From positions 3,658,337 through 3,722,336 of the forward strand of contig NZ_CP075169.1 of assembly GCF_016865525.2 (NCBI RefSeq): a stretch of DNA of 64,000 bases, written 5' to 3'. A model generated the notes under the pieces. That model ran no database searches, was not told the origin of the DNA, and saw nothing but the letters and a program-made list of their open reading frames with translations. Of the stretch, positions 1-64,000 are shown piece after piece; position 1 is the first letter of the stretch; each line of letters opens with the position of its first letter. The DNA is from Sodalis ligni (GTDB taxonomy: Bacteria; Pseudomonadota; Gammaproteobacteria; Enterobacterales; Enterobacteriaceae). The translations under genes and the position numbers were made by a program.

Positions 1-8
1 AATCTGAC

Positions 9-31
9 TTCGAGTCCAGTCAGAGGAACCA
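9..31 (+). other. tRNA-Asn 3'-end attachment-site remnant
   Basis: The bases match the last 23 nt of enterobacterial tRNA-Asn (T-loop through the acceptor stem and CCA) with one mismatch near the end (GAACCA for GAGCCA). The bases before it do not rebuild the T-stem, so this is probably an integration-site copy rather than an intact tRNA. A phage-type integrase fragment follows about 160 bp downstream, the usual arrangement for a tRNA-borne island. No second copy was seen in the window. Matched from memory of the tRNA sequence. Confidence 0.5.
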
Positions 32-194
32 ATTTCTGTTCTGTGGATGCCTGCTGAAATCCATGGAAGCTTCAAAATCAATAGATTAGATTCTAATACG
101 GTGACACTCAGTTCCGTATTGTTCTATTGACTGCCACATCATTTGGGGGGCTTTATTGGGGGCCTTGACCGGTTCGATTTTCACAAAGTCCCAA

Positions 195-476
195 ATGTCA
201 CTCACCCATACCACCCTCCGTTATGCCAAGCTCCGATCAACGGTCTATACGTTGAGTGATACTCAGGGCCTCTACCTCCTCGTCAAACCCAATGGTTCAA
301 AACTCTGGCATCTTAAATATCGCTACGCGGGCAAAAAAAAGAAACTGGCATTTGGAGCCTACCCTGCAGTTTCGTTGGTTCAGGCCCGGCAACAGCTTGA
401 CAGTGCCAGTAGGCTACTCAGTCAAGATACCGATCATTTTAAATTTAACCCTGACTCTAGCACCAAAATTCGCTGA
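195..476 (+). pseudogene. Tyrosine-recombinase integrase, N-terminal remnant
   Basis: About 75 residues match the arm-DNA-binding (DUF4102) domain at the start of P4/CP4-type integrases: a 'YTLSDTQGLYLLVKPNGSK' stretch, then 'GKKKKLAFGAYP' and 'SLVQARQQ'. A full integrase is about 400 residues; here the frame runs into unrelated sequence after about residue 80 and stops. The core-binding and catalytic domains (R-H-R-Y) are absent, so it cannot recombine. A TTG at 156 extends the frame, but the ATG at 195 fits the family start better. It lies just downstream of the tRNA-Asn-like site, as expected for an integrated element. Confidence 0.75.
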
Positions 477-542
477 ATCACGCCACGGCAGGAGGTAGCA
501 CCCATCCTTGGCGCTGCGGCGACGCCCAGTGTTTATTTCTCG

Positions 543-1094
543 TTACTGTTCTGCGCCCATGGCGCGGAAGGTGAGTGTGAGGACTCTATTCGCCTGTGCT
601 TCGCCATCATCGGTGGGTGGAATGCGCCATAGGCAAGACAGAAGGACCAATATGTCAGCCGCGTTGTTTCCTGGCAAAATCTCGCCAGAGGCTTCGCAAG
701 CTAACATCAGCTTTTGAACTGCGTCAAGCATCGGCAGGTAGGCGTCCTGGGAATCTTTGTCTGAAAGCGTCGCGTGAAGCGACGCCGCGATCGCATGTTT
801 AACCCTCCCTAGTTTAGCGAGCCGGTCGCACCACAGACGAAACGCCATGAGTGGTCTATGTTTGGCCAGCAACGCCGGTGCGAGTTGGACTTGAGCGTCA
901 ATCTCGTTTTTATACACACCCAGTACCAGGGCTTCCCGGCTCGAGAAGTGGCGATAAAGCGTGCCCGGGCCAACGCCTGCCATCTTGGCGATGGAGTTCA
1001 TAGAGACCTCTGGATCGGTAGTCAGCATGTCCCGCGCCACTTCAAGAATGCGATCACGATTGACACGCGCGTCAGAACGTAGTTTTTCGTTCAC
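543..1094 (-). CDS. TetR-family transcriptional repressor
   Basis: The 183-residue protein has an N-terminal TetR helix-turn-helix ('ILEVARDML...SMNSIAKMAGVGPGTLYRHFSSREAL', residues about 15-57) followed by a helical ligand domain without recognisable specificity. The start is GTG at 1094 with a GAGG-type ribosome site. It is transcribed divergently from an aldo-keto reductase 82 bp away, and the gap holds two operator-like palindromes, so it probably represses both genes. The inducer is unknown. Ligand domains of this sort are common in repressors of oxidoreductases that respond to reactive carbonyls or quinones, but that is inference. Confidence 0.85.
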   Translation of the reverse strand: MNEKLRSDARVNRDRILEVARDMLTTDPEVSMNSIAKMAGVGPGTLYRHFSSREALVLGVYKNEIDAQVQLAPALLAKHRPLMAFRLWCDRLAKLGRVKHAIAASLHATLSDKDSQDAYLPMLDAVQKLMLACEASGEILPGNNAADILVLLSCLWRIPPTDDGEAQANRVLTLTFRAMGAEQ

Positions 1095-1108
1095 CTTTAA
1101 CTTTCCTC

Positions 1109-1152
1109 TTGACTAAACGGAGACATCTCCGCTAAAAACGGAGAGCACTCTC
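1109..1152 (+). promoter_or_regulatory. Promoter with two TetR operator-like palindromes
   Basis: A -35-like TTGACT (1109-1114) and a -10-like TAAAAA (1133-1138) are separated by 18 bp. The spacer holds the perfect palindrome CGGAGACATCTCCG (1118-1131). A second, weaker copy, CGGAGAGCACTCTC, lies at 1139-1152, 21 bp further on, so both face the same side of the helix. This is the expected layout for TetR repression of the aldo-keto reductase gene and autoregulation. Confidence 0.6.
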
Positions 1153-1176
1153 ATTTTCAACGAAAGGCACACAATC

Positions 1177-2217
1177 ATGCAATACAAAAAACTCGGCAAT
1201 TCTGGTTTGGACGTATCCCCCATCTGCATCGGCTGTATGGGTTTCGGCCACCCGGCACAGGGGCATCCAGCATGGTCCCTCTGCGAAGACGCAAGCCGCG
1301 TCCTGATACGGCATGCTGTCGAAGCAGGCATCAATTTTTTCGACACTGCCAATATGTATTCGGCAGGATCAAGCGAGGAGTTCCTGGGCAGGGCCCTAAA
1401 GGATTTCGCTAACCGTGACGCGATGGTCATCGCCACCAAGCTGTCCGCGCCCACGCGTAATGGTCCCAATGCTCTCGGCTTGTCACGTAAGGCGATCATG
1501 ACTGAGGTGGATCACAGCCTGCGCCGGCTAGGGACAGATTACATAGATTTGTATCAAATTCATCGTCGCGACCAACTGACGCCTTGGGAAGAAACACTTG
1601 AGGCGCTGCATGACTTGGTGAAGATGGGCAAGGTGCGGTACATCGGGGCCTCTTCGATGATGGGCTGGGAGTTCAGTAAGGCGCTGCATTTGCAGGAAAA
1701 AAACGGTTGGGCGCGTTTCATCTCCATGCAGGACAATTACAACTTGCTCGCTCGGGAGGAAGAGCGAGAAATGCTGCCGCTTTGCGCTGATCAAGGCGTG
1801 CAAACCATGGTCTACAGCCCGCTTGCGCGCGGCCGTCTTGCCCGCCCATGGGGCCAAACCACCGAGCGGTCAAAAACCGAACCGGCGGGCGCCGAGCAAA
1901 ACTCGATCACAGCGGCAAGCGATCAGAAAATCGTAGAAGTAGTCGGCGCTATCGCGGCGGAACGCGGAGTAAACCAGGCACAGATAGCGCTTGCATGGCT
2001 CCGCCGCAATCGCGTAGTCGCCGCACCGATTGTAGGGGCGCTCCAAACCAAGCATATTGATGACGCGATAGCGGCGCTCTCCATCACTTTGACTGAAGAT
2101 GAGGCGAAGAGGCTGGAAAATCCTTACACCCCTCGTGTGGACCACCAAGGAATCTCTGTACCGGCCCAATTGCGCCGTGCTGCGGAAGCGGCCACAGGGT
2201 TTAGCGCTGACGCTTGA
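1177..2217 (+). CDS. Aldo/keto reductase
   Basis: The 346-residue protein has the (beta/alpha)8 aldo-keto reductase signature: 'FFDTANMYSAGSSEEFLGRAL' carries the catalytic Asp and Tyr, 'VIATKLS' the catalytic Lys, and 'YIDLYQIHRRD' the His. It resembles the YajO/YghZ-type NADPH-dependent reductases that act on aldehydes and ketones. The C-terminal 'VVAAPIVGALQTKHIDDAI' is the usual cofactor-binding segment. An AAAGG ribosome site precedes the ATG. It is divergent from the TetR gene and probably under its control. The physiological substrate cannot be read from the sequence. Confidence 0.88.
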   Translation: MQYKKLGNSGLDVSPICIGCMGFGHPAQGHPAWSLCEDASRVLIRHAVEAGINFFDTANMYSAGSSEEFLGRALKDFANRDAMVIATKLSAPTRNGPNALGLSRKAIMTEVDHSLRRLGTDYIDLYQIHRRDQLTPWEETLEALHDLVKMGKVRYIGASSMMGWEFSKALHLQEKNGWARFISMQDNYNLLAREEEREMLPLCADQGVQTMVYSPLARGRLARPWGQTTERSKTEPAGAEQNSITAASDQKIVEVVGAIAAERGVNQAQIALAWLRRNRVVAAPIVGALQTKHIDDAIAALSITLTEDEAKRLENPYTPRVDHQGISVPAQLRRAAEAATGFSADA

Positions 2218-2342
2218 ATTTACAAAGACGTTGCACTTCGCCATCAGCTTGTGGCGTCATTCAAATACCGGGCTATATGATTAATCAGCTGTCGGTGCCG
2301 GATGATTTAGCGTCACCGCCAGGGGAACGACAAAGCTGGTCT

Positions 2343-2471
2343 TCAGGTAGTGGATGAACCGCTCAAGTTCGCGTGCCGTACCCGCGGCAACACGGTGTAA
2401 CCTTCGATGTCCAGTTGCGCGGAAATGCCAACCCAATCCAATCGTTCAATATTCGTGTAGCGTGCGGTCAT
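2343..2471 (-). pseudogene. 2OG-Fe(II) oxygenase, N-terminal remnant
   Basis: A 42-residue frame starts 14 bp after the Ada gene and resembles the first 30 residues of the complete 2-oxoglutarate oxygenase encoded at 4675-5400: 'LDWVGISAQLDIEGYTVLP' against 'YDWAGMERSLDTHGNAILP'. After that the homology ends and the frame stops, so the catalytic HxD...H core is missing. It looks like the leftover start of a second oxygenase gene that once followed ada, mirroring the intact alkyltransferase-oxygenase pair at 4675-5969. Confidence 0.6.
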
Positions 2472-2484
2472 TTGAAGATTCTCT

Positions 2485-3576
2485 TCAGCTCTTGGCTTCG
2501 CGGCGCAGCAGTTTGCGCTTGCGATCCACGCCCCAGCGATAGCCGGCAAGATCGCCATTGCGCCGAACGACGCGGTGGCAGGGAATAGCCACGGCCAGGT
2601 GGTTCGCGCCGCAGGCCTGCGCGACGGCGCGCACCGCTTTGGGCGACCCGATGCGCTCGGCAATCTCCGTGTAGCTCACGGTTGTGCCCGGGGGGATATC
2701 ACGCAGTGCCAGCCAAACACGCTCCTGGAAGGCCGTGCCCTGCACATCCAGCGGAAGATTCAGGCCGATTTCCGGCGCTTCGATGAAGCCTACAACCTGG
2801 GCCACCAATTGCTCGAACTCACCGTCACAACCAATGAGCTGCGCCTTGGGAAACTGGTCCTGTAGACCGCGTAGGAGAGCATCCGGGTCATCGTCCAACA
2901 GAATGGCGCAAATACCGATCTGACTCTGCGCGACCAGAATGGCGCCCAGTGAACATTGCCCCACCGCGAAACGGATGACCGCTCCTACACCGCCCGCCCG
3001 GTAGTCCCGGGCGCGCATGCCCAATAGTTGATCGGATGTTTCATAGAAGCGGCTGTTGGAATTGAAGCCGGCATCATAGATGGCGCTCGTGATAGAGGCT
3101 TTTGGGACGCTCAACTCCTCGCGCAGTTTGCGGGCGCGGTAGGCCGAGCAATAGGCCTTGGGCGTCAGGCCCGTTTCAGCTTTGAACAAACGATGAAAAT
3201 GAAACGGACTCAACTCGACCTCGGCGGCCAGGACGTCGAGTTGGGGCGGCGTCTCCGACGTTTCGATTAGCCGGCAGGCGCGCGCTACCCGCGCGGCGCG
3301 CTCGGACGCGGCACTGGTCTGGTCGCCGTGCGCGCGGCGGCTCGATCGATAGCCCGCCGCTTCAGCCGCCTCGACCGAATCGAAGAACTCCACATTCTTG
3401 CGCTTCGGTAGCCGCGCCGTGGAACTGGGATGGCAGTACACGCCAGTGGTACGCACGGCATAAATGAAGTGTCCGTCGGCGGCTGCATCCCGCGTTCGGA
3501 CTGCTTCCCAGCGAGCATCGTCCGTGTCGTAAGGAGTCGTCGTTTTCAGGGCGGTAGTCCGGAATTCGTTAATCAC
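2485..3576 (-). CDS. ada: Ada-type bifunctional alkyltransferase/AraC regulator with degenerate N-domain
   Basis: The 363-residue protein has the three Ada parts: an N-terminal methylphosphotriester domain (about 1-85), an AraC helix-turn-helix (about 95-190) and a C-terminal O6-alkylguanine transferase with the active-site 'IPCHRVVRRNGDLAGYRWG'. The N-domain normally holds four zinc cysteines; here only Cys48 remains, the others reading Ser52, Ser79 and Ala82. The phosphotriester sensing that makes Ada an activator is therefore probably lost, while O6-methylguanine repair should work. It sits in a run of related repair genes on the same strand: Ogt upstream and an oxygenase remnant downstream. 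Confidence 0.9.
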   Translation of the reverse strand: MINEFRTTALKTTTPYDTDDARWEAVRTRDAAADGHFIYAVRTTGVYCHPSSTARLPKRKNVEFFDSVEAAEAAGYRSSRRAHGDQTSAASERAARVARACRLIETSETPPQLDVLAAEVELSPFHFHRLFKAETGLTPKAYCSAYRARKLREELSVPKASITSAIYDAGFNSNSRFYETSDQLLGMRARDYRAGGVGAVIRFAVGQCSLGAILVAQSQIGICAILLDDDPDALLRGLQDQFPKAQLIGCDGEFEQLVAQVVGFIEAPEIGLNLPLDVQGTAFQERVWLALRDIPPGTTVSYTEIAERIGSPKAVRAVAQACGANHLAVAIPCHRVVRRNGDLAGYRWGVDRKRKLLRREAKS

Positions 3577-3772
3577 TGCGCCAGTATAGGCGGGATTTCA
3601 TTCGAAAGACCTCTGTTTCTGGCGAATGAATTTCATCGGCTGGATAGTCGCCACAAATACCAGGCAACCACTGTGCGCCAAGGGCGCCAAGCCTCGTCCA
3701 GACTGGATAAAAACTTGATGGCCCGCCGGTACGCACGTTGCGATAGGTCTGCGGCAATGGTTCCCGTCAAGG

Positions 3773-4324
3773 TCAAAATCCCGGCAGCATGGTGGTATGC
3801 GGCTCTTCGGACTCAGGCGCCATTGCCCGCTCATGTTCGAGCAGCCAGCGCTTGCGATGTAAGCCCCATGCATAGCCCTTGAGATCGCCATTACCGGCGA
3901 TAACTCGATGGCACGGTACGATGATGGCAATGGGGTTGGCGCCATTGGCCGCCCCCACGTCGATGGCGGCCCGCGGGTCGTCAAAGCCCAGTCCCTTGGC
4001 CAGCCTGCCGTAGGTTGTGGTTGTCGCCGTCGGGATACGACGCAATGCGGCCCAGACCCGACGTTGCAACTCTGTACCATTGGTCTTTGTCCTCAGCACG
4101 TCCAGTGCCTCCAGTTCCCCCGCGAAATAGCGATCAAGAGCCCAGACTATCTCGGTGGGTGCCGGAATCTCCATCAACTCAACGTCGCCATAGTGTTCAC
4201 GCAAGCCGCGATGCAGGCGAGCCTTGTAGTCTTCGAAATCGAGTGCGCGCACGATTTGCTGCGCATCAATGACGAGCAGCATCGACCCCAACGGCGACGC
4301 CACATGACTCAGTAACATTTTCAT
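3773..4324 (-). CDS. ogt: Methylated-DNA--protein-cysteine S-methyltransferase (Ogt type)
   Basis: The 183-residue protein removes alkyl groups from O6-alkylguanine or O4-alkylthymine in a single-turnover transfer to its own cysteine. The active site is 'IIVPCHRVIAGNGDLKGYAWG', and the DNA-binding helix lies in 'TTTYGRLAKGLGFDDPRAAIDVGAANGANP'. Length and the start 'MKMLLSHVASPLGSMLLV' match Ogt, with no AraC or phosphotriester domain. The ATG has an AAGGA ribosome site. It lies between ada and alkB debris in the alkylation-repair cluster. Confidence 0.9.
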   Translation of the reverse strand: MKMLLSHVASPLGSMLLVIDAQQIVRALDFEDYKARLHRGLREHYGDVELMEIPAPTEIVWALDRYFAGELEALDVLRTKTNGTELQRRVWAALRRIPTATTTTYGRLAKGLGFDDPRAAIDVGAANGANPIAIIVPCHRVIAGNGDLKGYAWGLHRKRWLLEHERAMAPESEEPHTTMLPGF

Positions 4325-4389
4325 GATGTATTCCTTATTGGATGAATCGAAAGTAAAAAACTCCGTTGTTTACGGTCGAATTCCGAAAA

Positions 4390-4665
4390 TCATCCCGCCT
4401 TGCGAAACGTGAAATTGATGCGTTGGCTTCCTAGCAACGAATGATCTTTGTCCTTAAGCGGCATCACGCCATGATAGCGCAGCCGATCGACGCCGCCCCA
4501 CACCATTACGTCACCGTGCGACAAAGACACTTTGATTGTTGGGTCGAAGCGCTCATGACCACCAAAAATAAACCTGGCGCTCATGCCCAGTGAAACCCAA
4601 ACGATGGGTGCCGCGTAATCTGTTCGTTCTTGTCCTGGTGTAACGAGAGACGCGTCCCTGTTTCC
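4390..4665 (-). pseudogene. alkB: AlkB-type DNA dioxygenase, C-terminal remnant
   Basis: Only about 85 C-terminal residues of AlkB are present, starting directly after the stop of the oxygenase gene. They keep the iron-binding HxD ('RLSLHQDKNE'), the distal His ('YHGVMPL') and the 2OG-binding Arg ('INFTFRKAG'), but the N-terminal half that forms the nucleotide lid is gone. There is also a one-base frame break just after 'HQDKNE'. AlkB oxidatively removes methyl groups from 1-methyladenine and 3-methylcytosine; this copy should be dead. Confidence 0.75.
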
Positions 4666-4674
4666 TTGTTCGTC

Positions 4675-5400
4675 TCACTTGGCATCGTGGAAGATAAGGC
4701 CCACGGTGTGGCGCTTGCCGCTGCAAATGCGGCTTACGCCGTGCCGCATGGCCACCCTGCGCACGCCTCGCAAACCCATGGCAGGCCGTTGATTGACCGC
4801 AAATACCACCGCGTCACCTTGGCGCAGCGCGACCACATCAGCTCGTTGGCCCTTGGTTGAAAGCTCCGTCATGACGAACTCGCCACCGGCGAAATCCCTG
4901 TCGGGCTCCGACAACAGAATAGCCACCTGCAACGGAAAGGCATGCTCACCGTAGAGATCCTGGTGAAGACAGTTGGAGTCGCCTTCACCGTATTCGAGGA
5001 TCAGCGGTGTGGGCCTGGTTTGTCCAGCTTTGTGGCATCGCTGCAGAAATGCGTCCAGCTCATCCGGGTACTGCGTGTCGATGCCCAATTGTAGATTCCA
5101 GCGATTGGCAATCGGCGAAAGCCGCGGATACAACACATGGCGAAGCCGGTCGAGCAGCGGTGGCAACGGGTACGAGAAGTACTGGTATTCGCCGCGCCCG
5201 AACCCGTGGCGATCCATAACGATTCGTGCGCGGTAACCCTCATCCTGGGCATAGCGCGAAGCAAGTACATCGCACTGCTTCGCTGTCAGCAATCCGGGCA
5301 GTATGGCATTTCCGTGGGTATCGAGCGAACGCTCCATACCCGCCCAGTCGTATGTCGCCGCGGGCTGCATGGCGCTGCTTTGACTCGCCGCGGCCTTCAT
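4675..5400 (-). CDS. 2OG-Fe(II) oxygenase (COG3826-like)
   Basis: The 241-residue protein has a double-stranded beta-helix dioxygenase signature: 'NCLHQDLYGEHAFPLQVAILLSE' gives the HxD iron motif, and a distal His and Arg lie near 'RHGVSRICSGKRHTVGLIFHDAK'. It is not AlkB itself but an uncharacterised oxygenase family that I associate with alkyltransferase genes. Its ATG overlaps the stop of the upstream alkyltransferase (ATGA), so the two are translationally coupled and probably act in one process, plausibly DNA alkylation repair. The substrate is unknown. Confidence 0.75.
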   Translation of the reverse strand: MKAAASQSSAMQPAATYDWAGMERSLDTHGNAILPGLLTAKQCDVLASRYAQDEGYRARIVMDRHGFGRGEYQYFSYPLPPLLDRLRHVLYPRLSPIANRWNLQLGIDTQYPDELDAFLQRCHKAGQTRPTPLILEYGEGDSNCLHQDLYGEHAFPLQVAILLSEPDRDFAGGEFVMTELSTKGQRADVVALRQGDAVVFAVNQRPAMGLRGVRRVAMRHGVSRICSGKRHTVGLIFHDAK

Positions 5401-5969
5401 ACAGCTGACTCCTCGGCCGATTCTTCGGCCAACAGCGCACGTTTGCGCTCAATACCCCAGCGATAGCCGGAGATTGAACCATCGCTGCGTACTACGCGAT
5501 GGCAGGGAATGGCGATGGCCAATACATTGGCTGCGTACGCGCCCGCTACGGCCCGAACGGCTTCCGGCGCGCCGAGATTTCGCGCCACCTCGCTGTAGCT
5601 GCGCGTCTGCCCTGTGGGTATACTGCACAGTACCCGCCAAACCTTCTGCTCGAACGCGGTCCCGCCGATGTCGAGGTTGATCACGCCCTCGGTCACGTCC
5701 TGGTCGATAAAGGCGACGATCTGATTGACTTCGTGCTGAAGCAACGGTTGTTCAGCTTGCAGTTCGATTGTCGGGAACGCCTCGCCGAGTTGGTCACGTA
5801 GCGCTTGCGGATCTTCGCCAAGAAAGATCGAGCAAATACCGCGATGGCTCCGGCCAATGAGAACGCTGCCCAGCACCGTCTGACCGGCGGCGAAGCGAAT
5901 AGGACCTTCCACCGGGCTGCCTGGAGCACGGAAATTGTATTTGAATGTCGAAAAGGAACGAGTTTTCAT
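5397..5969 (-). CDS. Methylated-DNA--protein-cysteine methyltransferase (Ada C-domain type)
   Basis: The 190-residue protein corresponds to the C-terminal half of Ada without the N-domain or AraC helix-turn-helix: 'PIRFAAGQTVLGSVLIG' at the start and the active site 'IPCHRVVRSDGSISGYRWG' near the end. It resembles the C-domain of the neighbouring Ada (2485-3576) more than Ogt, so it may be a domain-level duplicate. It is the first gene of a coupled pair with the oxygenase. No regulator-binding site was recognised upstream. Confidence 0.88.
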   Translation of the reverse strand: MKTRSFSTFKYNFRAPGSPVEGPIRFAAGQTVLGSVLIGRSHRGICSIFLGEDPQALRDQLGEAFPTIELQAEQPLLQHEVNQIVAFIDQDVTEGVINLDIGGTAFEQKVWRVLCSIPTGQTRSYSEVARNLGAPEAVRAVAGAYAANVLAIAIPCHRVVRSDGSISGYRWGIERKRALLAEESAEESAV

Positions 5970-6245
5970 GGCGCGTCACTCACTTTGTTAAAGAGAGCGA
6001 TCAGTTTAGAATTCCACGCCTTCTTTGAAACTCCGCTCCTTGCGGTTAAATTTTTTATTGTAAAGATGCCACTTACCCGTCGGTAAATAATCGGGTATTT
6101 CTGACTAAAGAGTAGTCAGTAACGTTGACAGGTCCCCAGTCCTAATGGGGTTCCTACCTATACTGCATAGCGCGCATTAACATTTGTGCAGCCTCCATCC
6201 ACGAATTAAACTTTATATTAAGAACCGTTTTGGGGAAAAACGAAC

Positions 6246-6629
6246 ATGACTTTGCACACGTTTTATCACGCCTATATAGACTGCCTAAATAAGCAGGATT
6301 GGGGTGCGCTTTCGCAATACGTCGCCGAGGATGTCCATCACAATGGCCGACCGCTAAAGTTAGCGGGTTATCGTGCGATGCTGGTAAAAGACTTCCAGGA
6401 CATCCCTGATCTTCACTTTGTCATCGATCACTTAATATGCGAGCCGCCTTTTATTGCCGCGAGGCTGGCGTTTAACTGCTCGCCCAAAGGCGATTTTTTA
6501 GGGTTGAATATCGATGGCCGGCGCGTTTCATTCGCGGAAAATGTATTCTATGAGGTGAGGAGCTACCGGATCGTTGAAGTCTGGTCAATTATCGATAAGC
6601 ACGCGATCGAACTGCAAATCATGACCTGA
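6246..6629 (+). CDS. SnoaL-like NTF2-fold protein
   Basis: The 127-residue protein fits the SnoaL-like/ester cyclase family: 'FYHAYIDCLNKQDWGALSQYVAEDVHHNGRPL' at the start, a mid 'DLHFVIDHLICEPPFIAARLAF' strand region, and 'ENVFYEVRSYRIVEVWSIID' at the end. Members have an NTF2-like cone fold and a wide range of small-molecule functions, many unknown. GGGGA precedes the ATG. It stands alone between the repair cluster and the sulfonate transporter, so context gives no substrate. Confidence 0.7.
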   Translation: MTLHTFYHAYIDCLNKQDWGALSQYVAEDVHHNGRPLKLAGYRAMLVKDFQDIPDLHFVIDHLICEPPFIAARLAFNCSPKGDFLGLNIDGRRVSFAENVFYEVRSYRIVEVWSIIDKHAIELQIMT

Positions 6630-6699
6630 GTGACTATTGCAGTATTTTTCCAGCGTTTATATGACTCACAAAATCAGTATTTATGCGACAGGCAAGACG

Positions 6700-6830
6700 T
6701 TATGATTCCCATAGAGGTTTAGCCAGATATCCCGCGCGGGAATAAGCACCCTCAAAGCCGCCAAACTTCGCCACGCAATTTTGAACTGCGAACTCCACCT
6801 GTTTTGCAGCCGTGGCATCGCACACCATAA
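6700..6830 (-). pseudogene. Possible short-chain dehydrogenase fragment
   Basis: One frame on this strand reads 'CDATAAKQVEFAVQNCVAKF' then 'GGFEGAYSRAGYLAKPLWE', which resembles the central SDR segment (CDVTD...VEAAV...FGRLDGAFNNAG) but with Asn-Asn changed to Ser-Arg. No Rossmann glycine motif or YxxxK was found next to it. The surrounding 400 bp hold no intact gene. Weak evidence. Confidence 0.3.
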
Positions 6831-7034
6831 ATTGCCGAGCCTGAATCTGGATGGCTTAAAGACCGGATTGCTCTCCCACCTCGGCGTCCACGCGGACCCG
6901 GAGCACGCCGGCACATAACCGCCCGGTACAATCCCGGACACCGTCAGTCTCAGTCAAACGCCCGTGCAATCCCGAGCGTATGCGCATACACCGCTCCCCC
7001 TTCAGGATTACCGCAATGGCATAACCCTCATCCC

Positions 7035-7865
7035 TTAAAGGCTCTCCGGCGCACTATCCTGGCTGAAGAACTCGCGGTAGATACTCTGGCGCAGCGCCGT
7101 GAAATGTGCGCCGGCGCGGTCTCTGGGCCGCGGTAAATCCACTGAAACAATGCGCTTGATGGTCCCCGGCCGCGGCGACATGATGACAATGCGGTCGGCC
7201 AGGAAAAGGGCTTCGTCGATATCGTGGGTCACCAGGATCATGGTGGTGCGCTGCGTCTGCCAGATCCGCAACAGCTCCTGCTGCATGCGGATCCTGGTTA
7301 GCGCGTCCAGCGCGCCGAACGGCTCGTCCAGCAACAGCAGTTGCGGACGGCTCGCCAGCGCGCGGGCGATGGCCACCCGCTGCGCCATCCCCCCCGAGAG
7401 CTGATGGGGATAGCTTTGCTCGAAGCCCGGCAGTCCGACGAGGTCAATATAGTGCGCAACCAGCGCGCTGCGTTCATTCGCGGGCAGATCGCGGATGCCG
7501 AACTCCACATTCTTCGCCACCGTTAGCCAAGGCAGCAGCCGATGCTCCTGGAACACCAGTCCGCGGTCTCGCCCCGGTCCGGCAATGGGGTTCTCCCCCA
7601 GCGTCACTCTACCGCGGTATCCGCGCTCCAGTCCGGCAATGATGCGCAGCAAGGTGGTCTTGCCGCATCCGCTGCCCCCCACCACGCAGGTGAACTCTCC
7701 CGGCGTAATGTGCAGGTTGATGTCATCCAATGCCAGCAATTCTCCCTCGTCCGGACCGAACGCCCCAAACTTCTTGGTCACCCCCCGGATTTCCAGGGGC
7801 AGGCTCTGGATGTCAAACGCACCGTTACCTACATTGCCCATGCTATTCTCCACGCCGATGCTCAT
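7035..7865 (-). CDS. ssuB: Aliphatic-sulfonate-type ABC transporter ATP-binding protein
   Basis: This ATPase subunit of an SsuABC/TauABC-type importer has Walker A 'GGSGCGKTTLLRII', signature 'LSGGMAQRVAIARALA', Walker B 'LLLLDEPFGALD' and the H-loop 'TMILVTHDIDEAL'. I place the start at the ATG at 7865, which overlaps the permease stop (TGATG), giving 276 residues; longer frames extend into the permease gene and lack family similarity. It is the last gene of the transporter operon (binding protein, permease, ATPase). The substrate class, organosulfur, is inferred from the flavin monooxygenases and SsuA-like proteins nearby; nitrate/taurine-type relatives cannot be excluded. Confidence 0.88.
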   Translation of the reverse strand: MSIGVENSMGNVGNGAFDIQSLPLEIRGVTKKFGAFGPDEGELLALDDINLHITPGEFTCVVGGSGCGKTTLLRIIAGLERGYRGRVTLGENPIAGPGRDRGLVFQEHRLLPWLTVAKNVEFGIRDLPANERSALVAHYIDLVGLPGFEQSYPHQLSGGMAQRVAIARALASRPQLLLLDEPFGALDALTRIRMQQELLRIWQTQRTTMILVTHDIDEALFLADRIVIMSPRPGTIKRIVSVDLPRPRDRAGAHFTALRQSIYREFFSQDSAPESL

Positions 7866-8701
7866 CACCGGGTTTTGTAACTCAGCAGCCTGCGCCCGGC
7901 CATTTCCAGCAGGAAATCCGATATTTTCCCCAGTATGGCAAACAGAATCACGCTGGCCAGAATCACCGACGCGCGTCCGGTCATCTGCCCGTCGATCATC
8001 AAAAAGCCAAGTCCGCGGCTGGCACCCATCATTTCGGCCGCCACCACAAACATCCATGCCAGCCCCAACCCGCTGCGCAGCCCGACGATGTATTCCGGCA
8101 GCACCGCCGGCAAAATCACCCGCCGGATCATCTGCAACCCGCTCAGCCGGTAAATTTTGCCGACCTCCAACAGCTTCGGGTCCACCTGGCTCATTCCGCT
8201 GGAAAGATTCAGATAGACCGGAAAAAATGCGCCCAGGGAGATAAGCCCGATCTTCGATGATTCATCGATGCCGAGCCACAGCAAAAACAGCGGCACCCAC
8301 GCCATGGAGGGGATGTTGCGTAACGATTGCAGCAACGGATCCAGCAACCGGCGGGCCGGCGCGACGTATCCTGTAAGCCCCCCCAGCAGCGTGCCCACCG
8401 CCGCCCCCAGCAGAAAGCCGGTGATAATGCGCCATAGCGTAATCGCCGTATGCCGCCACAGATCCCCGCTCAGGCCCAGGTCCAAAATAGTTTGCCCAAC
8501 CACCGTAGGCGCCGGCAAGGTATTCGGCGGCAGCACGCCCGCACGGGCCAGCGCCTCCCACAGCACCAGTCCGGCGGCCGGGACAATCAGGCCGACGAAT
8601 TGATTACCGCGGGGCTGTTTTTTCCGGCGGACCGGATGCGTTGTCTGTTCGCGTAATGCCGGAAGCCGCGTCACGGCCTGGTTTTGCTCTACGGTACTCA
8701 T
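7865..8701 (-). CDS. ssuC: Aliphatic-sulfonate-type ABC transporter permease
   Basis: The 278-residue BPD-transport-1 permease has about six hydrophobic helices. It carries the family segment 'LRNIPSMAWVPLFLLWLGI' and the ATPase-contact EAA loop around 'EVGKIYRLSGLQMIRRVILP'. The N-terminus is a basic cytoplasmic tail ('RRKKQPRGNQ'). It lies 8 bp after the binding-protein gene and is coupled to the ATPase gene through an overlapping stop/start. It should form the inner-membrane channel of the importer. Confidence 0.9.
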   Translation of the reverse strand: MSTVEQNQAVTRLPALREQTTHPVRRKKQPRGNQFVGLIVPAAGLVLWEALARAGVLPPNTLPAPTVVGQTILDLGLSGDLWRHTAITLWRIITGFLLGAAVGTLLGGLTGYVAPARRLLDPLLQSLRNIPSMAWVPLFLLWLGIDESSKIGLISLGAFFPVYLNLSSGMSQVDPKLLEVGKIYRLSGLQMIRRVILPAVLPEYIVGLRSGLGLAWMFVVAAEMMGASRGLGFLMIDGQMTGRASVILASVILFAILGKISDFLLEMAGRRLLSYKTR

Positions 8702-8709
8702 AGGGTTTC

Positions 8710-9699
8710 CTATTTGGCTGCGATGACTTGATGAACATACTGCGGATCGATAAGATCGTTAACCGTGGCATTCACATCGGTTGAACCGCTGATAACGCCG
8801 CTCTTCTTCAGTACGTCTCCGCTGGCGGCAATCACTTTCTTTTGCTCATCCCCCAGCGTCGAACTGCCCAGGTCTGTCCGTTCCAGCACTTTAGCGGCAA
8901 TCGCATCGCTGATTTTCGCGTCCCGCACGAACAGCGCGCGAAACTCCGCCGGATTTTGTATCGCCCATAACCGCGCCTTCTCATAGGCCGCCAATACCCG
9001 GGCGACATAGGCCGGATACTCCTTGGCAAACGCCTCGCGCACGTTCAGCACGCCATAGCTGTTGAGCGCCACGTCGCGATGGAACAGCCTGGATCCATTC
9101 TCCACTTCCGCTTGCGCCATCAGCGGATCGAGTCCCGCCCATGCGTCCACGTCGCCGCGTTCCAGTGCGTTCTTGCCATCGGGGTGCTGCAACGGCACCA
9201 GTTCGATATCCTTTTCCGTCAGGCCGACCTGGTCGAGGGAGCGCAGCAGGAACACATAAGGATCGGTACCGCGCGTGACGGCCACTTTTTTGCCCTTCAA
9301 GTCTTCCACCTTGGTAATCGGGCTGTCCTTGCGCACCACCAGCGCCGTCCACTCCGGGCGCGAATAGACATAAATGGTTTTGATGGGGTTGCCGTTTGAT
9401 TTCCCAATAAAGGCCGCCACGCCGGCGGTGGATCCGAAATCAACGCTCTTGCTGTTCAGCAGTTCCAGACTTTTGTTGCTTCCCTGGCTCAGTGTCCACT
9501 CCACGGAAATACCGTCTTTAGCGAGTGAGTCCTCCAGGAAATGCTTGTCTTTCAGCACCAAGCTCACCGGGTTGTAATAGGCGTAATCCAGCTTGATAAC
9601 TTGCGGCTTTGTTTCGGCTTCCTTTTTGCAAGCGGTAAGCGAACTCAAACCCATAGTCATAAGAATCGCTACCATAACGGCTCGTGAACGTACCTTCAC
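8710..9699 (-). CDS. ssuA: Sulfonate-type ABC transporter substrate-binding lipoprotein
   Basis: The start chosen is GTG at 9699, 6 bp after GGGAG, giving 329 residues; an upstream ATG at 9738 has no ribosome site. The N-terminus 'VKVRSRAVMVAILMTMGLSS' is a signal peptide ending in the lipobox L-T-A-C, so the protein is probably a lipoprotein. The rest follows the SsuA/TauA fold: 'VDFGSTAGVAAFIGKSNG', 'DLKGKKVAVTRGTDPYVFLL' and 'LERGDVDAWAGLDPLMAQAE'. It is the first gene of the transporter operon. Its sequence differs clearly from the second SsuA-like protein at 20787-21770, so the two probably bind different ligands. Confidence 0.88.
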   Translation of the reverse strand: MKVRSRAVMVAILMTMGLSSLTACKKEAETKPQVIKLDYAYYNPVSLVLKDKHFLEDSLAKDGISVEWTLSQGSNKSLELLNSKSVDFGSTAGVAAFIGKSNGNPIKTIYVYSRPEWTALVVRKDSPITKVEDLKGKKVAVTRGTDPYVFLLRSLDQVGLTEKDIELVPLQHPDGKNALERGDVDAWAGLDPLMAQAEVENGSRLFHRDVALNSYGVLNVREAFAKEYPAYVARVLAAYEKARLWAIQNPAEFRALFVRDAKISDAIAAKVLERTDLGSSTLGDEQKKVIAASGDVLKKSGVISGSTDVNATVNDLIDPQYVHQVIAAK

Positions 9700-9745
9700 T
9701 GTGTTCTCCCTTAAATCGTCAATGAAAATACCCGTCATACTTCAC

Positions 9746-9773
9746 GTTGCAGATAGGGGGGCTTTCCTGCAAC
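9746..9773. promoter_or_regulatory. Inverted repeat upstream of the ssuA operon
   Basis: GTTGCAG (9746-9752) and CTGCAAC (9767-9773) form 7-bp arms around a 14-bp centre, 47 bp upstream of the ssuA start. The position suits a regulator site or an mRNA hairpin. No -24/-12 element was found next to it. No known operator consensus was recognised. Confidence 0.35.
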
Positions 9774-9902
9774 TCGCCAAATTGAGGGGATAAATTCGAG
9801 TGTATGGTCATATCTCGTTTTCAACGCACGTTAACCGGGCTCAACGAGAGCTGCATTCCATTTTTAACGCCTGTTATCAGAGTCGTTGGATATCTGGAAG
9901 AA

Positions 9903-10739
9903 TCAGTATTTCCGGTCGCCCCCTGAGCCATGCTCGCGCATATGAACCAAATGCTTGTAATCCGGGTGGGACGGATCTTTTTCGATCGCCGCCCGCTCTT
10001 TCTGATACAGGCGAATGCTCAGGCTGCCATAAAGCTTGCGGTCTTCTCCCACCGGGCACACCTTGGCGCACACGCCGCAAGGCCAACGATTCTCCGACTG
10101 CAATACCTGGTGAAACTGCGTGCATTTAATAGCGTCCAGCTCGCAAATCCGCGAGCCCGGCCGCTCGCTCATTGCCTGCGCAGGACAAAGCTGGGAGCAG
10201 ACCGTGCAGCCTTTCTTGCACAGCTCGCCTTCCACCAGCGCATCGCCTTTCACTTCCACCGAGGTCAGCACCGAGACATAACGGGCCCGCGGCCCGTACT
10301 TCGGATTCAGCAGATTGTGGCTATAACCAATGGTGCCCAGGCCCGCATATTTACCCGCGTAGACCTGGCTAAAGCAGGCCGGCATCTTTTTCAATAAAAT
10401 ATCCAGGCTGCCATAGCCATCGCGCGGCATAAAAATGGAGGCGTGGCCCAGATTATTCAGGTATACGGCCAGCCGGTAGCCCATCTGGTCCAGCAGGGTG
10501 TTCGTCGTGTCGTACAATACTGTATGGTTGATGGATGGCGTGCTTTCCACAATCGGCAGCAGCATGGGAACACCCAGCACGATAACGGTTTGGGTTTTGC
10601 TCCAGATAGCTTGCGGCCAATACTGCGGTTGCAGTTCATTCGCCTCGCTCCAGCGTGAGACCGGTGCAAACCCCACCAGCTCCGCGCCAAGCTTTTTGGC
10701 TTCGCGTATAATCTTTCTTTTCAAACCCACTTCGTCCAT
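9903..10739 (-). CDS. QueG/reductive-dehalogenase-like double [4Fe-4S] protein
   Basis: The 278-residue protein has two ferredoxin-type cysteine groups near the C-terminus ('CKKGCTVCSQLCP' and 'CGVCAKVCPVG'), preceded by a region resembling the cobalamin-binding fold of epoxyqueuosine reductases and reductive dehalogenases ('KKLGAELVGFAPVSRWSE', 'YAGLGTIGYSHNLLNPKYG'). It is shorter than QueG (about 380 residues) and lacks its C-terminal HEAT-like region, so tRNA modification is unlikely. Lying between the sulfonate transporter and monooxygenase genes, it may reduce an organosulfur substrate or pass electrons to a partner. The role is inferred. Confidence 0.7.
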   Translation of the reverse strand: MDEVGLKRKIIREAKKLGAELVGFAPVSRWSEANELQPQYWPQAIWSKTQTVIVLGVPMLLPIVESTPSINHTVLYDTTNTLLDQMGYRLAVYLNNLGHASIFMPRDGYGSLDILLKKMPACFSQVYAGKYAGLGTIGYSHNLLNPKYGPRARYVSVLTSVEVKGDALVEGELCKKGCTVCSQLCPAQAMSERPGSRICELDAIKCTQFHQVLQSENRWPCGVCAKVCPVGEDRKLYGSLSIRLYQKERAAIEKDPSHPDYKHLVHMREHGSGGDRKY

Positions 10740-11239
10740 ACCCGGAAATACCCCTTTGTTTTTTTACCTCTATTACCGGCCACAAACGGGCGTACTATTC
10801 CCCAGAAATTTATTCTGACAAATTTATCCATCGTTAAACGCTGCGGTAATAACTATCGGCCCAAAAACCGCCATTGCTTGAATAATTAGTACTGCCTAAT
10901 TTATAAAGCGATAGCGATTATGGGCAACGATTTTTTTAGGCTATGCTTTGCCGGAAAATACCTTATACTGCCTACCCATGCACCGTCATGGGGAAAATCG
11001 CCAAGAAATGAATAACGCCCGTAAATTAAAATGCAGTGAAACACTATTATGTGGAAATAATGACTTATCGGTGATACATAATGTATTTTTTTGCTACTAC
11101 GGTGTTAGAAAAATATATCCTTAGCGAAAAATAAAATAAGTTTTCCTTCCGGCGGTACGGCGATGGGGATATTGCGCTACTCATCTCCCCGGCCCGACGC
11201 ACCTTCTGGCATTTGGTCGTCCTGGAGTGATGCCGGCGG
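10740..11239. other. Intergenic region, no gene recognised
   Basis: These 500 bp lie between the Fe-S protein gene and the SfnB-like gene, both on the minus strand. All frames are broken by stops and no gene remnant, tRNA or repeat was recognised. A promoter for the Fe-S gene is expected here, but no -24/-12 element with correct spacing was found. Confidence 0.5.
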
Positions 11240-12478
11240 CTAAGCCGGTACGGGTTTATCCGGTCCGTTGCCGATTTGCCAGATAAAGGTCGGCTCATGC
11301 CCGTTAATCAGATAGTCCCCCACGATACGCGCTTTATAGATCACCGGATTATGGGATGACAGGGTGCGCGCATTGCGCCAATGCCTGTCCAGCGCCTTTG
11401 CCGCCCGCGTATCCGACGCACCCAGCGCGTTAAACAGCTCGCCGGCGGCACGCTGCACCCACTGCGTGGCGATAACCTGGGCCTTGTCGGCATCGACTTC
11501 CGCCAGGATATTGGCCTGGCGCTCTTGCTGCCCGTCGCCGCTGAAATGAGCCTCATAAGCCTGCTGCAAGGAGTCGGCGGCGCGCAATACGGTGGCCTCC
11601 ACCGCAAAGGCCCAGGCGCCTATTTGCCCGACCACCTGCTGAATCTGCGCATCATCGCGGGCAAAATCCGCGTTGCCGTGGCTGTAGATGCGCCGGCGGC
11701 TGCGTACGCCCTGCGCCACATCGCGCTGTACGGCCCGGCCGATACCCGCCAGCGTCGCCAGCAGCACATGTTGATAAAACGCGGTTTGGTAGCGAAAGCG
11801 GTCGGCAAAATCATAAACATGTTCCGGCGCCACCTGCGCATGATGAAAACGGGTGGTGCCGCTGCCGGTGGTACGCTGGCCGAAGCCATCCCAATCATCT
11901 TCCCGCAGCACCCCCGCCTGGTGGGTGCCCACCAGGGCAATCACACTGCCTCCGGTGTCCGAACGCTGCGCGAATACGTCAATCCAGTCGGCAAACAGCG
12001 CGCCGGTGCTGTAGAACTTCTCCCCGTCCAGCCGCCAGCCTTGTTCAGACGGCGTGACCTTGGTCTTCACTTCACCGAGTTTTACCTCGCCGATCTCCGT
12101 CCAGCCGCTGCCGACGATATCTCCGTCGATAAAACGGCGAAACCACTGTTCGCGTTCAGGGGAATCAGGTGCGTTCAGCCGGTCTTCCACAAAGGCTATA
12201 TGCGCCCGCAATGCCTGCGGCAGATTGGAATCCGCCTCCGCCAGCTCAATCAATAACTGAAACAGCTGTGGCAGTGAGGCCCCGTAACCGCCCTGTTCTT
12301 TAGGGATGCGCAGCGTGCCGAACCCCGCCTCCTTCAGCCAGCGAATCGGTTCCGTGGGCAACGAACGCGTGCTTTCGCGGTCGATAGCGCCCGCGGCGAT
12401 TTTGCTGAAGATCGGTCTGAACCGCGCGGCAAGCTGTGCGTAATCCGTTCCCTTGGAAATCAAATGCTTATCTGTCAT
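11240..12478 (-). CDS. SfnB/DszC-like flavin monooxygenase (acyl-CoA dehydrogenase fold)
   Basis: The 412-residue protein has the acyl-CoA dehydrogenase fold: an N-terminal helical part ('LKEAGFGTLRIPKEQGGYGASLPQLFQLL'), a beta domain ('DIVGSGWTEIGEVKLGEVKT') and a C-terminal helical part ('RAAGELFNALGASDTRAAKALDRHWRNART'). The last motif is typical of the SfnB and DszC monooxygenases that use reduced flavin to oxidise sulfur compounds. The start codon overlaps the stop of the MFS gene (ATGA), so they are co-translated. It needs reduced FMN from a reductase that is not in the window. It probably oxidises the compound carried by the MFS protein. Confidence 0.8.
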   Translation of the reverse strand: MTDKHLISKGTDYAQLAARFRPIFSKIAAGAIDRESTRSLPTEPIRWLKEAGFGTLRIPKEQGGYGASLPQLFQLLIELAEADSNLPQALRAHIAFVEDRLNAPDSPEREQWFRRFIDGDIVGSGWTEIGEVKLGEVKTKVTPSEQGWRLDGEKFYSTGALFADWIDVFAQRSDTGGSVIALVGTHQAGVLREDDWDGFGQRTTGSGTTRFHHAQVAPEHVYDFADRFRYQTAFYQHVLLATLAGIGRAVQRDVAQGVRSRRRIYSHGNADFARDDAQIQQVVGQIGAWAFAVEATVLRAADSLQQAYEAHFSGDGQQERQANILAEVDADKAQVIATQWVQRAAGELFNALGASDTRAAKALDRHWRNARTLSSHNPVIYKARIVGDYLINGHEPTFIWQIGNGPDKPVPA

Positions 12479-13935
12479 GGTGCCTCCGTAACCTCGTCGT
12501 GGTCGTCAATGTCCTGACGGGTGGGCTCATGGCGCACCGCCAGCAGGAAAATAATCGGCAAAATGGCGCACAGGGACACAACCCAGAACATATCGGTGCC
12601 GAGACCGGCCTTGAGGATGGGCAGGATAAACAGCGCCAACGCGCTGCCGATACCGGAAAGCGAGCGGCTAAAACCGACGCCGGTGGCGCGTATTGAGGTG
12701 GGATAAGAGAGCGCCGGATAGATCATCAGCTGCGCGCCGGGGCCGAAGCCTTCGGCAAACAGCCATAGCCCGAGCATCAATATCGCAAAAACGATGCCGA
12801 CCGTTGCCTGCGGATGACCAATCAGGGCCAATGCAATCAGCGCGATGAACTGCAGGGCAAAACCGGCGATCGCCACATGGCGCGACGGGTATTTCCAGGC
12901 CAAACGCATACCGAGCAGACCGCCGGTAAAGGCAAACAGCGCGTTGAGTCCCAGGGACGCCGAAATGGTTTCGAATACCCCGGCCCCAAGGAACTGCGCC
13001 AGGATAGACGGCAGGAAGAAGGCAATCGCGGTGTATTCAAAAGAAATGCAGACATTCATCACTCCGGCAACGATGGTCCGTTCACGATAGGGCTTTTCAA
13101 ACAGTATCCGAAAGCTGACCCTGGCCGGTTTTATCGCCTTGTGCGCCGGCGTTTCCACCGCCACCTCATGGGCCTGAATACCATAAGAATCCCGCAGGAT
13201 GCGTACCGCGCCCGTCAAGTCGCCCTGATTGGCGGCCCACAGCGGTGATTCATTCATAAACTTGCGGCGCACGGCGATAATCAACAGCGCCGGCACCGCG
13301 CCAAACAATAACGACGCGCGCCATAGCCAATCGATATGCTCTTTCGGCAGCAGGAAATAGAAGCCGAAAATGATAAAAAAGCACACCGATGAGGCGGCGT
13401 ACCACATTGGGCACCAGGCGGCAAGCCGGGCCGCTTTATTGCCCTTGCCGGCGAATTTCGAAAATTCGGCCATGTAGGCCATGGCCACCGGCAAATCAAT
13501 GCCGACACCGATCCCCATCAGGAAACGCGCGCCGATTAATACCCAGACGTTCGGCGCCAGTCCCGCGGCAATGGCCGAGACTACGAAAAACAGCATATCG
13601 GCCATGAAAATCGAATAGCGGCCATACCGGTCGGTAAGCCAACCGCCCACCAGATTGCCGATGATGGTGCCGATCATAATGGATGAGGTGACCAGCCCGG
13701 TCAGGGCCGGCGTCAGGCTGAAATCCCTCACCACATCATCTATACCGTAAGAAAGGGTGGTAAGATCGTAGGCATCGAGAAATACCCCGCCCAGCGCCAG
13801 AAATACAATCATACGCGCATAGCTGCTATTATCGCTGCGGGTATTAATCAGCCGTGCCACATCGCTGACCGAGCCTACCGGCGACGATGGAAACGCCGCT
13901 TCGGGGGAAAGATCATCTATATTTATCGCACTCAT
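12475..13935 (-). CDS. MFS transporter (AAHS/sugar-porter type)
   Basis: The 486-residue protein has about twelve hydrophobic helices. It carries MFS motif A 'WLTDRYGRYSI' and the first-helix segment 'LALGGVFLDAYDLTTLSYGI', typical of metabolite:H+ symporters for organic acids. The central loop and both termini are charged. A GAGG site lies just before the ATG. It is translationally coupled to the SfnB-like monooxygenase and sits among organosulfur genes, so it may take up a sulfur-containing organic acid; the ligand is not determinable from sequence. Confidence 0.85.
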   Translation of the reverse strand: MSAINIDDLSPEAAFPSSPVGSVSDVARLINTRSDNSSYARMIVFLALGGVFLDAYDLTTLSYGIDDVVRDFSLTPALTGLVTSSIMIGTIIGNLVGGWLTDRYGRYSIFMADMLFFVVSAIAAGLAPNVWVLIGARFLMGIGVGIDLPVAMAYMAEFSKFAGKGNKAARLAAWCPMWYAASSVCFFIIFGFYFLLPKEHIDWLWRASLLFGAVPALLIIAVRRKFMNESPLWAANQGDLTGAVRILRDSYGIQAHEVAVETPAHKAIKPARVSFRILFEKPYRERTIVAGVMNVCISFEYTAIAFFLPSILAQFLGAGVFETISASLGLNALFAFTGGLLGMRLAWKYPSRHVAIAGFALQFIALIALALIGHPQATVGIVFAILMLGLWLFAEGFGPGAQLMIYPALSYPTSIRATGVGFSRSLSGIGSALALFILPILKAGLGTDMFWVVSLCAILPIIFLLAVRHEPTRQDIDDHDEVTEAP

Positions 13936-14048
13936 AATATCCTCACTATATTGCTAATAGACACCCGTTATAAAAAAATATTTTTATTAAAACAAATGAT
14001 GAAAAAACATTATTAAATACGCAAACTACATTTGGGTAAAAATAAAAG

Positions 14049-14084
14049 CCGTCACGTATTTTAAAAACGACGGTAATATTACCG
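14049..14084. terminator. Possible terminator/palindrome cluster
   Basis: CCGTC and GACGG arms (14049-14053 and 14069-14073) overlap the perfect palindrome CGGTAATATTACCG (14071-14084), about 130 bp beyond the stop of the minus-strand DszA-like gene. There is no clear U-tract, so a regulator site for the MFS operon is an alternative. Confidence 0.3.
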
Positions 14085-14205
14085 CCGCCGTATTTATTTA
14101 CGGCTGCAGTTGGGTGATATAATTAACTTCCAGGCGAAACAGTCCTAACCCGTATCATATTCGGTATATGGAATTCTGATACCGCTACGGGCCGGCGGTA
14201 GTATT

Positions 14206-15636
14206 TCAACCATGGCGTCCGTCCCCCAGCCTGTCGGCAGCGAGGCCATCCGCGGCCGCTACGGGACCGGTGTGACGATAGCCCGCCGCCGGATGAGGGG
14301 CATACAGGCGTGGACCCTGCCGGAACAGTTTTTCCCGCAGCGTGCCGGCGGCGTAGTCGCGCTTGTAGACCCCGCGCTTTTGCAGTTCCGGGATCAGATG
14401 CTCCACCACATCGCTAAAGCTCTCGTGCGTCACGGCATAGGCCAGATTAAAACCGTCGACATCGGTTTCTTCGACCCAGGACTGCAATTCGTCCGCCACC
14501 GTCTGCCCGCTGCCCACCAGCAGGGGGCCGAACCCCCCGATGCCCACCCAGTCCGCCAGCCCCTGTACCGTCCATTGCCGGTGCGGATCGGCGGTGGAGA
14601 AGGTTTCCACCGCGGACTGAATGGCATTGGTATGCAGGTGTTTTAGCACTTGCTCTGGTTGATATTGGCCAAAATCAATGCCGGTCCAGCCGGAAATCAG
14701 CGCCAGAGCGCCCTCATAACTGACATAGGATTTATACTCATTCCACTTCGCCTGCGCCTGCCGGTCGGTTTGGTCAACGATGGCGGTCTGTAGATTGAAA
14801 ATCAGGATGCCCCGGGGATCGCGGCCGGCTTCGGCGGCGCGGCGGCGAATATCCGCCACGGTTTTTTTCAGTAATACTTTAGAGGGAGCGGCGACAAACA
14901 CGCATTCGGCGTGTTCGGCGGCAAACTGTTTACCCCGGCTGGACGCACCCGCTTGATACAGCACCGGCGTGCGCTGCGGCGAAGGCTCGCACAGGTGGAT
15001 TCCCGGCACCTGGAAGAACGTTCCCTGGTGGTTGATGGGATGGATTTTGGCCGGATCGCTGAAGATGCGCCGCTCGCGGTCGCGCAGCACGGCGCCCTCT
15101 TCCCAACTCCCCTCCAGCAGCTTATAAATTACCTGCAGATATTCGTCGGCATAGTCATAGCGGGCATCATGGTCGGTTTGCGCCCGCTGGCCGATATTGC
15201 GCGCGCCGCTCTCCAAATATGACGTCACGATATTCCAGCCGATGCGTCCCTTGGTCAAATGATCCAGCGTCGACAGCCGACGCGCAAATGGATAAGGATG
15301 CTCGAACGAGAGCGAAGCCGTCAGGCCGAAGCCCAGGTGTTCGGTGACCAGCGCCATGGGCGTGATCAATGCCAGCGGATCGTTGACCGGCACCTGAGTG
15401 GCCTGGCGTATAGCCGCATCGCCGTTGCCGTTCAGCACGTCATAGACGCCCAGCACATCGGCGATAAACAGGCCGTCGAATTTTCCCCGCTCCAGCAGGC
15501 GCGCCAAATCGACCCAATACTCAAGGTCTTTGTATTGCCAGGAGCGGTCGCGGGGGTGGGCCCATAAACCCGGCGACTGGTGGCCGACGCAGTTCATATC
15601 AAACGCGTTCAGGCGAATTTCTCGTTGCGATGGCAT
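14206..15636 (-). CDS. NtaA/SnaA/DszA-family FMN-dependent monooxygenase
   Basis: The ATG at 15636 (after GGAG) gives 476 residues, about the family length. The bacterial-luciferase-like TIM barrel is shown by 'KFDGLFIADVLGVYDVLNG', 'FEHPYPFARRLSTLDHLTKG' and 'RIGWNIVTSYLESGARNIG', with 'PVLYQAGASSRGKQFAAEHA' later. Members oxidise nitrilotriacetate, pristinamycin or dibenzothiophene sulfone with FMNH2 supplied by a separate reductase. Next to SsuD and SfnB-like genes, oxidation of an organosulfur compound is the likely role. It is the third gene after ssuD and a FAD protein. Confidence 0.85.
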   Translation of the reverse strand: MPSQREIRLNAFDMNCVGHQSPGLWAHPRDRSWQYKDLEYWVDLARLLERGKFDGLFIADVLGVYDVLNGNGDAAIRQATQVPVNDPLALITPMALVTEHLGFGLTASLSFEHPYPFARRLSTLDHLTKGRIGWNIVTSYLESGARNIGQRAQTDHDARYDYADEYLQVIYKLLEGSWEEGAVLRDRERRIFSDPAKIHPINHQGTFFQVPGIHLCEPSPQRTPVLYQAGASSRGKQFAAEHAECVFVAAPSKVLLKKTVADIRRRAAEAGRDPRGILIFNLQTAIVDQTDRQAQAKWNEYKSYVSYEGALALISGWTGIDFGQYQPEQVLKHLHTNAIQSAVETFSTADPHRQWTVQGLADWVGIGGFGPLLVGSGQTVADELQSWVEETDVDGFNLAYAVTHESFSDVVEHLIPELQKRGVYKRDYAAGTLREKLFRQGPRLYAPHPAAGYRHTGPVAAADGLAADRLGDGRHG

Positions 15637-15739
15637 ACTATTATATTCTCCAGGGTTGCAATCCCCTCGTCCAGGCAGGGCCGGCGGGGTCATAATTATC
15701 GGATAGCCAAAAAGCAGGCCCGGGTTTTAACTGCCAAAA

Positions 15740-17173
15740 CTAACGCCGACAAAGGGGACATCGCCCGTCGAGGGCGGGTGAGGTCAACAGGGCAAGCAGC
15801 TGGGTGGCAAGGGCCTGGGCATGTTCCGCCACCTGCGGCAAGCCGATCAGTTCGCCAAAACGACCACGCGCCGCCGGCCCCGCCACCAGCAGGCGCGGGT
15901 CGGCCAGGCCGTCGCTGCCGATGGCCTGGCTGTCTGCGTTCACCCACAGCCCCAGCCCCAAGGGATCCGCAACAATAAGGCCCTGTCCGGCCAGCGCGCG
16001 CAGCAGCGGAAGGCTATTGATCAGCGACCCGTGGGCCGGCCCGGTGGAAATGATGACCTTCTGGGCCACCACGCGCTCGGCGCCGCCCTGCCGAAGGGCC
16101 AGTTGCAAGGTAAGATCTTTTTCGCCGCCAGCAATTTTGTCCAGCCGGGCGGCCAGCACGCGCAACGTGCCGTTATCACGCCGTTGCCGCAGCAAGGCGC
16201 TGACCTGCGGCGCGATGCGATACCGATGGACATCCCAATAGGGGCGCAGATGGCGTAAGAACCGCCGCTGTTCCACCGGCGGCAATCGCTGCCAGAGCGT
16301 CTGCCCGTTGGCGCGCACGTCGTCGATGACCTTTTGCCAGGGGACCCCGGCATCAGCGGCGGCAACGACGGTCCGACGTATCCGGCGCAGCCAGCGGCGC
16401 ACGGTTTCAGGGGCGGCAAGGGGCGGCTCAACCGGCCAGGACGGATAGTCGCCGGTAACATTTGGACGCGGCAGCAGGCCGCGGCGCGAAAAGGCGGTAA
16501 TTTGGCCGCGATGTCCGCGCAATTGCAGCGAGGCCGCCACATCGGCCATGGTCAATCCAGTGCCGATAATCACCAGCTCATCCCGGGTTCCTATCGCCGC
16601 CAGCGCATTGTCCTGCCAGGGATTGGCGATCAATGCCGGATGTTGTCCCACCTCCTTTGAAATCTGCGATGGCAGCGCCGGCGGCGGGTGACTTATGGCC
16701 AGTACCGTGGCGTCGGCATGGATCCGCACGCCGCCGGCGGTGGTGACAATCGCTCCCCCAGGCACTGGTTGCAGGCTTATGGCCCGATCGCGCAGGTGAT
16801 GCAGGTTAAGGCGGCTGGCGGCGGCGGTTTCGCTAAAGCGCTCGGCGATGTAACGGCCAAACGCGCCGCGCTGCGGATACAGGCTGCCATCACGCCACAG
16901 TGCCTCGGGATCCCGCGGCAGCTCATCACCGGCGCGGCACCATCGGTCAAAATCCCCCTCTTCGGCGGCGGAAAGCTGCATTTTATCCGCCGGCACATTG
17001 ATGCGATGGGCCGGATCACGGGTGGAATATGCCACGCCGCAGCCCAACATAGCGCGCGGTTCGATAACAGTGACATCCCCGGCCAGCCGTCCCTGGCGTC
17101 CCAGATGGATAGCCAGCGCGGTGCCGGTAAAACCGCCGCCGATAATAACGATATGCGGATGGACGGCCATCAT
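15740..17173 (-). CDS. FAD/NAD(P)-binding protein (COG4529-like)
   Basis: The 477-residue protein opens with an FAD Rossmann motif ('[20 protein letters not shown]'), has a central second nucleotide-binding motif ('[18 protein letters not shown]') and a C-terminal '[25 protein letters not shown]'. It fits the FAD-NAD(P)-binding family found with organosulfur and amino-acid monooxygenases, whose reaction is mostly undetermined. Its ATG overlaps the ssuD stop (ATGA). It might oxidise a sulfur intermediate or serve as an electron carrier to the FMN enzymes, but no flavin-reductase motif was recognised. Confidence 0.8.
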
Positions 17174-18342
17174 GAACCCTTGCCGGTCTTGCCGGGACGT
17201 TTGTCCCCACCGATGGTTTCGCCGAAGGGGCCGGTGTTGACGCCGCGCACGTCATGAAGCGCGTGCGGTGCCAGGGGCAGCAGCGGCATGACCAGTTCGG
17301 CGAAACGATGCGCCTCTTCCAAAGGGGGATCCCCTGACAGTACGAAATTTTTAACCCCCGGCGCCTGGTACTCACGGATGCGTTCGGCCCCCTGCTGCGG
17401 ACTGCCCACCAGCGCGGTGCCCGCCCCGCCGCGCACCAGGCCGACGCCAGCCCAGAGATTGGGACCTATGCGCAGGTCGTCGCGCGATCCGCCGTGCAAA
17501 GCGCTCATGCGCCGCTGACCGGTGGAGTCCATGCGGGCGAAAATTTTCTGCGCGCCGGCAATGGTGTCATCGTCCAGATGGCTGATAAGCCGGTCGGCGG
17601 CGGCCCAGGCCTCCTGCTCCGTTTCCCGCACGATAACATGCAGCCGGATGCCATAGTTCAAGGTGCGCCCCCGCTGTTCGGCTCGCCGTCGCACCTCGGC
17701 CAGCTTTTCCGCTACCTGCCCGACCGGTTCGCCCCAGGTCAGGTAGGTATCAATCTGTCCGGCCGCCACCTCAATCGCCTCGGGGGAGGAGCCGCCGAAA
17801 AACAGCGCCGGACCGTCGGGCTGAACCGGCGGGAATAAAAAATCAGCGCCTTCGACATGAATATGTTTACCGTTGAAATCCACCTTTTCGCCCTTCAGCA
17901 GACGCTGGTAAACCGTCAGGAATTCATGGGTCACCTCGTAACGCTCGGCGTGGCTCAGGAAGATCCCGTCGCCTTTGTTTTCCACCGGATCGCCGCCGGT
18001 CACCACGTTAATCAGCAATCGCCCCTCGGAGAGACGATCGAGCGTCGCCGTCATCCGTGCCGCGAGGCTTGGCGGTTGCAGGCCCGGACGCACCGCCACC
18101 AGATAACGCAGGCGGCGGGTAATGGGCGCCAGGGCGGCGGCGATAAGCCATGAATCCTCGCAGCTTTTGCCGGTGGGGATCAGTACGCCGTAATAACCCA
18201 GGTTGTCCGCCGCCAGCGCCACCTGCTGGAGATAAGCTAAATCCACCGGCCTACCGCCCTCGGTGGTGCCCAGGTAGCGTCCGTCGCCATGGGTGGGCAA
18301 AAACCAGAATACGTTTATTTCATCGCTGCTTGGCTGGCTCAT
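17170..18342 (-). CDS. ssuD: FMNH2-dependent alkanesulfonate monooxygenase
   Basis: The 390-residue protein closely matches E. coli SsuD (381): '[15 protein letters not shown]' at the start, '[13 protein letters not shown]' with the conserved Cys, '[18 protein letters not shown]', '[10 protein letters not shown]', 'DTYLTWGEP' and the Arg-bearing loop '[12 protein letters not shown]'. It cleaves the C-S bond of sulfonates, releasing sulfite and an aldehyde. The oxygenation uses FMNH2 from a partner such as SsuE or MsuE, which is absent here. It is the first gene of an operon with the FAD protein and the DszA-like enzyme, read divergently from the sigma-54 activator and preceded by a sigma-54 promoter. 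Confidence 0.92.
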
Positions 18343-18411
18343 TATGCAATCCCTATATAACTATATTCGTAATTTATCGAAAGCCGATTAGCCTTTGGTT
18401 ATAAAAGAGAT

Positions 18412-18427
18412 AGCACAAGGCATGCCA
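18412..18427 (-). promoter_or_regulatory. Sigma-54 (-24/-12) promoter of the ssuD operon
   Basis: Read on the minus strand the site is TGGCATGCCTTGTGCT, fitting TGGCAC-N5-TTGCW with exactly ten bases between GG and GC. The predicted transcript would start about 59 bp before the ssuD ATG. The divergent gene encodes a GAFTGA-type sigma-54 activator, and a long inverted repeat lies 60-120 bp upstream of this site. Confidence 0.7.
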
Positions 18428-18484
18428 ACGTTGGGATGTGTTTTTTTTGATATATATCAACCTTTTGAGGTGATGGCTTTCACC

Positions 18485-18545
18485 CCCCGCTGCTGCCTAT
18501 GCAACACGACGGGGTCGAAGATTGCTGCATTGGCAGCAGCGGGCT
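18485..18545. promoter_or_regulatory. Inverted repeat, likely activator binding sites (UAS)
   Basis: Two facing copies of a roughly 20-bp element, G(C/T)TGCAT(T/A)GGCAGCAGCGGG, lie about 10 bp apart; the first is on the minus strand and the second on the plus strand. Position, 60-120 bp upstream of the -24 element, is where sigma-54 activators usually bind. The arms could also form an RNA hairpin in the leader of the activator gene. Confidence 0.5.
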
Positions 18546-18653
18546 CGGGGAAATGCCTCGCCCCGCCGGGTGCCTTGAGATAAGCTTTTTCGGCCAGCAA
18601 CCATGTAGTGGCGAATTGATTTCCTGTTCAGCCAAATGACCTGGAGCCGTCTT

Positions 18654-20573
18654 ATGCCGCATCCGCAACCCGCGTTTTCTCCCGCCGCCCCCGACCTTAT
18701 CGACCCGGCGTCGCAAGCGCTGCAAAGCGTGCTTGATCGCCTCGCGCCGACGGAGGCAACCGTGCTTATCGTCGGCGAAACCGGGACCGGTAAAGAGGTG
18801 GTGGCTCGTTACCTGCATCACCATAGCCTGCGTAGCCATCGGCCTTTTCTGGCGGTCAACTGCGGCGCGCTGACCGAAAGCCTGGCGGAGTCGGAATTGT
18901 TCGGCCATGAAAAAGGGGCGTTCACCGGCGCGGTGAGCGGCCATCAGGGATGGTTCGAGGCGGCCGGGGGCGGTACATTGCTGTTGGATGAAATCGGTGA
19001 GTTGAGCCTGCCCTTGCAGGTTAAACTGCTGCGCGTACTGCAAGAGCGCGAGATAACCCGCGTCGGTTCACGCAAACCCATTAAAATCGATGTGCGGGTC
19101 ATCGCCGCCACGCATGTGGACCTGGCCAATGCCATTCGTGAACGGCAGTTTCGCGAAGATTTGTACTATCGGCTGAATGTCGCGGCCGTAACCCTGCCGC
19201 CGCTGCGCCGGCGTCCGGAGGATATCCCGGTGCTGGCCGGTCATTTCCTGCGGCTGTATGCCCGGCGTTTGGGCCGTCCCGAACCTCGGCTGGCGCCGGA
19301 AACTCTGCAAATGCTGCTGGCCCATCCCTGGCCGGGCAACGTGCGCGAACTGGAAAACACCCTGCATAACGCGGTGCTGCTCAGCAAGGGCGCGCTTATC
19401 ATGCCGCAACAGCTGAGGCTCAATGAGCACATCAGCCACAACAACATAGATAGCGGCCACGATCGCGATTTGGAACAGTTCATTCGCCGGCAGCTGCGTA
19501 AAGAACCGGCCCGGCTGTTCGATCGCCTGGTGACGACGCTGGTGAAAAGCGCCCTGGAGCTTAACGGTGGCAACCAAATCCAGACCGCCGCCCTGCTGGG
19601 TATCAGCCGTAACTCACTGCGCACCCATCTGGCGCATATCGGTCTGGTCAAACCACGGCGCAAAGAAACATCGCTAGCCGTCCGGGGCGTTACTACCGCC
19701 GCCCCGCCCCCCGACCGGGAGATTCGCATCGGTTACCAGAAGTACGGCAACCTTGGGATCCTGAAGGCGCGCCAGAGCCTTGAACAGCTTTTCGCGGCCC
19801 AGGACGTCAACGTGCTCTGGAGCGAATTCCCCGCGGGACCACAATTATTGCATGCCCTGGCCAGCGATGAAATTGACTTCGGCACCACCGGAGAAGTCCC
19901 GCCGATCTTTGCCCAGGCACAGGGTTCATCGCTGGTCTATATCGCCTATGAACCCCCGGCGCCCCAGAGCGTGGCGATGGTGGTGCCCGCTGACAGCCCT
20001 ATCCGCGGCGGCACGGATTTGAAAGGAAAACGTATTGCGGTAAATAAAGGTTCAAATGTCCATTACCTGTTGATTCAAATACTGGAAGAGCATGGGCTGT
20101 CAATGGACGATGTGCGCATTGTCTATGCCCCGCCTAAATATCCGCTTACCCAAACTGATGTTACGTCGGTGGACGCCTGGATGATGTGGGATCCGTTATT
20201 AAGCGATGCCCAGGGTTCAGGAAATATGCGGGTGGTTGCCGACGGCACGCATCTGGTGCTTAATCAGCAATTCTATTTGGCACGCCGGCAATTTGCGGAA
20301 CAATCTGGTGATATCGTGCAGCAGATAATCCAATTATTGCAGCAAACCGGCCGGTATATTGCCGCGTCGCCGGGAGAAGCGGCGCAGTATTTATCCATTG
20401 AGCTGGGACTGCCCCCCGCCTCCCTGGAAGTCGCGCTGTCGCGCTGCAGCCACGAAACGCGCGCCATTGATGCCCGCGTTATCCGCGAGCAGCAAAAAAT
20501 CGCCGACAGGTTCTACGCGCTGGGCCTGATCCCCAAGGCTATATTCGTTCGCAATGCGGTATGGCTGCCTTGA
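18654..20573 (+). CDS. Sigma-54 activator fused to an SsuA/TauA-like binding domain
   Basis: The 639-residue protein opens almost directly with the AAA+ domain (about 15-245): Walker A 'GETGTGKE', the sigma-54 contact loop 'GAFTGA', Walker B '[11 protein letters not shown]', arginine finger region '[11 protein letters not shown]'. A Fis-type helix-turn-helix follows (about 290-340, '[20 protein letters not shown]'). Residues about 360-639 are a complete sulfonate-binding-protein domain: '[19 protein letters not shown]', '[19 protein letters not shown]', '[11 protein letters not shown]', clearly related to the neighbouring SsuA-like protein but without a signal peptide. With no N-terminal sensor domain, this C-terminal part is the obvious ligand sensor. 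The start is the ATG with GGAG upstream (18654). It is divergent from ssuD. Confidence 0.92.
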
Positions 20574-20676
20574 CCCTCCCCAATAGATAACATTCGGGAC
20601 AGATCCCCAAAGCGATTTTCGTTCGCACCGCGGTAGGGCTGCCCTGACAATCCCTAACGGATAACATCCGGGACAG
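20529..20676 (+). repeat. 74-bp imperfect tandem duplication over the activator 3' end
   Basis: Units 20529-20602 and 20603-20676 both begin ATCCCCAA and end CGGGACAG. The first unit contains the last codons and stop of the activator gene ([14 protein letters not shown]); the second encodes a near copy of the same peptide ([14 protein letters not shown] plus stop). It therefore duplicates the gene end and has since diverged. Confidence 0.8.
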
Positions 20677-20786
20677 GTCGTCGACGCCCCCGGCGTATGG
20701 CAAAAAAGCCCTGTAACGCGGCGACGTGGACCCATAGCCGGGACTCGATTAAAATCCCGCTCCCGTTTATAGGTTCCTTCCCCCGC

Positions 20787-21770
20787 TTATTGGCCGGCGT
20801 GAGTATTTTTATCCTGCGACCAGCGCGCCTGGTTGACGTCGATTTTCGTTGGGATCAGGCCGATGCCGGTAAAGGTATCCGCCAGCGTCTGCTGCTGGCG
20901 GAATACATCGTCAGTCATGCGTTCGGTGCCAAAAGGCATCCGCGCCAGCGCCCGCAGCCATATCGGCTGCGGCAGACCGGTACTTTTGGACAGGGTTTGC
21001 GCCACCTCGTCATGATGATCGTTGGCCCAGGTACTCAATTGGGCCAACTGCTCAACGACCAGTTTGGCGATGTCGGGATGGTCTTCGGCAAACCGCCGGC
21101 TGGCGAGATAGAATGTGTAGTGTGGCACTATGCCCTCGGCATCCTGGAGCCGGCGCGCGCCGGCGTTGGTTTCAACCTCGGCGTAAAACGGGTCCCAAAT
21201 CACCCAGGCATCAACGCTGCCGCGTTGGAATGCCGCCCGCGCATCGCTGGGCGTCAGGTAAACCGGCGTAATATCGCTATAGGCCAAGCCGGCCTTTTTC
21301 AGCGCTTCGACCAGCAAATAATTCACATCGGAGCCTTTATTCAGCGCCACCCGCTTGCCTTTAAGATCCGCCACGCTCCGCACCGCTGAATCTTTCGGCA
21401 GCAGGATCGCTTCGGTTTTCGGATTGGGAATATTGTGCGCCAGATAAATCAAATCGGCCTTGGCCGCCTGGGCGAAAGCCGGCGGGGCATCGCCGGTGGC
21501 GGCCAGATCGATACTGCCGACGTTTAGGCCCTCGAGCATTTGCGGACCGGCGGTAAACTCGGTCCAATGGGTGGCGATACCTTGCTTTTTAAGCGCTTCG
21601 TCCAGCGTACCGCGGGCTTTAAGCAACGCGAGAATATTGGCTTTTTGGAAACCGATATTCAGCTGCTTGAGGGGTTGCCCCTCGGCCAGCGCCTGACTAA
21701 ACAGGCCCATGGCAAGCAAAGCGATCGTCAAGCGCAGGGCGCGTCGCGCCAAAGAATATCCATAGGTCAT
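20787..21770 (-). CDS. SsuA/TauA-like aliphatic sulfonate-binding protein
   Basis: The 327-residue periplasmic protein has a signal peptide ending near 'ALLAMGLFSQALAEG'. It is a full SsuA-family binding protein: 'LNIGFQKANILALLKARGTL', 'SIDLAATGDAPPAFAQAAKA', 'DLKGKRVALNKGSDVNYLLV' and 'QRGSVDAWVIWDPFYAEVET'. It aligns along its length with the C-terminal domain of the sigma-54 activator, which ends 214 bp away on the opposite strand, and is probably the source or a sister of that domain. No permease or ATPase adjoins it, so it may deliver ligand to the SsuBC pair at 7035-8701. Confidence 0.88.
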   Translation of the reverse strand: MTYGYSLARRALRLTIALLAMGLFSQALAEGQPLKQLNIGFQKANILALLKARGTLDEALKKQGIATHWTEFTAGPQMLEGLNVGSIDLAATGDAPPAFAQAAKADLIYLAHNIPNPKTEAILLPKDSAVRSVADLKGKRVALNKGSDVNYLLVEALKKAGLAYSDITPVYLTPSDARAAFQRGSVDAWVIWDPFYAEVETNAGARRLQDAEGIVPHYTFYLASRRFAEDHPDIAKLVVEQLAQLSTWANDHHDEVAQTLSKSTGLPQPIWLRALARMPFGTERMTDDVFRQQQTLADTFTGIGLIPTKIDVNQARWSQDKNTHAGQ

Positions 21771-21825
21771 AAAACCTTCCTGTTATTATGTGTTGTGATG
21801 TCAGATGAATCAGCCCCAACAATAT

Positions 21826-21843
21826 AGGCAGGGTAAAATCCTG
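21826..21843 (-). promoter_or_regulatory. Candidate sigma-54 promoter of the second ssuA gene
   Basis: On the minus strand the sequence CAGGATTTTACCCTGCC has GG and GC separated by exactly ten bases, with a YTGC-type -12 element but a poor -24 (AGGAT for TGGCAC). The implied leader is about 46 nt, similar to that of ssuD. No matching inverted repeat was found upstream. Confidence 0.4.
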
Positions 21844-22091
21844 TGAAATAAAAATAACCCTAGTCTTAGCAATAAATATTCTTATGGCGGGACACACCCT
21901 CGTACAGGTCATGCTAAAAGCAACTATACAAAGCAGAAATAGACATTTGTAGTTAAATAAAATAGATATATCCATATTATCTATTTAAAGAAGAAGCAAT
22001 TAATTGTCTATCATCTTTATTCACGATTAACTATGAATGAATTAAATATAAGCTGAAAAGCGAGGTTTTTTATCCTCTCCTACGGGTACAT

Positions 22092-23078
22092 TTATAGCTG
22101 GCTGCGGCCGCGCAGCGCGCCTACCGCCAGCACGATAAAGATTAATACTCCCGTCGCCACCTGCTGCCAGTAAAAGCTCCAGCCAATCAGCAGCAGGCCG
22201 TTGGCGACAAAACTCAGCAGCCCCACCCCCAGCAGCGTGCCGGGAACATTTGGCCGGCGCGAGGCGGAGAAGGTAGCCCCGATAAAAGCGGCGCCGATAG
22301 CGTTAAGCAAATAAGCGTTACCCGAGAGCGGCACCCAGGCCTTGACATTCGAGGCGAGCATCAGCCCTACCACCCCGGCTATCAGCGAACTGAGCACAAA
22401 GGCCGCAGCCGTCAGCCGTGGCACCGGCAGGCCCGAATAGCGCGCCACGCTGGCCTGCGCGCCCAGCACGCTGAAGGCGCGGCCGTAACCTGTGCGCTGC
22501 AATAGCTGATGCAGCGCCACCGCCAACAGCAGCACATACCACAACGGCAAGGCAATCCCCAGCAGTGTCCCGTGGCCGATGGCGGAAAAGGACGGCGGCA
22601 ACGCCTGGCTGAGCAGATAGATGGGTTGGCCGCCGTTCGAGGAGAGTTGCTGCACGCTTTGCCCGATAAACAGCGTGCCCAGGGTGGCGAGAAAAGGCTC
22701 GACGCCGAGCACCACCACCAAAAACGCATTGAACAACCCGACGCCGAGTGCCGCCAGCAGCGCCGCGGTGACGGCCAGCGTCAGCCCTGTCTTATGCAAA
22801 ATCAGCGTCACCAGCACCAGACAGGCAAAATCGATTGCGGTGCCTATGGAGAGATCTACCGCCCCCAGCACCGCGACGACGGTGATCGCAAGGGAAGCGA
22901 TGGCCAGCGGCGCGACATTGTTCAGCAGCACGCTTTCAACGTTGGATAAGGTGGCGAAGCCCGGCGCGTAGAGGGTGAAAAACAGCAGCAGCGCCAAGAA
23001 GGTCGCCGCCATCACCACCCGCAGCAAATTACCGTAGCCGTTTTTTGCCGGCGTCGCCGGCGCGGTTATCTCAAACAC
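22092..23078 (-). CDS. Ribose-type (CUT2) ABC transporter permease 2
   Basis: The 328-residue membrane protein has eight to ten hydrophobic helices and RbsC-family features: 'LSNVESVLLNNVAPLAIASL', 'GAVDLSIGTAIDF' and 'SNVKAWVPLSGNAYLLNAIGAAFIGATF'. It is the last gene of a four-gene operon (binding protein, ATPase, two permeases), overlapping the previous permease by 8 bp. Two different permeases suggest a heterodimeric channel, as in autoinducer-2 or rhamnose importers, rather than the RbsC homodimer. The substrate is unknown. Confidence 0.85.
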   Translation of the reverse strand: MFEITAPATPAKNGYGNLLRVVMAATFLALLLFFTLYAPGFATLSNVESVLLNNVAPLAIASLAITVVAVLGAVDLSIGTAIDFACLVLVTLILHKTGLTLAVTAALLAALGVGLFNAFLVVVLGVEPFLATLGTLFIGQSVQQLSSNGGQPIYLLSQALPPSFSAIGHGTLLGIALPLWYVLLLAVALHQLLQRTGYGRAFSVLGAQASVARYSGLPVPRLTAAAFVLSSLIAGVVGLMLASNVKAWVPLSGNAYLLNAIGAAFIGATFSASRRPNVPGTLLGVGLLSFVANGLLLIGWSFYWQQVATGVLIFIVLAVGALRGRSQL

Positions 23079-24102
23079 TGACTTTTCTCCTCTGCTGACG
23101 GCGGCGAAGCTGTGCGGTAAGTGAGACCACCAGCAAGATCAGCACACCCTCCACGCCGTTAATCCAATAACTTGAGATATTGATAAGCTGAAAGCCGTTG
23201 GCGATAAGCGTAAGAAACAGTCCGCTTATCAACGTGCCGCCGATGGTGGGCACCAGCCGCCGCGAGAACACCACGCCGAGCAGCGCGGCGGCAATGACCA
23301 TCAGCAAATTGTCGTTGGAACCCGGCGAGCTGCCGCTCAGCACCGCCACCGAGGCCAGGGCGGCAATACCGGCGCAAAGACCGCACAGCACATAGCTCAG
23401 GGCGACATAGCGAAAGACAGCCACTCCCGCCGCCCGCGCGGCCAACGGATACCCTCCCACCGCCTGCAGTCGCAGGCCGAAACGGGTGAAATGCGCCAGG
23501 ACAATAAACAGCAGCGCCGCCAGCGCGAAGGCCCAGGAAAGCCAGGGAATCGCCAACGGCCCCGCTGAAATAAGCAGGTCCAGCAGTGCGCCGGTCGCCG
23601 GCACCGGGGCATTCTGCGTGATGACCATCTCCAGGCCGATGGCGATATTCATGGTGGTCAGCGTGGCAAGCAGCGGTAAAATACGCAGCCAAACCACCGC
23701 CGCGGCGTTGAGCAGTCCAAGGGCTACCCCGGTCAGCAGCGTACCAAGCATCGCCAGGCCCGAAACATACCCCTGCCTGAGCAAGACGGCATACACGGCG
23801 GCGCACAGGCCCAGATTGGCCGCGATGGAAAGATCGATGCCGCCGGTCAGCGAATGGGCACCGCCGCCTATCAATACCAGCGTCAGGCCAATGGCCAGGA
23901 TGCCGATGACCGCCGTTTGCTGCAACACGTTGCCCAGGTTGCCCAAGGTCAGGAACAGCGGCGAAAGTACGGCGAACACGGCCAATACCGCCACGATAAT
24001 CAGTATGGCCCCGCCCGGCATCCAATAGCGGCCGGCTTGGGCGGCGAGTGATGGACGCACCGTATAACCGGCGCCGCGCACGTTCGGCGATAGATCTGTC
24101 AT
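23071..24102 (-). CDS. Ribose-type (CUT2) ABC transporter permease 1
   Basis: The 343-residue RbsC-family permease has 'LGNVLQQTAVIGILAIGLTLVLIGGGAHSL' followed by 'GGIDLSIAANLGL', the conserved loop that binds the ATPase. The late segment 'PTIGGTLISGLFLTLIANGFQLINIS' is typical. The start codon overlaps the ATPase stop (ATGA). It pairs with the downstream permease, with which it shares only family-level similarity. Confidence 0.87.
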   Translation of the reverse strand: MTDLSPNVRGAGYTVRPSLAAQAGRYWMPGGAILIIVAVLAVFAVLSPLFLTLGNLGNVLQQTAVIGILAIGLTLVLIGGGAHSLTGGIDLSIAANLGLCAAVYAVLLRQGYVSGLAMLGTLLTGVALGLLNAAAVVWLRILPLLATLTTMNIAIGLEMVITQNAPVPATGALLDLLISAGPLAIPWLSWAFALAALLFIVLAHFTRFGLRLQAVGGYPLAARAAGVAVFRYVALSYVLCGLCAGIAALASVAVLSGSSPGSNDNLLMVIAAALLGVVFSRRLVPTIGGTLISGLFLTLIANGFQLINISSYWINGVEGVLILLVVSLTAQLRRRQQRRKVSV

Positions 24103-25650
24103 GACATAGCCACTCCGGCGGGCAACACCGCCTCGGCCGGCGTTTGCTGATTAACGGCGCCGGTGGCCCAGGCGAGGATTTCCTGGTGATCGGTTTGGCG
24201 GGCATCGAGGGTTTTTACCAACTGGCCGCGCGCCAGCACCAGGATGCGATGGGTTATCGTCTGCAGCTCCAGCAGGTCGGTGGAAAAGATGATAACCAGC
24301 GCCCCGCGGGCCGCCAGCCGATCCAACTCTTGGTAAATCTCCGCTTTGGCGGCAACGTCAACCCCCACCGTCGGTTCATCCAATAAATAGAGCGCCGCGC
24401 CGGTGTTAAGCCATTTGGCCAATACCACTTTTGCTGGTTACCCCCGACAGCTGACGCACCGGCGCCTCGATGCCCGGCGTTCGAATCTGCAGTGCGCTGA
24501 CGTTTTCCTTAACCAGCGCGCGTTCACGTCCCCTATGGATCACGCCGTGTCGCGCCAGCGCACCTAGGATGGTCAATGCGATGTTCTCGCGGACGCTGAG
24601 ATCAAGGGCAATGCCGTTGATACGGCGATCTTCCGGTACAAAGGCGATCCCCTGGGCTACCGCGTCACGGGGCGAGCGCGGTAAAAAAGCGCGGCCGTTC
24701 AGCTTTACGCTGCCGGATAGACCGTTTTCAAGGCCGAACAGCGCGCGCAGCAGCGCTTTACCGCCGGAACCGAGCAGGCCGGTGATACCAAGGATCTCGC
24801 CGCGCCGCGCGCTGAAAGAGACCTGCTGAAAACGGTCCGGCGCCGACAGGCCTTGTACCCGCAGCAGCGTCTCGCCCTCAGGTTGCGTCTCGCGCCGCAG
24901 CCGGTTTTTTTGCTCCTGCCCTACCATCGCGGTAATCAGCTGCTGCACGCGGATCTGGCTCACCGGGTGCCGGGCCACATCGCGGCCATCGCGCAACACG
25001 GTGACCTGTTGGCAGAGTTCAATAATTTCATTGAGATAATGGGAAACATACAGGATCGCCAGTCCGCGCAAGCGCAGCGCCTGAACGGCGGCAAACAACG
25101 AGGCCGCCTCATGGCTCGCCAGCGCCGCGGTAGGCTCGTCGAACACCAGAATGCGGGGTGAACGGCGCAAAACGCGGGTAATCTGTACCACCTGCTGCTC
25201 CGCCACGCTGAGTTCGGCAATCAGGCGGTCCGGATCCAGCATCATGCCGAAATGCGTGAAAATGGCCTGCTGCGCCTCGCGACGCATTCTGCGGCGATGC
25301 AGCAGCGGCAGGCCGGCGAGCCGGGGTTCTTCACCCAATAACAGCGACTCCGCCACGGTGAGCGTCGGCGCCAGCAGGCGATCCTGGTGGACAATTTCAA
25401 TGCCCAGCGCCTGAGCCGCCCGCGGAGAGCCGATAGAGACCCTTTCCCCCGCCACGCTTACCTCGCCGCTGTCCGCCGGGTAAATACCGCCGAGAATATT
25501 AATCAGCGTCGATTTGCCCGCGCCATTATGGCCGATAAGGCCATGGATGCTGCCGGCCTGCAGCGACAGCGAGACGCCGCGCAGCGCCGGGACGCCGTTG
25601 AAGGCTTTGCTGATATTGTTCAGCGTCAGCAGCGGCGGATTATTTTCCAT
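24099..25650 (-). pseudogene. Ribose-type ABC transporter ATPase (frame broken as read)
   Basis: This encodes a tandem ATPase of about 517 residues, like RbsA: first Walker A 'GHNGAGKSTLINILGGI', signature 'ELSVAEQQVVQITRVL', Walker B 'ILVFDEPTAALA'; second half with degenerate Walker A 'TGLLGSGGKALLRALFG' and Walker B 'LYLLDEPTVGVDV'. The frame breaks inside the second signature motif (LSGGNQQKV). One extra G in the run at 24441-24445 and one extra T/A in the run at 24429-24432 restore it exactly, so two homopolymer base losses explain the break. The start at 25650 overlaps the end of the binding-protein gene. If the breaks are sequencing errors, the transporter is complete. Confidence 0.85.
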
Positions 25651-26665
25651 CGCTCTGGCCCAAGGTTTTTTGCACCTCGGCCGCATTCTCTTTGGTTACC
25701 AGAATGGCCGGTACATAGGTGGCAGGCGGCAGCGACCGATCGCCCGCAAGATAGCGAGCAACGCTCTGAACGGCGGTTTTGCCGATCAAGTAGGGCTGCT
25801 GGGCAATAACCGCCGCGGCGCTGGATTTGGGATCTTTCACCAGCGAAACCACATCCGGGCTGCCGTCCACCGCATAGGTTTTGATCTCGGTGCGGCCGGC
25901 AGCGTCAACCGCCTGAGTCGCGCCGATTTGCGGAACATCCCACCCGGCCCAAATCGCCTGTACGGATCCTTTCGGGTATTTATTTAATAATTGGCCGATC
26001 TGGCCATAGGCATCCTGTACGGTATTGGGAATGACATCCCGTAACTCAGGCTGAATAATGTTGATTTTAGGATACCATTTCAGCACCGCCCGTAACTGGT
26101 CATAACGCATGGCAACCACCGGCACGCCATAAAAACCGTTAAATACCAGGATATTCCCTTCACCGTGTAAATCATTGACCAGCTTTAGCGCCAGCTGCTC
26201 GCCAATATAAAAATTATCCGAGGTCGTCACGTTAATACTTGACGGGCTGGCGGTATCAACGGTAAATAACGGAATATTGGCGGCGCGAATTCTTTTAAGC
26301 CAAGGCTCCAGCACCGACGCGGTGCCCAGCGTCTCAATGATGGCATCCGGCTTCTGCGCGATTAGCGTCTGAATCTGAGCGATTTGCTGCGCGTCCTTGC
26401 GGCCGCCGTCCAGCGCAATGGGCGTGCCGCCCAAACGTTTTACTTCATCTATTTGCCCTTGGTAGGCTTTCAGATCCCAGTAATGTTCGGTGCCGGCGAC
26501 GGTAATGCCGATATGTTTACCTTTCAATGACGGGACATCATTATTTTGCTGCTCCGCCAGCGAGGGCAACGCAAACAATATGGCTATAGCGGCCAGCGGG
26601 CCCGCCAGTATCCGGCGGCATTTATTTCCTTCTTCATCCTTTGGCTTGTTTTTATCTATTATCAT
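25640..26665 (-). CDS. Ribose-type ABC transporter substrate-binding protein
   Basis: The start is the ATG at 26665 with AGGGG upstream (341 residues); a TTG at 26704 extends it without support. The signal peptide lies around 'CRRILAGPLAAIAILFALPSLAEQ'. The mature part has the periplasmic-binding-protein/LacI fold: 'LKGKHIGITVAGTEHYWDLKAYQGQIDEV', 'AQIQTLIAQKPDAIIETLGT', 'WAGWDVPQIGATQAVDAAGRTEIKTYAVDG'. It belongs to the family that binds sugars and similar small polar ligands. Just after the mar operon, uptake of a methylthio sugar or similar Mar feedstock is an attractive but untested idea. Confidence 0.85.
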   Translation of the reverse strand: MIIDKNKPKDEEGNKCRRILAGPLAAIAILFALPSLAEQQNNDVPSLKGKHIGITVAGTEHYWDLKAYQGQIDEVKRLGGTPIALDGGRKDAQQIAQIQTLIAQKPDAIIETLGTASVLEPWLKRIRAANIPLFTVDTASPSSINVTTSDNFYIGEQLALKLVNDLHGEGNILVFNGFYGVPVVAMRYDQLRAVLKWYPKINIIQPELRDVIPNTVQDAYGQIGQLLNKYPKGSVQAIWAGWDVPQIGATQAVDAAGRTEIKTYAVDGSPDVVSLVKDPKSSAAAVIAQQPYLIGKTAVQSVARYLAGDRSLPPATYVPAILVTKENAAEVQKTLGQSDGK

Positions 26666-26802
26666 TTTTATTGTGCCCCTGATTATCCTGTGTGGAATTT
26701 TCAAATAACATTATGGGTGTTAACGCGTTAAAGCTTTCCACCAACGCATTGACCGGATAAATAGAAATAGCCAGCAGGTTGAATGAATTTCAAAAAAATA
26801 TA

Positions 26803-26821
26803 ACCCCGTTTTATTAGGGGT
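26803..26821 (-). terminator. Terminator after marK
   Basis: Read on the minus strand, ACCCC and GGGGT arms surround a 9-bp loop and are followed by TATATTTTTTTG, directly after the marK stop. It should separate mar transcription from the ABC transporter operon downstream. Confidence 0.6.
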
Positions 26822-26823
26822 GG

Positions 26824-28181
26824 CTAAGCGCTCTTGCTAATAGCTGTGGTAAAGATTTTTTCCAATAAGGTCAACGCCCCTCGATAACCGATATAGCTCT
26901 TATTCAGGACAACTTCATAGGAGGCCGGAAATCCCACCTCCACGATATATCCCTGCAATTCCTTTGCCGTATCGCGCTCCCAGGTGGTACCGAAAAGAAT
27001 CGGCGGCTTATGTCCAAAATCCACAGAGTGCAACGTCTTCCCCACCAGGTAGCCGTCTTCGATAAAGGCCACATCCGAACGTACATCGTCGGCCAGGTGT
27101 TCATACTCAGAGGCGATTTGCGCCCGGTATTTTTCCGGTACATTATCCGTAATGATTTGTTTGCCCGGAATCAGCCCCAGCTGATTGACCAGGAATTTAT
27201 TGAGCGCCAGATTATAGGCGCTATCACCGACGACGGCATAGGATGCCGGCAGCCCCCACCAGTATTCGGCATAAAAATCGGTAAAGGACTCCAGATAATA
27301 ATAATATTGCTCATCTTCATGCCGTATAAATTCTTCTGATTGTTGCTTATCAATGCCCGCGAATTCCACCACCTGGCGCAGGAATTCCGCCGACTGGCCG
27401 GCGCCGATGGGTAAAATCGGGATATGCAGATAAGGCTGTTGATATTTTTTCTTCAAGTGTATCGCCGTCTGCAGTCCCAACCAAGGCGAAACCACCAGGT
27501 TAAACTGGGCGTTTGGGATGGTTTTCCATTCTTCCACACCGGCGGACCCGTTGCCAAAAAGAATATTTACCCTGAATCCGGCCCCCTGCAAAATACGCTT
27601 TAGTTCTTGTAAATCCCCGCGCCAAAACGTATTTTGGAAAGGCAGCTCCGCCCAAACGTTGATAAGTCCCTTGATTTTTTTATCTTTATTTACGGCATAT
27701 TTATCAACGTATTGATCAATAATGGCCTCCGTAACGATTTCATGCCCGATGAAATTGTTACCCTTAAAGCCTCCGGTTTCAGCATACACAATCGGTACGC
27801 CTTGATCCTGGAATTTGCTCACCACTGAAGCGACATCATCGCCGACGATTTCACCTATGCAGCCGTTCAGCACCACAAACAAATCCCCTTCCATCATCTT
27901 CAGGGTGGCTTTGATAAGATTATCCAGGCGTTCGGCCCCGCCGAAAATGACCTCGTTCTCCCGTAAATTGGTGCTAGGGGCAACGGCGCCGCCGGCATAG
28001 CCGCCGCCCTGGAACCCGTTGTAAAACTCAGGGCCATGTATTGTTTATCCACGCATCCCGGGCCGCAATGGGCAATGGGAATAGCACCCGGAATCGCCTC
28101 TACCGAATGCATGGCGCCGAGCGCACAGCCATAACGCACCTGACTGATTGAATTTGTCTGCTCGCATATAATATCCACCAT
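26824..28181 (-). pseudogene. marK: Nitrogenase-like beta subunit, methylthio-alkane reductase MarK (one frame break)
   Basis: The gene encodes about 452 residues, starting at ATG 28181 after AGAGGA. Nitrogenase component-1 P-cluster cysteines are in place: Cys19 ('VRYGCALGA'), Cys43 ('HCGPGCVDKQ') and Cys108 ('LNGCIGEIVGDD'), with 'EVIFGGAERLDNLIKAT' between. The frame breaks once, in the A-run at 28023-28026 (T-run on the coding strand); one more T rejoins 'ALSF' to 'YNGFQGGGYAGG' exactly, so a sequencing error is likely. It lies last in a marH-marD-marK order. The pairing with O-acetylhomoserine sulfhydrylase identifies the group as methylthio-alkane reductase rather than N2-fixing nitrogenase. 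Confidence 0.8.
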
Positions 28182-28204
28182 CACTACATTCCTCTAATCG
28201 TCAA

Positions 28205-29716
28205 TTAATTCCGGATGCCGCGCCAAGATATAGGGTCTTTTGGTCCAACCACCATTTTTATAAGGCAGCTTGACATGTTTTTAATATCGTCATGAAACTT
28301 CTTATGCGCCAGAATATCCAGAATGGATTCACCCAGATTAATGATCCCTTGATAGCCGATGGCGATATGCTCGTCCCCCAGCGGAGCCGCCGGAATACCC
28401 AAACGCGAGGCCAAAGGCGCCAGTCCGTTATGACGAATCAACAGAAAATCCGGTTTGACCTGTTGCAGAAAACCATAGAGCTGGTACTGCTGGCGGTTGC
28501 TGACCTGGAAATGTTTTACATCGCCATAATTTTTGGTCAAATGTCCCAGGGAATCTTCCCTGACATCTCCGCTGTCATAGACCGGATCATGATGAAATAC
28601 CAACGAACCATCCACCTGGACGCCCAGTTCCCGCAAGACCTGAATCAGCGCGTGTGAATAAGCGGAACCGGTCGCCACGTATCCCTTGATACCCTTGAGT
28701 TTTTCCTTTAGTTCCGCTATGCGTGGGGCGACGCGCGCATGCTCGGATGCAATGTATTTTTCCGCCAGCGCTTCTCTGTGCGTGACCTTGCCGATTTCCC
28801 TAAGCCAGGCATCCGTACCGACAAAACCATACGGCATAGGCGCTTTGATTTCCGGTACGCCGAAATGCTGTTCCAGCGCCGCGGCCATATAGGAAGACAG
28901 CGTATAGCAAAAACCCACCGTGGCGGCGGCTGACGACAATTGCGCTAAATCGTCAACCGAAGCTAAATCAATGACATAATTGACGCGCAGATTGAGGTTG
29001 GCCAGCATCGGCGTAAAAACATCCGACCCCCAGAGGTTAATGACATTGATCAAATCCTCCTGCTTTTGCGGATTACGCTTGACGATCTGGCGCAAGATGC
29101 CATGCTGCACCGCATCAAACCCGGTACTCCAATGCTTGGAACGGAAACCTTCGCACGCCAGCGGTATCACCGGAATGCTGTATTGCTCTTCCTTTTCTTT
29201 GGCAACGCTTTCCATATCCTCGCCGATAATGCCGGTGGCGCAGGAAGAGGAAAGAAACACCGCTTTGGGCTGATAGCGCGCCACCGCGTCATCTATGGAC
29301 TGCCGCAGTTTATCCGATGCGCCGAAGACCAAATCATTTTCCAGCAAGTTGGTGGTGATACAGTGGATGTTCTCAACCGGGTGCCCGCGCATGGCCAGTC
29401 CGTTGCGGTAGATTGAATTATAGGGAACCTGACCCGCCCCGCAGCCGATAGGCGCATGCTGAATGAGCACCGCATCGCGCACATGTCCCGCCTGGCATTC
29501 AACCATCTGCTCACTGCACACCGAACCCTGGGTAAACGGCCCTTCTAATTCGCATAATTGACAGCCGCCCTTCCCCGGACCGCCGCCACAGCCCCTCGCC
29601 TCGAAATTGGATTGTTTATGCAGCTCACTGGCGGTGCCCGACCAGGCAATAATTGTTCCCAACCGCTGCTCGCGATTTTCAACTTCCGCAATGTCTAAAT
29701 TAATCTTCTTGGGCAT
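28205..29716 (-). CDS. marD: Nitrogenase-like alpha subunit, methylthio-alkane reductase MarD
   Basis: The 503-residue protein is a nitrogenase component-1 homologue. Cys67, Cys92 ('HAPIGCGAGQVPYN') and Cys159 ('SSSCATGIIGED') match the P-cluster ligands by motif and spacing. A Cys in 'VGFCYTLSSYMAAALEQHFG' and a His in 'GDEHIAIGYQG' sit where NifD holds its cofactor. An additional N-terminal cysteine group ('CGGGPGKGGCQLCE') is not in NifD. Methylthio-alkane reductase reductively cleaves C-S bonds (dimethyl sulfide, 2-methylthioethanol) to methanethiol and a hydrocarbon, anaerobically. AGAGGA precedes the ATG. No nifENB genes are in the window. Confidence 0.85.
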   Translation of the reverse strand: MPKKINLDIAEVENREQRLGTIIAWSGTASELHKQSNFEARGCGGGPGKGGCQLCELEGPFTQGSVCSEQMVECQAGHVRDAVLIQHAPIGCGAGQVPYNSIYRNGLAMRGHPVENIHCITTNLLENDLVFGASDKLRQSIDDAVARYQPKAVFLSSSCATGIIGEDMESVAKEKEEQYSIPVIPLACEGFRSKHWSTGFDAVQHGILRQIVKRNPQKQEDLINVINLWGSDVFTPMLANLNLRVNYVIDLASVDDLAQLSSAAATVGFCYTLSSYMAAALEQHFGVPEIKAPMPYGFVGTDAWLREIGKVTHREALAEKYIASEHARVAPRIAELKEKLKGIKGYVATGSAYSHALIQVLRELGVQVDGSLVFHHDPVYDSGDVREDSLGHLTKNYGDVKHFQVSNRQQYQLYGFLQQVKPDFLLIRHNGLAPLASRLGIPAAPLGDEHIAIGYQGIINLGESILDILAHKKFHDDIKNMSSCLIKMVVGPKDPISWRGIRN

Positions 29717-29805
29717 ACCGAGTCCTCTCTTAAATTCTCTGTTTATAAGCTATATAAGCGAACGGTCCTTGGTCGCGCCAGCCGGCCACGGTAGGATTAC
29801 CAGCG

Positions 29806-32381
<2,576 letters not shown>

Positions 32382-32394
32382 CCTGGCTATCTCT

Positions 32395-33456
32395 ATGACA
32401 TTGCAACATTTTCACTCCGCTGCGTCCTTTGTCCTGGAGAACGGTTCCGTTCTCCAGGATATTGATATCGCTTTTCACACCTATGGTACGCTGAATGCCG
32501 ATAGATCCAATGTGGTATGGATTTGTCACGCCCTGACAGGCAGTTCGGATGTTATCTCCTGGTGGCCCGGCCTGGTGGGCAAGGGGAAATGTTTTGATCC
32601 CGGTCGCTGGTTCATTGTCTGCGCCAATGTGCCCGGCTCGCCTTATGGCTCAACCAGCCCGCGGAGCCTCAACCCGGCCACCCATCAGCCTTATCTACAG
32701 GATTTTCCGGCCATAACCATTCGGGATATGGTTTTTGCGCACAGCCTGCTCGCCGATGCGCTGGGGATAGCGAATATACATTTACTGATTGGCGGTTCCA
32801 TGGGCGGCCAACAGGCGCTGGAATGGGCCATTCATGAGCCTCGGCGAATAAGCCGGTTGGTGCTTCTGGCCACCAATGCCGTTTGTTCTCCCTGGGGAAT
32901 TGCTTTCAATGAAAGCCAGCGGCTGGCGTTGCTGGCAGATAAAACCTTTGACGGCGTCGACCCCAACGGCGGCATGGCCGGACTGAAGGCAGCCCGAAGT
33001 ATTGCCCTGCTGTCCTATCGTTGTTTCGATACCTACCAGCACACCCAGGCAGAAAGCGACCGGCATAAACAAGACCGTTTTCTGGCCGCCGCCTATCAAC
33101 GTCATCAAGGGGAAAAATTCATCCGGCGATTTAACGCCTATTGTTACTGGTGCCTGCTTAACGCGCTCGATAGCCATAATATCGGCCGCCAGAGAGATAA
33201 ACCGGAAGCCATGCTGGCTAAAATAACGGCCAGAACGCTGATTATCGGCATCACTTCCGATCTGCTGTTTCCGATCAGGGAACAGCAATATCTGTCTAGA
33301 CATATCAAAAGTGCTCAATATGCGGAAATTGATTCCCTTTATGGACATGATGGTTTTCTGACCGAAGCGCCAGCGCTGGAAAAACATCTTTTCCCGTTTT
33401 TATATGGGCAAGAGATTAAGCCGGAAAAGAAAATAGCGGCTATGACGAGGCGTTAA
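32395..33456 (+). CDS. metX: Homoserine O-acetyltransferase (alpha/beta hydrolase type)
   Basis: The 353-residue protein has the MetX alpha/beta-hydrolase core: 'WICHALTGSSD' (oxyanion region), 'NVPGSPYGSTSPRSLNP', the nucleophile elbow 'LLIGGSMGGQQALEWA', the Asp strand 'TLIIGITSDLLFP' and the final 'GHDGFLTE' His. It acetylates homoserine with acetyl-CoA, supplying MetY. Enterobacteria normally use MetA and O-succinylhomoserine, so this gene gives the cell a separate acetyl route. Some serine O-acetyltransferases of this fold are close, but the adjacent metY favours homoserine. Confidence 0.87.
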   Translation: MTLQHFHSAASFVLENGSVLQDIDIAFHTYGTLNADRSNVVWICHALTGSSDVISWWPGLVGKGKCFDPGRWFIVCANVPGSPYGSTSPRSLNPATHQPYLQDFPAITIRDMVFAHSLLADALGIANIHLLIGGSMGGQQALEWAIHEPRRISRLVLLATNAVCSPWGIAFNESQRLALLADKTFDGVDPNGGMAGLKAARSIALLSYRCFDTYQHTQAESDRHKQDRFLAAAYQRHQGEKFIRRFNAYCYWCLLNALDSHNIGRQRDKPEAMLAKITARTLIIGITSDLLFPIREQQYLSRHIKSAQYAEIDSLYGHDGFLTEAPALEKHLFPFLYGQEIKPEKKIAAMTRR

Positions 33457-33488
33457 AGCCCGAAAACGTAAGCAGCAGGAGAATCATC

Positions 33489-35072
33489 ATGAATAATCTC
33501 CCCATCGCCGATCGGGTATCACGGCATTTTGATCTCTCCCGGCAGTTCACCGCACTGCATAAAATCAGCGTAACGCTCAGCCGCTCGCTGGAAACGGGAC
33601 AAACACTCCTGGCCATAATCCGGGCGCTGTATGAAAACGCCGATATGCAGTACGGCATGGTTTGCCTGTTCGATAAAGCCCGCAGCGCATTATTTATCGA
33701 AGCGTTATACGGTGCCGATAGTGAAATGGAGAAAAAATGCAAAAATGTGCGCTATCGCATCGGCGAAGGCATTCTGGGGACGGTAATGAGCCAGCGGCGT
33801 TCACTGGCCTTGCCGCGGATTTCGGACGATCCGCGCTTTCTTGACCGGCTTAATCTGTATGATTACAGTCTGCCGTTTATCTGCGTGCCGATCCCGGGTT
33901 CGGACGGCATCCCGCTGGGGGTGCTGGCGGCACAGCCGATGGCAGCAGGCGAGGATCAACTGCCGGCCGCTACCCGTTTTCTGGAAATGGTGGCTAATTT
34001 GATTTGCCAAACCGTCCGGCCAGTGGAACACCCGTGTGATGTAACCGGCGCCCCGGAACAGCAAAGGGGCACACCGCGCCCCTTGGTAAAGCAGCGATAC
34101 GGCTTCGACAATATGGTGGGCAGTAGCCGGTCGATGCGGCGAATTTTCGACATGATCCACCAGGTGGCCAAATGGGACACCACCGTCCTGGTACGCGGCG
34201 AAAGCGGCACCGGTAAAGAGCTTATCGCTAACGCGATTCACTATGATTCACCCCGCGCTCGCGAACCTTTTGTCAAATTCAACTGCGTGGCGTTGCCGGA
34301 TACCTTGCTGGAAAGCGAATTATTCGGTCATGAGAAGGGAGCATATACCGGCGCGGTACGTCAGCGTAAAGGGCGGTTTGAACTCGCCGACGGCGGTACG
34401 CTGTTTTTGGATGAAATCGGTGAAAGCAGCCTCTCTTTCCAGGGGAAATTACTGCGTATTTTGCAAGAAGGGGAAATGGAGCGCGTCGGCGGCGATACCA
34501 CTATCAAAGTCAACGTGCGTATTATCGCCGCCACTAACCGTAATCTGGAAGAGGAAGTGCAAAGCGGTAACTTCCGGGAAGATCTCTATTACCGCCTGAA
34601 TGTCATGCAGATTAACTTACCGCCGCTGCGCAAACGGCAGGAAGACATCGTCGAGCTGACGCAGTTTCTCATTGCTAAACTGGCGGCAAAACAGGGGCGG
34701 GATCTGCGCATCAGCGAGGGCGCGCTGTGTTTGCTAAAGAATTATAGCTGGCCCGGCAACGTCCGCGAGCTGGAGAACTGCCTGGAGCGCGCGTCAGTGA
34801 TGTCAAAAGAAGGCTTGATTGACCGCAACATCATTGTGTCCAATCAGAGAACACCGGCACGTCAGGCGATCCAGGCCTTACGGCGTAACCTGCCGCACCC
34901 GCAATCTGCCGAAGACCAGGACGATGACGATTTGGACGATCGGCAGCGGCTGATTGCCGCATTGGAAAAGTCCGGTTGGGTCCAGGCGAAAGCTGCCCGT
35001 TTGTTGGGCATGACTCCGCGTCAGGTTGCCTACCGGATACAGAACCTGAATATCGATATACCACGGTTATGA
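33489..35072 (+). CDS. NifA-like sigma-54 activator with GAF domain
   Basis: The 527-residue protein has the NifA/AnfA/VnfA layout: an N-terminal GAF domain (about 25-170), an AAA+ domain (about 205-445; Walker A 'GESGTGKE', sigma-54 loop 'GAYTGA', 'GGTLFLDEIGE') and a C-terminal Fis-type helix-turn-helix ('KSGWVQAKAARLLGMTPRQVAYRIQ'). The inter-domain cysteines that make some NifAs oxygen sensitive were not recognised. CAGGAG precedes the ATG. It follows metX by 32 bp and probably activates marHDK and perhaps its own operon; the GAF ligand is unknown. Confidence 0.9.
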   Translation: MNNLPIADRVSRHFDLSRQFTALHKISVTLSRSLETGQTLLAIIRALYENADMQYGMVCLFDKARSALFIEALYGADSEMEKKCKNVRYRIGEGILGTVMSQRRSLALPRISDDPRFLDRLNLYDYSLPFICVPIPGSDGIPLGVLAAQPMAAGEDQLPAATRFLEMVANLICQTVRPVEHPCDVTGAPEQQRGTPRPLVKQRYGFDNMVGSSRSMRRIFDMIHQVAKWDTTVLVRGESGTGKELIANAIHYDSPRAREPFVKFNCVALPDTLLESELFGHEKGAYTGAVRQRKGRFELADGGTLFLDEIGESSLSFQGKLLRILQEGEMERVGGDTTIKVNVRIIAATNRNLEEEVQSGNFREDLYYRLNVMQINLPPLRKRQEDIVELTQFLIAKLAAKQGRDLRISEGALCLLKNYSWPGNVRELENCLERASVMSKEGLIDRNIIVSNQRTPARQAIQALRRNLPHPQSAEDQDDDDLDDRQRLIAALEKSGWVQAKAARLLGMTPRQVAYRIQNLNIDIPRL

Positions 35073-35149
35073 TGATGCCTTTTTACGTTGGCTCGATGCG
35101 CATATATCGGCGCATTCCCTTTCAAGCAAGATGAATATCGATAGTTGCC

Positions 35150-37567
35150 GTGCGGCGCTACAAGCCTCTATGGAGGAGGAGTATGTTGAATAATAGCTCT
35201 CACAGCGGATCCGCCTTGGCGGCATGCGCAGGAGCATTGCCTTTCAGCCGAGATGCCGGCGCGGTTCCGCCAACGGCGGAGAAGACGGAGGATGTGGTCT
35301 GGAGCGCCTGCACGGTCAATTGCGGCAACCGTTGCCCGTTGCGTATGCATGTGGTGGATGGGGAAATTACCTACGTTGAAACAGATAATATCGGCAACGA
35401 CGGCTTTGATGAACCGCATCAAGTGCGCGCCTGTCTGCGCGGGCGATCCATTCGGCGGCGCGTGTATCATGCCGACCGGCTGAAGTACCCCATGCTGCGA
35501 GTGGGTCGGCGCGGAGCAGGGAAATTCAGGCGTATCTCCTGGGACGAAGCCTTTACCTTAATCAGCGATAATCTTAAACGCATCATCAAACAATACGGCA
35601 ATGAAGCGGTTTACCTGAATTACGGCACCGGCACATTGGGGGGCACCATTACGCGCTCCTGGCCGCCCGGCAAAACGCTTATCGCCCGGCTGATGAATTG
35701 TTGCGGCGGATACCTCAATCATTACGGCAATTACAGCGCGGCGCAGATAGAGGCCGGCCTGAATTATACCTATGGCGGCGGGGCCGATGGCAATAGCCCG
35801 ACGGATATCGTTAACAGCAAACTGGTGGTGATGTTCGGCAATAATCCGGCCGAAACGAGCATGGGCGGCGGCGGCGTCGCCTATTTGCTGGAGCAGGCGC
35901 GCGAGCGCTCCAATACCCGCATGATAGTCATCGATCCCCGTTACACCGATACCGCGGCCGGCCGCGAGGATGAGTGGATACCCATCCGGCCGGGTACGGA
36001 CGGGGCCCTGGTTGCCGGTCTAGCGTATGTGCTGATTAACGAAAATCGGGTGGACCAGCTTTTTCTGGACAAATATTGCGTCGGCTATGACGAGAAAACC
36101 TTGCCGGCCGGCGCGCCGGCCAACGGGCATTATAAGGCCTATATCCTCGGCAAGGGTCCGGATGGCGTGGCGAAAACCCCGGACTGGGCGTCCAGCATCA
36201 CCGGCATTCCCAGCCATCGCATCATAAAGCTGGCCAGGGAAATCGGCGCCGCCAAACCGGCCTATATCTGTCAGGGGTGGGGGCCGCAACGCCATGCCAA
36301 CGGCGAGCTGGCTAGCCGCGCCATCGCCATGCTGCCGATCCTCACCGGTAATGTCGGGATTTCGGGCGGCAACAGCGGCGCGCGGGAAGGATCTTATGCT
36401 CTGCCGTTCGTGCGCATACCGACGCTGGATAACCCGGTGAAAACGGCTATTGCCATGTTTACCTGGACCGACGCCATATTGCGCGGCGCGGAAATGACCG
36501 CCAGACACGATGGCGTCCGGGGCAAGGACAAGCTGGATGTACCGATTAAATTTATCTGGAACTATGCTGGCAATTGCCTGGTCAATCAGCATTCCGATAT
36601 CAACCGCACCCATGGGATTTTGCAAGACGACAAGAAGTGCGAAATGATTGTGGTGATTGATAACCATATGACCTCATCCGCGCAATACGCGGATCTGGTT
36701 TTGCCCGATTGCACCGCCTCGGAACAAATGGATTTCTGTCTGGATGCCTCCAGCGGCAATATGGCTTACGTTATTTTCGCCAGCCAGGCGATAAAACCGC
36801 GTTTCGAATGTAAAACCATTTACGAGATGACCAGTGAAATCGCCCGCCGCATGGGGGTTGAGCAGCAATTCACCGAAGGACGAAACCAGGAAGAGTGGCT
36901 GCGTTATATTTATCAACAGTCCAGGGAAAAAATTCCGGCCTTGCCCGAATTCGAACAGCTCCAGGCGCAGGGCGTTTTCAAACAGCGCGACCCCGACGGT
37001 CACTTTATCGCTTATAAAGCCTTCCGCGCCGATCCTGCGGCGCATCCGCTGACCACCCCTTCGGGAAAAATCGAGATTTACTCGGCCGCGCTGGCGGAAC
37101 TGGCCGCGACCTGGGAACTGACGCCAGACGATGTCATACATCCGTTACCCGTCTATAGCGCCGGCTTTGAAAGCTATAACGATCCGCTGGCCCAAAAATA
37201 TCCGCTGCAATTGATCGGTTTTCATTACAAGGCACGCACCCACTCCACTTACGGCAATGTGGAGGTATTGAAAGCCGCCTGCCGGCAAAACATATGGATT
37301 AATCCCATTGATGCGCAAGCGCGCGGTATCAAGAACGGCGACGTGGTCCGGATTTTCAACGATCGCGGCGAAGTACGAATTGATGCCAACGTCACGCCGC
37401 GGATGTTGCCCGGCGTGGTTGCTCTGAGCGAAGGCGCCTGGTATTCCCCCGACGGTAACCGGATCGACCATGCCGGCTCTATTAATGTACTGACGACGCA
37501 ACGTCCATCGCCATTGGCAAAAGGAAATCCTTCCCACACCAATCTGGTACAGGTTGCCAGACTGTAG
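35150..37567 (+). CDS. dmsA: DMSO reductase family catalytic subunit (DmsA/YnfE)
   Basis: This 805-residue molybdopterin oxidoreductase closely follows E. coli DmsA/YnfE: 'WSACTVNCGNRCPLRMHVVDG' ([4Fe-4S] cysteines), 'VRACLRGRSIRRRVYHADRLKYPM', 'YLNYGTGTLGGTITRSWPPG' and the C-terminal 'RPSPLAKGNPSHTNLV'. I keep the GTG at 35150 because it leaves an Arg-Arg pair 19 residues before 'LPFSR', as in YnfE Tat leaders; an ATG at 35183 has a strong GGAGG site but no Arg pair. It reduces DMSO to dimethyl sulfide at the periplasmic face. DmsB, DmsC and DmsD are absent, so its electron partner must be elsewhere. Confidence 0.9.
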   Translation: MRRYKPLWRRSMLNNSSHSGSALAACAGALPFSRDAGAVPPTAEKTEDVVWSACTVNCGNRCPLRMHVVDGEITYVETDNIGNDGFDEPHQVRACLRGRSIRRRVYHADRLKYPMLRVGRRGAGKFRRISWDEAFTLISDNLKRIIKQYGNEAVYLNYGTGTLGGTITRSWPPGKTLIARLMNCCGGYLNHYGNYSAAQIEAGLNYTYGGGADGNSPTDIVNSKLVVMFGNNPAETSMGGGGVAYLLEQARERSNTRMIVIDPRYTDTAAGREDEWIPIRPGTDGALVAGLAYVLINENRVDQLFLDKYCVGYDEKTLPAGAPANGHYKAYILGKGPDGVAKTPDWASSITGIPSHRIIKLAREIGAAKPAYICQGWGPQRHANGELASRAIAMLPILTGNVGISGGNSGAREGSYALPFVRIPTLDNPVKTAIAMFTWTDAILRGAEMTARHDGVRGKDKLDVPIKFIWNYAGNCLVNQHSDINRTHGILQDDKKCEMIVVIDNHMTSSAQYADLVLPDCTASEQMDFCLDASSGNMAYVIFASQAIKPRFECKTIYEMTSEIARRMGVEQQFTEGRNQEEWLRYIYQQSREKIPALPEFEQLQAQGVFKQRDPDGHFIAYKAFRADPAAHPLTTPSGKIEIYSAALAELAATWELTPDDVIHPLPVYSAGFESYNDPLAQKYPLQLIGFHYKARTHSTYGNVEVLKAACRQNIWINPIDAQARGIKNGDVVRIFNDRGEVRIDANVTPRMLPGVVALSEGAWYSPDGNRIDHAGSINVLTTQRPSPLAKGNPSHTNLVQVARL

Positions 37568-37580
37568 GTATCGCCCATAA

Positions 37581-37614
37581 TGAGCCAATATGGCTTTTTC
37601 CCGATATTGGCTCA
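37581..37614. terminator. Bidirectional terminator between dmsA and LVIVD gene
   Basis: TGAGCCAATAT and ATATTGGCTCA arms (11 bp, perfect) enclose a 12-bp loop. They lie 14 bp after the dmsA stop and 27 bp before the stop of the convergent gene, so the hairpin can serve both. U-tracts are weak. Confidence 0.65.
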
Positions 37615-37640
37615 TAAAAGATTTTCAGGAAAAAGTTTCT

Positions 37641-38885
37641 CTATCCCAAATACTCTATTATCGACAAACCGCCATTATAGTCGGTGCTGTAGATTATCCC
37701 CTGCGCATCCACAAAAACATCGCAGGACTGGATAACCCTGGGGCGGTTCGGCCGGGTATCCATCATCTTCGCCGGCGCCGCGGGCACCAGTGCGCCGGTT
37801 TCCACCGGGCGGTACGGATTGGAGATATCGTAGGCGCGCACGCCCGCGTTCTGGTACGTGGCGAAAATCAGCGTTGAACTGATAAAGCTGCCCGGCCGGT
37901 TTTCATGCAGGTTATGCGGTCCGAAATGGGCGCCTTTGGCGACATAATCCGTTTCATGCGGCTGCGGGAAAGTGGCGATGCTCACCGGATTGGCGGGTTC
38001 ACGGATATCGAACAGCCAGATAAGCTTCTCGCCGTCCTCCTGATTATCCAGCACCGCTTCGTCCAGCACCACCAGCAGGTCGCGATCCGGCAGGGGTAGC
38101 GCCGTATGCGTACCGCCGCCAAACGGCGGGCTCCAGTTGCGATGGCTGATAAGCCTGGGCTGTGTACGGTCTTTGACATCCAGGATGGTCAGGCCGCCAT
38201 CGCGCCAACTGCCATAGGCGGTATCGCCGCTGATAATGGCGTGGTGAAGTGCGTAGCGTTTTCCTCCCGGCCAGACCGGCGTTTCCCCCGCTGCCTGGTT
38301 CATCCCCGGCAGCCACCAGCGCCCCGCCACCTCCGGTTTACGCGGATCGGCCAAATCAATGGTCAGGAAGATATAATCGGTAAAACCGTCTATCAACGCG
38401 GACACGTAAGCCCAGCGGCCACCGACATACCAGATGCGGTGGATGCCGATGCCATTGAGCGGCAGAAAGCCGATTTCCCGCGGCTGGTCCGGGGTGGAAA
38501 TATCAAAAATACGCAGGCCGGCGCTCCAGCCCCGATCCCGCACATCGCTTACCGTCTCGCTGACCGCCCGGGTGTAGTAGACCTTTTCATCTGCAAACCG
38601 GACATCGGCGAACAGATCTCGGGCGTTAATCACCAGCAACAGGTCGTCATACGCCTGTAAATGTACATTCCAGGTGCCCGGCGGCGCAGGTACATACCCC
38701 ACCGCCTTGGGATTCTTCGGATCACGCACATCGACAATGGAGAACCCCTGCGACACCATATGGCCGATGTAGGCAAAACCGCGATGCACCATCAATTGTA
38801 CGCCGTCGGGGCGCCCGCCCTGATCGCTGTGGCCTATAAGCCGCATATTGCGGCTGTAGTCCGGGCGCGGTAATTCGTTAACCAT
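37641..38885 (-). CDS. LVIVD-repeat beta-propeller protein
   Basis: The 414-residue protein is built of repeated blades of the type 'G.SIVDVRDPKNPKAVGYV', 'GLRIFDISTPDQPREIGFL', 'GGLTILDVKDRTQPRLISH' and 'GVRAYDISNPYRPVETGAL', the LVIVD signature of a beta-propeller. No signal peptide or catalytic motif is evident. It is the last gene of an ABC-transporter operon, 10 bp after the binding-protein gene, so it may modify or hydrolyse the imported compound. Similar propellers are annotated without function; none is assigned here. Confidence 0.8.
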   Translation of the reverse strand: MVNELPRPDYSRNMRLIGHSDQGGRPDGVQLMVHRGFAYIGHMVSQGFSIVDVRDPKNPKAVGYVPAPPGTWNVHLQAYDDLLLVINARDLFADVRFADEKVYYTRAVSETVSDVRDRGWSAGLRIFDISTPDQPREIGFLPLNGIGIHRIWYVGGRWAYVSALIDGFTDYIFLTIDLADPRKPEVAGRWWLPGMNQAAGETPVWPGGKRYALHHAIISGDTAYGSWRDGGLTILDVKDRTQPRLISHRNWSPPFGGGTHTALPLPDRDLLVVLDEAVLDNQEDGEKLIWLFDIREPANPVSIATFPQPHETDYVAKGAHFGPHNLHENRPGSFISSTLIFATYQNAGVRAYDISNPYRPVETGALVPAAPAKMMDTRPNRPRVIQSCDVFVDAQGIIYSTDYNGGLSIIEYLG

Positions 38886-38894
38886 AGCCGCTCC

Positions 38895-39959
38895 TTAGTG
38901 GTTTTTCTCTTCAAGCGTGGCAAACCAAGGGGCGATAAAGTCCTCGGTCTGTCCCCAGCCGGGGATTATTTTCCCCAGGCCGGCCACACTCACCGGTCCG
39001 GGCTGGCCGGCGACCAATGCCTGCGGAATAACCGCCGCCTTGAAATCATAGGTGGCGGGGGTTTTCTCACCGGCCAGCTTATTGGCAATCAACCGCACGT
39101 TGGTTGCGCCGATCAGTTTCGGGTCCACCGCCACGCTCACTTTCCACGGGCTGTTGGATTCACGGATCAATTGCAGATCCTGGTTGGACACATCGATGCT
39201 ATAAAGCTTGATTTCAGTACGGCCATTTTCTTTCAACGCTTTGTAGGCGCCCTGGCTGAAGGCATCCCAGGTTCCCCAGATAGCGTCAATCTTTCCTTTC
39301 GGGTATTTCGCCAGTACCGCGCCCAGTTTGTTGGCGGTGTCGCCCTGGACATCGCTTGATACCGCGCCGATTGATTCCAGCTCTTTGATGCCCGGATTCT
39401 GTTTCAGCAAAGCCTCATACGCTGCCTGGCGGCGTTCCATTGGCGGGAAGCCGGCGACCCATAGCTTGATGATATTCGCCTTGCCATTGAAGTCTTTGAT
39501 CAATTGGCCAAACGAGAGCTGCGTCAGCGAAATGTCATCCTGCTGCGTTACCGTCACGCCCGGGATATCTCCATTAACCGCCGTGTCGAACACCGACACG
39601 GCAATCCCGGCATCCGCCGCGCGTTTGACCAACGGCGTGGAATACGGGTCGCGTCCCTGGGAAAGAATGATACCGTCATATTTCTGGCTGATGGCCTGAT
39701 TCACAAAATCCTGGAATTTGGCATCGTCGCCGTTACTGAGAAAGGTACTGACTTTGAAACCCAGCTTTTTACCTTCCTGTACAGCCCCTGACACAAATTG
39801 GGTGGTGTTATCGTCAGAGCCAAGGTTGCGGATAATCGCGATACGTATCGGACCGTTATGATTGGCGATGGCTGACGGTACCGGCGCCGGCACGGCGGCA
39901 TGGCCCGGCATGGCGGCCAGCAGCCCGAGCATCAGCAATGAACCTGCGAAATGTTTCAT
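38895..39959 (-). CDS. Ribose-type ABC transporter substrate-binding protein (second system)
   Basis: The 354-residue protein has a signal peptide ('SLLMLGLLAAMPGHAA') and a periplasmic sugar-binding fold: 'IRIAIIRNLGSDDNTTQFVSG', 'QKYDGIILSQGRDPYSTPLVKRAADAGIAVSVFD', 'IDAIWGTWDAFSQGAYKAL'. It sits 20 bp after the permease gene. It shares the fold with the binding protein at 25640-26665, but sequence differs enough to expect another ligand. The C-terminal extension 'SVAGLGKIIPGWGQTEDFIAPWF' is unusual for RbsB-type proteins. Confidence 0.85.
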   Translation of the reverse strand: MKHFAGSLLMLGLLAAMPGHAAVPAPVPSAIANHNGPIRIAIIRNLGSDDNTTQFVSGAVQEGKKLGFKVSTFLSNGDDAKFQDFVNQAISQKYDGIILSQGRDPYSTPLVKRAADAGIAVSVFDTAVNGDIPGVTVTQQDDISLTQLSFGQLIKDFNGKANIIKLWVAGFPPMERRQAAYEALLKQNPGIKELESIGAVSSDVQGDTANKLGAVLAKYPKGKIDAIWGTWDAFSQGAYKALKENGRTEIKLYSIDVSNQDLQLIRESNSPWKVSVAVDPKLIGATNVRLIANKLAGEKTPATYDFKAAVIPQALVAGQPGPVSVAGLGKIIPGWGQTEDFIAPWFATLEEKNH

Positions 39960-39978
39960 TATTCTTCCCCTGTTGAAG

Positions 39979-40974
39979 TTAACGTCGCTGGAAATAGGTC
40001 AATGCAAGAGCGCCGGCCAGCACCAGTCCCTTGATAATGTCCATGGCATAATACGGGACGGACAGCATCACCAGGCCGTTTTGCAACACGCCGAGGATAA
40101 CCGCCCCCACCAATGTGCCCAAGGCGTTGGGTTTGCCGGACCCCGCCAGTGAAAACCCGATCCAGGCCGCGGCGACGGCGTCCATTAAATAGCTTCCGCC
40201 GGCGTTGACCTGTGAAGAACCGATACGCGATGCCAGCAGAATGCCGCCCAGGCCGGCCAGCAGCGATGAGAGCACATAGGCAATGACTTTGTAGCGCGTG
40301 GTGCGGATTCCGGATAAGCGGGCCGCTTCCGGGTTGCCGCCGATGGCATACATACGGCGGCCGTGGGTGGTCAACGACAGCCCGAGCTGCGCCGCCACGG
40401 CCACCGCCAGCATGATGATGACGATGGTCGGCACCTGCCCCAGCAGGCCAAAGCCGGGCGGAATGGTCCCTTGCGCCATGTCGCCGCTCGGCAGTACCAT
40501 ATTTTCGGTAATGGAGCCGCCATAGCTGTAGGTCATCGCCACGCCCTGGATCACAAACAGGCTGGCAAGGGTGGCGAGCATATCCGGAATGCGCAGCACC
40601 ACAATCAGTAAGACGTTGAATAATCCCACCAGCGTACACAGCGCCAGCGTCAGCACGATGGCTTCGGTGGCGCCGAAACCGTGCCAGACAAACATCGAGA
40701 TAACCAGCGCATTCGCCAGCGAAGCGGTGGAGCCCACCGACAGATCAAACCCGCCCACCGTCAATGAAATCGACACGCCGATGGCGATAACCGTCACGAT
40801 GGCGATAGACCGCAGGATATTGATGATATTGAAAGGATCGAGGAAATTATCCGACGCGACGCCAAAGATGGCGATAAGCGCCACTACGGTCAGCAACATG
40901 CCCCATTTATAGAGAAAATCGAACATCAGCCGACGGAGCGATACCGTCTTCTTCACAGTAAGAGCCTTGCTCAC
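39979..40974 (-). CDS. Ribose-type ABC transporter permease (second system)
   Basis: The 331-residue RbsC-family permease has the ATPase-contact loop 'TVGGFDLSVGSTASLANAL', the central 'GRRMYAIGGNPEAARLSGI' and C-terminal 'KPNALGTLVGAVILGVLQNGL'. Its start overlaps the ATPase stop (ATGA). Unlike the system at 22092-26665 it has only one permease, so it should act as a homodimer. Confidence 0.88.
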   Translation of the reverse strand: MSKALTVKKTVSLRRLMFDFLYKWGMLLTVVALIAIFGVASDNFLDPFNIINILRSIAIVTVIAIGVSISLTVGGFDLSVGSTASLANALVISMFVWHGFGATEAIVLTLALCTLVGLFNVLLIVVLRIPDMLATLASLFVIQGVAMTYSYGGSITENMVLPSGDMAQGTIPPGFGLLGQVPTIVIIMLAVAVAAQLGLSLTTHGRRMYAIGGNPEAARLSGIRTTRYKVIAYVLSSLLAGLGGILLASRIGSSQVNAGGSYLMDAVAAAWIGFSLAGSGKPNALGTLVGAVILGVLQNGLVMLSVPYYAMDIIKGLVLAGALALTYFQRR

Positions 40975-42522
40975 GACGCCGCGCCTCCGGTCGAGTAGTA
41001 CAATAATGTGTCTTCACGGGCGTCGGCGCCGGCGATTTCCGCCACCACGCGGCCGTCCCACAATACGCAGATGCGATCGCATAAACCCACCAGTTCGCCG
41101 AACTCTCCGGAGGCATAAATCACGCCTTTTCCCTCCCTGGCCAAGCCGTCGATCAAATTGAATACATCAGTTTTCGCTTTTACATCCACGCCCTTGGTGG
41201 GTTCATCAAAGATCAACACCCGCGCATCGGCGCGCAGCCATTTGCCTATGGCCACTTTTTGCTGGTTGCCGCCTGACAAACGGCGCAGGGTTTGCGCCGG
41301 CCCGGTGGTTTTCACTCCCAGACGGGTTATCACCTGTTGCGCCCAGTGCCAGGCTTGGCGATGGCCAAAGACACTCCAGCGCGAGAAGCTGTTATCGGCG
41401 CTGACCGACAGGTTCATACTGATGGATTCATCAATGAAAATACCCTCTTTACGCCGCTCCTCCGGCACCAGAGCGAGGCCCCGGCTGACCGAATCAGCCG
41501 GGTCGTGCGGCCGCCACGTCCGTCCCTGCAGCTCGCCGCGGTCCAGACGGCTTTTACTGGCGCCGAACAGCGCCTTGCACAGCTCGGTCTTCCCGGCGCC
41601 GGCCAGCCCGGCAATGCCCAGGACTTCACCTTTATGCAGATGCAGGGAGATATCTCTCAATAATCCTTCGTCATGCAAACCCTCAATCCGCAGCAGCGTT
41701 TCGTTGCTGTGCGGCGGCCGGCGCGGGGGGTAGATATCGCGTATTTCATGTCCCAGCATCTTTTCGACGATGGTCTCGCCGCTGAGACTCGCCATCGGGC
41801 CGGATTCAATCAGCTGGCCATCGCGCAATACCGTCAGGGTATCGCAAACGGCTTTCAGTTCATGGATACGGTGGGAGATGAAGACCACGCCAATTCCCTG
41901 CGCCTTCAGGCGTCTCACCACGGTGAACAATCGTTCGCTTTCCTGCTGATCGAGCGGCGCGGTGGGCTCATCGAGTATCAGAAAACGGCAGTGATGGGAC
42001 AGCGCGCGCGCCAGCATGATGTGCTGCTTTTGCGCCAGCAGAGCCGCCCGCCGCCTTGCGTCTGACACCCATCTGCATATCCAACTGGGCCAGCGCCGCC
42101 CTCGCCCGCTGCCGCACATCCCGCCAGTGGAAACGATGGCCGCCCTCGGCCAGCCGGTCGAGCATGATGTTTTCCGCGACACTGAGCCCCGGCACCAGGG
42201 CCACATCCACTTCCTGCTGCACCAGGTGGATACCCAGCCGTTTCGCCTCGCGGGGATGGCGAATCGTCACACTCTCATTATTAATGGCGATATTGCCCTC
42301 ATAATGGCTGTGGATGCCGCACAACACCGCCATCAATGTCGATTTGCCCGCGCCGTTGGCGCCGGTCAGCGCATGTACGGAACCGCCCGACAGCGTGAAA
42401 TCCACCTGCTTTAATGCCTGGAACCCCGAAAAGGCCAGACTGACTCCGCGCATCTCAAGTCGGTTGGCTACCATCCGCGGCGAATCCTTGTGATTAATGG
42501 TTTGATTTAACGAATTTTTCAT
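40971..42522 (-). pseudogene. Ribose-type ABC transporter ATPase (second system, one frame break)
   Basis: This tandem RbsA-like ATPase has about 517 residues. The first half carries Walker A 'GANGAGKSTLMAVLCGI' and 'FLILDEPTAPLD'; the second has 'GLAGAGKTELCKALFG', 'LSGGNQQKVAIGKWL' and 'VLIFDEPTKGVDV'. The start is the ATG at 42522 after AAGGGA; longer upstream frames are spurious. The frame changes once, near 42035-42050, between 'MGVRRK' and 'LAQKQHIMLARAL', in G-rich sequence (GGCGGCGGGCGG on the coding strand). A one-base indel is the simplest cause, and may be an error. Confidence 0.82.
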
Positions 42523-42636
42523 AGTGTCCCTTGATTGGCAACAACGTAAAATGCATAAGATAAAGCAAAATGTTATTAGCCATCCAGGCGTCCAGACATA
42601 ACATAGGGTTAGCCGTACACCAACAGGACAAGATTC

Positions 42637-43752
42637 ATGAGCACTACCACCGATATCCGCGTCGTCACCGGGCCGGCCAACTACTACTCGCACAGCGGCA
42701 GCTTGACGCGGCTGGGCGATTTTTTCTCCGCCGGGCAATTGGCCCGCGCCGTCTGGATTTTCGGCGAACGCGCCATCGAGGCCGCGCGCCCTTATCTGCC
42801 GGCGGCCTTTACTGCGCCGGGGGCAAAGCAGCTGTTGTTCAAAGGCCATTGCAGCGAGAGCGATGTGGCCCGGCTGGCGCAGGACGCCGGCGATGACCGC
42901 GCGGTAGTGATCGGCGTGGGCGGAGGGACGGTACTGGATACCGCCAAAGCGGTGGCCCGCCGCTTGGGCCTGCCGGTGGTGAATATACCGACCATTGCGG
43001 CCACTTGTGCCGCCTGGACGCCGCTTTCCGTCTGGTATAACGACGCAGGCCAGGCGCTGCATTTTGAAATTTTCGATGACGCCAATTTTCTGGTACTGGT
43101 GGAGCCGGAAATCATCCTGAAGGCGCCGGCGGAGTATTTGCTGGCCGGGATCGGGGATACGCTGGCGAAATGGTATGAAGCGGTGGTGCTGGCGCCCGAG
43201 CCGCAGAATCTGCCGTTAACGGTGCGGCTTGGCATCAATGGCGCGCTGGCGATTCGCGATGTACTGCTCGAAGGCAGTGAAACGGCGCTCACACATCAGC
43301 GGCAAGGCAAACTCAGCCAGGTTTTCCGGGACGTGGTGGACGCCATTATCGCCGGCGGCGGCATGGTCGGCGGGTTGGGCGAGCGCTATACCCGCGTAGC
43401 GGCGGCGCATGCGGTGCACAATGGTTTGACGGTGTTACCGCAAACGGAAAAATTCTTGCACGGCACCAAGGTCGCCTACGGTATTCTGGTGCAAAGCGCC
43501 CTGCTCGGCCAGGACGATGTATTGGCGCAACTGATTGCCGCCTACCGCCGTTTTCACCTGCCCACCACGCTGGCGGCGCTGGAGGTGGATATCCATAACC
43601 GCGCGGATCTGGATAAAGTCATCGCCCATACCTTGCGTCCGGCGGAATCTATTCACTACCTGCCGGTGGAGCTGACGCCGGATAGCCTGCGGGCCGCTTT
43701 CGAAAAAGTGGAAAGCATCGGCCATCCCCGCTCAATACCGGCTCACTCATAG
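42637..43752 (+). CDS. hcxA: Hydroxycarboxylate dehydrogenase A (iron-type ADH family)
   Basis: The 371-residue protein matches E. coli YbdH/HcxA almost along its full length: 'IRVVTGPANYYSHSGSL', 'GHCSESDVARLAQDAGDDRAVVIGVGGGTVLDTAKAVARRLG', 'AATCAAWTPLSVWYNDAGQALHFEIFDDANF' and 'HAVHNGLTVLPQTEKFLHGTKVAYGILVQ'. HcxA reduces 2-oxo acids such as 2-oxoglutarate with NAD(P)H; metal ligands are the Asp and His residues of the iron-ADH/GldA fold. It is divergent from the ABC operon. In E. coli ybdH adjoins the methionine transaminase gene ybdL, so a link to methionine-derived oxo acids is possible. Confidence 0.9.
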   Translation: MSTTTDIRVVTGPANYYSHSGSLTRLGDFFSAGQLARAVWIFGERAIEAARPYLPAAFTAPGAKQLLFKGHCSESDVARLAQDAGDDRAVVIGVGGGTVLDTAKAVARRLGLPVVNIPTIAATCAAWTPLSVWYNDAGQALHFEIFDDANFLVLVEPEIILKAPAEYLLAGIGDTLAKWYEAVVLAPEPQNLPLTVRLGINGALAIRDVLLEGSETALTHQRQGKLSQVFRDVVDAIIAGGGMVGGLGERYTRVAAAHAVHNGLTVLPQTEKFLHGTKVAYGILVQSALLGQDDVLAQLIAAYRRFHLPTTLAALEVDIHNRADLDKVIAHTLRPAESIHYLPVELTPDSLRAAFEKVESIGHPRSIPAHS

Positions 43753-43967
43753 TCGATACCTTTCTCGCCAGTCTGTTCCGGCAACAGGCCGGCGACCACA
43801 TCATCATGCATTGCCAAGGGATAAACTCATTAATTCATAATAATATTTCTGATAGCACATTCATTTTCAATATGTATTATTAATATTATTCCGGGGCGCA
43901 TTCAGGGAGGGTGCTGCTGGGCACTATCCCTGAGTGTTAGAATGAGCAAACACAATGCCATTTATGG

Positions 43968-44960
43968 CTAATAGATATGACGCGCCAAGAATTGATAGTT
44001 ACGCTCGAGGTTATTGGTCGTATGGAAATATAAATCTTCTGCATGATGAGCGCTCATCAATAAATTATATTCAACATTATCGCTACCAATGGCCTTTGCA
44101 AGGCGAACAGCGAATTCTTGGCTTTGCAAGCGTGGAATGGTGTCATCCAAATAGCCATGCTGGATAAGGAACGGGGAGCATCTGCAGTAATATAGTTTTC
44201 TGGGTTAGTTGTATCCATTACGCTCTTATCAACCTTGGTTATCTGTTTCCTCATTAACAAAGACTCAAATGAGTCTTCCGTTGAATGCTTCTGTCCATCT
44301 ATACCGATTTCTTTCCATTGTTGATCCATCGTCAAAAATTGATCGGAGGATACCAGGCAATAACCGCCTGTACGCGCGTTGAAACATCGGCATTACCCAG
44401 TTTAGGATCTTCCAGGGATTTTACATCGGCAGAAACACCCGCCAGCGCCACCAGGTTGCCCCCGGCTGAACCGCCCATCAGGATGATATTATCCGGGTCG
44501 AAGTTATATTTATTCGCATTGGCGCGAACGAATTTTATTGCGGCTTTCACATCGTTGATCTGCGCTGGCCAGGGTGCTTCAGGGCTGAGACGATAGTTGA
44601 TGTTCGCTACGGCATAACCTTTCTGTAAACCATAGAGCGCGGGAACCAACTGGTTGTCCATTTTATCACAACCAAAAAACGCGCCGCCGTGGACGTTGAT
44701 AATGACCGGGTATTTTAACTTCCACTGTTCCGGAAGAAAGATATCCATCTTTTCCGCAGGCGAAACATTTGCATAACTGACATCGAGATACTTGTTTTTA
44801 ATCCGAGAAATATCCGGGGCCTGACCGCAAGCGTTTGGTCCTTGCGGTGGGCCAATGATTTTTGCCATGCCAATCTGATGGCATCGGCACATCTGCCGCA
44901 TGACTCAATGGGATGCCAGCGAAAATGCGGCAAGCAAGAGATATCCAATCCTGTTTTCAT
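43968..44960 (-). pseudogene. Alpha/beta-hydrolase esterase (several frame breaks)
   Basis: Frames joined by homopolymer repairs give an esterase/lipase of the BD-FAE/Aes type: a signal peptide ('RIGYLLLAAFSLAS'), oxyanion motif 'NVHGGAFFGCDK', nucleophile 'GGSAGGNLVALA', then 'PPFLIQHGYLDDTIP' for the acidic residue and a C-terminal His in 'SAHHAEDLYFHT'. Breaks fall at the A-run 44334-44338, the G-run 44173-44176 and in the signal-peptide codons. The signal indicates a secreted or periplasmic enzyme. It follows a siderophore-reductase remnant, so hydrolysis of an imported ester is possible, but the substrate is unknown. Confidence 0.7.
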
Positions 44961-44999
44961 TCTTATTACGCTCCTTAAGGCGGTCTTCATATAAGATCG

Positions 45000-45168
45000 T
45001 CAAAACCAGGGAGTTAAAACCTTTTAAATCCGAACCGACGAACTCAATGCGCCAGAAGTCCTTCGCCACGCGAGTTTTGTTGGCAATCTTAATGCCTCGG
45101 AAACACAATTCGTGGCGTACGCGCTGCGGTTCACGGCTATGATTATCGTCAGTCTTTTTTTTACCCAA
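45000..45168 (-). pseudogene. Siderophore-interacting protein, N-terminal remnant
   Basis: Starting with a TTG preceded by AAGGAG, about 50 residues resemble the FAD-binding start of ViuB/YqjH ferric-siderophore reductases: 'RVRHELCFRGIKIANKTRVA', then 'KDFWRIEFVGSDLKGF', and after one base repair 'NSLGFDD'. The full protein is about 250 residues; the NADPH domain is absent, so it is truncated. Confidence 0.55.
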
Positions 45169-45232
45169 AAGAAAACTCCTTGCGTCACGGTGGAATAAAA
45201 TGTCCTGGTTGGCGCCCACTGCCATTAGCGCT

Positions 45233-45646
45233 TCAAAGCGCGGCGACAATACATTTAGCCAAGCTCAGGTCGCCTTCACTCGTGGATCCGCTGACGCCCA
45301 CGGCGCCGATAATCTCACTGTCGGCACACAGCGGCAGGCCGCCCTTTAACGGCACCAGATGCGGCACGGAAAGCATCGCCACCTCCCCTCGATTGATCAT
45401 GCTTTCAAACAGCTCGGTACTGTCCTGAATGGCGGCGGCGGTGCGGGCCTTACCTTCCGCTACGCTGGCTGAAATCGGCGGCGCGGCGTCCATTTTGCCG
45501 AAGGCCACCAGCTGTCCGGCGCGATCAACCACCGCAATACTGACGGAGATGTTTTGCTTTATGGCGGTCTCGATGCCAACGTTAAGTAATGCCTGCGCCG
45601 CCGTGAAAGTAATATTATTAGCGGAATAATAATTTAAATTAGACAT
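45233..45646 (-). CDS. GlcG/HbpS-like heme-binding-fold protein
   Basis: The 137-residue protein fits the GlcG/HbpS family (DUF336): 'ALLNVGIETAIKQNISVSIAVVDRAGQLVAFGKMDAAPPIS', 'KARTAAAIQDSTELF' and 'GLPLCADSEIIGAVGVSGSTSEGDLSLAK'. AAGGA precedes the ATG. Members have a profilin-like fold; one binds or degrades heme, most are unassigned accessory proteins of catabolic operons. It is divergent from the LysR gene, so it is probably a LysR target along with the esterase. Confidence 0.8.
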   Translation of the reverse strand: MSNLNYYSANNITFTAAQALLNVGIETAIKQNISVSIAVVDRAGQLVAFGKMDAAPPISASVAEGKARTAAAIQDSTELFESMINRGEVAMLSVPHLVPLKGGLPLCADSEIIGAVGVSGSTSEGDLSLAKCIVAAL

Positions 45647-45770
45647 GGCTATTCCTTGAAAAAGCGGGAGACATTACACTGCCGTGTTCAATGGGCTAAC
45701 CTAACAGTTGTCCGGGCCATGCGGTACCGTCATTCCTGGTAACAGAGCATTGACTAAAAGGGGAGTCATC

Positions 45771-46667
45771 ATGCAGGTACTGGATGATATAAAGGGATTC
45801 GTCACCGTTGCGCAAACCGGTGGATTTACCCTCGCGGCCAGAAAGCTGGCTATTTCAACCTCCGTGGTCAGCCGTCGTATTGATCGGCTGGAAACCGAGC
45901 TTGGGGTCTGCTTAATGCTGCGCAATACCCGCGGCGTCACGCTGACCCCGGCGGGCAATGAATTTTACCGTCGGGCGCAGTTGATCCTCCGGGAGCTGGA
46001 TAACGCCTATCAGGCCGTTGCCGAAAGAAAAGAAGAGATCACCGGCTGTTTACATATCAGCACGCCCTATTCTTTCGGCATTCGCCATTTAGAGCCGGTG
46101 CTGACCCGGCTGAGCACCCGTTATCCTTTGCTGGAATTTGATATCTCATACAACGATCGCTACGTGGATTTATTAAAAGAATCCTTTGATGCTGTCATCC
46201 GTATCGGCGCCATTAGCGAACTGAGCTTTGCCGCGCGCCGTATCGCCCCCATACCTACCGTCCTGGTGGCCAGTCCGGCCTATTTGGAAAAGCACGGGAC
46301 ATTGCAAACGCCTGATCTGATTTCGGGACACCAATGCCTGATTTATTCCGGCCGGACCCATGCCGAGTGGGTCTTTCAGCAGGGCGAAAACAGGATTTCC
46401 CTATTGCCCTCGGGGCGTTTCCATTCCGATAGCGGGGAGGTGCTGCTCAAGTGGGCATTGAATGGGCGCGGGATCGCCGTATTTCCCCATTTCATGGTCA
46501 AGGAGGCCCTGTCCGGGGGCGGGCTGGTGCGGCTGTTGCCGGACTATGCCATGCCGGAACACGATCTGTATATTTTGCGTCCCCCGGGCGTGCGGGTGGC
46601 GGGCAAGGTGCGGGTGCTGTTTGATGAAATGGTGGCCTATTGCCAGGATGCGCTGCAGGGACCGTGA
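45771..46667 (+). CDS. LysR-family transcriptional regulator
   Basis: The ATG at 45771 (after AAAGGGGAG) gives 298 residues. The N-terminal winged helix-turn-helix reads 'FVTVAQTGGFTLAARKLAISTSVVSRRIDRLETELGVCLMLRNTRGVTLTPAG'; the remaining 200 residues are a periplasmic-binding-like effector domain ('PIPTVLVASPAYLEKHGTLQTPD', 'NGRGIAVFPHFMVKEALSGGGLVRLLPD'). It is divergent from the GlcG-like gene across 124 bp, the normal position for LysR autoregulation and activation. The effector is not predictable. Confidence 0.88.
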   Translation: MQVLDDIKGFVTVAQTGGFTLAARKLAISTSVVSRRIDRLETELGVCLMLRNTRGVTLTPAGNEFYRRAQLILRELDNAYQAVAERKEEITGCLHISTPYSFGIRHLEPVLTRLSTRYPLLEFDISYNDRYVDLLKESFDAVIRIGAISELSFAARRIAPIPTVLVASPAYLEKHGTLQTPDLISGHQCLIYSGRTHAEWVFQQGENRISLLPSGRFHSDSGEVLLKWALNGRGIAVFPHFMVKEALSGGGLVRLLPDYAMPEHDLYILRPPGVRVAGKVRVLFDEMVAYCQDALQGP

Positions 46668-46852
46668 CAGCCGCAGGCAATTCTCCCCTGTTTTGCATCG
46701 GCTTTTCGGGCGATCAAAAATAGTTATAGGGATTGTCAAAAATCACGGTCACGTTGTGCCGGTAGTCAATGTCCAGACTAACGGCGATATCACGCCCCAG
46801 CGCCAGGACATCAAAGCGAAAACTCATGCGCCAAATGACAGGCGCCGCCAAC

Positions 46853-46884
46853 AAGCCCGCTTCAGTTCCCTGAAGCGGGCTTTT
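46853..46884. terminator. Strong intrinsic terminator
   Basis: AAGCCCGCTTCAG and CTGAAGCGGGCTT pair perfectly (13 bp) around TTCC. A-rich sequence on one side and TTTT on the other make it usable in both directions. It lies about 185 bp after the LysR stop. Confidence 0.85.
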
Positions 46885-47022
46885 ACATTCAATTAACTCC
46901 TCGTTTTGTGGCCTCTTTGAGAAAATCACCCCATCGGTTCTGGCCCTTAGGTTTCTCTGCGTATGGTCGAATACGATGCAAAACTGTTGTACTATATGAA
47001 AAATATTCTTAAAGGAAATCAA

Positions 47023-48003
47023 ATGGCTTACGACCTTGAACACCGTCTTGTCATAGGTGTCGCCTCAAGCGCTGTTTTGATTTGAAAGAATCCGATGAAG
47101 TATTCAAAAGTCAGGGCGAGGAAGAATACAGAAGATTTCAGGAGGCACATCTTAATCAAGCCTTACCCCAGGGATTGCCTTTCCCTTCATTAAACGATTA
47201 CTTTCCTTAATGACCTCAGCGCTGATCCGATAAACGACCCGCTTGTTGAAGTAGTTTTGCTGTCAAGGAATGATCCTGATACAGGGTTGAGGGTTATGAA
47301 AACCATCGAGCATTACAGACTTAGCATGACCAGAGCGATATTCATGCAAGGCCGTTCACCGTATGAGTATATTCCTGCTCTCAATATTGCATTATTTTTA
47401 TCAGCCAATAAAGCTGATGTTGACGCTGCCATCAAGGCAGGATTCCCAGCAGGGCAAGTATTAAATTCAAGAATCGTCGACGATGAAACGGATACATCTC
47501 TTAGAATCGCCTTCGATTTTGACGGCGTTCTGGCCGATGACGCCTCTGAGTCTGTCATGCAAACCTCCGGGCTCGGTGAATTCCATGCGAATGAAGTAAA
47601 GAACGTTATGCAGCCTCATAATCCCGGACCACTCAAAGAATTCCTTGTCAGGATGTCAAAAATCCAATCCGAGGAAGAAAAATATAAGATAAAACATCCC
47701 GGTTATGAGAATCGGCTGAGAATTTCAATAGTGACGGCCAGGAACGCGCCGTCCCATGAAAGAGCATTAACGACATTAAAAGCTGGGGCGTTATGGCAAA
47801 TGACGCATTCTTTCTTGGTGGTATTGAAAAGGGTAAAGTATTAAAGATTCTTAAACCACATATCTTTTTGATGATCAATCTCGGCATTTGCTGGGCACGA
47901 GCGCTGTTGTACCCTCCGTCCATATTCCTTTGGAATAATCAATAATCCATCAAGCAAAATTGTCGAACCTCCAGCCGCACCGCAGGCGAACGATTCCAGG
48001 TAG
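47023..48003 (+). pseudogene. Cytosolic 5'-nucleotidase-like gene (multiple frame breaks)
   Basis: Joining frames gives about 325 residues of the 5'-nucleotidase family related to NT5C1: 'MAYDLEHRLVIGVASSA', 'DPLVEVVLLSRNDPDTGLRV', 'SMTRAIFMQGRSPYEYIPAL', the HAD-like 'RIAFDFDGVLADDASE' and 'RISIVTARNAPSHERAL'. At least four breaks are visible (T-run at 47075-47078 and others near 47190, 47210 and 47785), each fixable by one base in a short run. AAGGA precedes the ATG. It stands alone and would dephosphorylate nucleoside monophosphates if intact. Confidence 0.75.
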
Positions 48004-48380
48004 GCGGAATACAACGCATAAACGCTCATCTGACGCTTATCACCTGGAGTGCCGGCAAGGACAACATTCCTCAACGCGCATAATTTGGACTGATTATCAG
48101 TTCGTGATAGTCGGGGAATTTCCCTAGGGATAAATCCACACCGTTGGCTTCAGGGTATGAAGAGGCGTCAGTCAAGACGTGACGGCTTATTCCACGCTAT
48201 CCATTCATTAGCTTATTTATAAATATGACAACTGTCACAAACTCCGAAACAGGTAACAATTTTCCAGTAAATAGCACGTTTTACCATGTCGGCCCCCACG
48301 CGAACAGTTAAAGATAGGGTGCATAAGACGTTTGCGCGAGTACCAACTGATGGCCAAAGCGTGCAATCCCGGGGGTTTGA
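48004..48380. other. Intergenic region upstream of the first PTS cluster
   Basis: The 377 bp between the 5'-nucleotidase and the PTS gene contain no recognised gene. A GG-N10-GC coincidence occurs but with poor flanks, so no sigma-54 promoter is called. The PTS promoter is presumably in the last 150 bp. Confidence 0.5.
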
Positions 48381-49943
48381 ATGGCGCTGGAAATTACCTA
48401 TCAATGCGAACTGAGCGAAGGAATCCATGCCAGGCCTGCCGGGCATATCGCTCGTCTTTGCAATGGTTTTCATGCCGACATCATCTGGCATAACACGCGT
48501 ACCGTGCTGGATGGGAACGCCAAAAGCTCCCTCGCGTTGGTGTCTACCGATACCTTGCTCTATGATGAATGCCGGATTACGCTTTGCGGTTGTGATGAAA
48601 AAGCCGCTGCGGCAGAGCTTATCGCTTTGCTCAGGAATCTGACGACCTTCGCTGCTGAACAGGTATCTAAGCCGGTGCGGGGCGCAAGTTATCTGCCCCG
48701 TTGTTTGCGCGAGCTGCAGCCAACGTATCTGCGGGGAACCGCCATTAGCGCCGGAATCACCATCGCCAGGCCCGTTATCCTGCAGGGTGTCACCTTTTCC
48801 GAGTTGCTTGCGCGCAGTCCTTCGGCCCCGGTGACCCCGGAAGGTGAAAAGCGGCGCCTGACGCAGGGGCTGGAAAACCTGCGCCGCGCCAAAATGCGTG
48901 CGCTGACGCAAGCCGAAGGCATTGAGTACAACCTGCTTGAAGCCCATTTATCATTAATTAGCGATAGAGCTTTTCTGGAAAGCATCATCAGTTACCTTGA
49001 TGAGCATATGAATGCCTGGTCGGCCATCGTCAAAGTGGCCATTGATTTTAGCGCCGTACTCGAACGTTCATCCAGCCAATACATCCAAGAACGCACCCTG
49101 GATGTTCTCGACATCGCAACGCAGATTCTTGCCCAGCTTTATGGCGAACAATCACTGATGCAAAACGCGCTGGTGTTGGACGGACCGGCAATAGTTCTTG
49201 CCAGTACGCTGACGCCAAGCCAGTTTCTGGCTATCGACAAAACGCATCTCGCGGGTCTGGTGCTGTCATCAACCGGAAAAACGTCGCACACGGCGATCCT
49301 TGCACGCTCACTCAACATTCCCACCCTTGCCGATATCGATATCGCCACTCTCAATATTTTGTCGCAGCAGGAGGTTGTACTCGACGCAGAAGCGGGAATT
49401 CTGATTACCAAGACCAATGAATCGATTCTTCGCTATTACCGCAATGAAATGGCTGTGCAGCGGCAAAAGACACTGGCGGTAGCCCTGCCCGACACCAGCA
49501 AACCTCTGCTGGTGCCGGAGGCAATTCTGTGGGGTCTGGACGCGGCGGATAAAAACGAAGCGATCAAAATGATGGTGGACAACCTCTGGCTGCAGCAACG
49601 CACCGATTGCCGGGATAAGCTGTGTGAGGATATCTGGGCCAGGGAAGTGCCCTTTCCCACCGTTGTCGGCTCCGGCTTCGCAATCCCGCATGCCAGGAGC
49701 GAGGCGATCCTGCACTCCTCCATCGGTATCGCCAGGCTCAGACAGCCGATCGCCTGGGGCGGCGTACAGGTGGATACGGTATTTATGCTCGCTATCCGCC
49801 AGGCCGCCGCGGAAAACGAACACATGAAATATTTTTCCACCCTCGCACGGATGCTGATGAATGAAGAGTTTGTCCAAAAGACCAAAGCCGCGCAGACGCC
49901 CATGGCACTTTACAACCTGATATTCAGTACATTATCACCCTAA
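48381..49943 (+). CDS. PTS multiphosphoryl transfer protein lacking the PEP-binding domain
   Basis: The 520-residue protein has an HPr domain (His16 in 'EGIHARPAGH'), the N-terminal half of enzyme I with its phosphohistidine (His303 in 'STGKTSHTAILARS'), and a fructose-type EIIA domain (His437 in 'FAIPHARS', about 375-515). In the paralogue at 53757-56264 about 300 residues of PEP-binding TIM barrel lie between the last two; here the join goes straight from 'YYRNEMAVQR' to 'SKPLLVPEAILWGL' without a frame break. It cannot take phosphate from PEP itself and would need another enzyme I. It leads a cluster with EIIC, an AraC regulator and EIIB. Confidence 0.85.
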   Translation: MALEITYQCELSEGIHARPAGHIARLCNGFHADIIWHNTRTVLDGNAKSSLALVSTDTLLYDECRITLCGCDEKAAAAELIALLRNLTTFAAEQVSKPVRGASYLPRCLRELQPTYLRGTAISAGITIARPVILQGVTFSELLARSPSAPVTPEGEKRRLTQGLENLRRAKMRALTQAEGIEYNLLEAHLSLISDRAFLESIISYLDEHMNAWSAIVKVAIDFSAVLERSSSQYIQERTLDVLDIATQILAQLYGEQSLMQNALVLDGPAIVLASTLTPSQFLAIDKTHLAGLVLSSTGKTSHTAILARSLNIPTLADIDIATLNILSQQEVVLDAEAGILITKTNESILRYYRNEMAVQRQKTLAVALPDTSKPLLVPEAILWGLDAADKNEAIKMMVDNLWLQQRTDCRDKLCEDIWAREVPFPTVVGSGFAIPHARSEAILHSSIGIARLRQPIAWGGVQVDTVFMLAIRQAAAENEHMKYFSTLARMLMNEEFVQKTKAAQTPMALYNLIFSTLSP

Positions 49944-49970
49944 ATAGCCGAATCATGATTTGAGGCTGGT

Positions 49971-50990
49971 ATGTTAAAACTATTAAAAAATACTAAAAGA
50001 CATTTTATGACCGGGGTATCCTACATGATCCCGTTTGTGGTGGCCGGCGGTGTTCTGCTGGCACTGGCGGTGATGTTCAACGGTCAGGCGGCCATTCCCG
50101 ATCATGGTTTTCTCAAGGCGATGTCGCAAATAGGCATCGCCGGATTGACGCTGTTTATTCCGATTCTCGCAGGCTATATTGCCTATTCGATGGTGGATAA
50201 ACCCGGCATCGCACCGGGCGCCATTGGCGGATTAATGGCTTACCAGATGGGGGCCGGATTCTTAGGCGGGATGCTGGCCGGGATTATCGCCGGGCTGATT
50301 GTCTGGTCACTGTTGAATATCATTGCCCGCTTAAAAATCCCCCATTTTCTCAGAATGGTTCTGCCGATTTTTATTATTCCGCTGCTCGGCACTTTCCTCA
50401 CCGGGATGGCGATTTACTACATCATCGGCGATCCTATTGCCGGATTGATGAAATGGCTCAGCGCCTGGCTTGCCAATATGCAGGGGACCTCTTTTATCAT
50501 TCTCGGCAGCGTACTGGGCTGTATGATCGCCGTCGATATGGGCGGCCCGATGAATAAAACCGCCTTCTTCTTCGCTGTCGCCCTAATCTCCACCAACCCG
50601 CAATTAATGGCCGCTGTGGCCGTCGCTGATTGCACCCCGCCGCTTGGGCTGGCGCTGGCCACCTTCTTATTTAAAGGGATCTTTAACGATGTGGAACGGG
50701 AGGCGGGCAAACCGGCGGTGATTATGGGTTTTATGGGCATTACCGAAGGCGCCATCCCCTTTGCCGCCGCCGACCCGGTACGGGTGATCCCGGCGATTAT
50801 GCTTGGCAGCGCGGTCGCGGCAGTGCTGTCGCTCTGGTTCGGCGCCACCAACGCTGCCCCTTGGGGCGGGCTTATCGTTCTGCCGGTGGTCAGCAATCAT
50901 TTCGGTTACATCATTGCCGTTATCGCCGGAACGCTCACCACCGCCGTGGCCGTTAAGGTGCTGAAAACCGTCGTCAAACCCAAAGAATAG
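49971..50990 (+). CDS. PTS fructose-family EIIC permease
   Basis: The 339-residue membrane protein matches fructose-type EIIC: 'HFMTGVSYMIPFVVAGGVLLALAV', 'YIAYSMVDKPGIAPGAIGGLMA', 'VDMGGPMNKTAFFF' and the GITEGAIPFA signature in 'VIMGFMGITEGAIPFAAADP'. About nine helices are visible. It is a separate subunit here, as in FryC, with EIIA on the multiphosphoryl protein and EIIB encoded two genes later. The sugar is unknown. Confidence 0.9.
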   Translation: MLKLLKNTKRHFMTGVSYMIPFVVAGGVLLALAVMFNGQAAIPDHGFLKAMSQIGIAGLTLFIPILAGYIAYSMVDKPGIAPGAIGGLMAYQMGAGFLGGMLAGIIAGLIVWSLLNIIARLKIPHFLRMVLPIFIIPLLGTFLTGMAIYYIIGDPIAGLMKWLSAWLANMQGTSFIILGSVLGCMIAVDMGGPMNKTAFFFAVALISTNPQLMAAVAVADCTPPLGLALATFLFKGIFNDVEREAGKPAVIMGFMGITEGAIPFAAADPVRVIPAIMLGSAVAAVLSLWFGATNAAPWGGLIVLPVVSNHFGYIIAVIAGTLTTAVAVKVLKTVVKPKE

Positions 50991-51009
50991 CAACCGGGGC
51001 AGAGAGAAG

Positions 51010-51864
51010 ATGGCCGCATTTATTCAGTCGATTTTGAGCGAATTCAGCACACAGTGCGCCAGCGCGGAGAGTGTTCTGGTCGCCAATGGCAACGCGCCGG
51101 CTCCGGCAATGGCTTACCATCTGCACGTACCGCGCATCGAGCTGACGGTGAAAGGGATCATGAGCATGCTTATCCCCAAAGGGGCCGATCGGGTCGTCAA
51201 ATATGTGCGTCCGGTGGGCACCATCACCTACATTCCGGCCAACAGCTGGAACTCGCCCCAGTGGGAAAGCCCGGTGATTTGCATGTCGATTGTTTTCTGG
51301 AAGCAGGATGTCGGTTTCAGTATCAGCAACTGGGATGGCAGCCAGTTTAAAGAGGTGGAGAAGTTCAATCTGCAGAATTCCAGCAGTGCCGTGCGTGATC
51401 ACCTGCTTGAAATGGCAGAGTCACTGGCGTGGGGGCAGAACACCACCGGCGAAACCTTTTCCCATATCATCTACGCCCTGCTCAACGACCTGCTGTACCA
51501 GATGACTGAGGGAATGGACAACCCCAAAGGGCCGTTCTCTTTGTTTGATGAAATCAAAAACCATATCGATAGCCACTATCACACCGACATTAGCCGGGAG
51601 AGCGTCGCGGAAGCCTTTAATATCTCACCCGGCTACCTGTCGCGGCTTTTCTCCCGCGAGTCAGACATGAAGTTTAATGAGTATCTGAGGTTAGCCCGGA
51701 TCTCACGCTCGAAAACGCTGCTCACCAACACCAATATGAAAATCAATGAGGTCTCATGGAGGTGTGGTTTCACTGATACCAACTATTTCTGCAAGGTGTT
51801 CCGGGATATCAATGACTGTACGCCGCTTGAGTACCGACGTAAGAACAAGGGAGCAAATGTATAA
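51010..51864 (+). CDS. AraC-family transcriptional regulator
   Basis: The 284-residue protein has a C-terminal double helix-turn-helix: 'TDISRESVAEAFNISPGYLSRLFSRESDMKFNEYLRLARI' and 'MKINEVSWRCGFTDTNYFCKVFRDINDCTPLEYR'. The N-terminal 170 residues form a sensory part of beta-rich character without clear family. Its stop overlaps the EIIB start (TAATG), so regulator and PTS subunits are co-expressed. It probably activates this PTS operon in response to the sugar. Confidence 0.9.
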   Translation: MAAFIQSILSEFSTQCASAESVLVANGNAPAPAMAYHLHVPRIELTVKGIMSMLIPKGADRVVKYVRPVGTITYIPANSWNSPQWESPVICMSIVFWKQDVGFSISNWDGSQFKEVEKFNLQNSSSAVRDHLLEMAESLAWGQNTTGETFSHIIYALLNDLLYQMTEGMDNPKGPFSLFDEIKNHIDSHYHTDISRESVAEAFNISPGYLSRLFSRESDMKFNEYLRLARISRSKTLLTNTNMKINEVSWRCGFTDTNYFCKVFRDINDCTPLEYRRKNKGANV

Positions 51865-52250
51865 TGATCCGTGCAGCAAAAGATGAAGTACACCCCTTCT
51901 CCAGCGATCGCAACCTGCATATCGTGGCGGTGACCGCCTGCGCCACCGGCGTGGCGCATACCTATATGGCCGCCGAACAGCTGGAAAAACTGGCGAAAGC
52001 CTATCGTTTCTCCATCAAAATCGAGACCCAGGGCGTGCTGGGGCTGAAAAATCCTATTACCGAAAGAGACATACTCTGCTCGGAGCTGGTTATCATCGCC
52101 TCCGATATCGCCATCGATAACCCCGGGCGCTTTGACGGCTGCCGCCTTCTGAATGTATGCATTAACTCTTTGTTGCTTAAACCTTCCGAGGTCATCTCCG
52201 CTATCCGCAAGTCGCTGAATCTACCCAGGGGTAACATCATCGACCTGTAG
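51864..52250 (+). CDS. PTS fructose-family EIIB subunit
   Basis: The 128-residue protein carries the fructose-type EIIB phosphocysteine motif 'AVTACATGVAHTYMAAEQLEK', followed by 'IKIETQGVLGLKNPITERDI'. A roughly 15-residue N-terminal extension precedes the usual start of the domain. It passes phosphate from EIIA to the sugar at EIIC. Its 3' end overlaps the reconstructed 3' end of the convergent ycdX-like gene by about 14 bp. Confidence 0.9.
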   Translation: MIRAAKDEVHPFSSDRNLHIVAVTACATGVAHTYMAAEQLEKLAKAYRFSIKIETQGVLGLKNPITERDILCSELVIIASDIAIDNPGRFDGCRLLNVCINSLLLKPSEVISAIRKSLNLPRGNIIDL

Positions 52251-53000
52251 CCTGGCCATATCCTGTTAGTAAGGTATAAATCTCGGTAATTCTCGCGCCG
52301 CCGCGCTGTTCAAGGAATTCCAGAACGCGCAGCGGCGACGCATTCAGGTTTTGCGCTTCAGGGAAGTCGGCTTCATGCAGGAGATGCAGACAGCCACTGA
52401 AGCCCCCCACTAAAACGCACTGTGCGAATCGGTTCCCAGGGCGATCATCCCGCCGCTATCCCGCACGGCAGCCACGATTTTCCGGCAATTCGCTTCGCTC
52501 CCCTTCCTGGAGTGCACAAATGAGGCGTTGTTCACCTCCAGCGCAACATCGCAGGCTTTAGCCGCCGCCGCCACCGCCGGGATATCAATGGGATATTCGG
52601 GATTCCCCGGGTGGCTGATGATGTGCACCTTCCCGCTGGAGATCACCGCGATCAGCGCATCGGTATTGGTGACCGTATCGGCAGGCGCGAAAACCTGCTT
52701 GTGGAACCCGGCGATGATTAAATCCAGCGAGTCGCGCATTTTGTCGCTGCAATCGGTAGAACCGTTGGTTTTGATGTTGGCCTCAATGCCGCGCAAAATC
52801 CCCACCCCATCAACCACACGCGGCAAAACACGCAGGTTGGTAAAATGAAACGCATGGGGTGCATCCACCATTTCCGGGCCGTGATCGGTAATTGCGATAA
52901 GCTTGAGGCCGTTACGCACGGCGGCGGCAATATAATCATGAACGGTGCTATAGGCGTGGGTGCTGGCCAGGGTATGCATATGAAGATCGACATTGTACAT
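52237..53000 (-). pseudogene. YcdX-like PHP-domain phosphatase (one frame break)
   Basis: Reconstructed, the protein has about 254 residues, near the 245 of E. coli YcdX. The PHP metal motifs are intact: '[15 protein letters not shown]', '[10 protein letters not shown]', 'GIEANI', 'HIISHPGN' and '[10 protein letters not shown]'. The frame stops after the last motif, but one base added to the A-run at 52412-52415 continues it as '[20 protein letters not shown]', matching the family C-terminus. The start is ATG 53000 after AAAGGAG. Family members use a trinuclear zinc site to hydrolyse phosphate esters; the natural substrate is unknown. Confidence 0.82.
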
Positions 53001-53110
53001 CGTAACTCCTTTCCGTTGTGCCAAGGCCCCTATCACAGGAGACGCTGTATTTGCCGCAGCAGTGCTTTAGCCTGATGCGCCGCCGCTTCAGATCTAATAC
53101 CAAACGCCGC

Positions 53111-53221
53111 TTAGCGCTGTTCCATCCTCATCGGCGCACCCGGATGACCGGATTTTGCCTGCTGCACCGCATCAATACTGATAAAGCGAATCGCAGCCGC
53201 CAGGGTCTTTGTTGATAACAA
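53111..53221 (-). pseudogene. Transketolase, N-terminal remnant
   Basis: A 36-codon frame reads 'STKTLAAAIRFISIDAVQQA' then 'KSGHPGAPM', the conserved first segment of transketolase ([29 protein letters not shown]). It stops after 'RMEQR', and none of the remaining 620 residues follow. It begins with TTG, directly after the stop of a HAD-hydrolase remnant on the same strand. Confidence 0.7.
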
Positions 53222-53235
53222 TTCAAACCCCACCG

Positions 53236-53485
53236 TTATAGCCTGAGCAGAAAATCGCCACCGCGCGTAGGGCTGACGTCGAGACCGAGGTAATTGCTGA
53301 TGGTGGCGAAGGTAGCGATATCGTGCGCCGTTGATTGCGGGGTGACGACTTCCACCACCACACTGCCCACGTTTCCGGCCGACAGCAGGCCCGCGCGGGA
53401 GTCTTCAAAGGCGATACAGCATGAAGCCGGTACGTTAAGCCTTTCGGCGCCACGTAAAAAAGGAGCCGGATCAGATTCCCACCAT
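53236..53485 (-). pseudogene. HAD-superfamily phosphatase, C-terminal remnant
   Basis: About 80 residues match the end of a beta-phosphoglucomutase-like HAD hydrolase: 'FLRGAERLNVPASCCIAFED' followed by 'SRAGLLSAGNVGSVVVEVVT', where the FEDS...G.AG motif is the fourth HAD signature. The N-terminal catalytic DxDxT half is missing. The frame ends with a normal stop ('GGDFLLRL'). Confidence 0.7.
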
Positions 53486-53756
53486 CTGACTAATAAAAAG
53501 ATATCTATTTTTATCCCATCAGCCGGTAAACAATATATAGAAATAAAAGGCTTTCATAGCAATCAAATTACCCATCTACGGCAATGATTTACTCTGTGAA
53601 CGTCATCACATAATTATAATCAGGCGGTTTTTGAGTAAAGGTCACTTTTTATATTTAAAAGCAGTGCGGACGGCAAAGACTATTAATCATGAAATACAGG
53701 GATGACGCCTGTTTATAAAATTACTGAGCTTTCGTATAAAGATTTTGGGAGTCGTT

Positions 53757-56264
53757 ATGTCAGAAGTAATAATTTATCAATGTGAGCTTAAGGATGGCAT
53801 TCACGCCAGACCCGCGGGACATATCGAGCGTCTGTGTAATTCTTTCCTGGCCGATGTGCGCTGGAAAATATCCGCACCGGCCTCGAAGGCAGTGCAAAAG
53901 CGCCCTGTCTATTGTTGCCACTGACACATTATTAAATGATGACTGTGAGATTACCCTCAGCGGTGAAGATGCGCGCGCTGCAGCAAAATTGCTTGCGGCA
54001 CTGCTAAGGCAGCTGCCTGCTTTTGAAACCGCGGAGGAAGCGGAGCCCGCCGCGCAGACGGGCTATCTGCCACGTTCATTGCGTGAAACACATTTGAAGT
54101 TTATTCAGGGCACCCGCATCAGCGCCGGCGTCGCGATTGCTAAACCCGTATTGGTACAAAGCCTGACTTTTGCCGAGCTGCTGGCGCGCAATCCAGCGAC
54201 AGCTCCCCCTGATGCCCATGAGAAAATCGTCGTCATTGAGGGGATTGAAGCGCTGAAACACGAAAAGCAGGTGGCGCTGGAGAGTAAAAACGGGGTTGAA
54301 CACGATATTATTCAGGCGCATCTATCGATTATCTCCGATGCGGTTTTCCTGAGCGCCATCACCGGTTTTATCGATAAAGGTAAAAATAGCTGGGAAGCCA
54401 TTATCCTGGCAGCAATGCATTTTTGTGATACTCTCAGCCGCTCATCCAGTAAATATATTAAAGAACGAACCCTGGATGTGTTTGATATTACCGCACAGTT
54501 ATTAACGAATATCTATGGCACTGACACACTGCCGCAAAATAGTCTTGCTTTGCAGGAACCCGCAATAATTCTGGCCGACAATTTGACGCCCAGCAAATTT
54601 CTCGGCATAGACAAAAGTTTGCTGGCGGGCATGGTGCTGTTGTCCACCGGTAAAACATCGCACACCGCGATCCTTGCGCGTTCGCTCGGCATCCCGGCGT
54701 TAACCGATATCGATTTTTCCGCGCTGCACCTTGATCCGCAGCAGGAGATCATTCTCGACGGAAATCCCGGAATTCTGATCAGCGCACCGGATGAAAAAGT
54801 ACTGCGCTACTATCGCAATGAAATGGCGGTGCAGCGGAACATGCAGCAACAGATGCTGGCCGACGCCACCCTGCCGGCCGCCACTGCTGACGGGTATCGC
54901 GTTGAGATCGCCGCGAACATCGCCAGCCTGGCGGAGGCCGAATCCGCGTTCGGCAACGGTGCTGAGGGCATCGGCCTGTTTCGTACGGAAATCTCGTTTA
55001 TGGACCGGGAAACATCGCCGGATTATGCCGAGCTGGCCGATCTTTATACCCGGGTGATTAAGCTTGCCGACCACAAATCGGTTATCTTCCGCACCTTTGA
55101 TATCGGCGGGGGTGAAACCGGCCAATTATCTCAGTATCGGCGAGGAGGCGAACCCGTTCCTGGGCTTTCGCGCAGTTCGCACCTATCCGCATTATCGGGA
55201 GCTGTTCGCCATGCAACTGAAGGCAATTCTCACCGCCTCTGCGCACGGCAACGCCAAAATCATGATCCCGATGATTGCCAACGTCGACGAAGTCATCTGG
55301 TGTCGCGATGCGCTGGAATCCGTCAAAGGGGAAATGCGCAACGCGGGACTGACGTTCAACGATAGCATTGAATTAGGTGTCATGCTGGAAGTCCCTTCCG
55401 TGATCTTCGCTATCCAGGAAATTGCCGACTATGCCGACTTCTTTAGCATCGGCAGCAACGACCTGACGCAGTACTTTTTTGCCGCCGACCGTGGTAATAC
55501 CCGGGTGGCTGGCGTTTACGACAATTATTCCCCCGCCTTCCTGCGCGCCATGCGGTTCGCCGTCGACGAGGTACACCGCGCGGGAAAATGGATTGGCATC
55601 TGTGGGGAACTGGGTGCCAGCAAGGATTTTCTGCCACTGTTTACCGGCATGGGCTTTGATGAACTCAGCATGAGTGGTACCGCTATTCCAGGGGTAAAAC
55701 ACGCTCTGCGGGAGCTGAATTTCGACAAATGCCGGCGGCTGGCCGAGGAAATCGTCACCCTCCGGCGTTCTGATGAAGTGAAAAGCGCTCTGCGCGCCCC
55801 TGGCGTCAAAACAAAGAGTACAAGACCGCTTCTCGCACCGGAGTTTATCCTTAGCTGTTTGGCGGCCAGCGATAAAAATGAAATCATCAAGATGATGACC
55901 GATAACCTCTGGCTACATCACCGGACCGATAACCGGGATCGGCTCTGCGATGATATCTGGACCCGGGAAGACGCCTTCTCGACCGCCGTGGGATATGGTT
56001 TTGCCATCCCCATACCAAATCCGACCATATCCTCTATTCCACTATCAGTATGGCGACGTTGGATAAACCGGTTATGTGGGGCGACCAGCAGGTTGAAACC
56101 GTATTTTGCTCACGGTGAGTAAATCCGCCGAACCGAATGAACATATGAAATATTTCTCCACCCTTGCCAGAAAGCTCATGAAAGAGGAATTCCGTCATGA
56201 AATAAAACATGCCGAAAACGCCACGGTACTCTACAACCTGATGGCCAGAACCTTAGAGATATAA
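53757..56264 (+). pseudogene. PTS multiphosphoryl transfer protein, HPr-EI-EIIA (multiple frame breaks)
   Basis: Reconstructed, it is about 835 residues, the length of E. coli FryA: HPr ('DGIHARPAGHIERLCN'), complete enzyme I (phosphohistidine in 'STGKTSHTAILARSLG', PEP site region 'IGLFRTEISFMDRE' and 'FDIGG.KPANYLSIGEEANP', then 'IGICGELGASKDF') and fructose-type EIIA at the end. Five breaks occur, all in short runs: A-runs at 53865 and 53896, G-run at 55108, C-run at 56008 and T-run at 56104. GGGAG precedes the ATG. If the breaks are errors, this protein is a self-sufficient PEP phosphorelay and could also serve the shortened paralogue. Confidence 0.82.
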
Positions 56265-56305
56265 ATCCAGGTCATTTTAAAATAAGCATAACTCAGGAGT
56301 CACTC

Positions 56306-56624
56306 ATGAAAATCGTCGGAGTCGCAGCATGCATTACCGGTGTCGCTCATACTTATATGGCTCAGGAAGCCATTGAGCAGGAATGCAAAAAGGGGTTATG
56401 AGGTTAAGGTCGAAACCCAGGGCGGTATGGGGATTGAAAACGAATTAAGTGAAGATGAAATTGCTGCAGCGGATGTGGTGATTCTGGCTATTGCTATCGG
56501 CATTGAAGGCGTGGAGCGTTTTGAAGAAAAAGAAAATGCTGGGCTGGTTATTTCATTAAATCCGGCAGAAGTCGTGCGCGACCCGGCGGCGATTATTGAT
56601 AAGGCCGTAAAACTGGCGCAGTGA
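56306..56624 (+). pseudogene. PTS fructose-family EIIB (one frame break)
   Basis: Reconstructed it is 105 residues, the usual size: 'MKIVGVAACITGVAHTYMAQ' with the phosphocysteine, then 'GYEVKVETQGGMGIENELSE' and 'VVILAIAIGIEGVERFEEK'. The A-run at 56387-56391 holds one base too many; removing it gives 'QECKRGYEVK' in frame. AGGAG precedes the ATG. It follows the multiphosphoryl protein by 41 bp. Confidence 0.85.
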
Positions 56625-56783
56625 CTTCGCTTATTTCGCGATTAAGCAGCCGTGCATTACAAAAATTAATAAATATCTGTGAATCCCGGATATTCCCTGG
56701 CAAAGCAATATTGCCCGAGGATTAGCACGTCCCTACTCGTGGTAATCCCGTCCGGAAATAGAAGGGTTCGGGAGGAATAAATA

Positions 56784-57887
56784 ATGTCCGATACGATGAA
56801 AGCCATTAAGAATGATTTAGTCAAAGCGTTCAGCACCGGCGTGTCCTATATGATGCCCGTGGTGGTGGTGGGCGGGATCTGTCTGGCGCTGTCGCTGGTT
56901 GGCGGAGAACCGACTCCCGGCAAAGGGATGGTGGTCACCAATCCATTTTTATTAAACCTCGGTGCCATCGGTAGCGCGGGCCTCGGAATGATGATCCCGG
57001 TATTGGCCGCCTATATCGCCTACTCCATTGCCGGTAAACCAGGGCTAACGCCGGGCTTAATCACCGGTTTCATGGCCAGCACACCATTGGGCGACAACCA
57101 CGTGGTCACCGGCTTCCTCGGCGCGATGCTGCTCGGCATTCTGAGCGGCTACGTTGTCAAGTGGGTGAAAACCTGGAAGGTCGGCAAGGCGCTGATGCCG
57201 GTCATGCCAATCATGATTATCCCTATCGTCTCCACCGGCCTGGTCGGCATGCTTTATCTGTATGTGCTGATTGGCCCCATCGGGGTGGCGATGAGGTGGC
57301 TGGTTTCAATGCTCTCGGATATGCGCGGCAGCAGTGGACTGGTACTGGGGCTGATTCTCGGGGCGATGGCTGCCTTTGATATGGGGGGGCCGGTCAATAA
57401 AACCGCGACCGCCTTTACCCTGGCGCTGATGGCAGAAGGTATTTACGGACCGAATGGCGCTTACCGTATCGCCTGTGCTATTCCACCGCTGGGCCTTGCT
57501 CTTTCGACATTTATTTCACGCCGCAAATGGTCTGAAGATGAAAGAAGGATGGGCACCTCCGCCGCTTTTATGGGGTTGATTGGTATTACCGAAGGAGCCA
57601 TCCCCTTTGCGGTTAAAAACCTCAAAACGGTTCTGCCGTCCATTATTATCGGCAGCGCCGTGGGTGCCGGTCTGGCAATGATTCACGGCGTTGAATCCAT
57701 GGTGCCCCATGGCGGATTAGTCGCGATTGCCGGCGTGAATAAAGGCGCGCTCTGGTACGTCATCGATATGGCTATCGGCGTGATTATCACGGCTATTTGC
57801 CTGCATATTTTACGACCCAATATTAGCGAAGCCGTTAAAAAAGAACCGGCAAAGAAAATCATTAATTCTGACATGAACAAAGCCTGA
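56784..57887 (+). CDS. PTS fructose-family EIIC permease (second cluster)
   Basis: The 367-residue membrane protein is paralogous to that at 49971-50990: 'AFSTGVSYMMPVVVVGGICLALSLVG', 'YIAYSIAGKPGLTPGLITGFMA', 'DMGGPVNKTATAFTLA' and 'FMGLIGITEGAIPFAV'. It is intact and has a GGAGG-type site. It is followed 9 bp later by the aldolase-subunit gene, so the imported phosphorylated sugar probably feeds that enzyme. Confidence 0.9.
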   Translation: MSDTMKAIKNDLVKAFSTGVSYMMPVVVVGGICLALSLVGGEPTPGKGMVVTNPFLLNLGAIGSAGLGMMIPVLAAYIAYSIAGKPGLTPGLITGFMASTPLGDNHVVTGFLGAMLLGILSGYVVKWVKTWKVGKALMPVMPIMIIPIVSTGLVGMLYLYVLIGPIGVAMRWLVSMLSDMRGSSGLVLGLILGAMAAFDMGGPVNKTATAFTLALMAEGIYGPNGAYRIACAIPPLGLALSTFISRRKWSEDERRMGTSAAFMGLIGITEGAIPFAVKNLKTVLPSIIIGSAVGAGLAMIHGVESMVPHGGLVAIAGVNKGALWYVIDMAIGVIITAICLHILRPNISEAVKKEPAKKIINSDMNKA

Positions 57888-57896
57888 GGAGTTATT

Positions 57897-59154
57897 ATGA
57901 AAAACACAATGAAACAGTACGTCGATTATATCGTTAACGGTGGCAAGTCTACTATGCTGGGTATTGGTCCTATGTCCCCAGCGCTTATCCAGGCCTGCTT
58001 TGAACTGGGTAAAGAAAAAGATCTGCCGCTGATGTTTATCGCCAGCCGCAACCAGGTCGATGCTGATGAATTTGGCGCCGGATACGTGAATAACTGGGAT
58101 CAGTTCCGGTTCGCGGCTGATTTAAAGGCGATGGCAGATAAAGTCGGTTTTGAGGGTGACTACTTCCTTTGCCGCGACCACGGTGGCCCGTGGCAGCGCG
58201 ATAAAGAACGTAAAGATCACATCCCGGAAGCAGAAGCGATGGCGCTGGCGCGTCGTTCCTATCAGGTGGATATGGATGCCGGTTTCGATCTATTGCATAT
58301 TGACCCCACCAAAGACCCGTATGTAGTGGGTAAAGTCATTGATATTGAATTGGTTCTCAGCCGTACCGTTGAACTGATCCGTTTCTGCGAAGATTACCGT
58401 AAGGCCAACAAGCTTAAGGAGTTCTTCTATGAAGTAGGCACCGAAGAGACAAATGGCGGCCTGACCGATATCAACGCTTATGAAGCCTTTATTAACGAAC
58501 TCAATCAACGTCTGTCCGCCGAAGGCCTGCCGCAGCCGTTGTTCATTGTTGGCCAGACCGGGACCCTGACCCGCCTGACGCGCAACGTGGGTCACTTCAA
58601 TGACAAACAATCGGCTGAACTTTCCGCTATCAGTACCCGCTACGGCGTGGGGCTGAAAGAACATAACGGGGATTATCTGCCCGATGAAATCCTGCTAAAA
58701 CACCCGGGACTGAGGATCACCGCGATGAACGTCGCGCCAGCGTATGGCACCATCGAAACCCGCGCATATCTCAAACTGGCCGAGGTGGAAAAGATTTAGC
58801 AGCCAAGGGCTTTATCTCATCGGCCTCTGATTTGAAAAATGTCCTTACCCGTGAATGCGTACTTAGCCACAAATGGGAAAAGTGGATGACCGATGAGCAT
58901 AAAACAAATCAGAAGAACAAATCTTCAGCGAGCCTGAATTACTGAAAGAAATCCTTGAGCTGAGCGGACATTATAATTATGAAAAGCCCGCCGTGGTGAA
59001 AGAAATGCAAACCCTGTTTGCGCACCTGAAATCATTTGGCGTCGAACCTGAGCGCTATGTGGTGAATAAAATCAAGGATATGATTCAGAACGAAGCGGAA
59101 TGTTTTAATATGCCGGGACTGACGTCACGGGTCGCCAATGCTAACAACCGCTAA
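57897..59154 (+). pseudogene. GatZ/KbaZ-like tagatose-bisphosphate aldolase subunit (two frame breaks)
   Basis: Reconstructed length is 419 residues, against about 420 for GatZ/KbaZ. Identifying segments are 'LGIGPMSPALIQACFELGKE', 'ASRNQVDADEFGAGYVNNW', 'LCRDHGGPWQRDKE', 'DLLHIDPTKDP' and 'FIVGQTGTLTRLTRNVG'. The first break is at the T-run 58795-58797 and the second near 58911; one base at each joins the C-terminal third ('VLTRECVLSHKWEKWM', 'IFSEPELLKEILELSGHYNY'). GatZ supports the catalytic GatY subunit in class II aldolase complexes, but no gatY is in the window. Its position behind a PTS suggests splitting of a ketose bisphosphate. Confidence 0.82.
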
Positions 59155-59166
59155 CCCGATGTAATT

Positions 59167-59192
59167 TAATAAGGAGAGGGCCCTCCTTATTA
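59167..59192 (+). terminator. Terminator-like hairpin after the PTS/aldolase operon
   Basis: TAATAAGGAG and CTCCTTATTA arms (10 bp) enclose AGGGCC, 13 bp after the gatZ-like stop. There is no clear T-tract, so termination strength is uncertain. Confidence 0.5.
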
Positions 59193-59226
59193 GTACCCAG
59201 CGATATTGACTAAACAGGTAAGGTAA

Positions 59227-59325
59227 ATAAATCAAATTGAGCAACTCAAGCAGTGGACAATTATTGTTGCTGGCAATGGGGCTATTGATAGCATTATTGC
59301 TTATCAACCCGACGGCATTCTCTAG
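59227..59325 (+). pseudogene. Transaldolase, N-terminal remnant
   Basis: The frame reads 'IEQLKQWTIIVAGNGAIDSI' then 'IAYQPDGIL', resembling the start of TalA/TalB ([28 protein letters not shown]). The expected ATG is ATA here and the frame stops after 32 codons, before the lysine-bearing barrel. It is a ghost gene behind the aldolase operon. Confidence 0.45.
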
Positions 59326-59537
59326 CGGGAGAAGTAAAACGTGCAATATGCCAGGCGTTGCCCCGTCATGGAACAATTCACCAATAGAGTGCGTTTCCAC
59401 GCTGTTTTTTTAATCGATCGGGTTCAAGGCGATTCAGGCTAACCTTCGCAACGTTTGTTTTTTTTATCCATCATCTAATTGATAAAAAACGAATTATTTC
59501 CAAAATTTTATTCCCATCCTTTAACATCATTACCAGA

Positions 59538-59554
59538 TGGCAAGTTTTTTGCTT
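59538..59554 (+). promoter_or_regulatory. Sigma-54 (-24/-12) promoter of the guanidine operon
   Basis: TGGCAAGTTTTTTGCTT has GG and GC separated by exactly ten bases, with a strong TTGCTT -12 half. The predicted start is about 59564, some 50 bp before the riboswitch. Nitrogen-limitation control through NtrC would suit a guanidine-degrading operon, but no NtrC site was recognised upstream. Confidence 0.7.
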
Positions 59555-59611
59555 GTTTTCCCACAGCAGGAGCGATAGCGGGTAACCGGTGTCGCCATAC
59601 AATTTGCAACA

Positions 59612-59727
59612 GGTCACTAGGGTTCCGGTTCGGTTAACGAATGTCTGGTCCGAGAGTGACCGACCACCATATGACGGTTAATACCCTCTGGCGGTTACAC
59701 GGCGGGATAAAAGCCCGGGAGGCCAAG
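59612..59727 (+). promoter_or_regulatory. Guanidine-I (ykkC) riboswitch
   Basis: The three conserved blocks of the ykkC aptamer are present in order and spacing: CTAGGGTTCCGG (59617-59628), GGTCCGAGAG (59647-59656) and GGCGGGATAAAAGCCCGGGA (59701-59720). Guanidinium binding normally switches the downstream genes on. The genes that follow are guanidine-operon types (transporter and two urea-carboxylase-associated proteins), which confirms the ligand. The expression platform lies between 59727 and the ATG at 59792. Confidence 0.92.
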
Positions 59728-59791
59728 GTGAGACGTTTTCTCGCCGCCGACCTCCTGTGTCTATTTATCGTCGTTAACGTCAGAGGTGTAT

Positions 59792-60859
59792 ATGGTTACT
59801 GTTGTCAAAAGACTGCTGCTGCTCGCAACACTCTGTTTCACCACCCTGTTCAGCCCCATTGCGCCGGCCGCCGATAAGCCGGTTTTTAAAATCTGCTGGT
59901 CTATTTACGCCGGCTGGATGCCCTGGGACTATGCCCAGCAAACCGGTATCGTCAAAAAGTGGGCCGATAAGTACGGTATCGACATCCGCTTCGTCCAGGT
60001 CAACGATTACATCGAATCCGTCAACCAGTATACCGCCGGCGGCTTCGATGGCTGCACCATGACCAATATGGATGCCTTGACCATTCCCGCGGTCGGCGGC
60101 GTCGACAGCACCGCGCTGATTGTCGGCGACTATTCCAACGGCAACGACGGCATTCTGCTAAAAGGCCAAGGTGATATCCGCTCCCTGAAAGGCCGGCCTA
60201 TCAACCTGGTGGAGCTTTCGGTTTCCCACTATCTTTTGGCCCGCGCGCTGGCGAAAAACGGCATGAGTGAAAAAGACATCAAGGTGGTCAATACCGCCGA
60301 TGCCGATTTGGTCGCGGCTTTCGGCACTGCCGATGTGAATGCCATTGTGACGTGGAATCCGCTGCTTGCCGAGGCGGAGAAACAGCCCGGCAGTCATGAA
60401 ATTTTCTCCTCCGCCCAGATCCCCGGCGAAATTCTCGATTTGCTGGTAGTGAATAGCGCAACGTTAAAAAAGCATCCGGAACTGGGTAAAGCGCTCACCG
60501 GCGCCTGGTATGAAACCCTCAACACCATGCACGGCGACAACCCGACGGCCGTTGCCGCCAGGACCATGATGGGAAAGAGTTCCGGCACCGATTTGGCGGG
60601 CTTCGCCGAACGGCGGGCGGCCACCTCCCTTTTAAGCAACCCCAAGCAACCGCTGGTTTTTGTACAGAGCAAGGCGCTCCTCACGACCATGCAGTCGGTG
60701 GCCGAATTCTCCTTCAAACATGGACTGCTGGGCAACGGCGCGCCGGGGGCCGATGCCGTGGGGATCGGCGCGCCCGCCGGCGTATGGGGAAACACCGCCA
60801 ATATCAAGCTGCGTTTCTCCGACGAGTTCGTAAAGCTGGCCGCGGCCGGCCAGCTATAA
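59792..60859 (+). CDS. ABC transporter substrate-binding protein of the guanidine operon
   Basis: The 355-residue protein has a signal peptide ('VVKRLLLLATLCFTTLFSPIAPAA') and a nitrate/taurine-type binding fold: 'FKICWSIYAGWMPWDYAQQTGIVKKWADKYGIDI', 'GGFDGCTMTNMDALTIPAVGGVDS' and 'GTADVNAIVTWNPLLAEAEKQPG'. This family is often annotated as a putative urea transporter but, behind a guanidine riboswitch, it probably imports guanidine or a precursor. The start is the ATG at 59792 with AGAGG upstream; a GTG at 59786 is possible. Confidence 0.87.
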   Translation: MVTVVKRLLLLATLCFTTLFSPIAPAADKPVFKICWSIYAGWMPWDYAQQTGIVKKWADKYGIDIRFVQVNDYIESVNQYTAGGFDGCTMTNMDALTIPAVGGVDSTALIVGDYSNGNDGILLKGQGDIRSLKGRPINLVELSVSHYLLARALAKNGMSEKDIKVVNTADADLVAAFGTADVNAIVTWNPLLAEAEKQPGSHEIFSSAQIPGEILDLLVVNSATLKKHPELGKALTGAWYETLNTMHGDNPTAVAARTMMGKSSGTDLAGFAERRAATSLLSNPKQPLVFVQSKALLTTMQSVAEFSFKHGLLGNGAPGADAVGIGAPAGVWGNTANIKLRFSDEFVKLAAAGQL

Positions 60860-60874
60860 AAGAGGGATCCGCCG

Positions 60875-61687
60875 ATGCGCAAGATGATCAACAGCCACCC
60901 CCAGCGTCTGTCGCGAGGCCTGCTGGGCTTGCTGCCGCTGTTGCTTTTGTTACTGGTCTATCTGGTTGCGTCGGATGCCCGTTTGGCGATCAACCCCCTG
61001 GATAAGCTGTTGCCGGGGTTCAATGATATGAGCAGCGCGATTTACCGTATGGCGCTGGAGCCGGATGCCCGTACCGGCGAATATCTGCTGTGGACCGATA
61101 CCCTCGCCAGTCTGACGCGGCTGCTGAGCGGTATCTTTATCAGCGCGCTGCTGGGATTGCTGCTGGGATTGTTCTGCGGCGGCCTGCCGCCGGTCGGGGC
61201 GCTGCTGTCGCCGCTGGTCATGCTGGCGGCGCTGATACCGCCGCTGGCGATACTGCCGATTCTTTTTATCTGTTTTGGCCTGGGAGAACTGTCCAAAGTC
61301 ATGCTGATAGTGATAGGGGTAACGCCTTTTATCGCCCGCGACCTACAGCAGCACGTGCAAAACATCCCCCGAGAGCAGGTGATCAAAGCCCAAACGCTGA
61401 ACGCCCACAGCGCCCAGATCCTCTGGCGGGTGATCCTGCCGCAACTGCTGCCGCGCCTGCTGGAATCGGTTCGGTTATCACTGGGCTCGGCCTGGCTGTT
61501 CCTTATCGCCGCCGAGGCCATCGCCTCCACCGAGGGGCTGGGTTATCGCATATTCCTCATGCGCCGATACCTGGCCATGGACGTCATTTTGCCCTACGTC
61601 GCCTGGATTACCCTGCTGGCCTTCATGCTTGAGGCTGTCCTGCGCATCTATGGCCGCCGGCAATGGCCGTGGTATTACGTCAAATAA
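60875..61687 (+). CDS. ABC transporter permease of the guanidine operon
   Basis: The 270-residue permease has about six helices and the ATPase-contact loop 'QTLNAHSAQILWRVILPQLLPRL', of the SsuC/TauC/NrtB family. 'LVMLAALIPPLAILPILFICFGLGELSK' is the typical core. It lies 15 bp after the binding-protein gene and 10 bp before the ATPase gene, in a tight operon. Confidence 0.9.
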   Translation: MRKMINSHPQRLSRGLLGLLPLLLLLLVYLVASDARLAINPLDKLLPGFNDMSSAIYRMALEPDARTGEYLLWTDTLASLTRLLSGIFISALLGLLLGLFCGGLPPVGALLSPLVMLAALIPPLAILPILFICFGLGELSKVMLIVIGVTPFIARDLQQHVQNIPREQVIKAQTLNAHSAQILWRVILPQLLPRLLESVRLSLGSAWLFLIAAEAIASTEGLGYRIFLMRRYLAMDVILPYVAWITLLAFMLEAVLRIYGRRQWPWYYVK

Positions 61688-61697
61688 GGACCGCATC

Positions 61698-62477
61698 ATG
61701 AGTTTAGTGAGTCTGCGCCGGCTGGAGAAACATTATGGCGATCAAGTGGTGTTGGAACGTTTAAACGCAGAGGTAAACGAGGGAGAGTTTGTGTCCATTG
61801 TTGGCGCATCGGGCTGCGGCAAGACCACTTTCCTGAATATGATGCTGGGCATCGAGCCGCCCAGCCGAGGCGCGTTGCTATTGGACGGCAAGCCGATCCC
61901 GCAGGAGCCGGGGGCCGATCGCGGCGTGGTTTTCCAGCGTTACTCGGTATTTCCCCATCTGACCTCGCTGGAGAATGTGATGCTGGGTACCGAGTTTACG
62001 CAGGCGCGCTGGCTGGGGCGAGTCTGGGGATCCGCCCGGCGCGACATCGCCGCGCAGGCCCTCGCCATGCTGCAACAGGTAGGATTGGGACAGGCCGCCG
62101 ACAAATATCCCCACCAGCTCTCCGGCGGGATGCAGCAGCGTCTGGCGCTGGCGCAGGCGCTAACCAAAAAACCGCGGATACTGTTGCTGGACGAACCTTT
62201 CGGCGCCCTCGATCCGGGTATCCGCCGCGATATGCATCAATTGATCACCGATTTGTGGCGGCAGCACCGGCTGACCATTTTCATGATCACCCACGATCTT
62301 AAAGAGGGGTTTTCCCTCGGGTCCCGCCTGTGGGTTTTTGACAAAATCCGTCACGACCCGCAAGCCCCCGATCGCTGGGGCGCCAGCATTACCTATGACA
62401 TTCCGTTAGACCGTAATTCGGCCGGGCTGGAACGACAGCTCGACAACATTGTTTATCCGCGGCAGGACGTAGCCTGA
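61698..62477 (+). CDS. ABC transporter ATP-binding protein of the guanidine operon
   Basis: The ATG at 61698 with AAGGA upstream gives 259 residues; upstream extension lies within the permease gene. Walker A is 'GASGCGKTTFLNMML', the signature 'LSGGMQQRLALAQALTK', Walker B 'ILLLDEPFGALDP', and the H-loop 'IFMITHDLKEGF'. It energises the importer formed with the preceding permease and binding protein. Confidence 0.9.
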   Translation: MSLVSLRRLEKHYGDQVVLERLNAEVNEGEFVSIVGASGCGKTTFLNMMLGIEPPSRGALLLDGKPIPQEPGADRGVVFQRYSVFPHLTSLENVMLGTEFTQARWLGRVWGSARRDIAAQALAMLQQVGLGQAADKYPHQLSGGMQQRLALAQALTKKPRILLLDEPFGALDPGIRRDMHQLITDLWRQHRLTIFMITHDLKEGFSLGSRLWVFDKIRHDPQAPDRWGASITYDIPLDRNSAGLERQLDNIVYPRQDVA

Positions 62478-62498
62478 ATCCGCTGATAAGGAGGGATC

Positions 62499-63299
62499 AT
62501 GACCGACAGCAGTAAATTGTTATATCGAACCGTATTGCCGGCCGGAGCGCACTGGTCGCTCCGGCTGCGGCGCGGCACCGCGTTGCGCCTGACCGATATC
62601 CGGGGCGGCGCCAATGTGGGCATGCTGTTTTATAACCCTGAGAACCTCTTGGAGCGTTATAACGCGCCGGACACCATGAAGTGCCAGCATACGTTCCGCC
62701 TCACCACCGGGCATTGCCTCTATTCAGACATGGGCCGCATTTTCTGCGGAATCGAACAAGATAGTTTCGGCTGGCACGATACGGTATGCGGCACCATGAA
62801 CGCGCAGCTTACCGAGCAGCGTTTCGGAGCGTCCGATTACCAGCAGGCGCGCAACGATCGTCACCAGAACGGTTATGACAGTTTCCTGGTGGAACTGACC
62901 AAATACGGCCTGGGTAAACGGGATCTGGCCGCCTGCCTGAATGTCTTTTCCCGGGTCAGCGCCGACGAACAGGGCAATTTGCGGCTGGAATCGCCCGCCC
63001 TTCCCGGCGCGTCCGTCACGCTGCGTTTCGCCATGGATACCCTGGTAGTGTTGCATACCTGCCCCCATCCCCTCAGTCAGGCCGGGGCTTATCCCCGTTC
63101 GCCGGTGGAGATAGCCCTGCCGGCCGACCTTGCGCCGCTGCCGGAAGCCTGCCTGACCCGCGAGGAAAACCGGCGCGGACAGGCGAATAACGCGCTGTAC
63201 TATTTAGGAACCATAGCCCCCGCAGGAACCATAGCCCCTGCCGGAACAATGCTCGGCGACAGCCATGCCGCGCCTGCCCAGGAATGCCATCATGATTAA
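62499..63299 (+). CDS. Urea-carboxylase-associated protein 1 (DUF1989), carboxyguanidine deiminase subunit
   Basis: The 266-residue DUF1989 protein has '[35 protein letters not shown]', '[28 protein letters not shown]' (Cys/His likely bind metal) and '[20 protein letters not shown]'. Its pairing with a second DUF1989 gene matches the two-subunit carboxyguanidine deiminase that acts after guanidine carboxylase, giving allophanate. A GGAGGG site lies 4 bp before the ATG. The C-terminal tail includes a duplicated hexapeptide (TIAPAG twice). The carboxylase itself must lie beyond the window. Confidence 0.85.
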
Positions 63300-63930
63300 A
63301 ACCAGCCCTCGCCGGACACAGGATACCCTCTACCGGCGCCAAATCAATGCGGGGGATTATTGGCTCTACCGCCTGGAGGCGGGACAGACGCTGAGGATCA
63401 CCGACAGTGAAGGCAATCAGGCGGTGGATACGCTGTTTTTCAACGCCGACGATACCGCTGAACGCTACAGCATGACGGACACCGTGCGGGGACAAAACAA
63501 TCTGTTCCTCACCACCGGCAGCGTGCTGCGCTCCAGCGAGGATCGGCCAATGCTGAAGATCGTCGCCGACACCTGCGGCCGGCACGATACGGTGGGCGGC
63601 GCCTGCGCCACCGAGAGCAATACCGTGCGCTACTCGCTGGAAAAACGCCACATGCACGCCTGTCGAGATAGCTGGATGCTGGCGCTGGCCGAACACCCGG
63701 AATTCGGCCTGACCAAACGGGACCTGGGTCATAATATCAACTTTTTCATGAATGTACCGGTCACGGCCGAGGGCGGGCTGACCTTTGCCGACGGCATTTC
63801 CGCACCGGGCAAGTATGTCGAGCTGGAGGCGGCGATGAATGTATTGGTGCTGATTTCCAATTGTCCGCAGCTCAATAATCCCTGTAATGGCTATAACCCA
63901 ACCCCCATTGAGGTGGCGGTCTGGTCATGA
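63292..63930 (+). CDS. Urea-carboxylase-associated protein 2 (DUF1989), carboxyguanidine deiminase subunit
   Basis: The start at 63292 (AGGA upstream) overlaps the end of the first subunit gene by 8 bp, giving 212 residues; an ATG at 63265 is less likely. Typical segments are '[39 protein letters not shown]', '[30 protein letters not shown]' and '[20 protein letters not shown]'. It is related to but shorter than the first subunit, and the two are probably made in equal amounts as a heterocomplex. Confidence 0.87.
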
Positions 63931-64000
63931 ACAGGGGATATCGGGCGATGCCGGCGGGGCATGCCTAACGTCGCGGAAGGCCGGCGGTGGATATCGCCGC
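63931..64000 (+). other. Window end, downstream of the guanidine operon genes
   Basis: The last 70 bp hold no recognisable coding start. A guanidine/urea carboxylase gene is expected soon after, but its N-terminal biotin-carboxylase motif is not visible here. Confidence 0.4.

Follow-up and report, generated by a model that had tools for sequence, protein, structure and literature searches.

A gene at 18654..20573 (plus strand) of the window, by which we mean the whole 64,000-nucleotide stretch of Sodalis ligni DNA analyzed here, encodes a sigma-54 activator that ends in a complete SsuA-like substrate-binding domain (SBD). Judging from its sequence and genomic setting, we consider it reasonably likely that this fusion regulator is a ligand-gated enhancer-binding protein (EBP) that activates the divergent ssuD operon through a C-terminal, transporter-derived sensor. 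The protein is organized as follows.

18654..20573, plus strand: fusion regulator of 639 aa (sigma-54 activator plus SsuA-like domain), based on a single open reading frame, profile matches and homologues.
18708..19421, plus strand: AAA+ sigma-54 activation domain with lid, residues 19-256, based on motifs, conserved columns and a fold match.
19506..19649, plus strand: Fis-type helix-turn-helix (HTH) region, about residues 285-332, based on an HTH_8 match at residues 298-323 and on helices in the model.
19650..19706, plus strand: linker between HTH and SBD, residues 333-351, predicted to be disordered (pLDDT below 50).
19707..20570, plus strand: SsuA-like SBD, residues 352-639, a complete SsuA fold.

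This order of a GAFTGA-type AAA+ domain, a Fis HTH and a complete SsuA-like domain within one protein is the layout that the first-pass annotation had described, and it holds. The AAA+ domain contains Walker A, GAFTGA, Walker B, arginine-finger and sensor II motifs, its model matches the folds of FlrC, NtrC1 and PspF, and the HTH_8 match scores 27.2 bits against a cut-off of 22. With Walker A/B and GAFTGA motifs, a Fis HTH, and a nearby -24/-12 element with upstream paired sites, the protein is by its sequence a sigma-54 activator, for which ATP-dependent open-complex formation is predicted. The SBD scores above the TIGR01728 cut-off and adopts the SsuA fold in the predicted structure, the comparison that had been suggested as a check. 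A TauA-type sensor was considered and rejected: SsuA_fam is the NCBIfam model whose cut-off the domain exceeds, and by fold the domain is nearer SsuA than TauA. No signal peptide precedes the SBD, which, read by eye, sits behind the HTH and linker, in agreement with the earlier reading.

The classification passages of an EBP review (PMC7175178) describe five groups, with a regulatory domain that is N-terminal (response regulator, PAS/V4R/ACT or GAF) or, in group 4, missing; the fusion regulator fits none of the five as described there. Groups 1-3 and 5 (NtrC, DmpR, NorR, FlgR) have a similar AAA+ core, and groups 1-3 also an HTH, but, in that account, their regulatory domain is N-terminal, whereas that of the fusion is C-terminal and of transporter origin. 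The AAA+ domain of the fusion begins at residue 19, and the N-terminal regulatory domain of these groups is absent. Because group 4 also does without an N-terminal domain, the wider EBP family is still open to the fusion regulator. The domain order thus bears out the claim that the sensor-type domain lies at the end opposite to that of usual sigma-54 activators.

SgrR and Btr are cytoplasmic transcription factors with a C-terminal solute-binding domain; they belong to other DNA-binding and binding-protein families and are not sigma-54 activators. SfnR resembles the fusion regulator as a sigma-54 activator in sulfur scavenging and reportedly controls dimethyl sulfone use in Pseudomonas; we know of neither an N-terminal sensor domain nor an SsuA domain in it. 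The SfnR papers of Endoh (2003, 2005) appear in the reference-list entries of PMC13352529 and PMC8234197. The best structural parallel to the SBD is offered by the cyanobacterial proteins NrtC and CmpC, whose cytoplasmic C-terminal domain of the NrtA/CmpA type is thought to read intracellular substrate, according to the sections of PMC11349869 and PMC6603209 that concern it; their domain is attached to an ABC ATPase and acts on transport, whereas that of the fusion would act on transcription. Among the papers listed in our search of open-licence full text, with subscription journals mostly outside it, none deals with a sigma-54 activator that has an SsuA-type domain, in line with the previous statement that no regulator of such layout has been characterized.

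The neighborhood of the regulator comprises the inferred target operon, which starts with ssuD, and further organosulfur-type genes.

17170..18342, minus strand: ssuD, encoding an FMNH2-dependent alkanesulfonate monooxygenase and opening the inferred target operon (TIGR03565, 587.8 bits, cut-off 518.2).
15740..17173, minus strand: FAD-NAD(P)-binding oxidoreductase overlapping the ssuD end (kept in 41/46 loci).
14206..15693, minus strand: NtaA/DmoA family FMN-dependent monooxygenase (TIGR03860, 560.8 bits, cut-off 279.7; kept in 41/46 loci).
12475..13935, minus strand: MFS transporter (present in 26/46 loci, a count limited by stretches that end before this gene).
11240..12478, minus strand: SfnB-like flavin oxidoreductase (at 256.1 bits, short of the 430.9 cut-off for SfnB; in 14/46 loci, a count limited in the same way).
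7035..9738, minus strand: ABC importer consisting of an ATPase, an SsuC-like permease and an SsuA-family binding protein, of which only the binding protein exceeds its NCBIfam cut-off.
20787..21770, minus strand: ssuA, convergent with the regulator and 39% identical to the fused domain.

As in the window, ssuD is divergent from and adjoins the regulator in 45 of 46 further loci; these 46 comprise six named loci and 40 from the 46 fusion-bearing genomes of the family sample. An alphaproteobacterial contig (L037) likewise has ssuD divergent from its activator, and the window's genome has rpoN. The sole exception among the 46 (L169, in G658) is a damaged copy of the locus, where the regulator is interrupted by a single internal TGA and no adjacent ssuD was found. 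The importer at 7035..9738 is a probable sulfonate-type uptake system whose membership in the regulon is hypothetical. The window's genome contains a second ssuA-ssuC-ssuB set (L209, G000:C1:2149000-2161000), the ssuA of which is split over two frames and shares 56% identity with the fused domain across residues 353-496.

The gap between regulator and ssuD holds a putative promoter and two enhancer-like sites.

18412..18427, minus strand: sigma-54 -24/-12 promoter TGGCATGCCTTGTGCT, facing ssuD, 71 bp from its start codon (pattern scan).
18491..18506, no strand: enhancer-like palindrome 1, TGCTGCCTATGCAACA (consensus match).
18523..18538, no strand: enhancer-like palindrome 2, TGCTGCATTGGCAGCA, 32 bp from palindrome 1 (consensus match).

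We compared the gaps of the window and 45 loci, which amount to 45 distinct sequences, as two of them (L031 and L161) are identical and seemingly one record. Median pairwise identity among them is 53%, and they form 35 clusters under 75%. The pattern TGGCAY-N6-YGC is present on the ssuD-facing strand in 46/46 gaps, 65-72 bp before the ssuD start codon, and is followed by T in 43 of them. As controls, random stretches of the same loci had the pattern at that position in 55 of 9200 draws, and letter-shuffled gaps carried it anywhere on the ssuD-facing strand in 6.8%. Two 16-bp palindromes of the consensus TGYTGCA-WW-TGCARCA, 31 or 32 bp apart, are likewise found in 46/46 gaps, with their centers about 72 and 104 bp past the -24 element, farther from ssuD. 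Because this consensus was built from the very gaps counted (27 aligned), we tested the palindromes genome-wide. In 11 fusion genomes, nine exact matches were among those listed, all at the fusion locus. The strict pair occurred in 11 of 261 family genomes, once each and always at the fusion gap; all 11 are fusion carriers, and the strict pattern misses 19 of the roughly 30 carriers among the 261. Single palindromes with up to three mismatches were not clearly enriched in the window (8 found vs 3.98 expected, with 8 of 100 shuffles as high). The pair of palindromes, rather than a single site, is the specific element. In L037, TGGCACGAAGATTGCT faces ssuD and there is only one good palindrome-like site.

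This circuit of promoter, paired sites and target operon, which the first-pass annotation does not mention, is the strongest evidence for function, and we predict with high confidence that the fusion regulator serves as the local sigma-54 activator for the ssuD operon. Between the -12 element and the ssuD start (about 18343-18412 in the window), two more blocks are conserved in most of 27 gaps: TTATAACCAAA, near the expected transcription start, which could be the site of a second regulator, and GTTATATAGGAAA, near the ribosome site.

According to the binding-site description in PMC3839906, Xanthomonas citri SsuA holds the sulfonate by Gln36, Gly68, Gly86 and Ser141, with Trp185 facing the alkane. 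These residues align to Q362, G395, G413, N468 and W512 of the fusion regulator, positions that are invariant in the 49 fusions aligned and in a 35-fusion comparison. Four of the five are identical to SsuA, and Ser141 is replaced by Asn468 in 35/35 fusions, an exchange also present in 6 of the 20 SsuA compared; the loss of all ligand-contact residues, raised beforehand as an argument against a sensor, has not taken place. In the TauA binding data given in PMC6906117, the variant E106A, which lacks the hinge glutamate, had no measurable taurine binding. This position aligns to V440 of the fusion regulator; it is Val in 27 of 35 fusions (16/16 enterobacterial, 11/19 other) and Glu in the remaining eight, and in SsuA it is Glu in 19/20 and Gln in 1/20. 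Because the hinge Glu is Val in most fusions, ligand choice or lobe closure may differ from SsuA, and it has probably drifted. The fused domain thus resembles the periplasmic alkanesulfonate-binding protein SsuA in fold and in four contact residues but differs in standing behind a DNA-binding protein, in having no signal peptide and in having mostly lost the hinge Glu. Among 96 positions conserved in SsuA, 43 retain their residue in 90% or more of the fusions, and 26 retain it in fewer than half; nine of these 26 fall within residues 489-501, a clustering reached in 0 of 5000 random draws. We read this relaxed segment as a lost surface that would be needed only in the transporter. The SBD likely senses a ligand, which may not be that of SsuA.

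To place the fused domain, we used an SBD tree of 56 rows, 35 fused domains and 21 SsuA; only forward-strand matches were taken, which left out 17 of 34 SsuA loci, and four of the 23 non-enterobacterial fusions selected are absent, as they lacked the motif used for cutting. One branch sets all 35 fused domains apart from the 21 SsuA (100/100 and 200/200 bootstrap trees), and, given a root among SsuA, the enterobacterial fusions are nested among the other fusions. Together with the SsuA_fam score and the fold, this tree supports the proposed derivation from a periplasmic SsuA-type protein. The neighboring ssuA (20787..21770) is, from these sequences, a relative and not the direct parent of the fused domain: local duplication was rejected given the 39% identity and its position outside the fused group.

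In the activator tree, a branch with 100/100 support divides an outgroup of eight rows, which we take to be SfnR-like, from the fusions and the unfused proteins akin to them. Of these unfused relatives, 13 rows in two groups lie outside the fused forms, and 14 rows are nested among them. This tree leaves out L044 and has P0175 placed in the wrong fused group; L037 was labeled SfnR-like yet groups with the fusions, and its contig ends before a readable SBD. As the simplest account of both trees, the SBD was most simply captured once and then lost several times. That unfused forms are nested among fused ones suggests that the AAA+ core can work alone, and the existence of unfused relatives indicates that the SBD may be dispensable in some lineages. 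One unfused relative (L208) has, within its 16 kb, no match to the window's ssu proteins except the activator.

Full-length homologues, considering the best 120 of 992 in a protein search, include proteins named for Serratia, Hafnia, Brenneria, Rouxiella, Gibbsiella, Chimaeribacter, Erwinia and Acerihabitans. The fusion is present in 46 of 392 sampled genomes of the window's family, in 20 of 154 genera, at an E-value of 1e-80 or better. An order-wide sample of 394 genomes gave four with a match across HTH and SBD, all within the window's family, and no such match was found outside the family in 369 class and 299 phylum genomes at 1e-60, a threshold that would miss divergent fusions. A second protein search, with the L037 activator from an alphaproteobacterial MAG as query, returned fused relatives 49-56% identical to the window protein, one of them named Neomegalonema. 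Among the 120 proteins listed there, 82 have 612-671 aa and 38 have 320-449 aa without SBD, some of the latter possibly cut by contig ends. By these sequence matches, the fusion family is common in enterobacteria and also occurs in alphaproteobacterial sequences, a spread that the first-pass annotation does not mention. Two candidates for independent fusions outside the family, long open frames in G1349 and G1145, proved to be ordinary ssuA genes; further matches start at query residues 27 (G1295) and 31 (G208). Among plasmids, 73 records carry 80% or more of the query at a single location; 19 of the 20 matches listed are from Pantoea, and pPag1 of P. vagans C9-1 (L210) has the same gene order as the window locus. 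Because the regulator and ssuD gene set is carried on large Pantoea plasmids, the locus may move between strains.

We propose the following mechanism. Regulator dimers would bind the two gap palindromes, whose sequence and spacing are observed, through the Fis HTH, and the AAA+ ring would contact RNA polymerase-sigma-54 at the -24/-12 element and turn on the ssuD monooxygenase operon. The SsuA-like domain would remain in the cytoplasm and serve as the sensor; its ligand would be an organosulfur anion, with an alkanesulfonate or a compound formed along the operon's own pathway as the likeliest candidates. Ligand binding would close the two SBD lobes and alter ring assembly or the pairing of DNA sites. 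Because several related lineages keep the activator without the SBD, we lean slightly to the SBD acting as a brake that is relieved by the ligand.

The same circuit could operate with the opposite signal, the SBD sensing that sulfur is sufficient (through sulfite, sulfate or a different small oxyanion) and switching the activator off, with sulfonate not the signal. The loss of the hinge Glu and the Ser-to-Asn exchange could suit a different anion, and the fold family includes nitrate and bicarbonate binders. However, recombinant X. citri SsuA is reported to bind alkanesulphonates and not sulphate or sulphate esters, and W512, the counterpart of the alkane-facing residue, is invariant; we regard this account as possible but rather improbable. 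A domain that has no need of a ligand, being either a passive fusion or a module for docking to a protein such as SsuD or a subunit of a transporter, would agree with the absence of the SBD in some lineages and with the C-terminal binding-protein-like domain that regulates the transporter in NrtC and is believed to have the same role in CmpC. Even in fusions with as little as 49% identity, however, the pocket residues do not vary, while a different segment is relaxed, which argues against a passive domain and makes this explanation unlikely.

That the divergent operon obeys another sigma-54 activator and the fusion protein acts on a distant target seems very improbable to us: besides the window gene, 19 of 31 genome matches are to the AAA+/HTH part (some of them pieces of one gene), but in genome after genome the gap elements go along with the fusion, and none of the 261 has the strict pair at any other place. 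The chance that the gene is an assembly artefact joining two genes, a concern voiced in the first-pass annotation, is negligible because many genomes, and plasmids as well, carry full-length relatives.

On balance, and a little less firmly than for the reading as a ligand-gated EBP, we favor the broader view that a captured ABC binding protein at the C-terminus, reading an intracellular organosulfur ligand and gating the AAA+ ring, would represent a further architectural class, and that it would provide substrate-specific induction of sulfonate desulfurization, either in addition to CysB/Cbl starvation control or instead of it. A transporter protein appears to have been turned once into a C-terminal cytoplasmic domain and kept across enterobacteria and alphaproteobacterial sequences, in a family whose target promoter and paired sites can be read from DNA. 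The fusion regulator therefore offers a clean test case for a Venus-flytrap domain that may gate an AAA+ ring, suggests how these bacteria might sense organic sulfur directly and could serve as a modular biosensor.

Elsewhere in the window, at 26824-30655 (minus strand) and 31083-37567 (plus strand), we noted NifH/D/K-like genes (H and K by eye). The NifD-like gene scores well below the NifD and NifE cut-offs, and the NifH-like and NifK-like readings are split over frames. Beside them lie an O-acetylhomoserine sulfhydrylase, a MetX-like gene, a regulator above the NifA cut-off and a DmsA-like reductase. From its gene content, this cluster looks like a second organosulfur module, which we presume to be perhaps the isethionate enzyme of PMC11423573 or, alternatively, a methylthio-alkane reductase.
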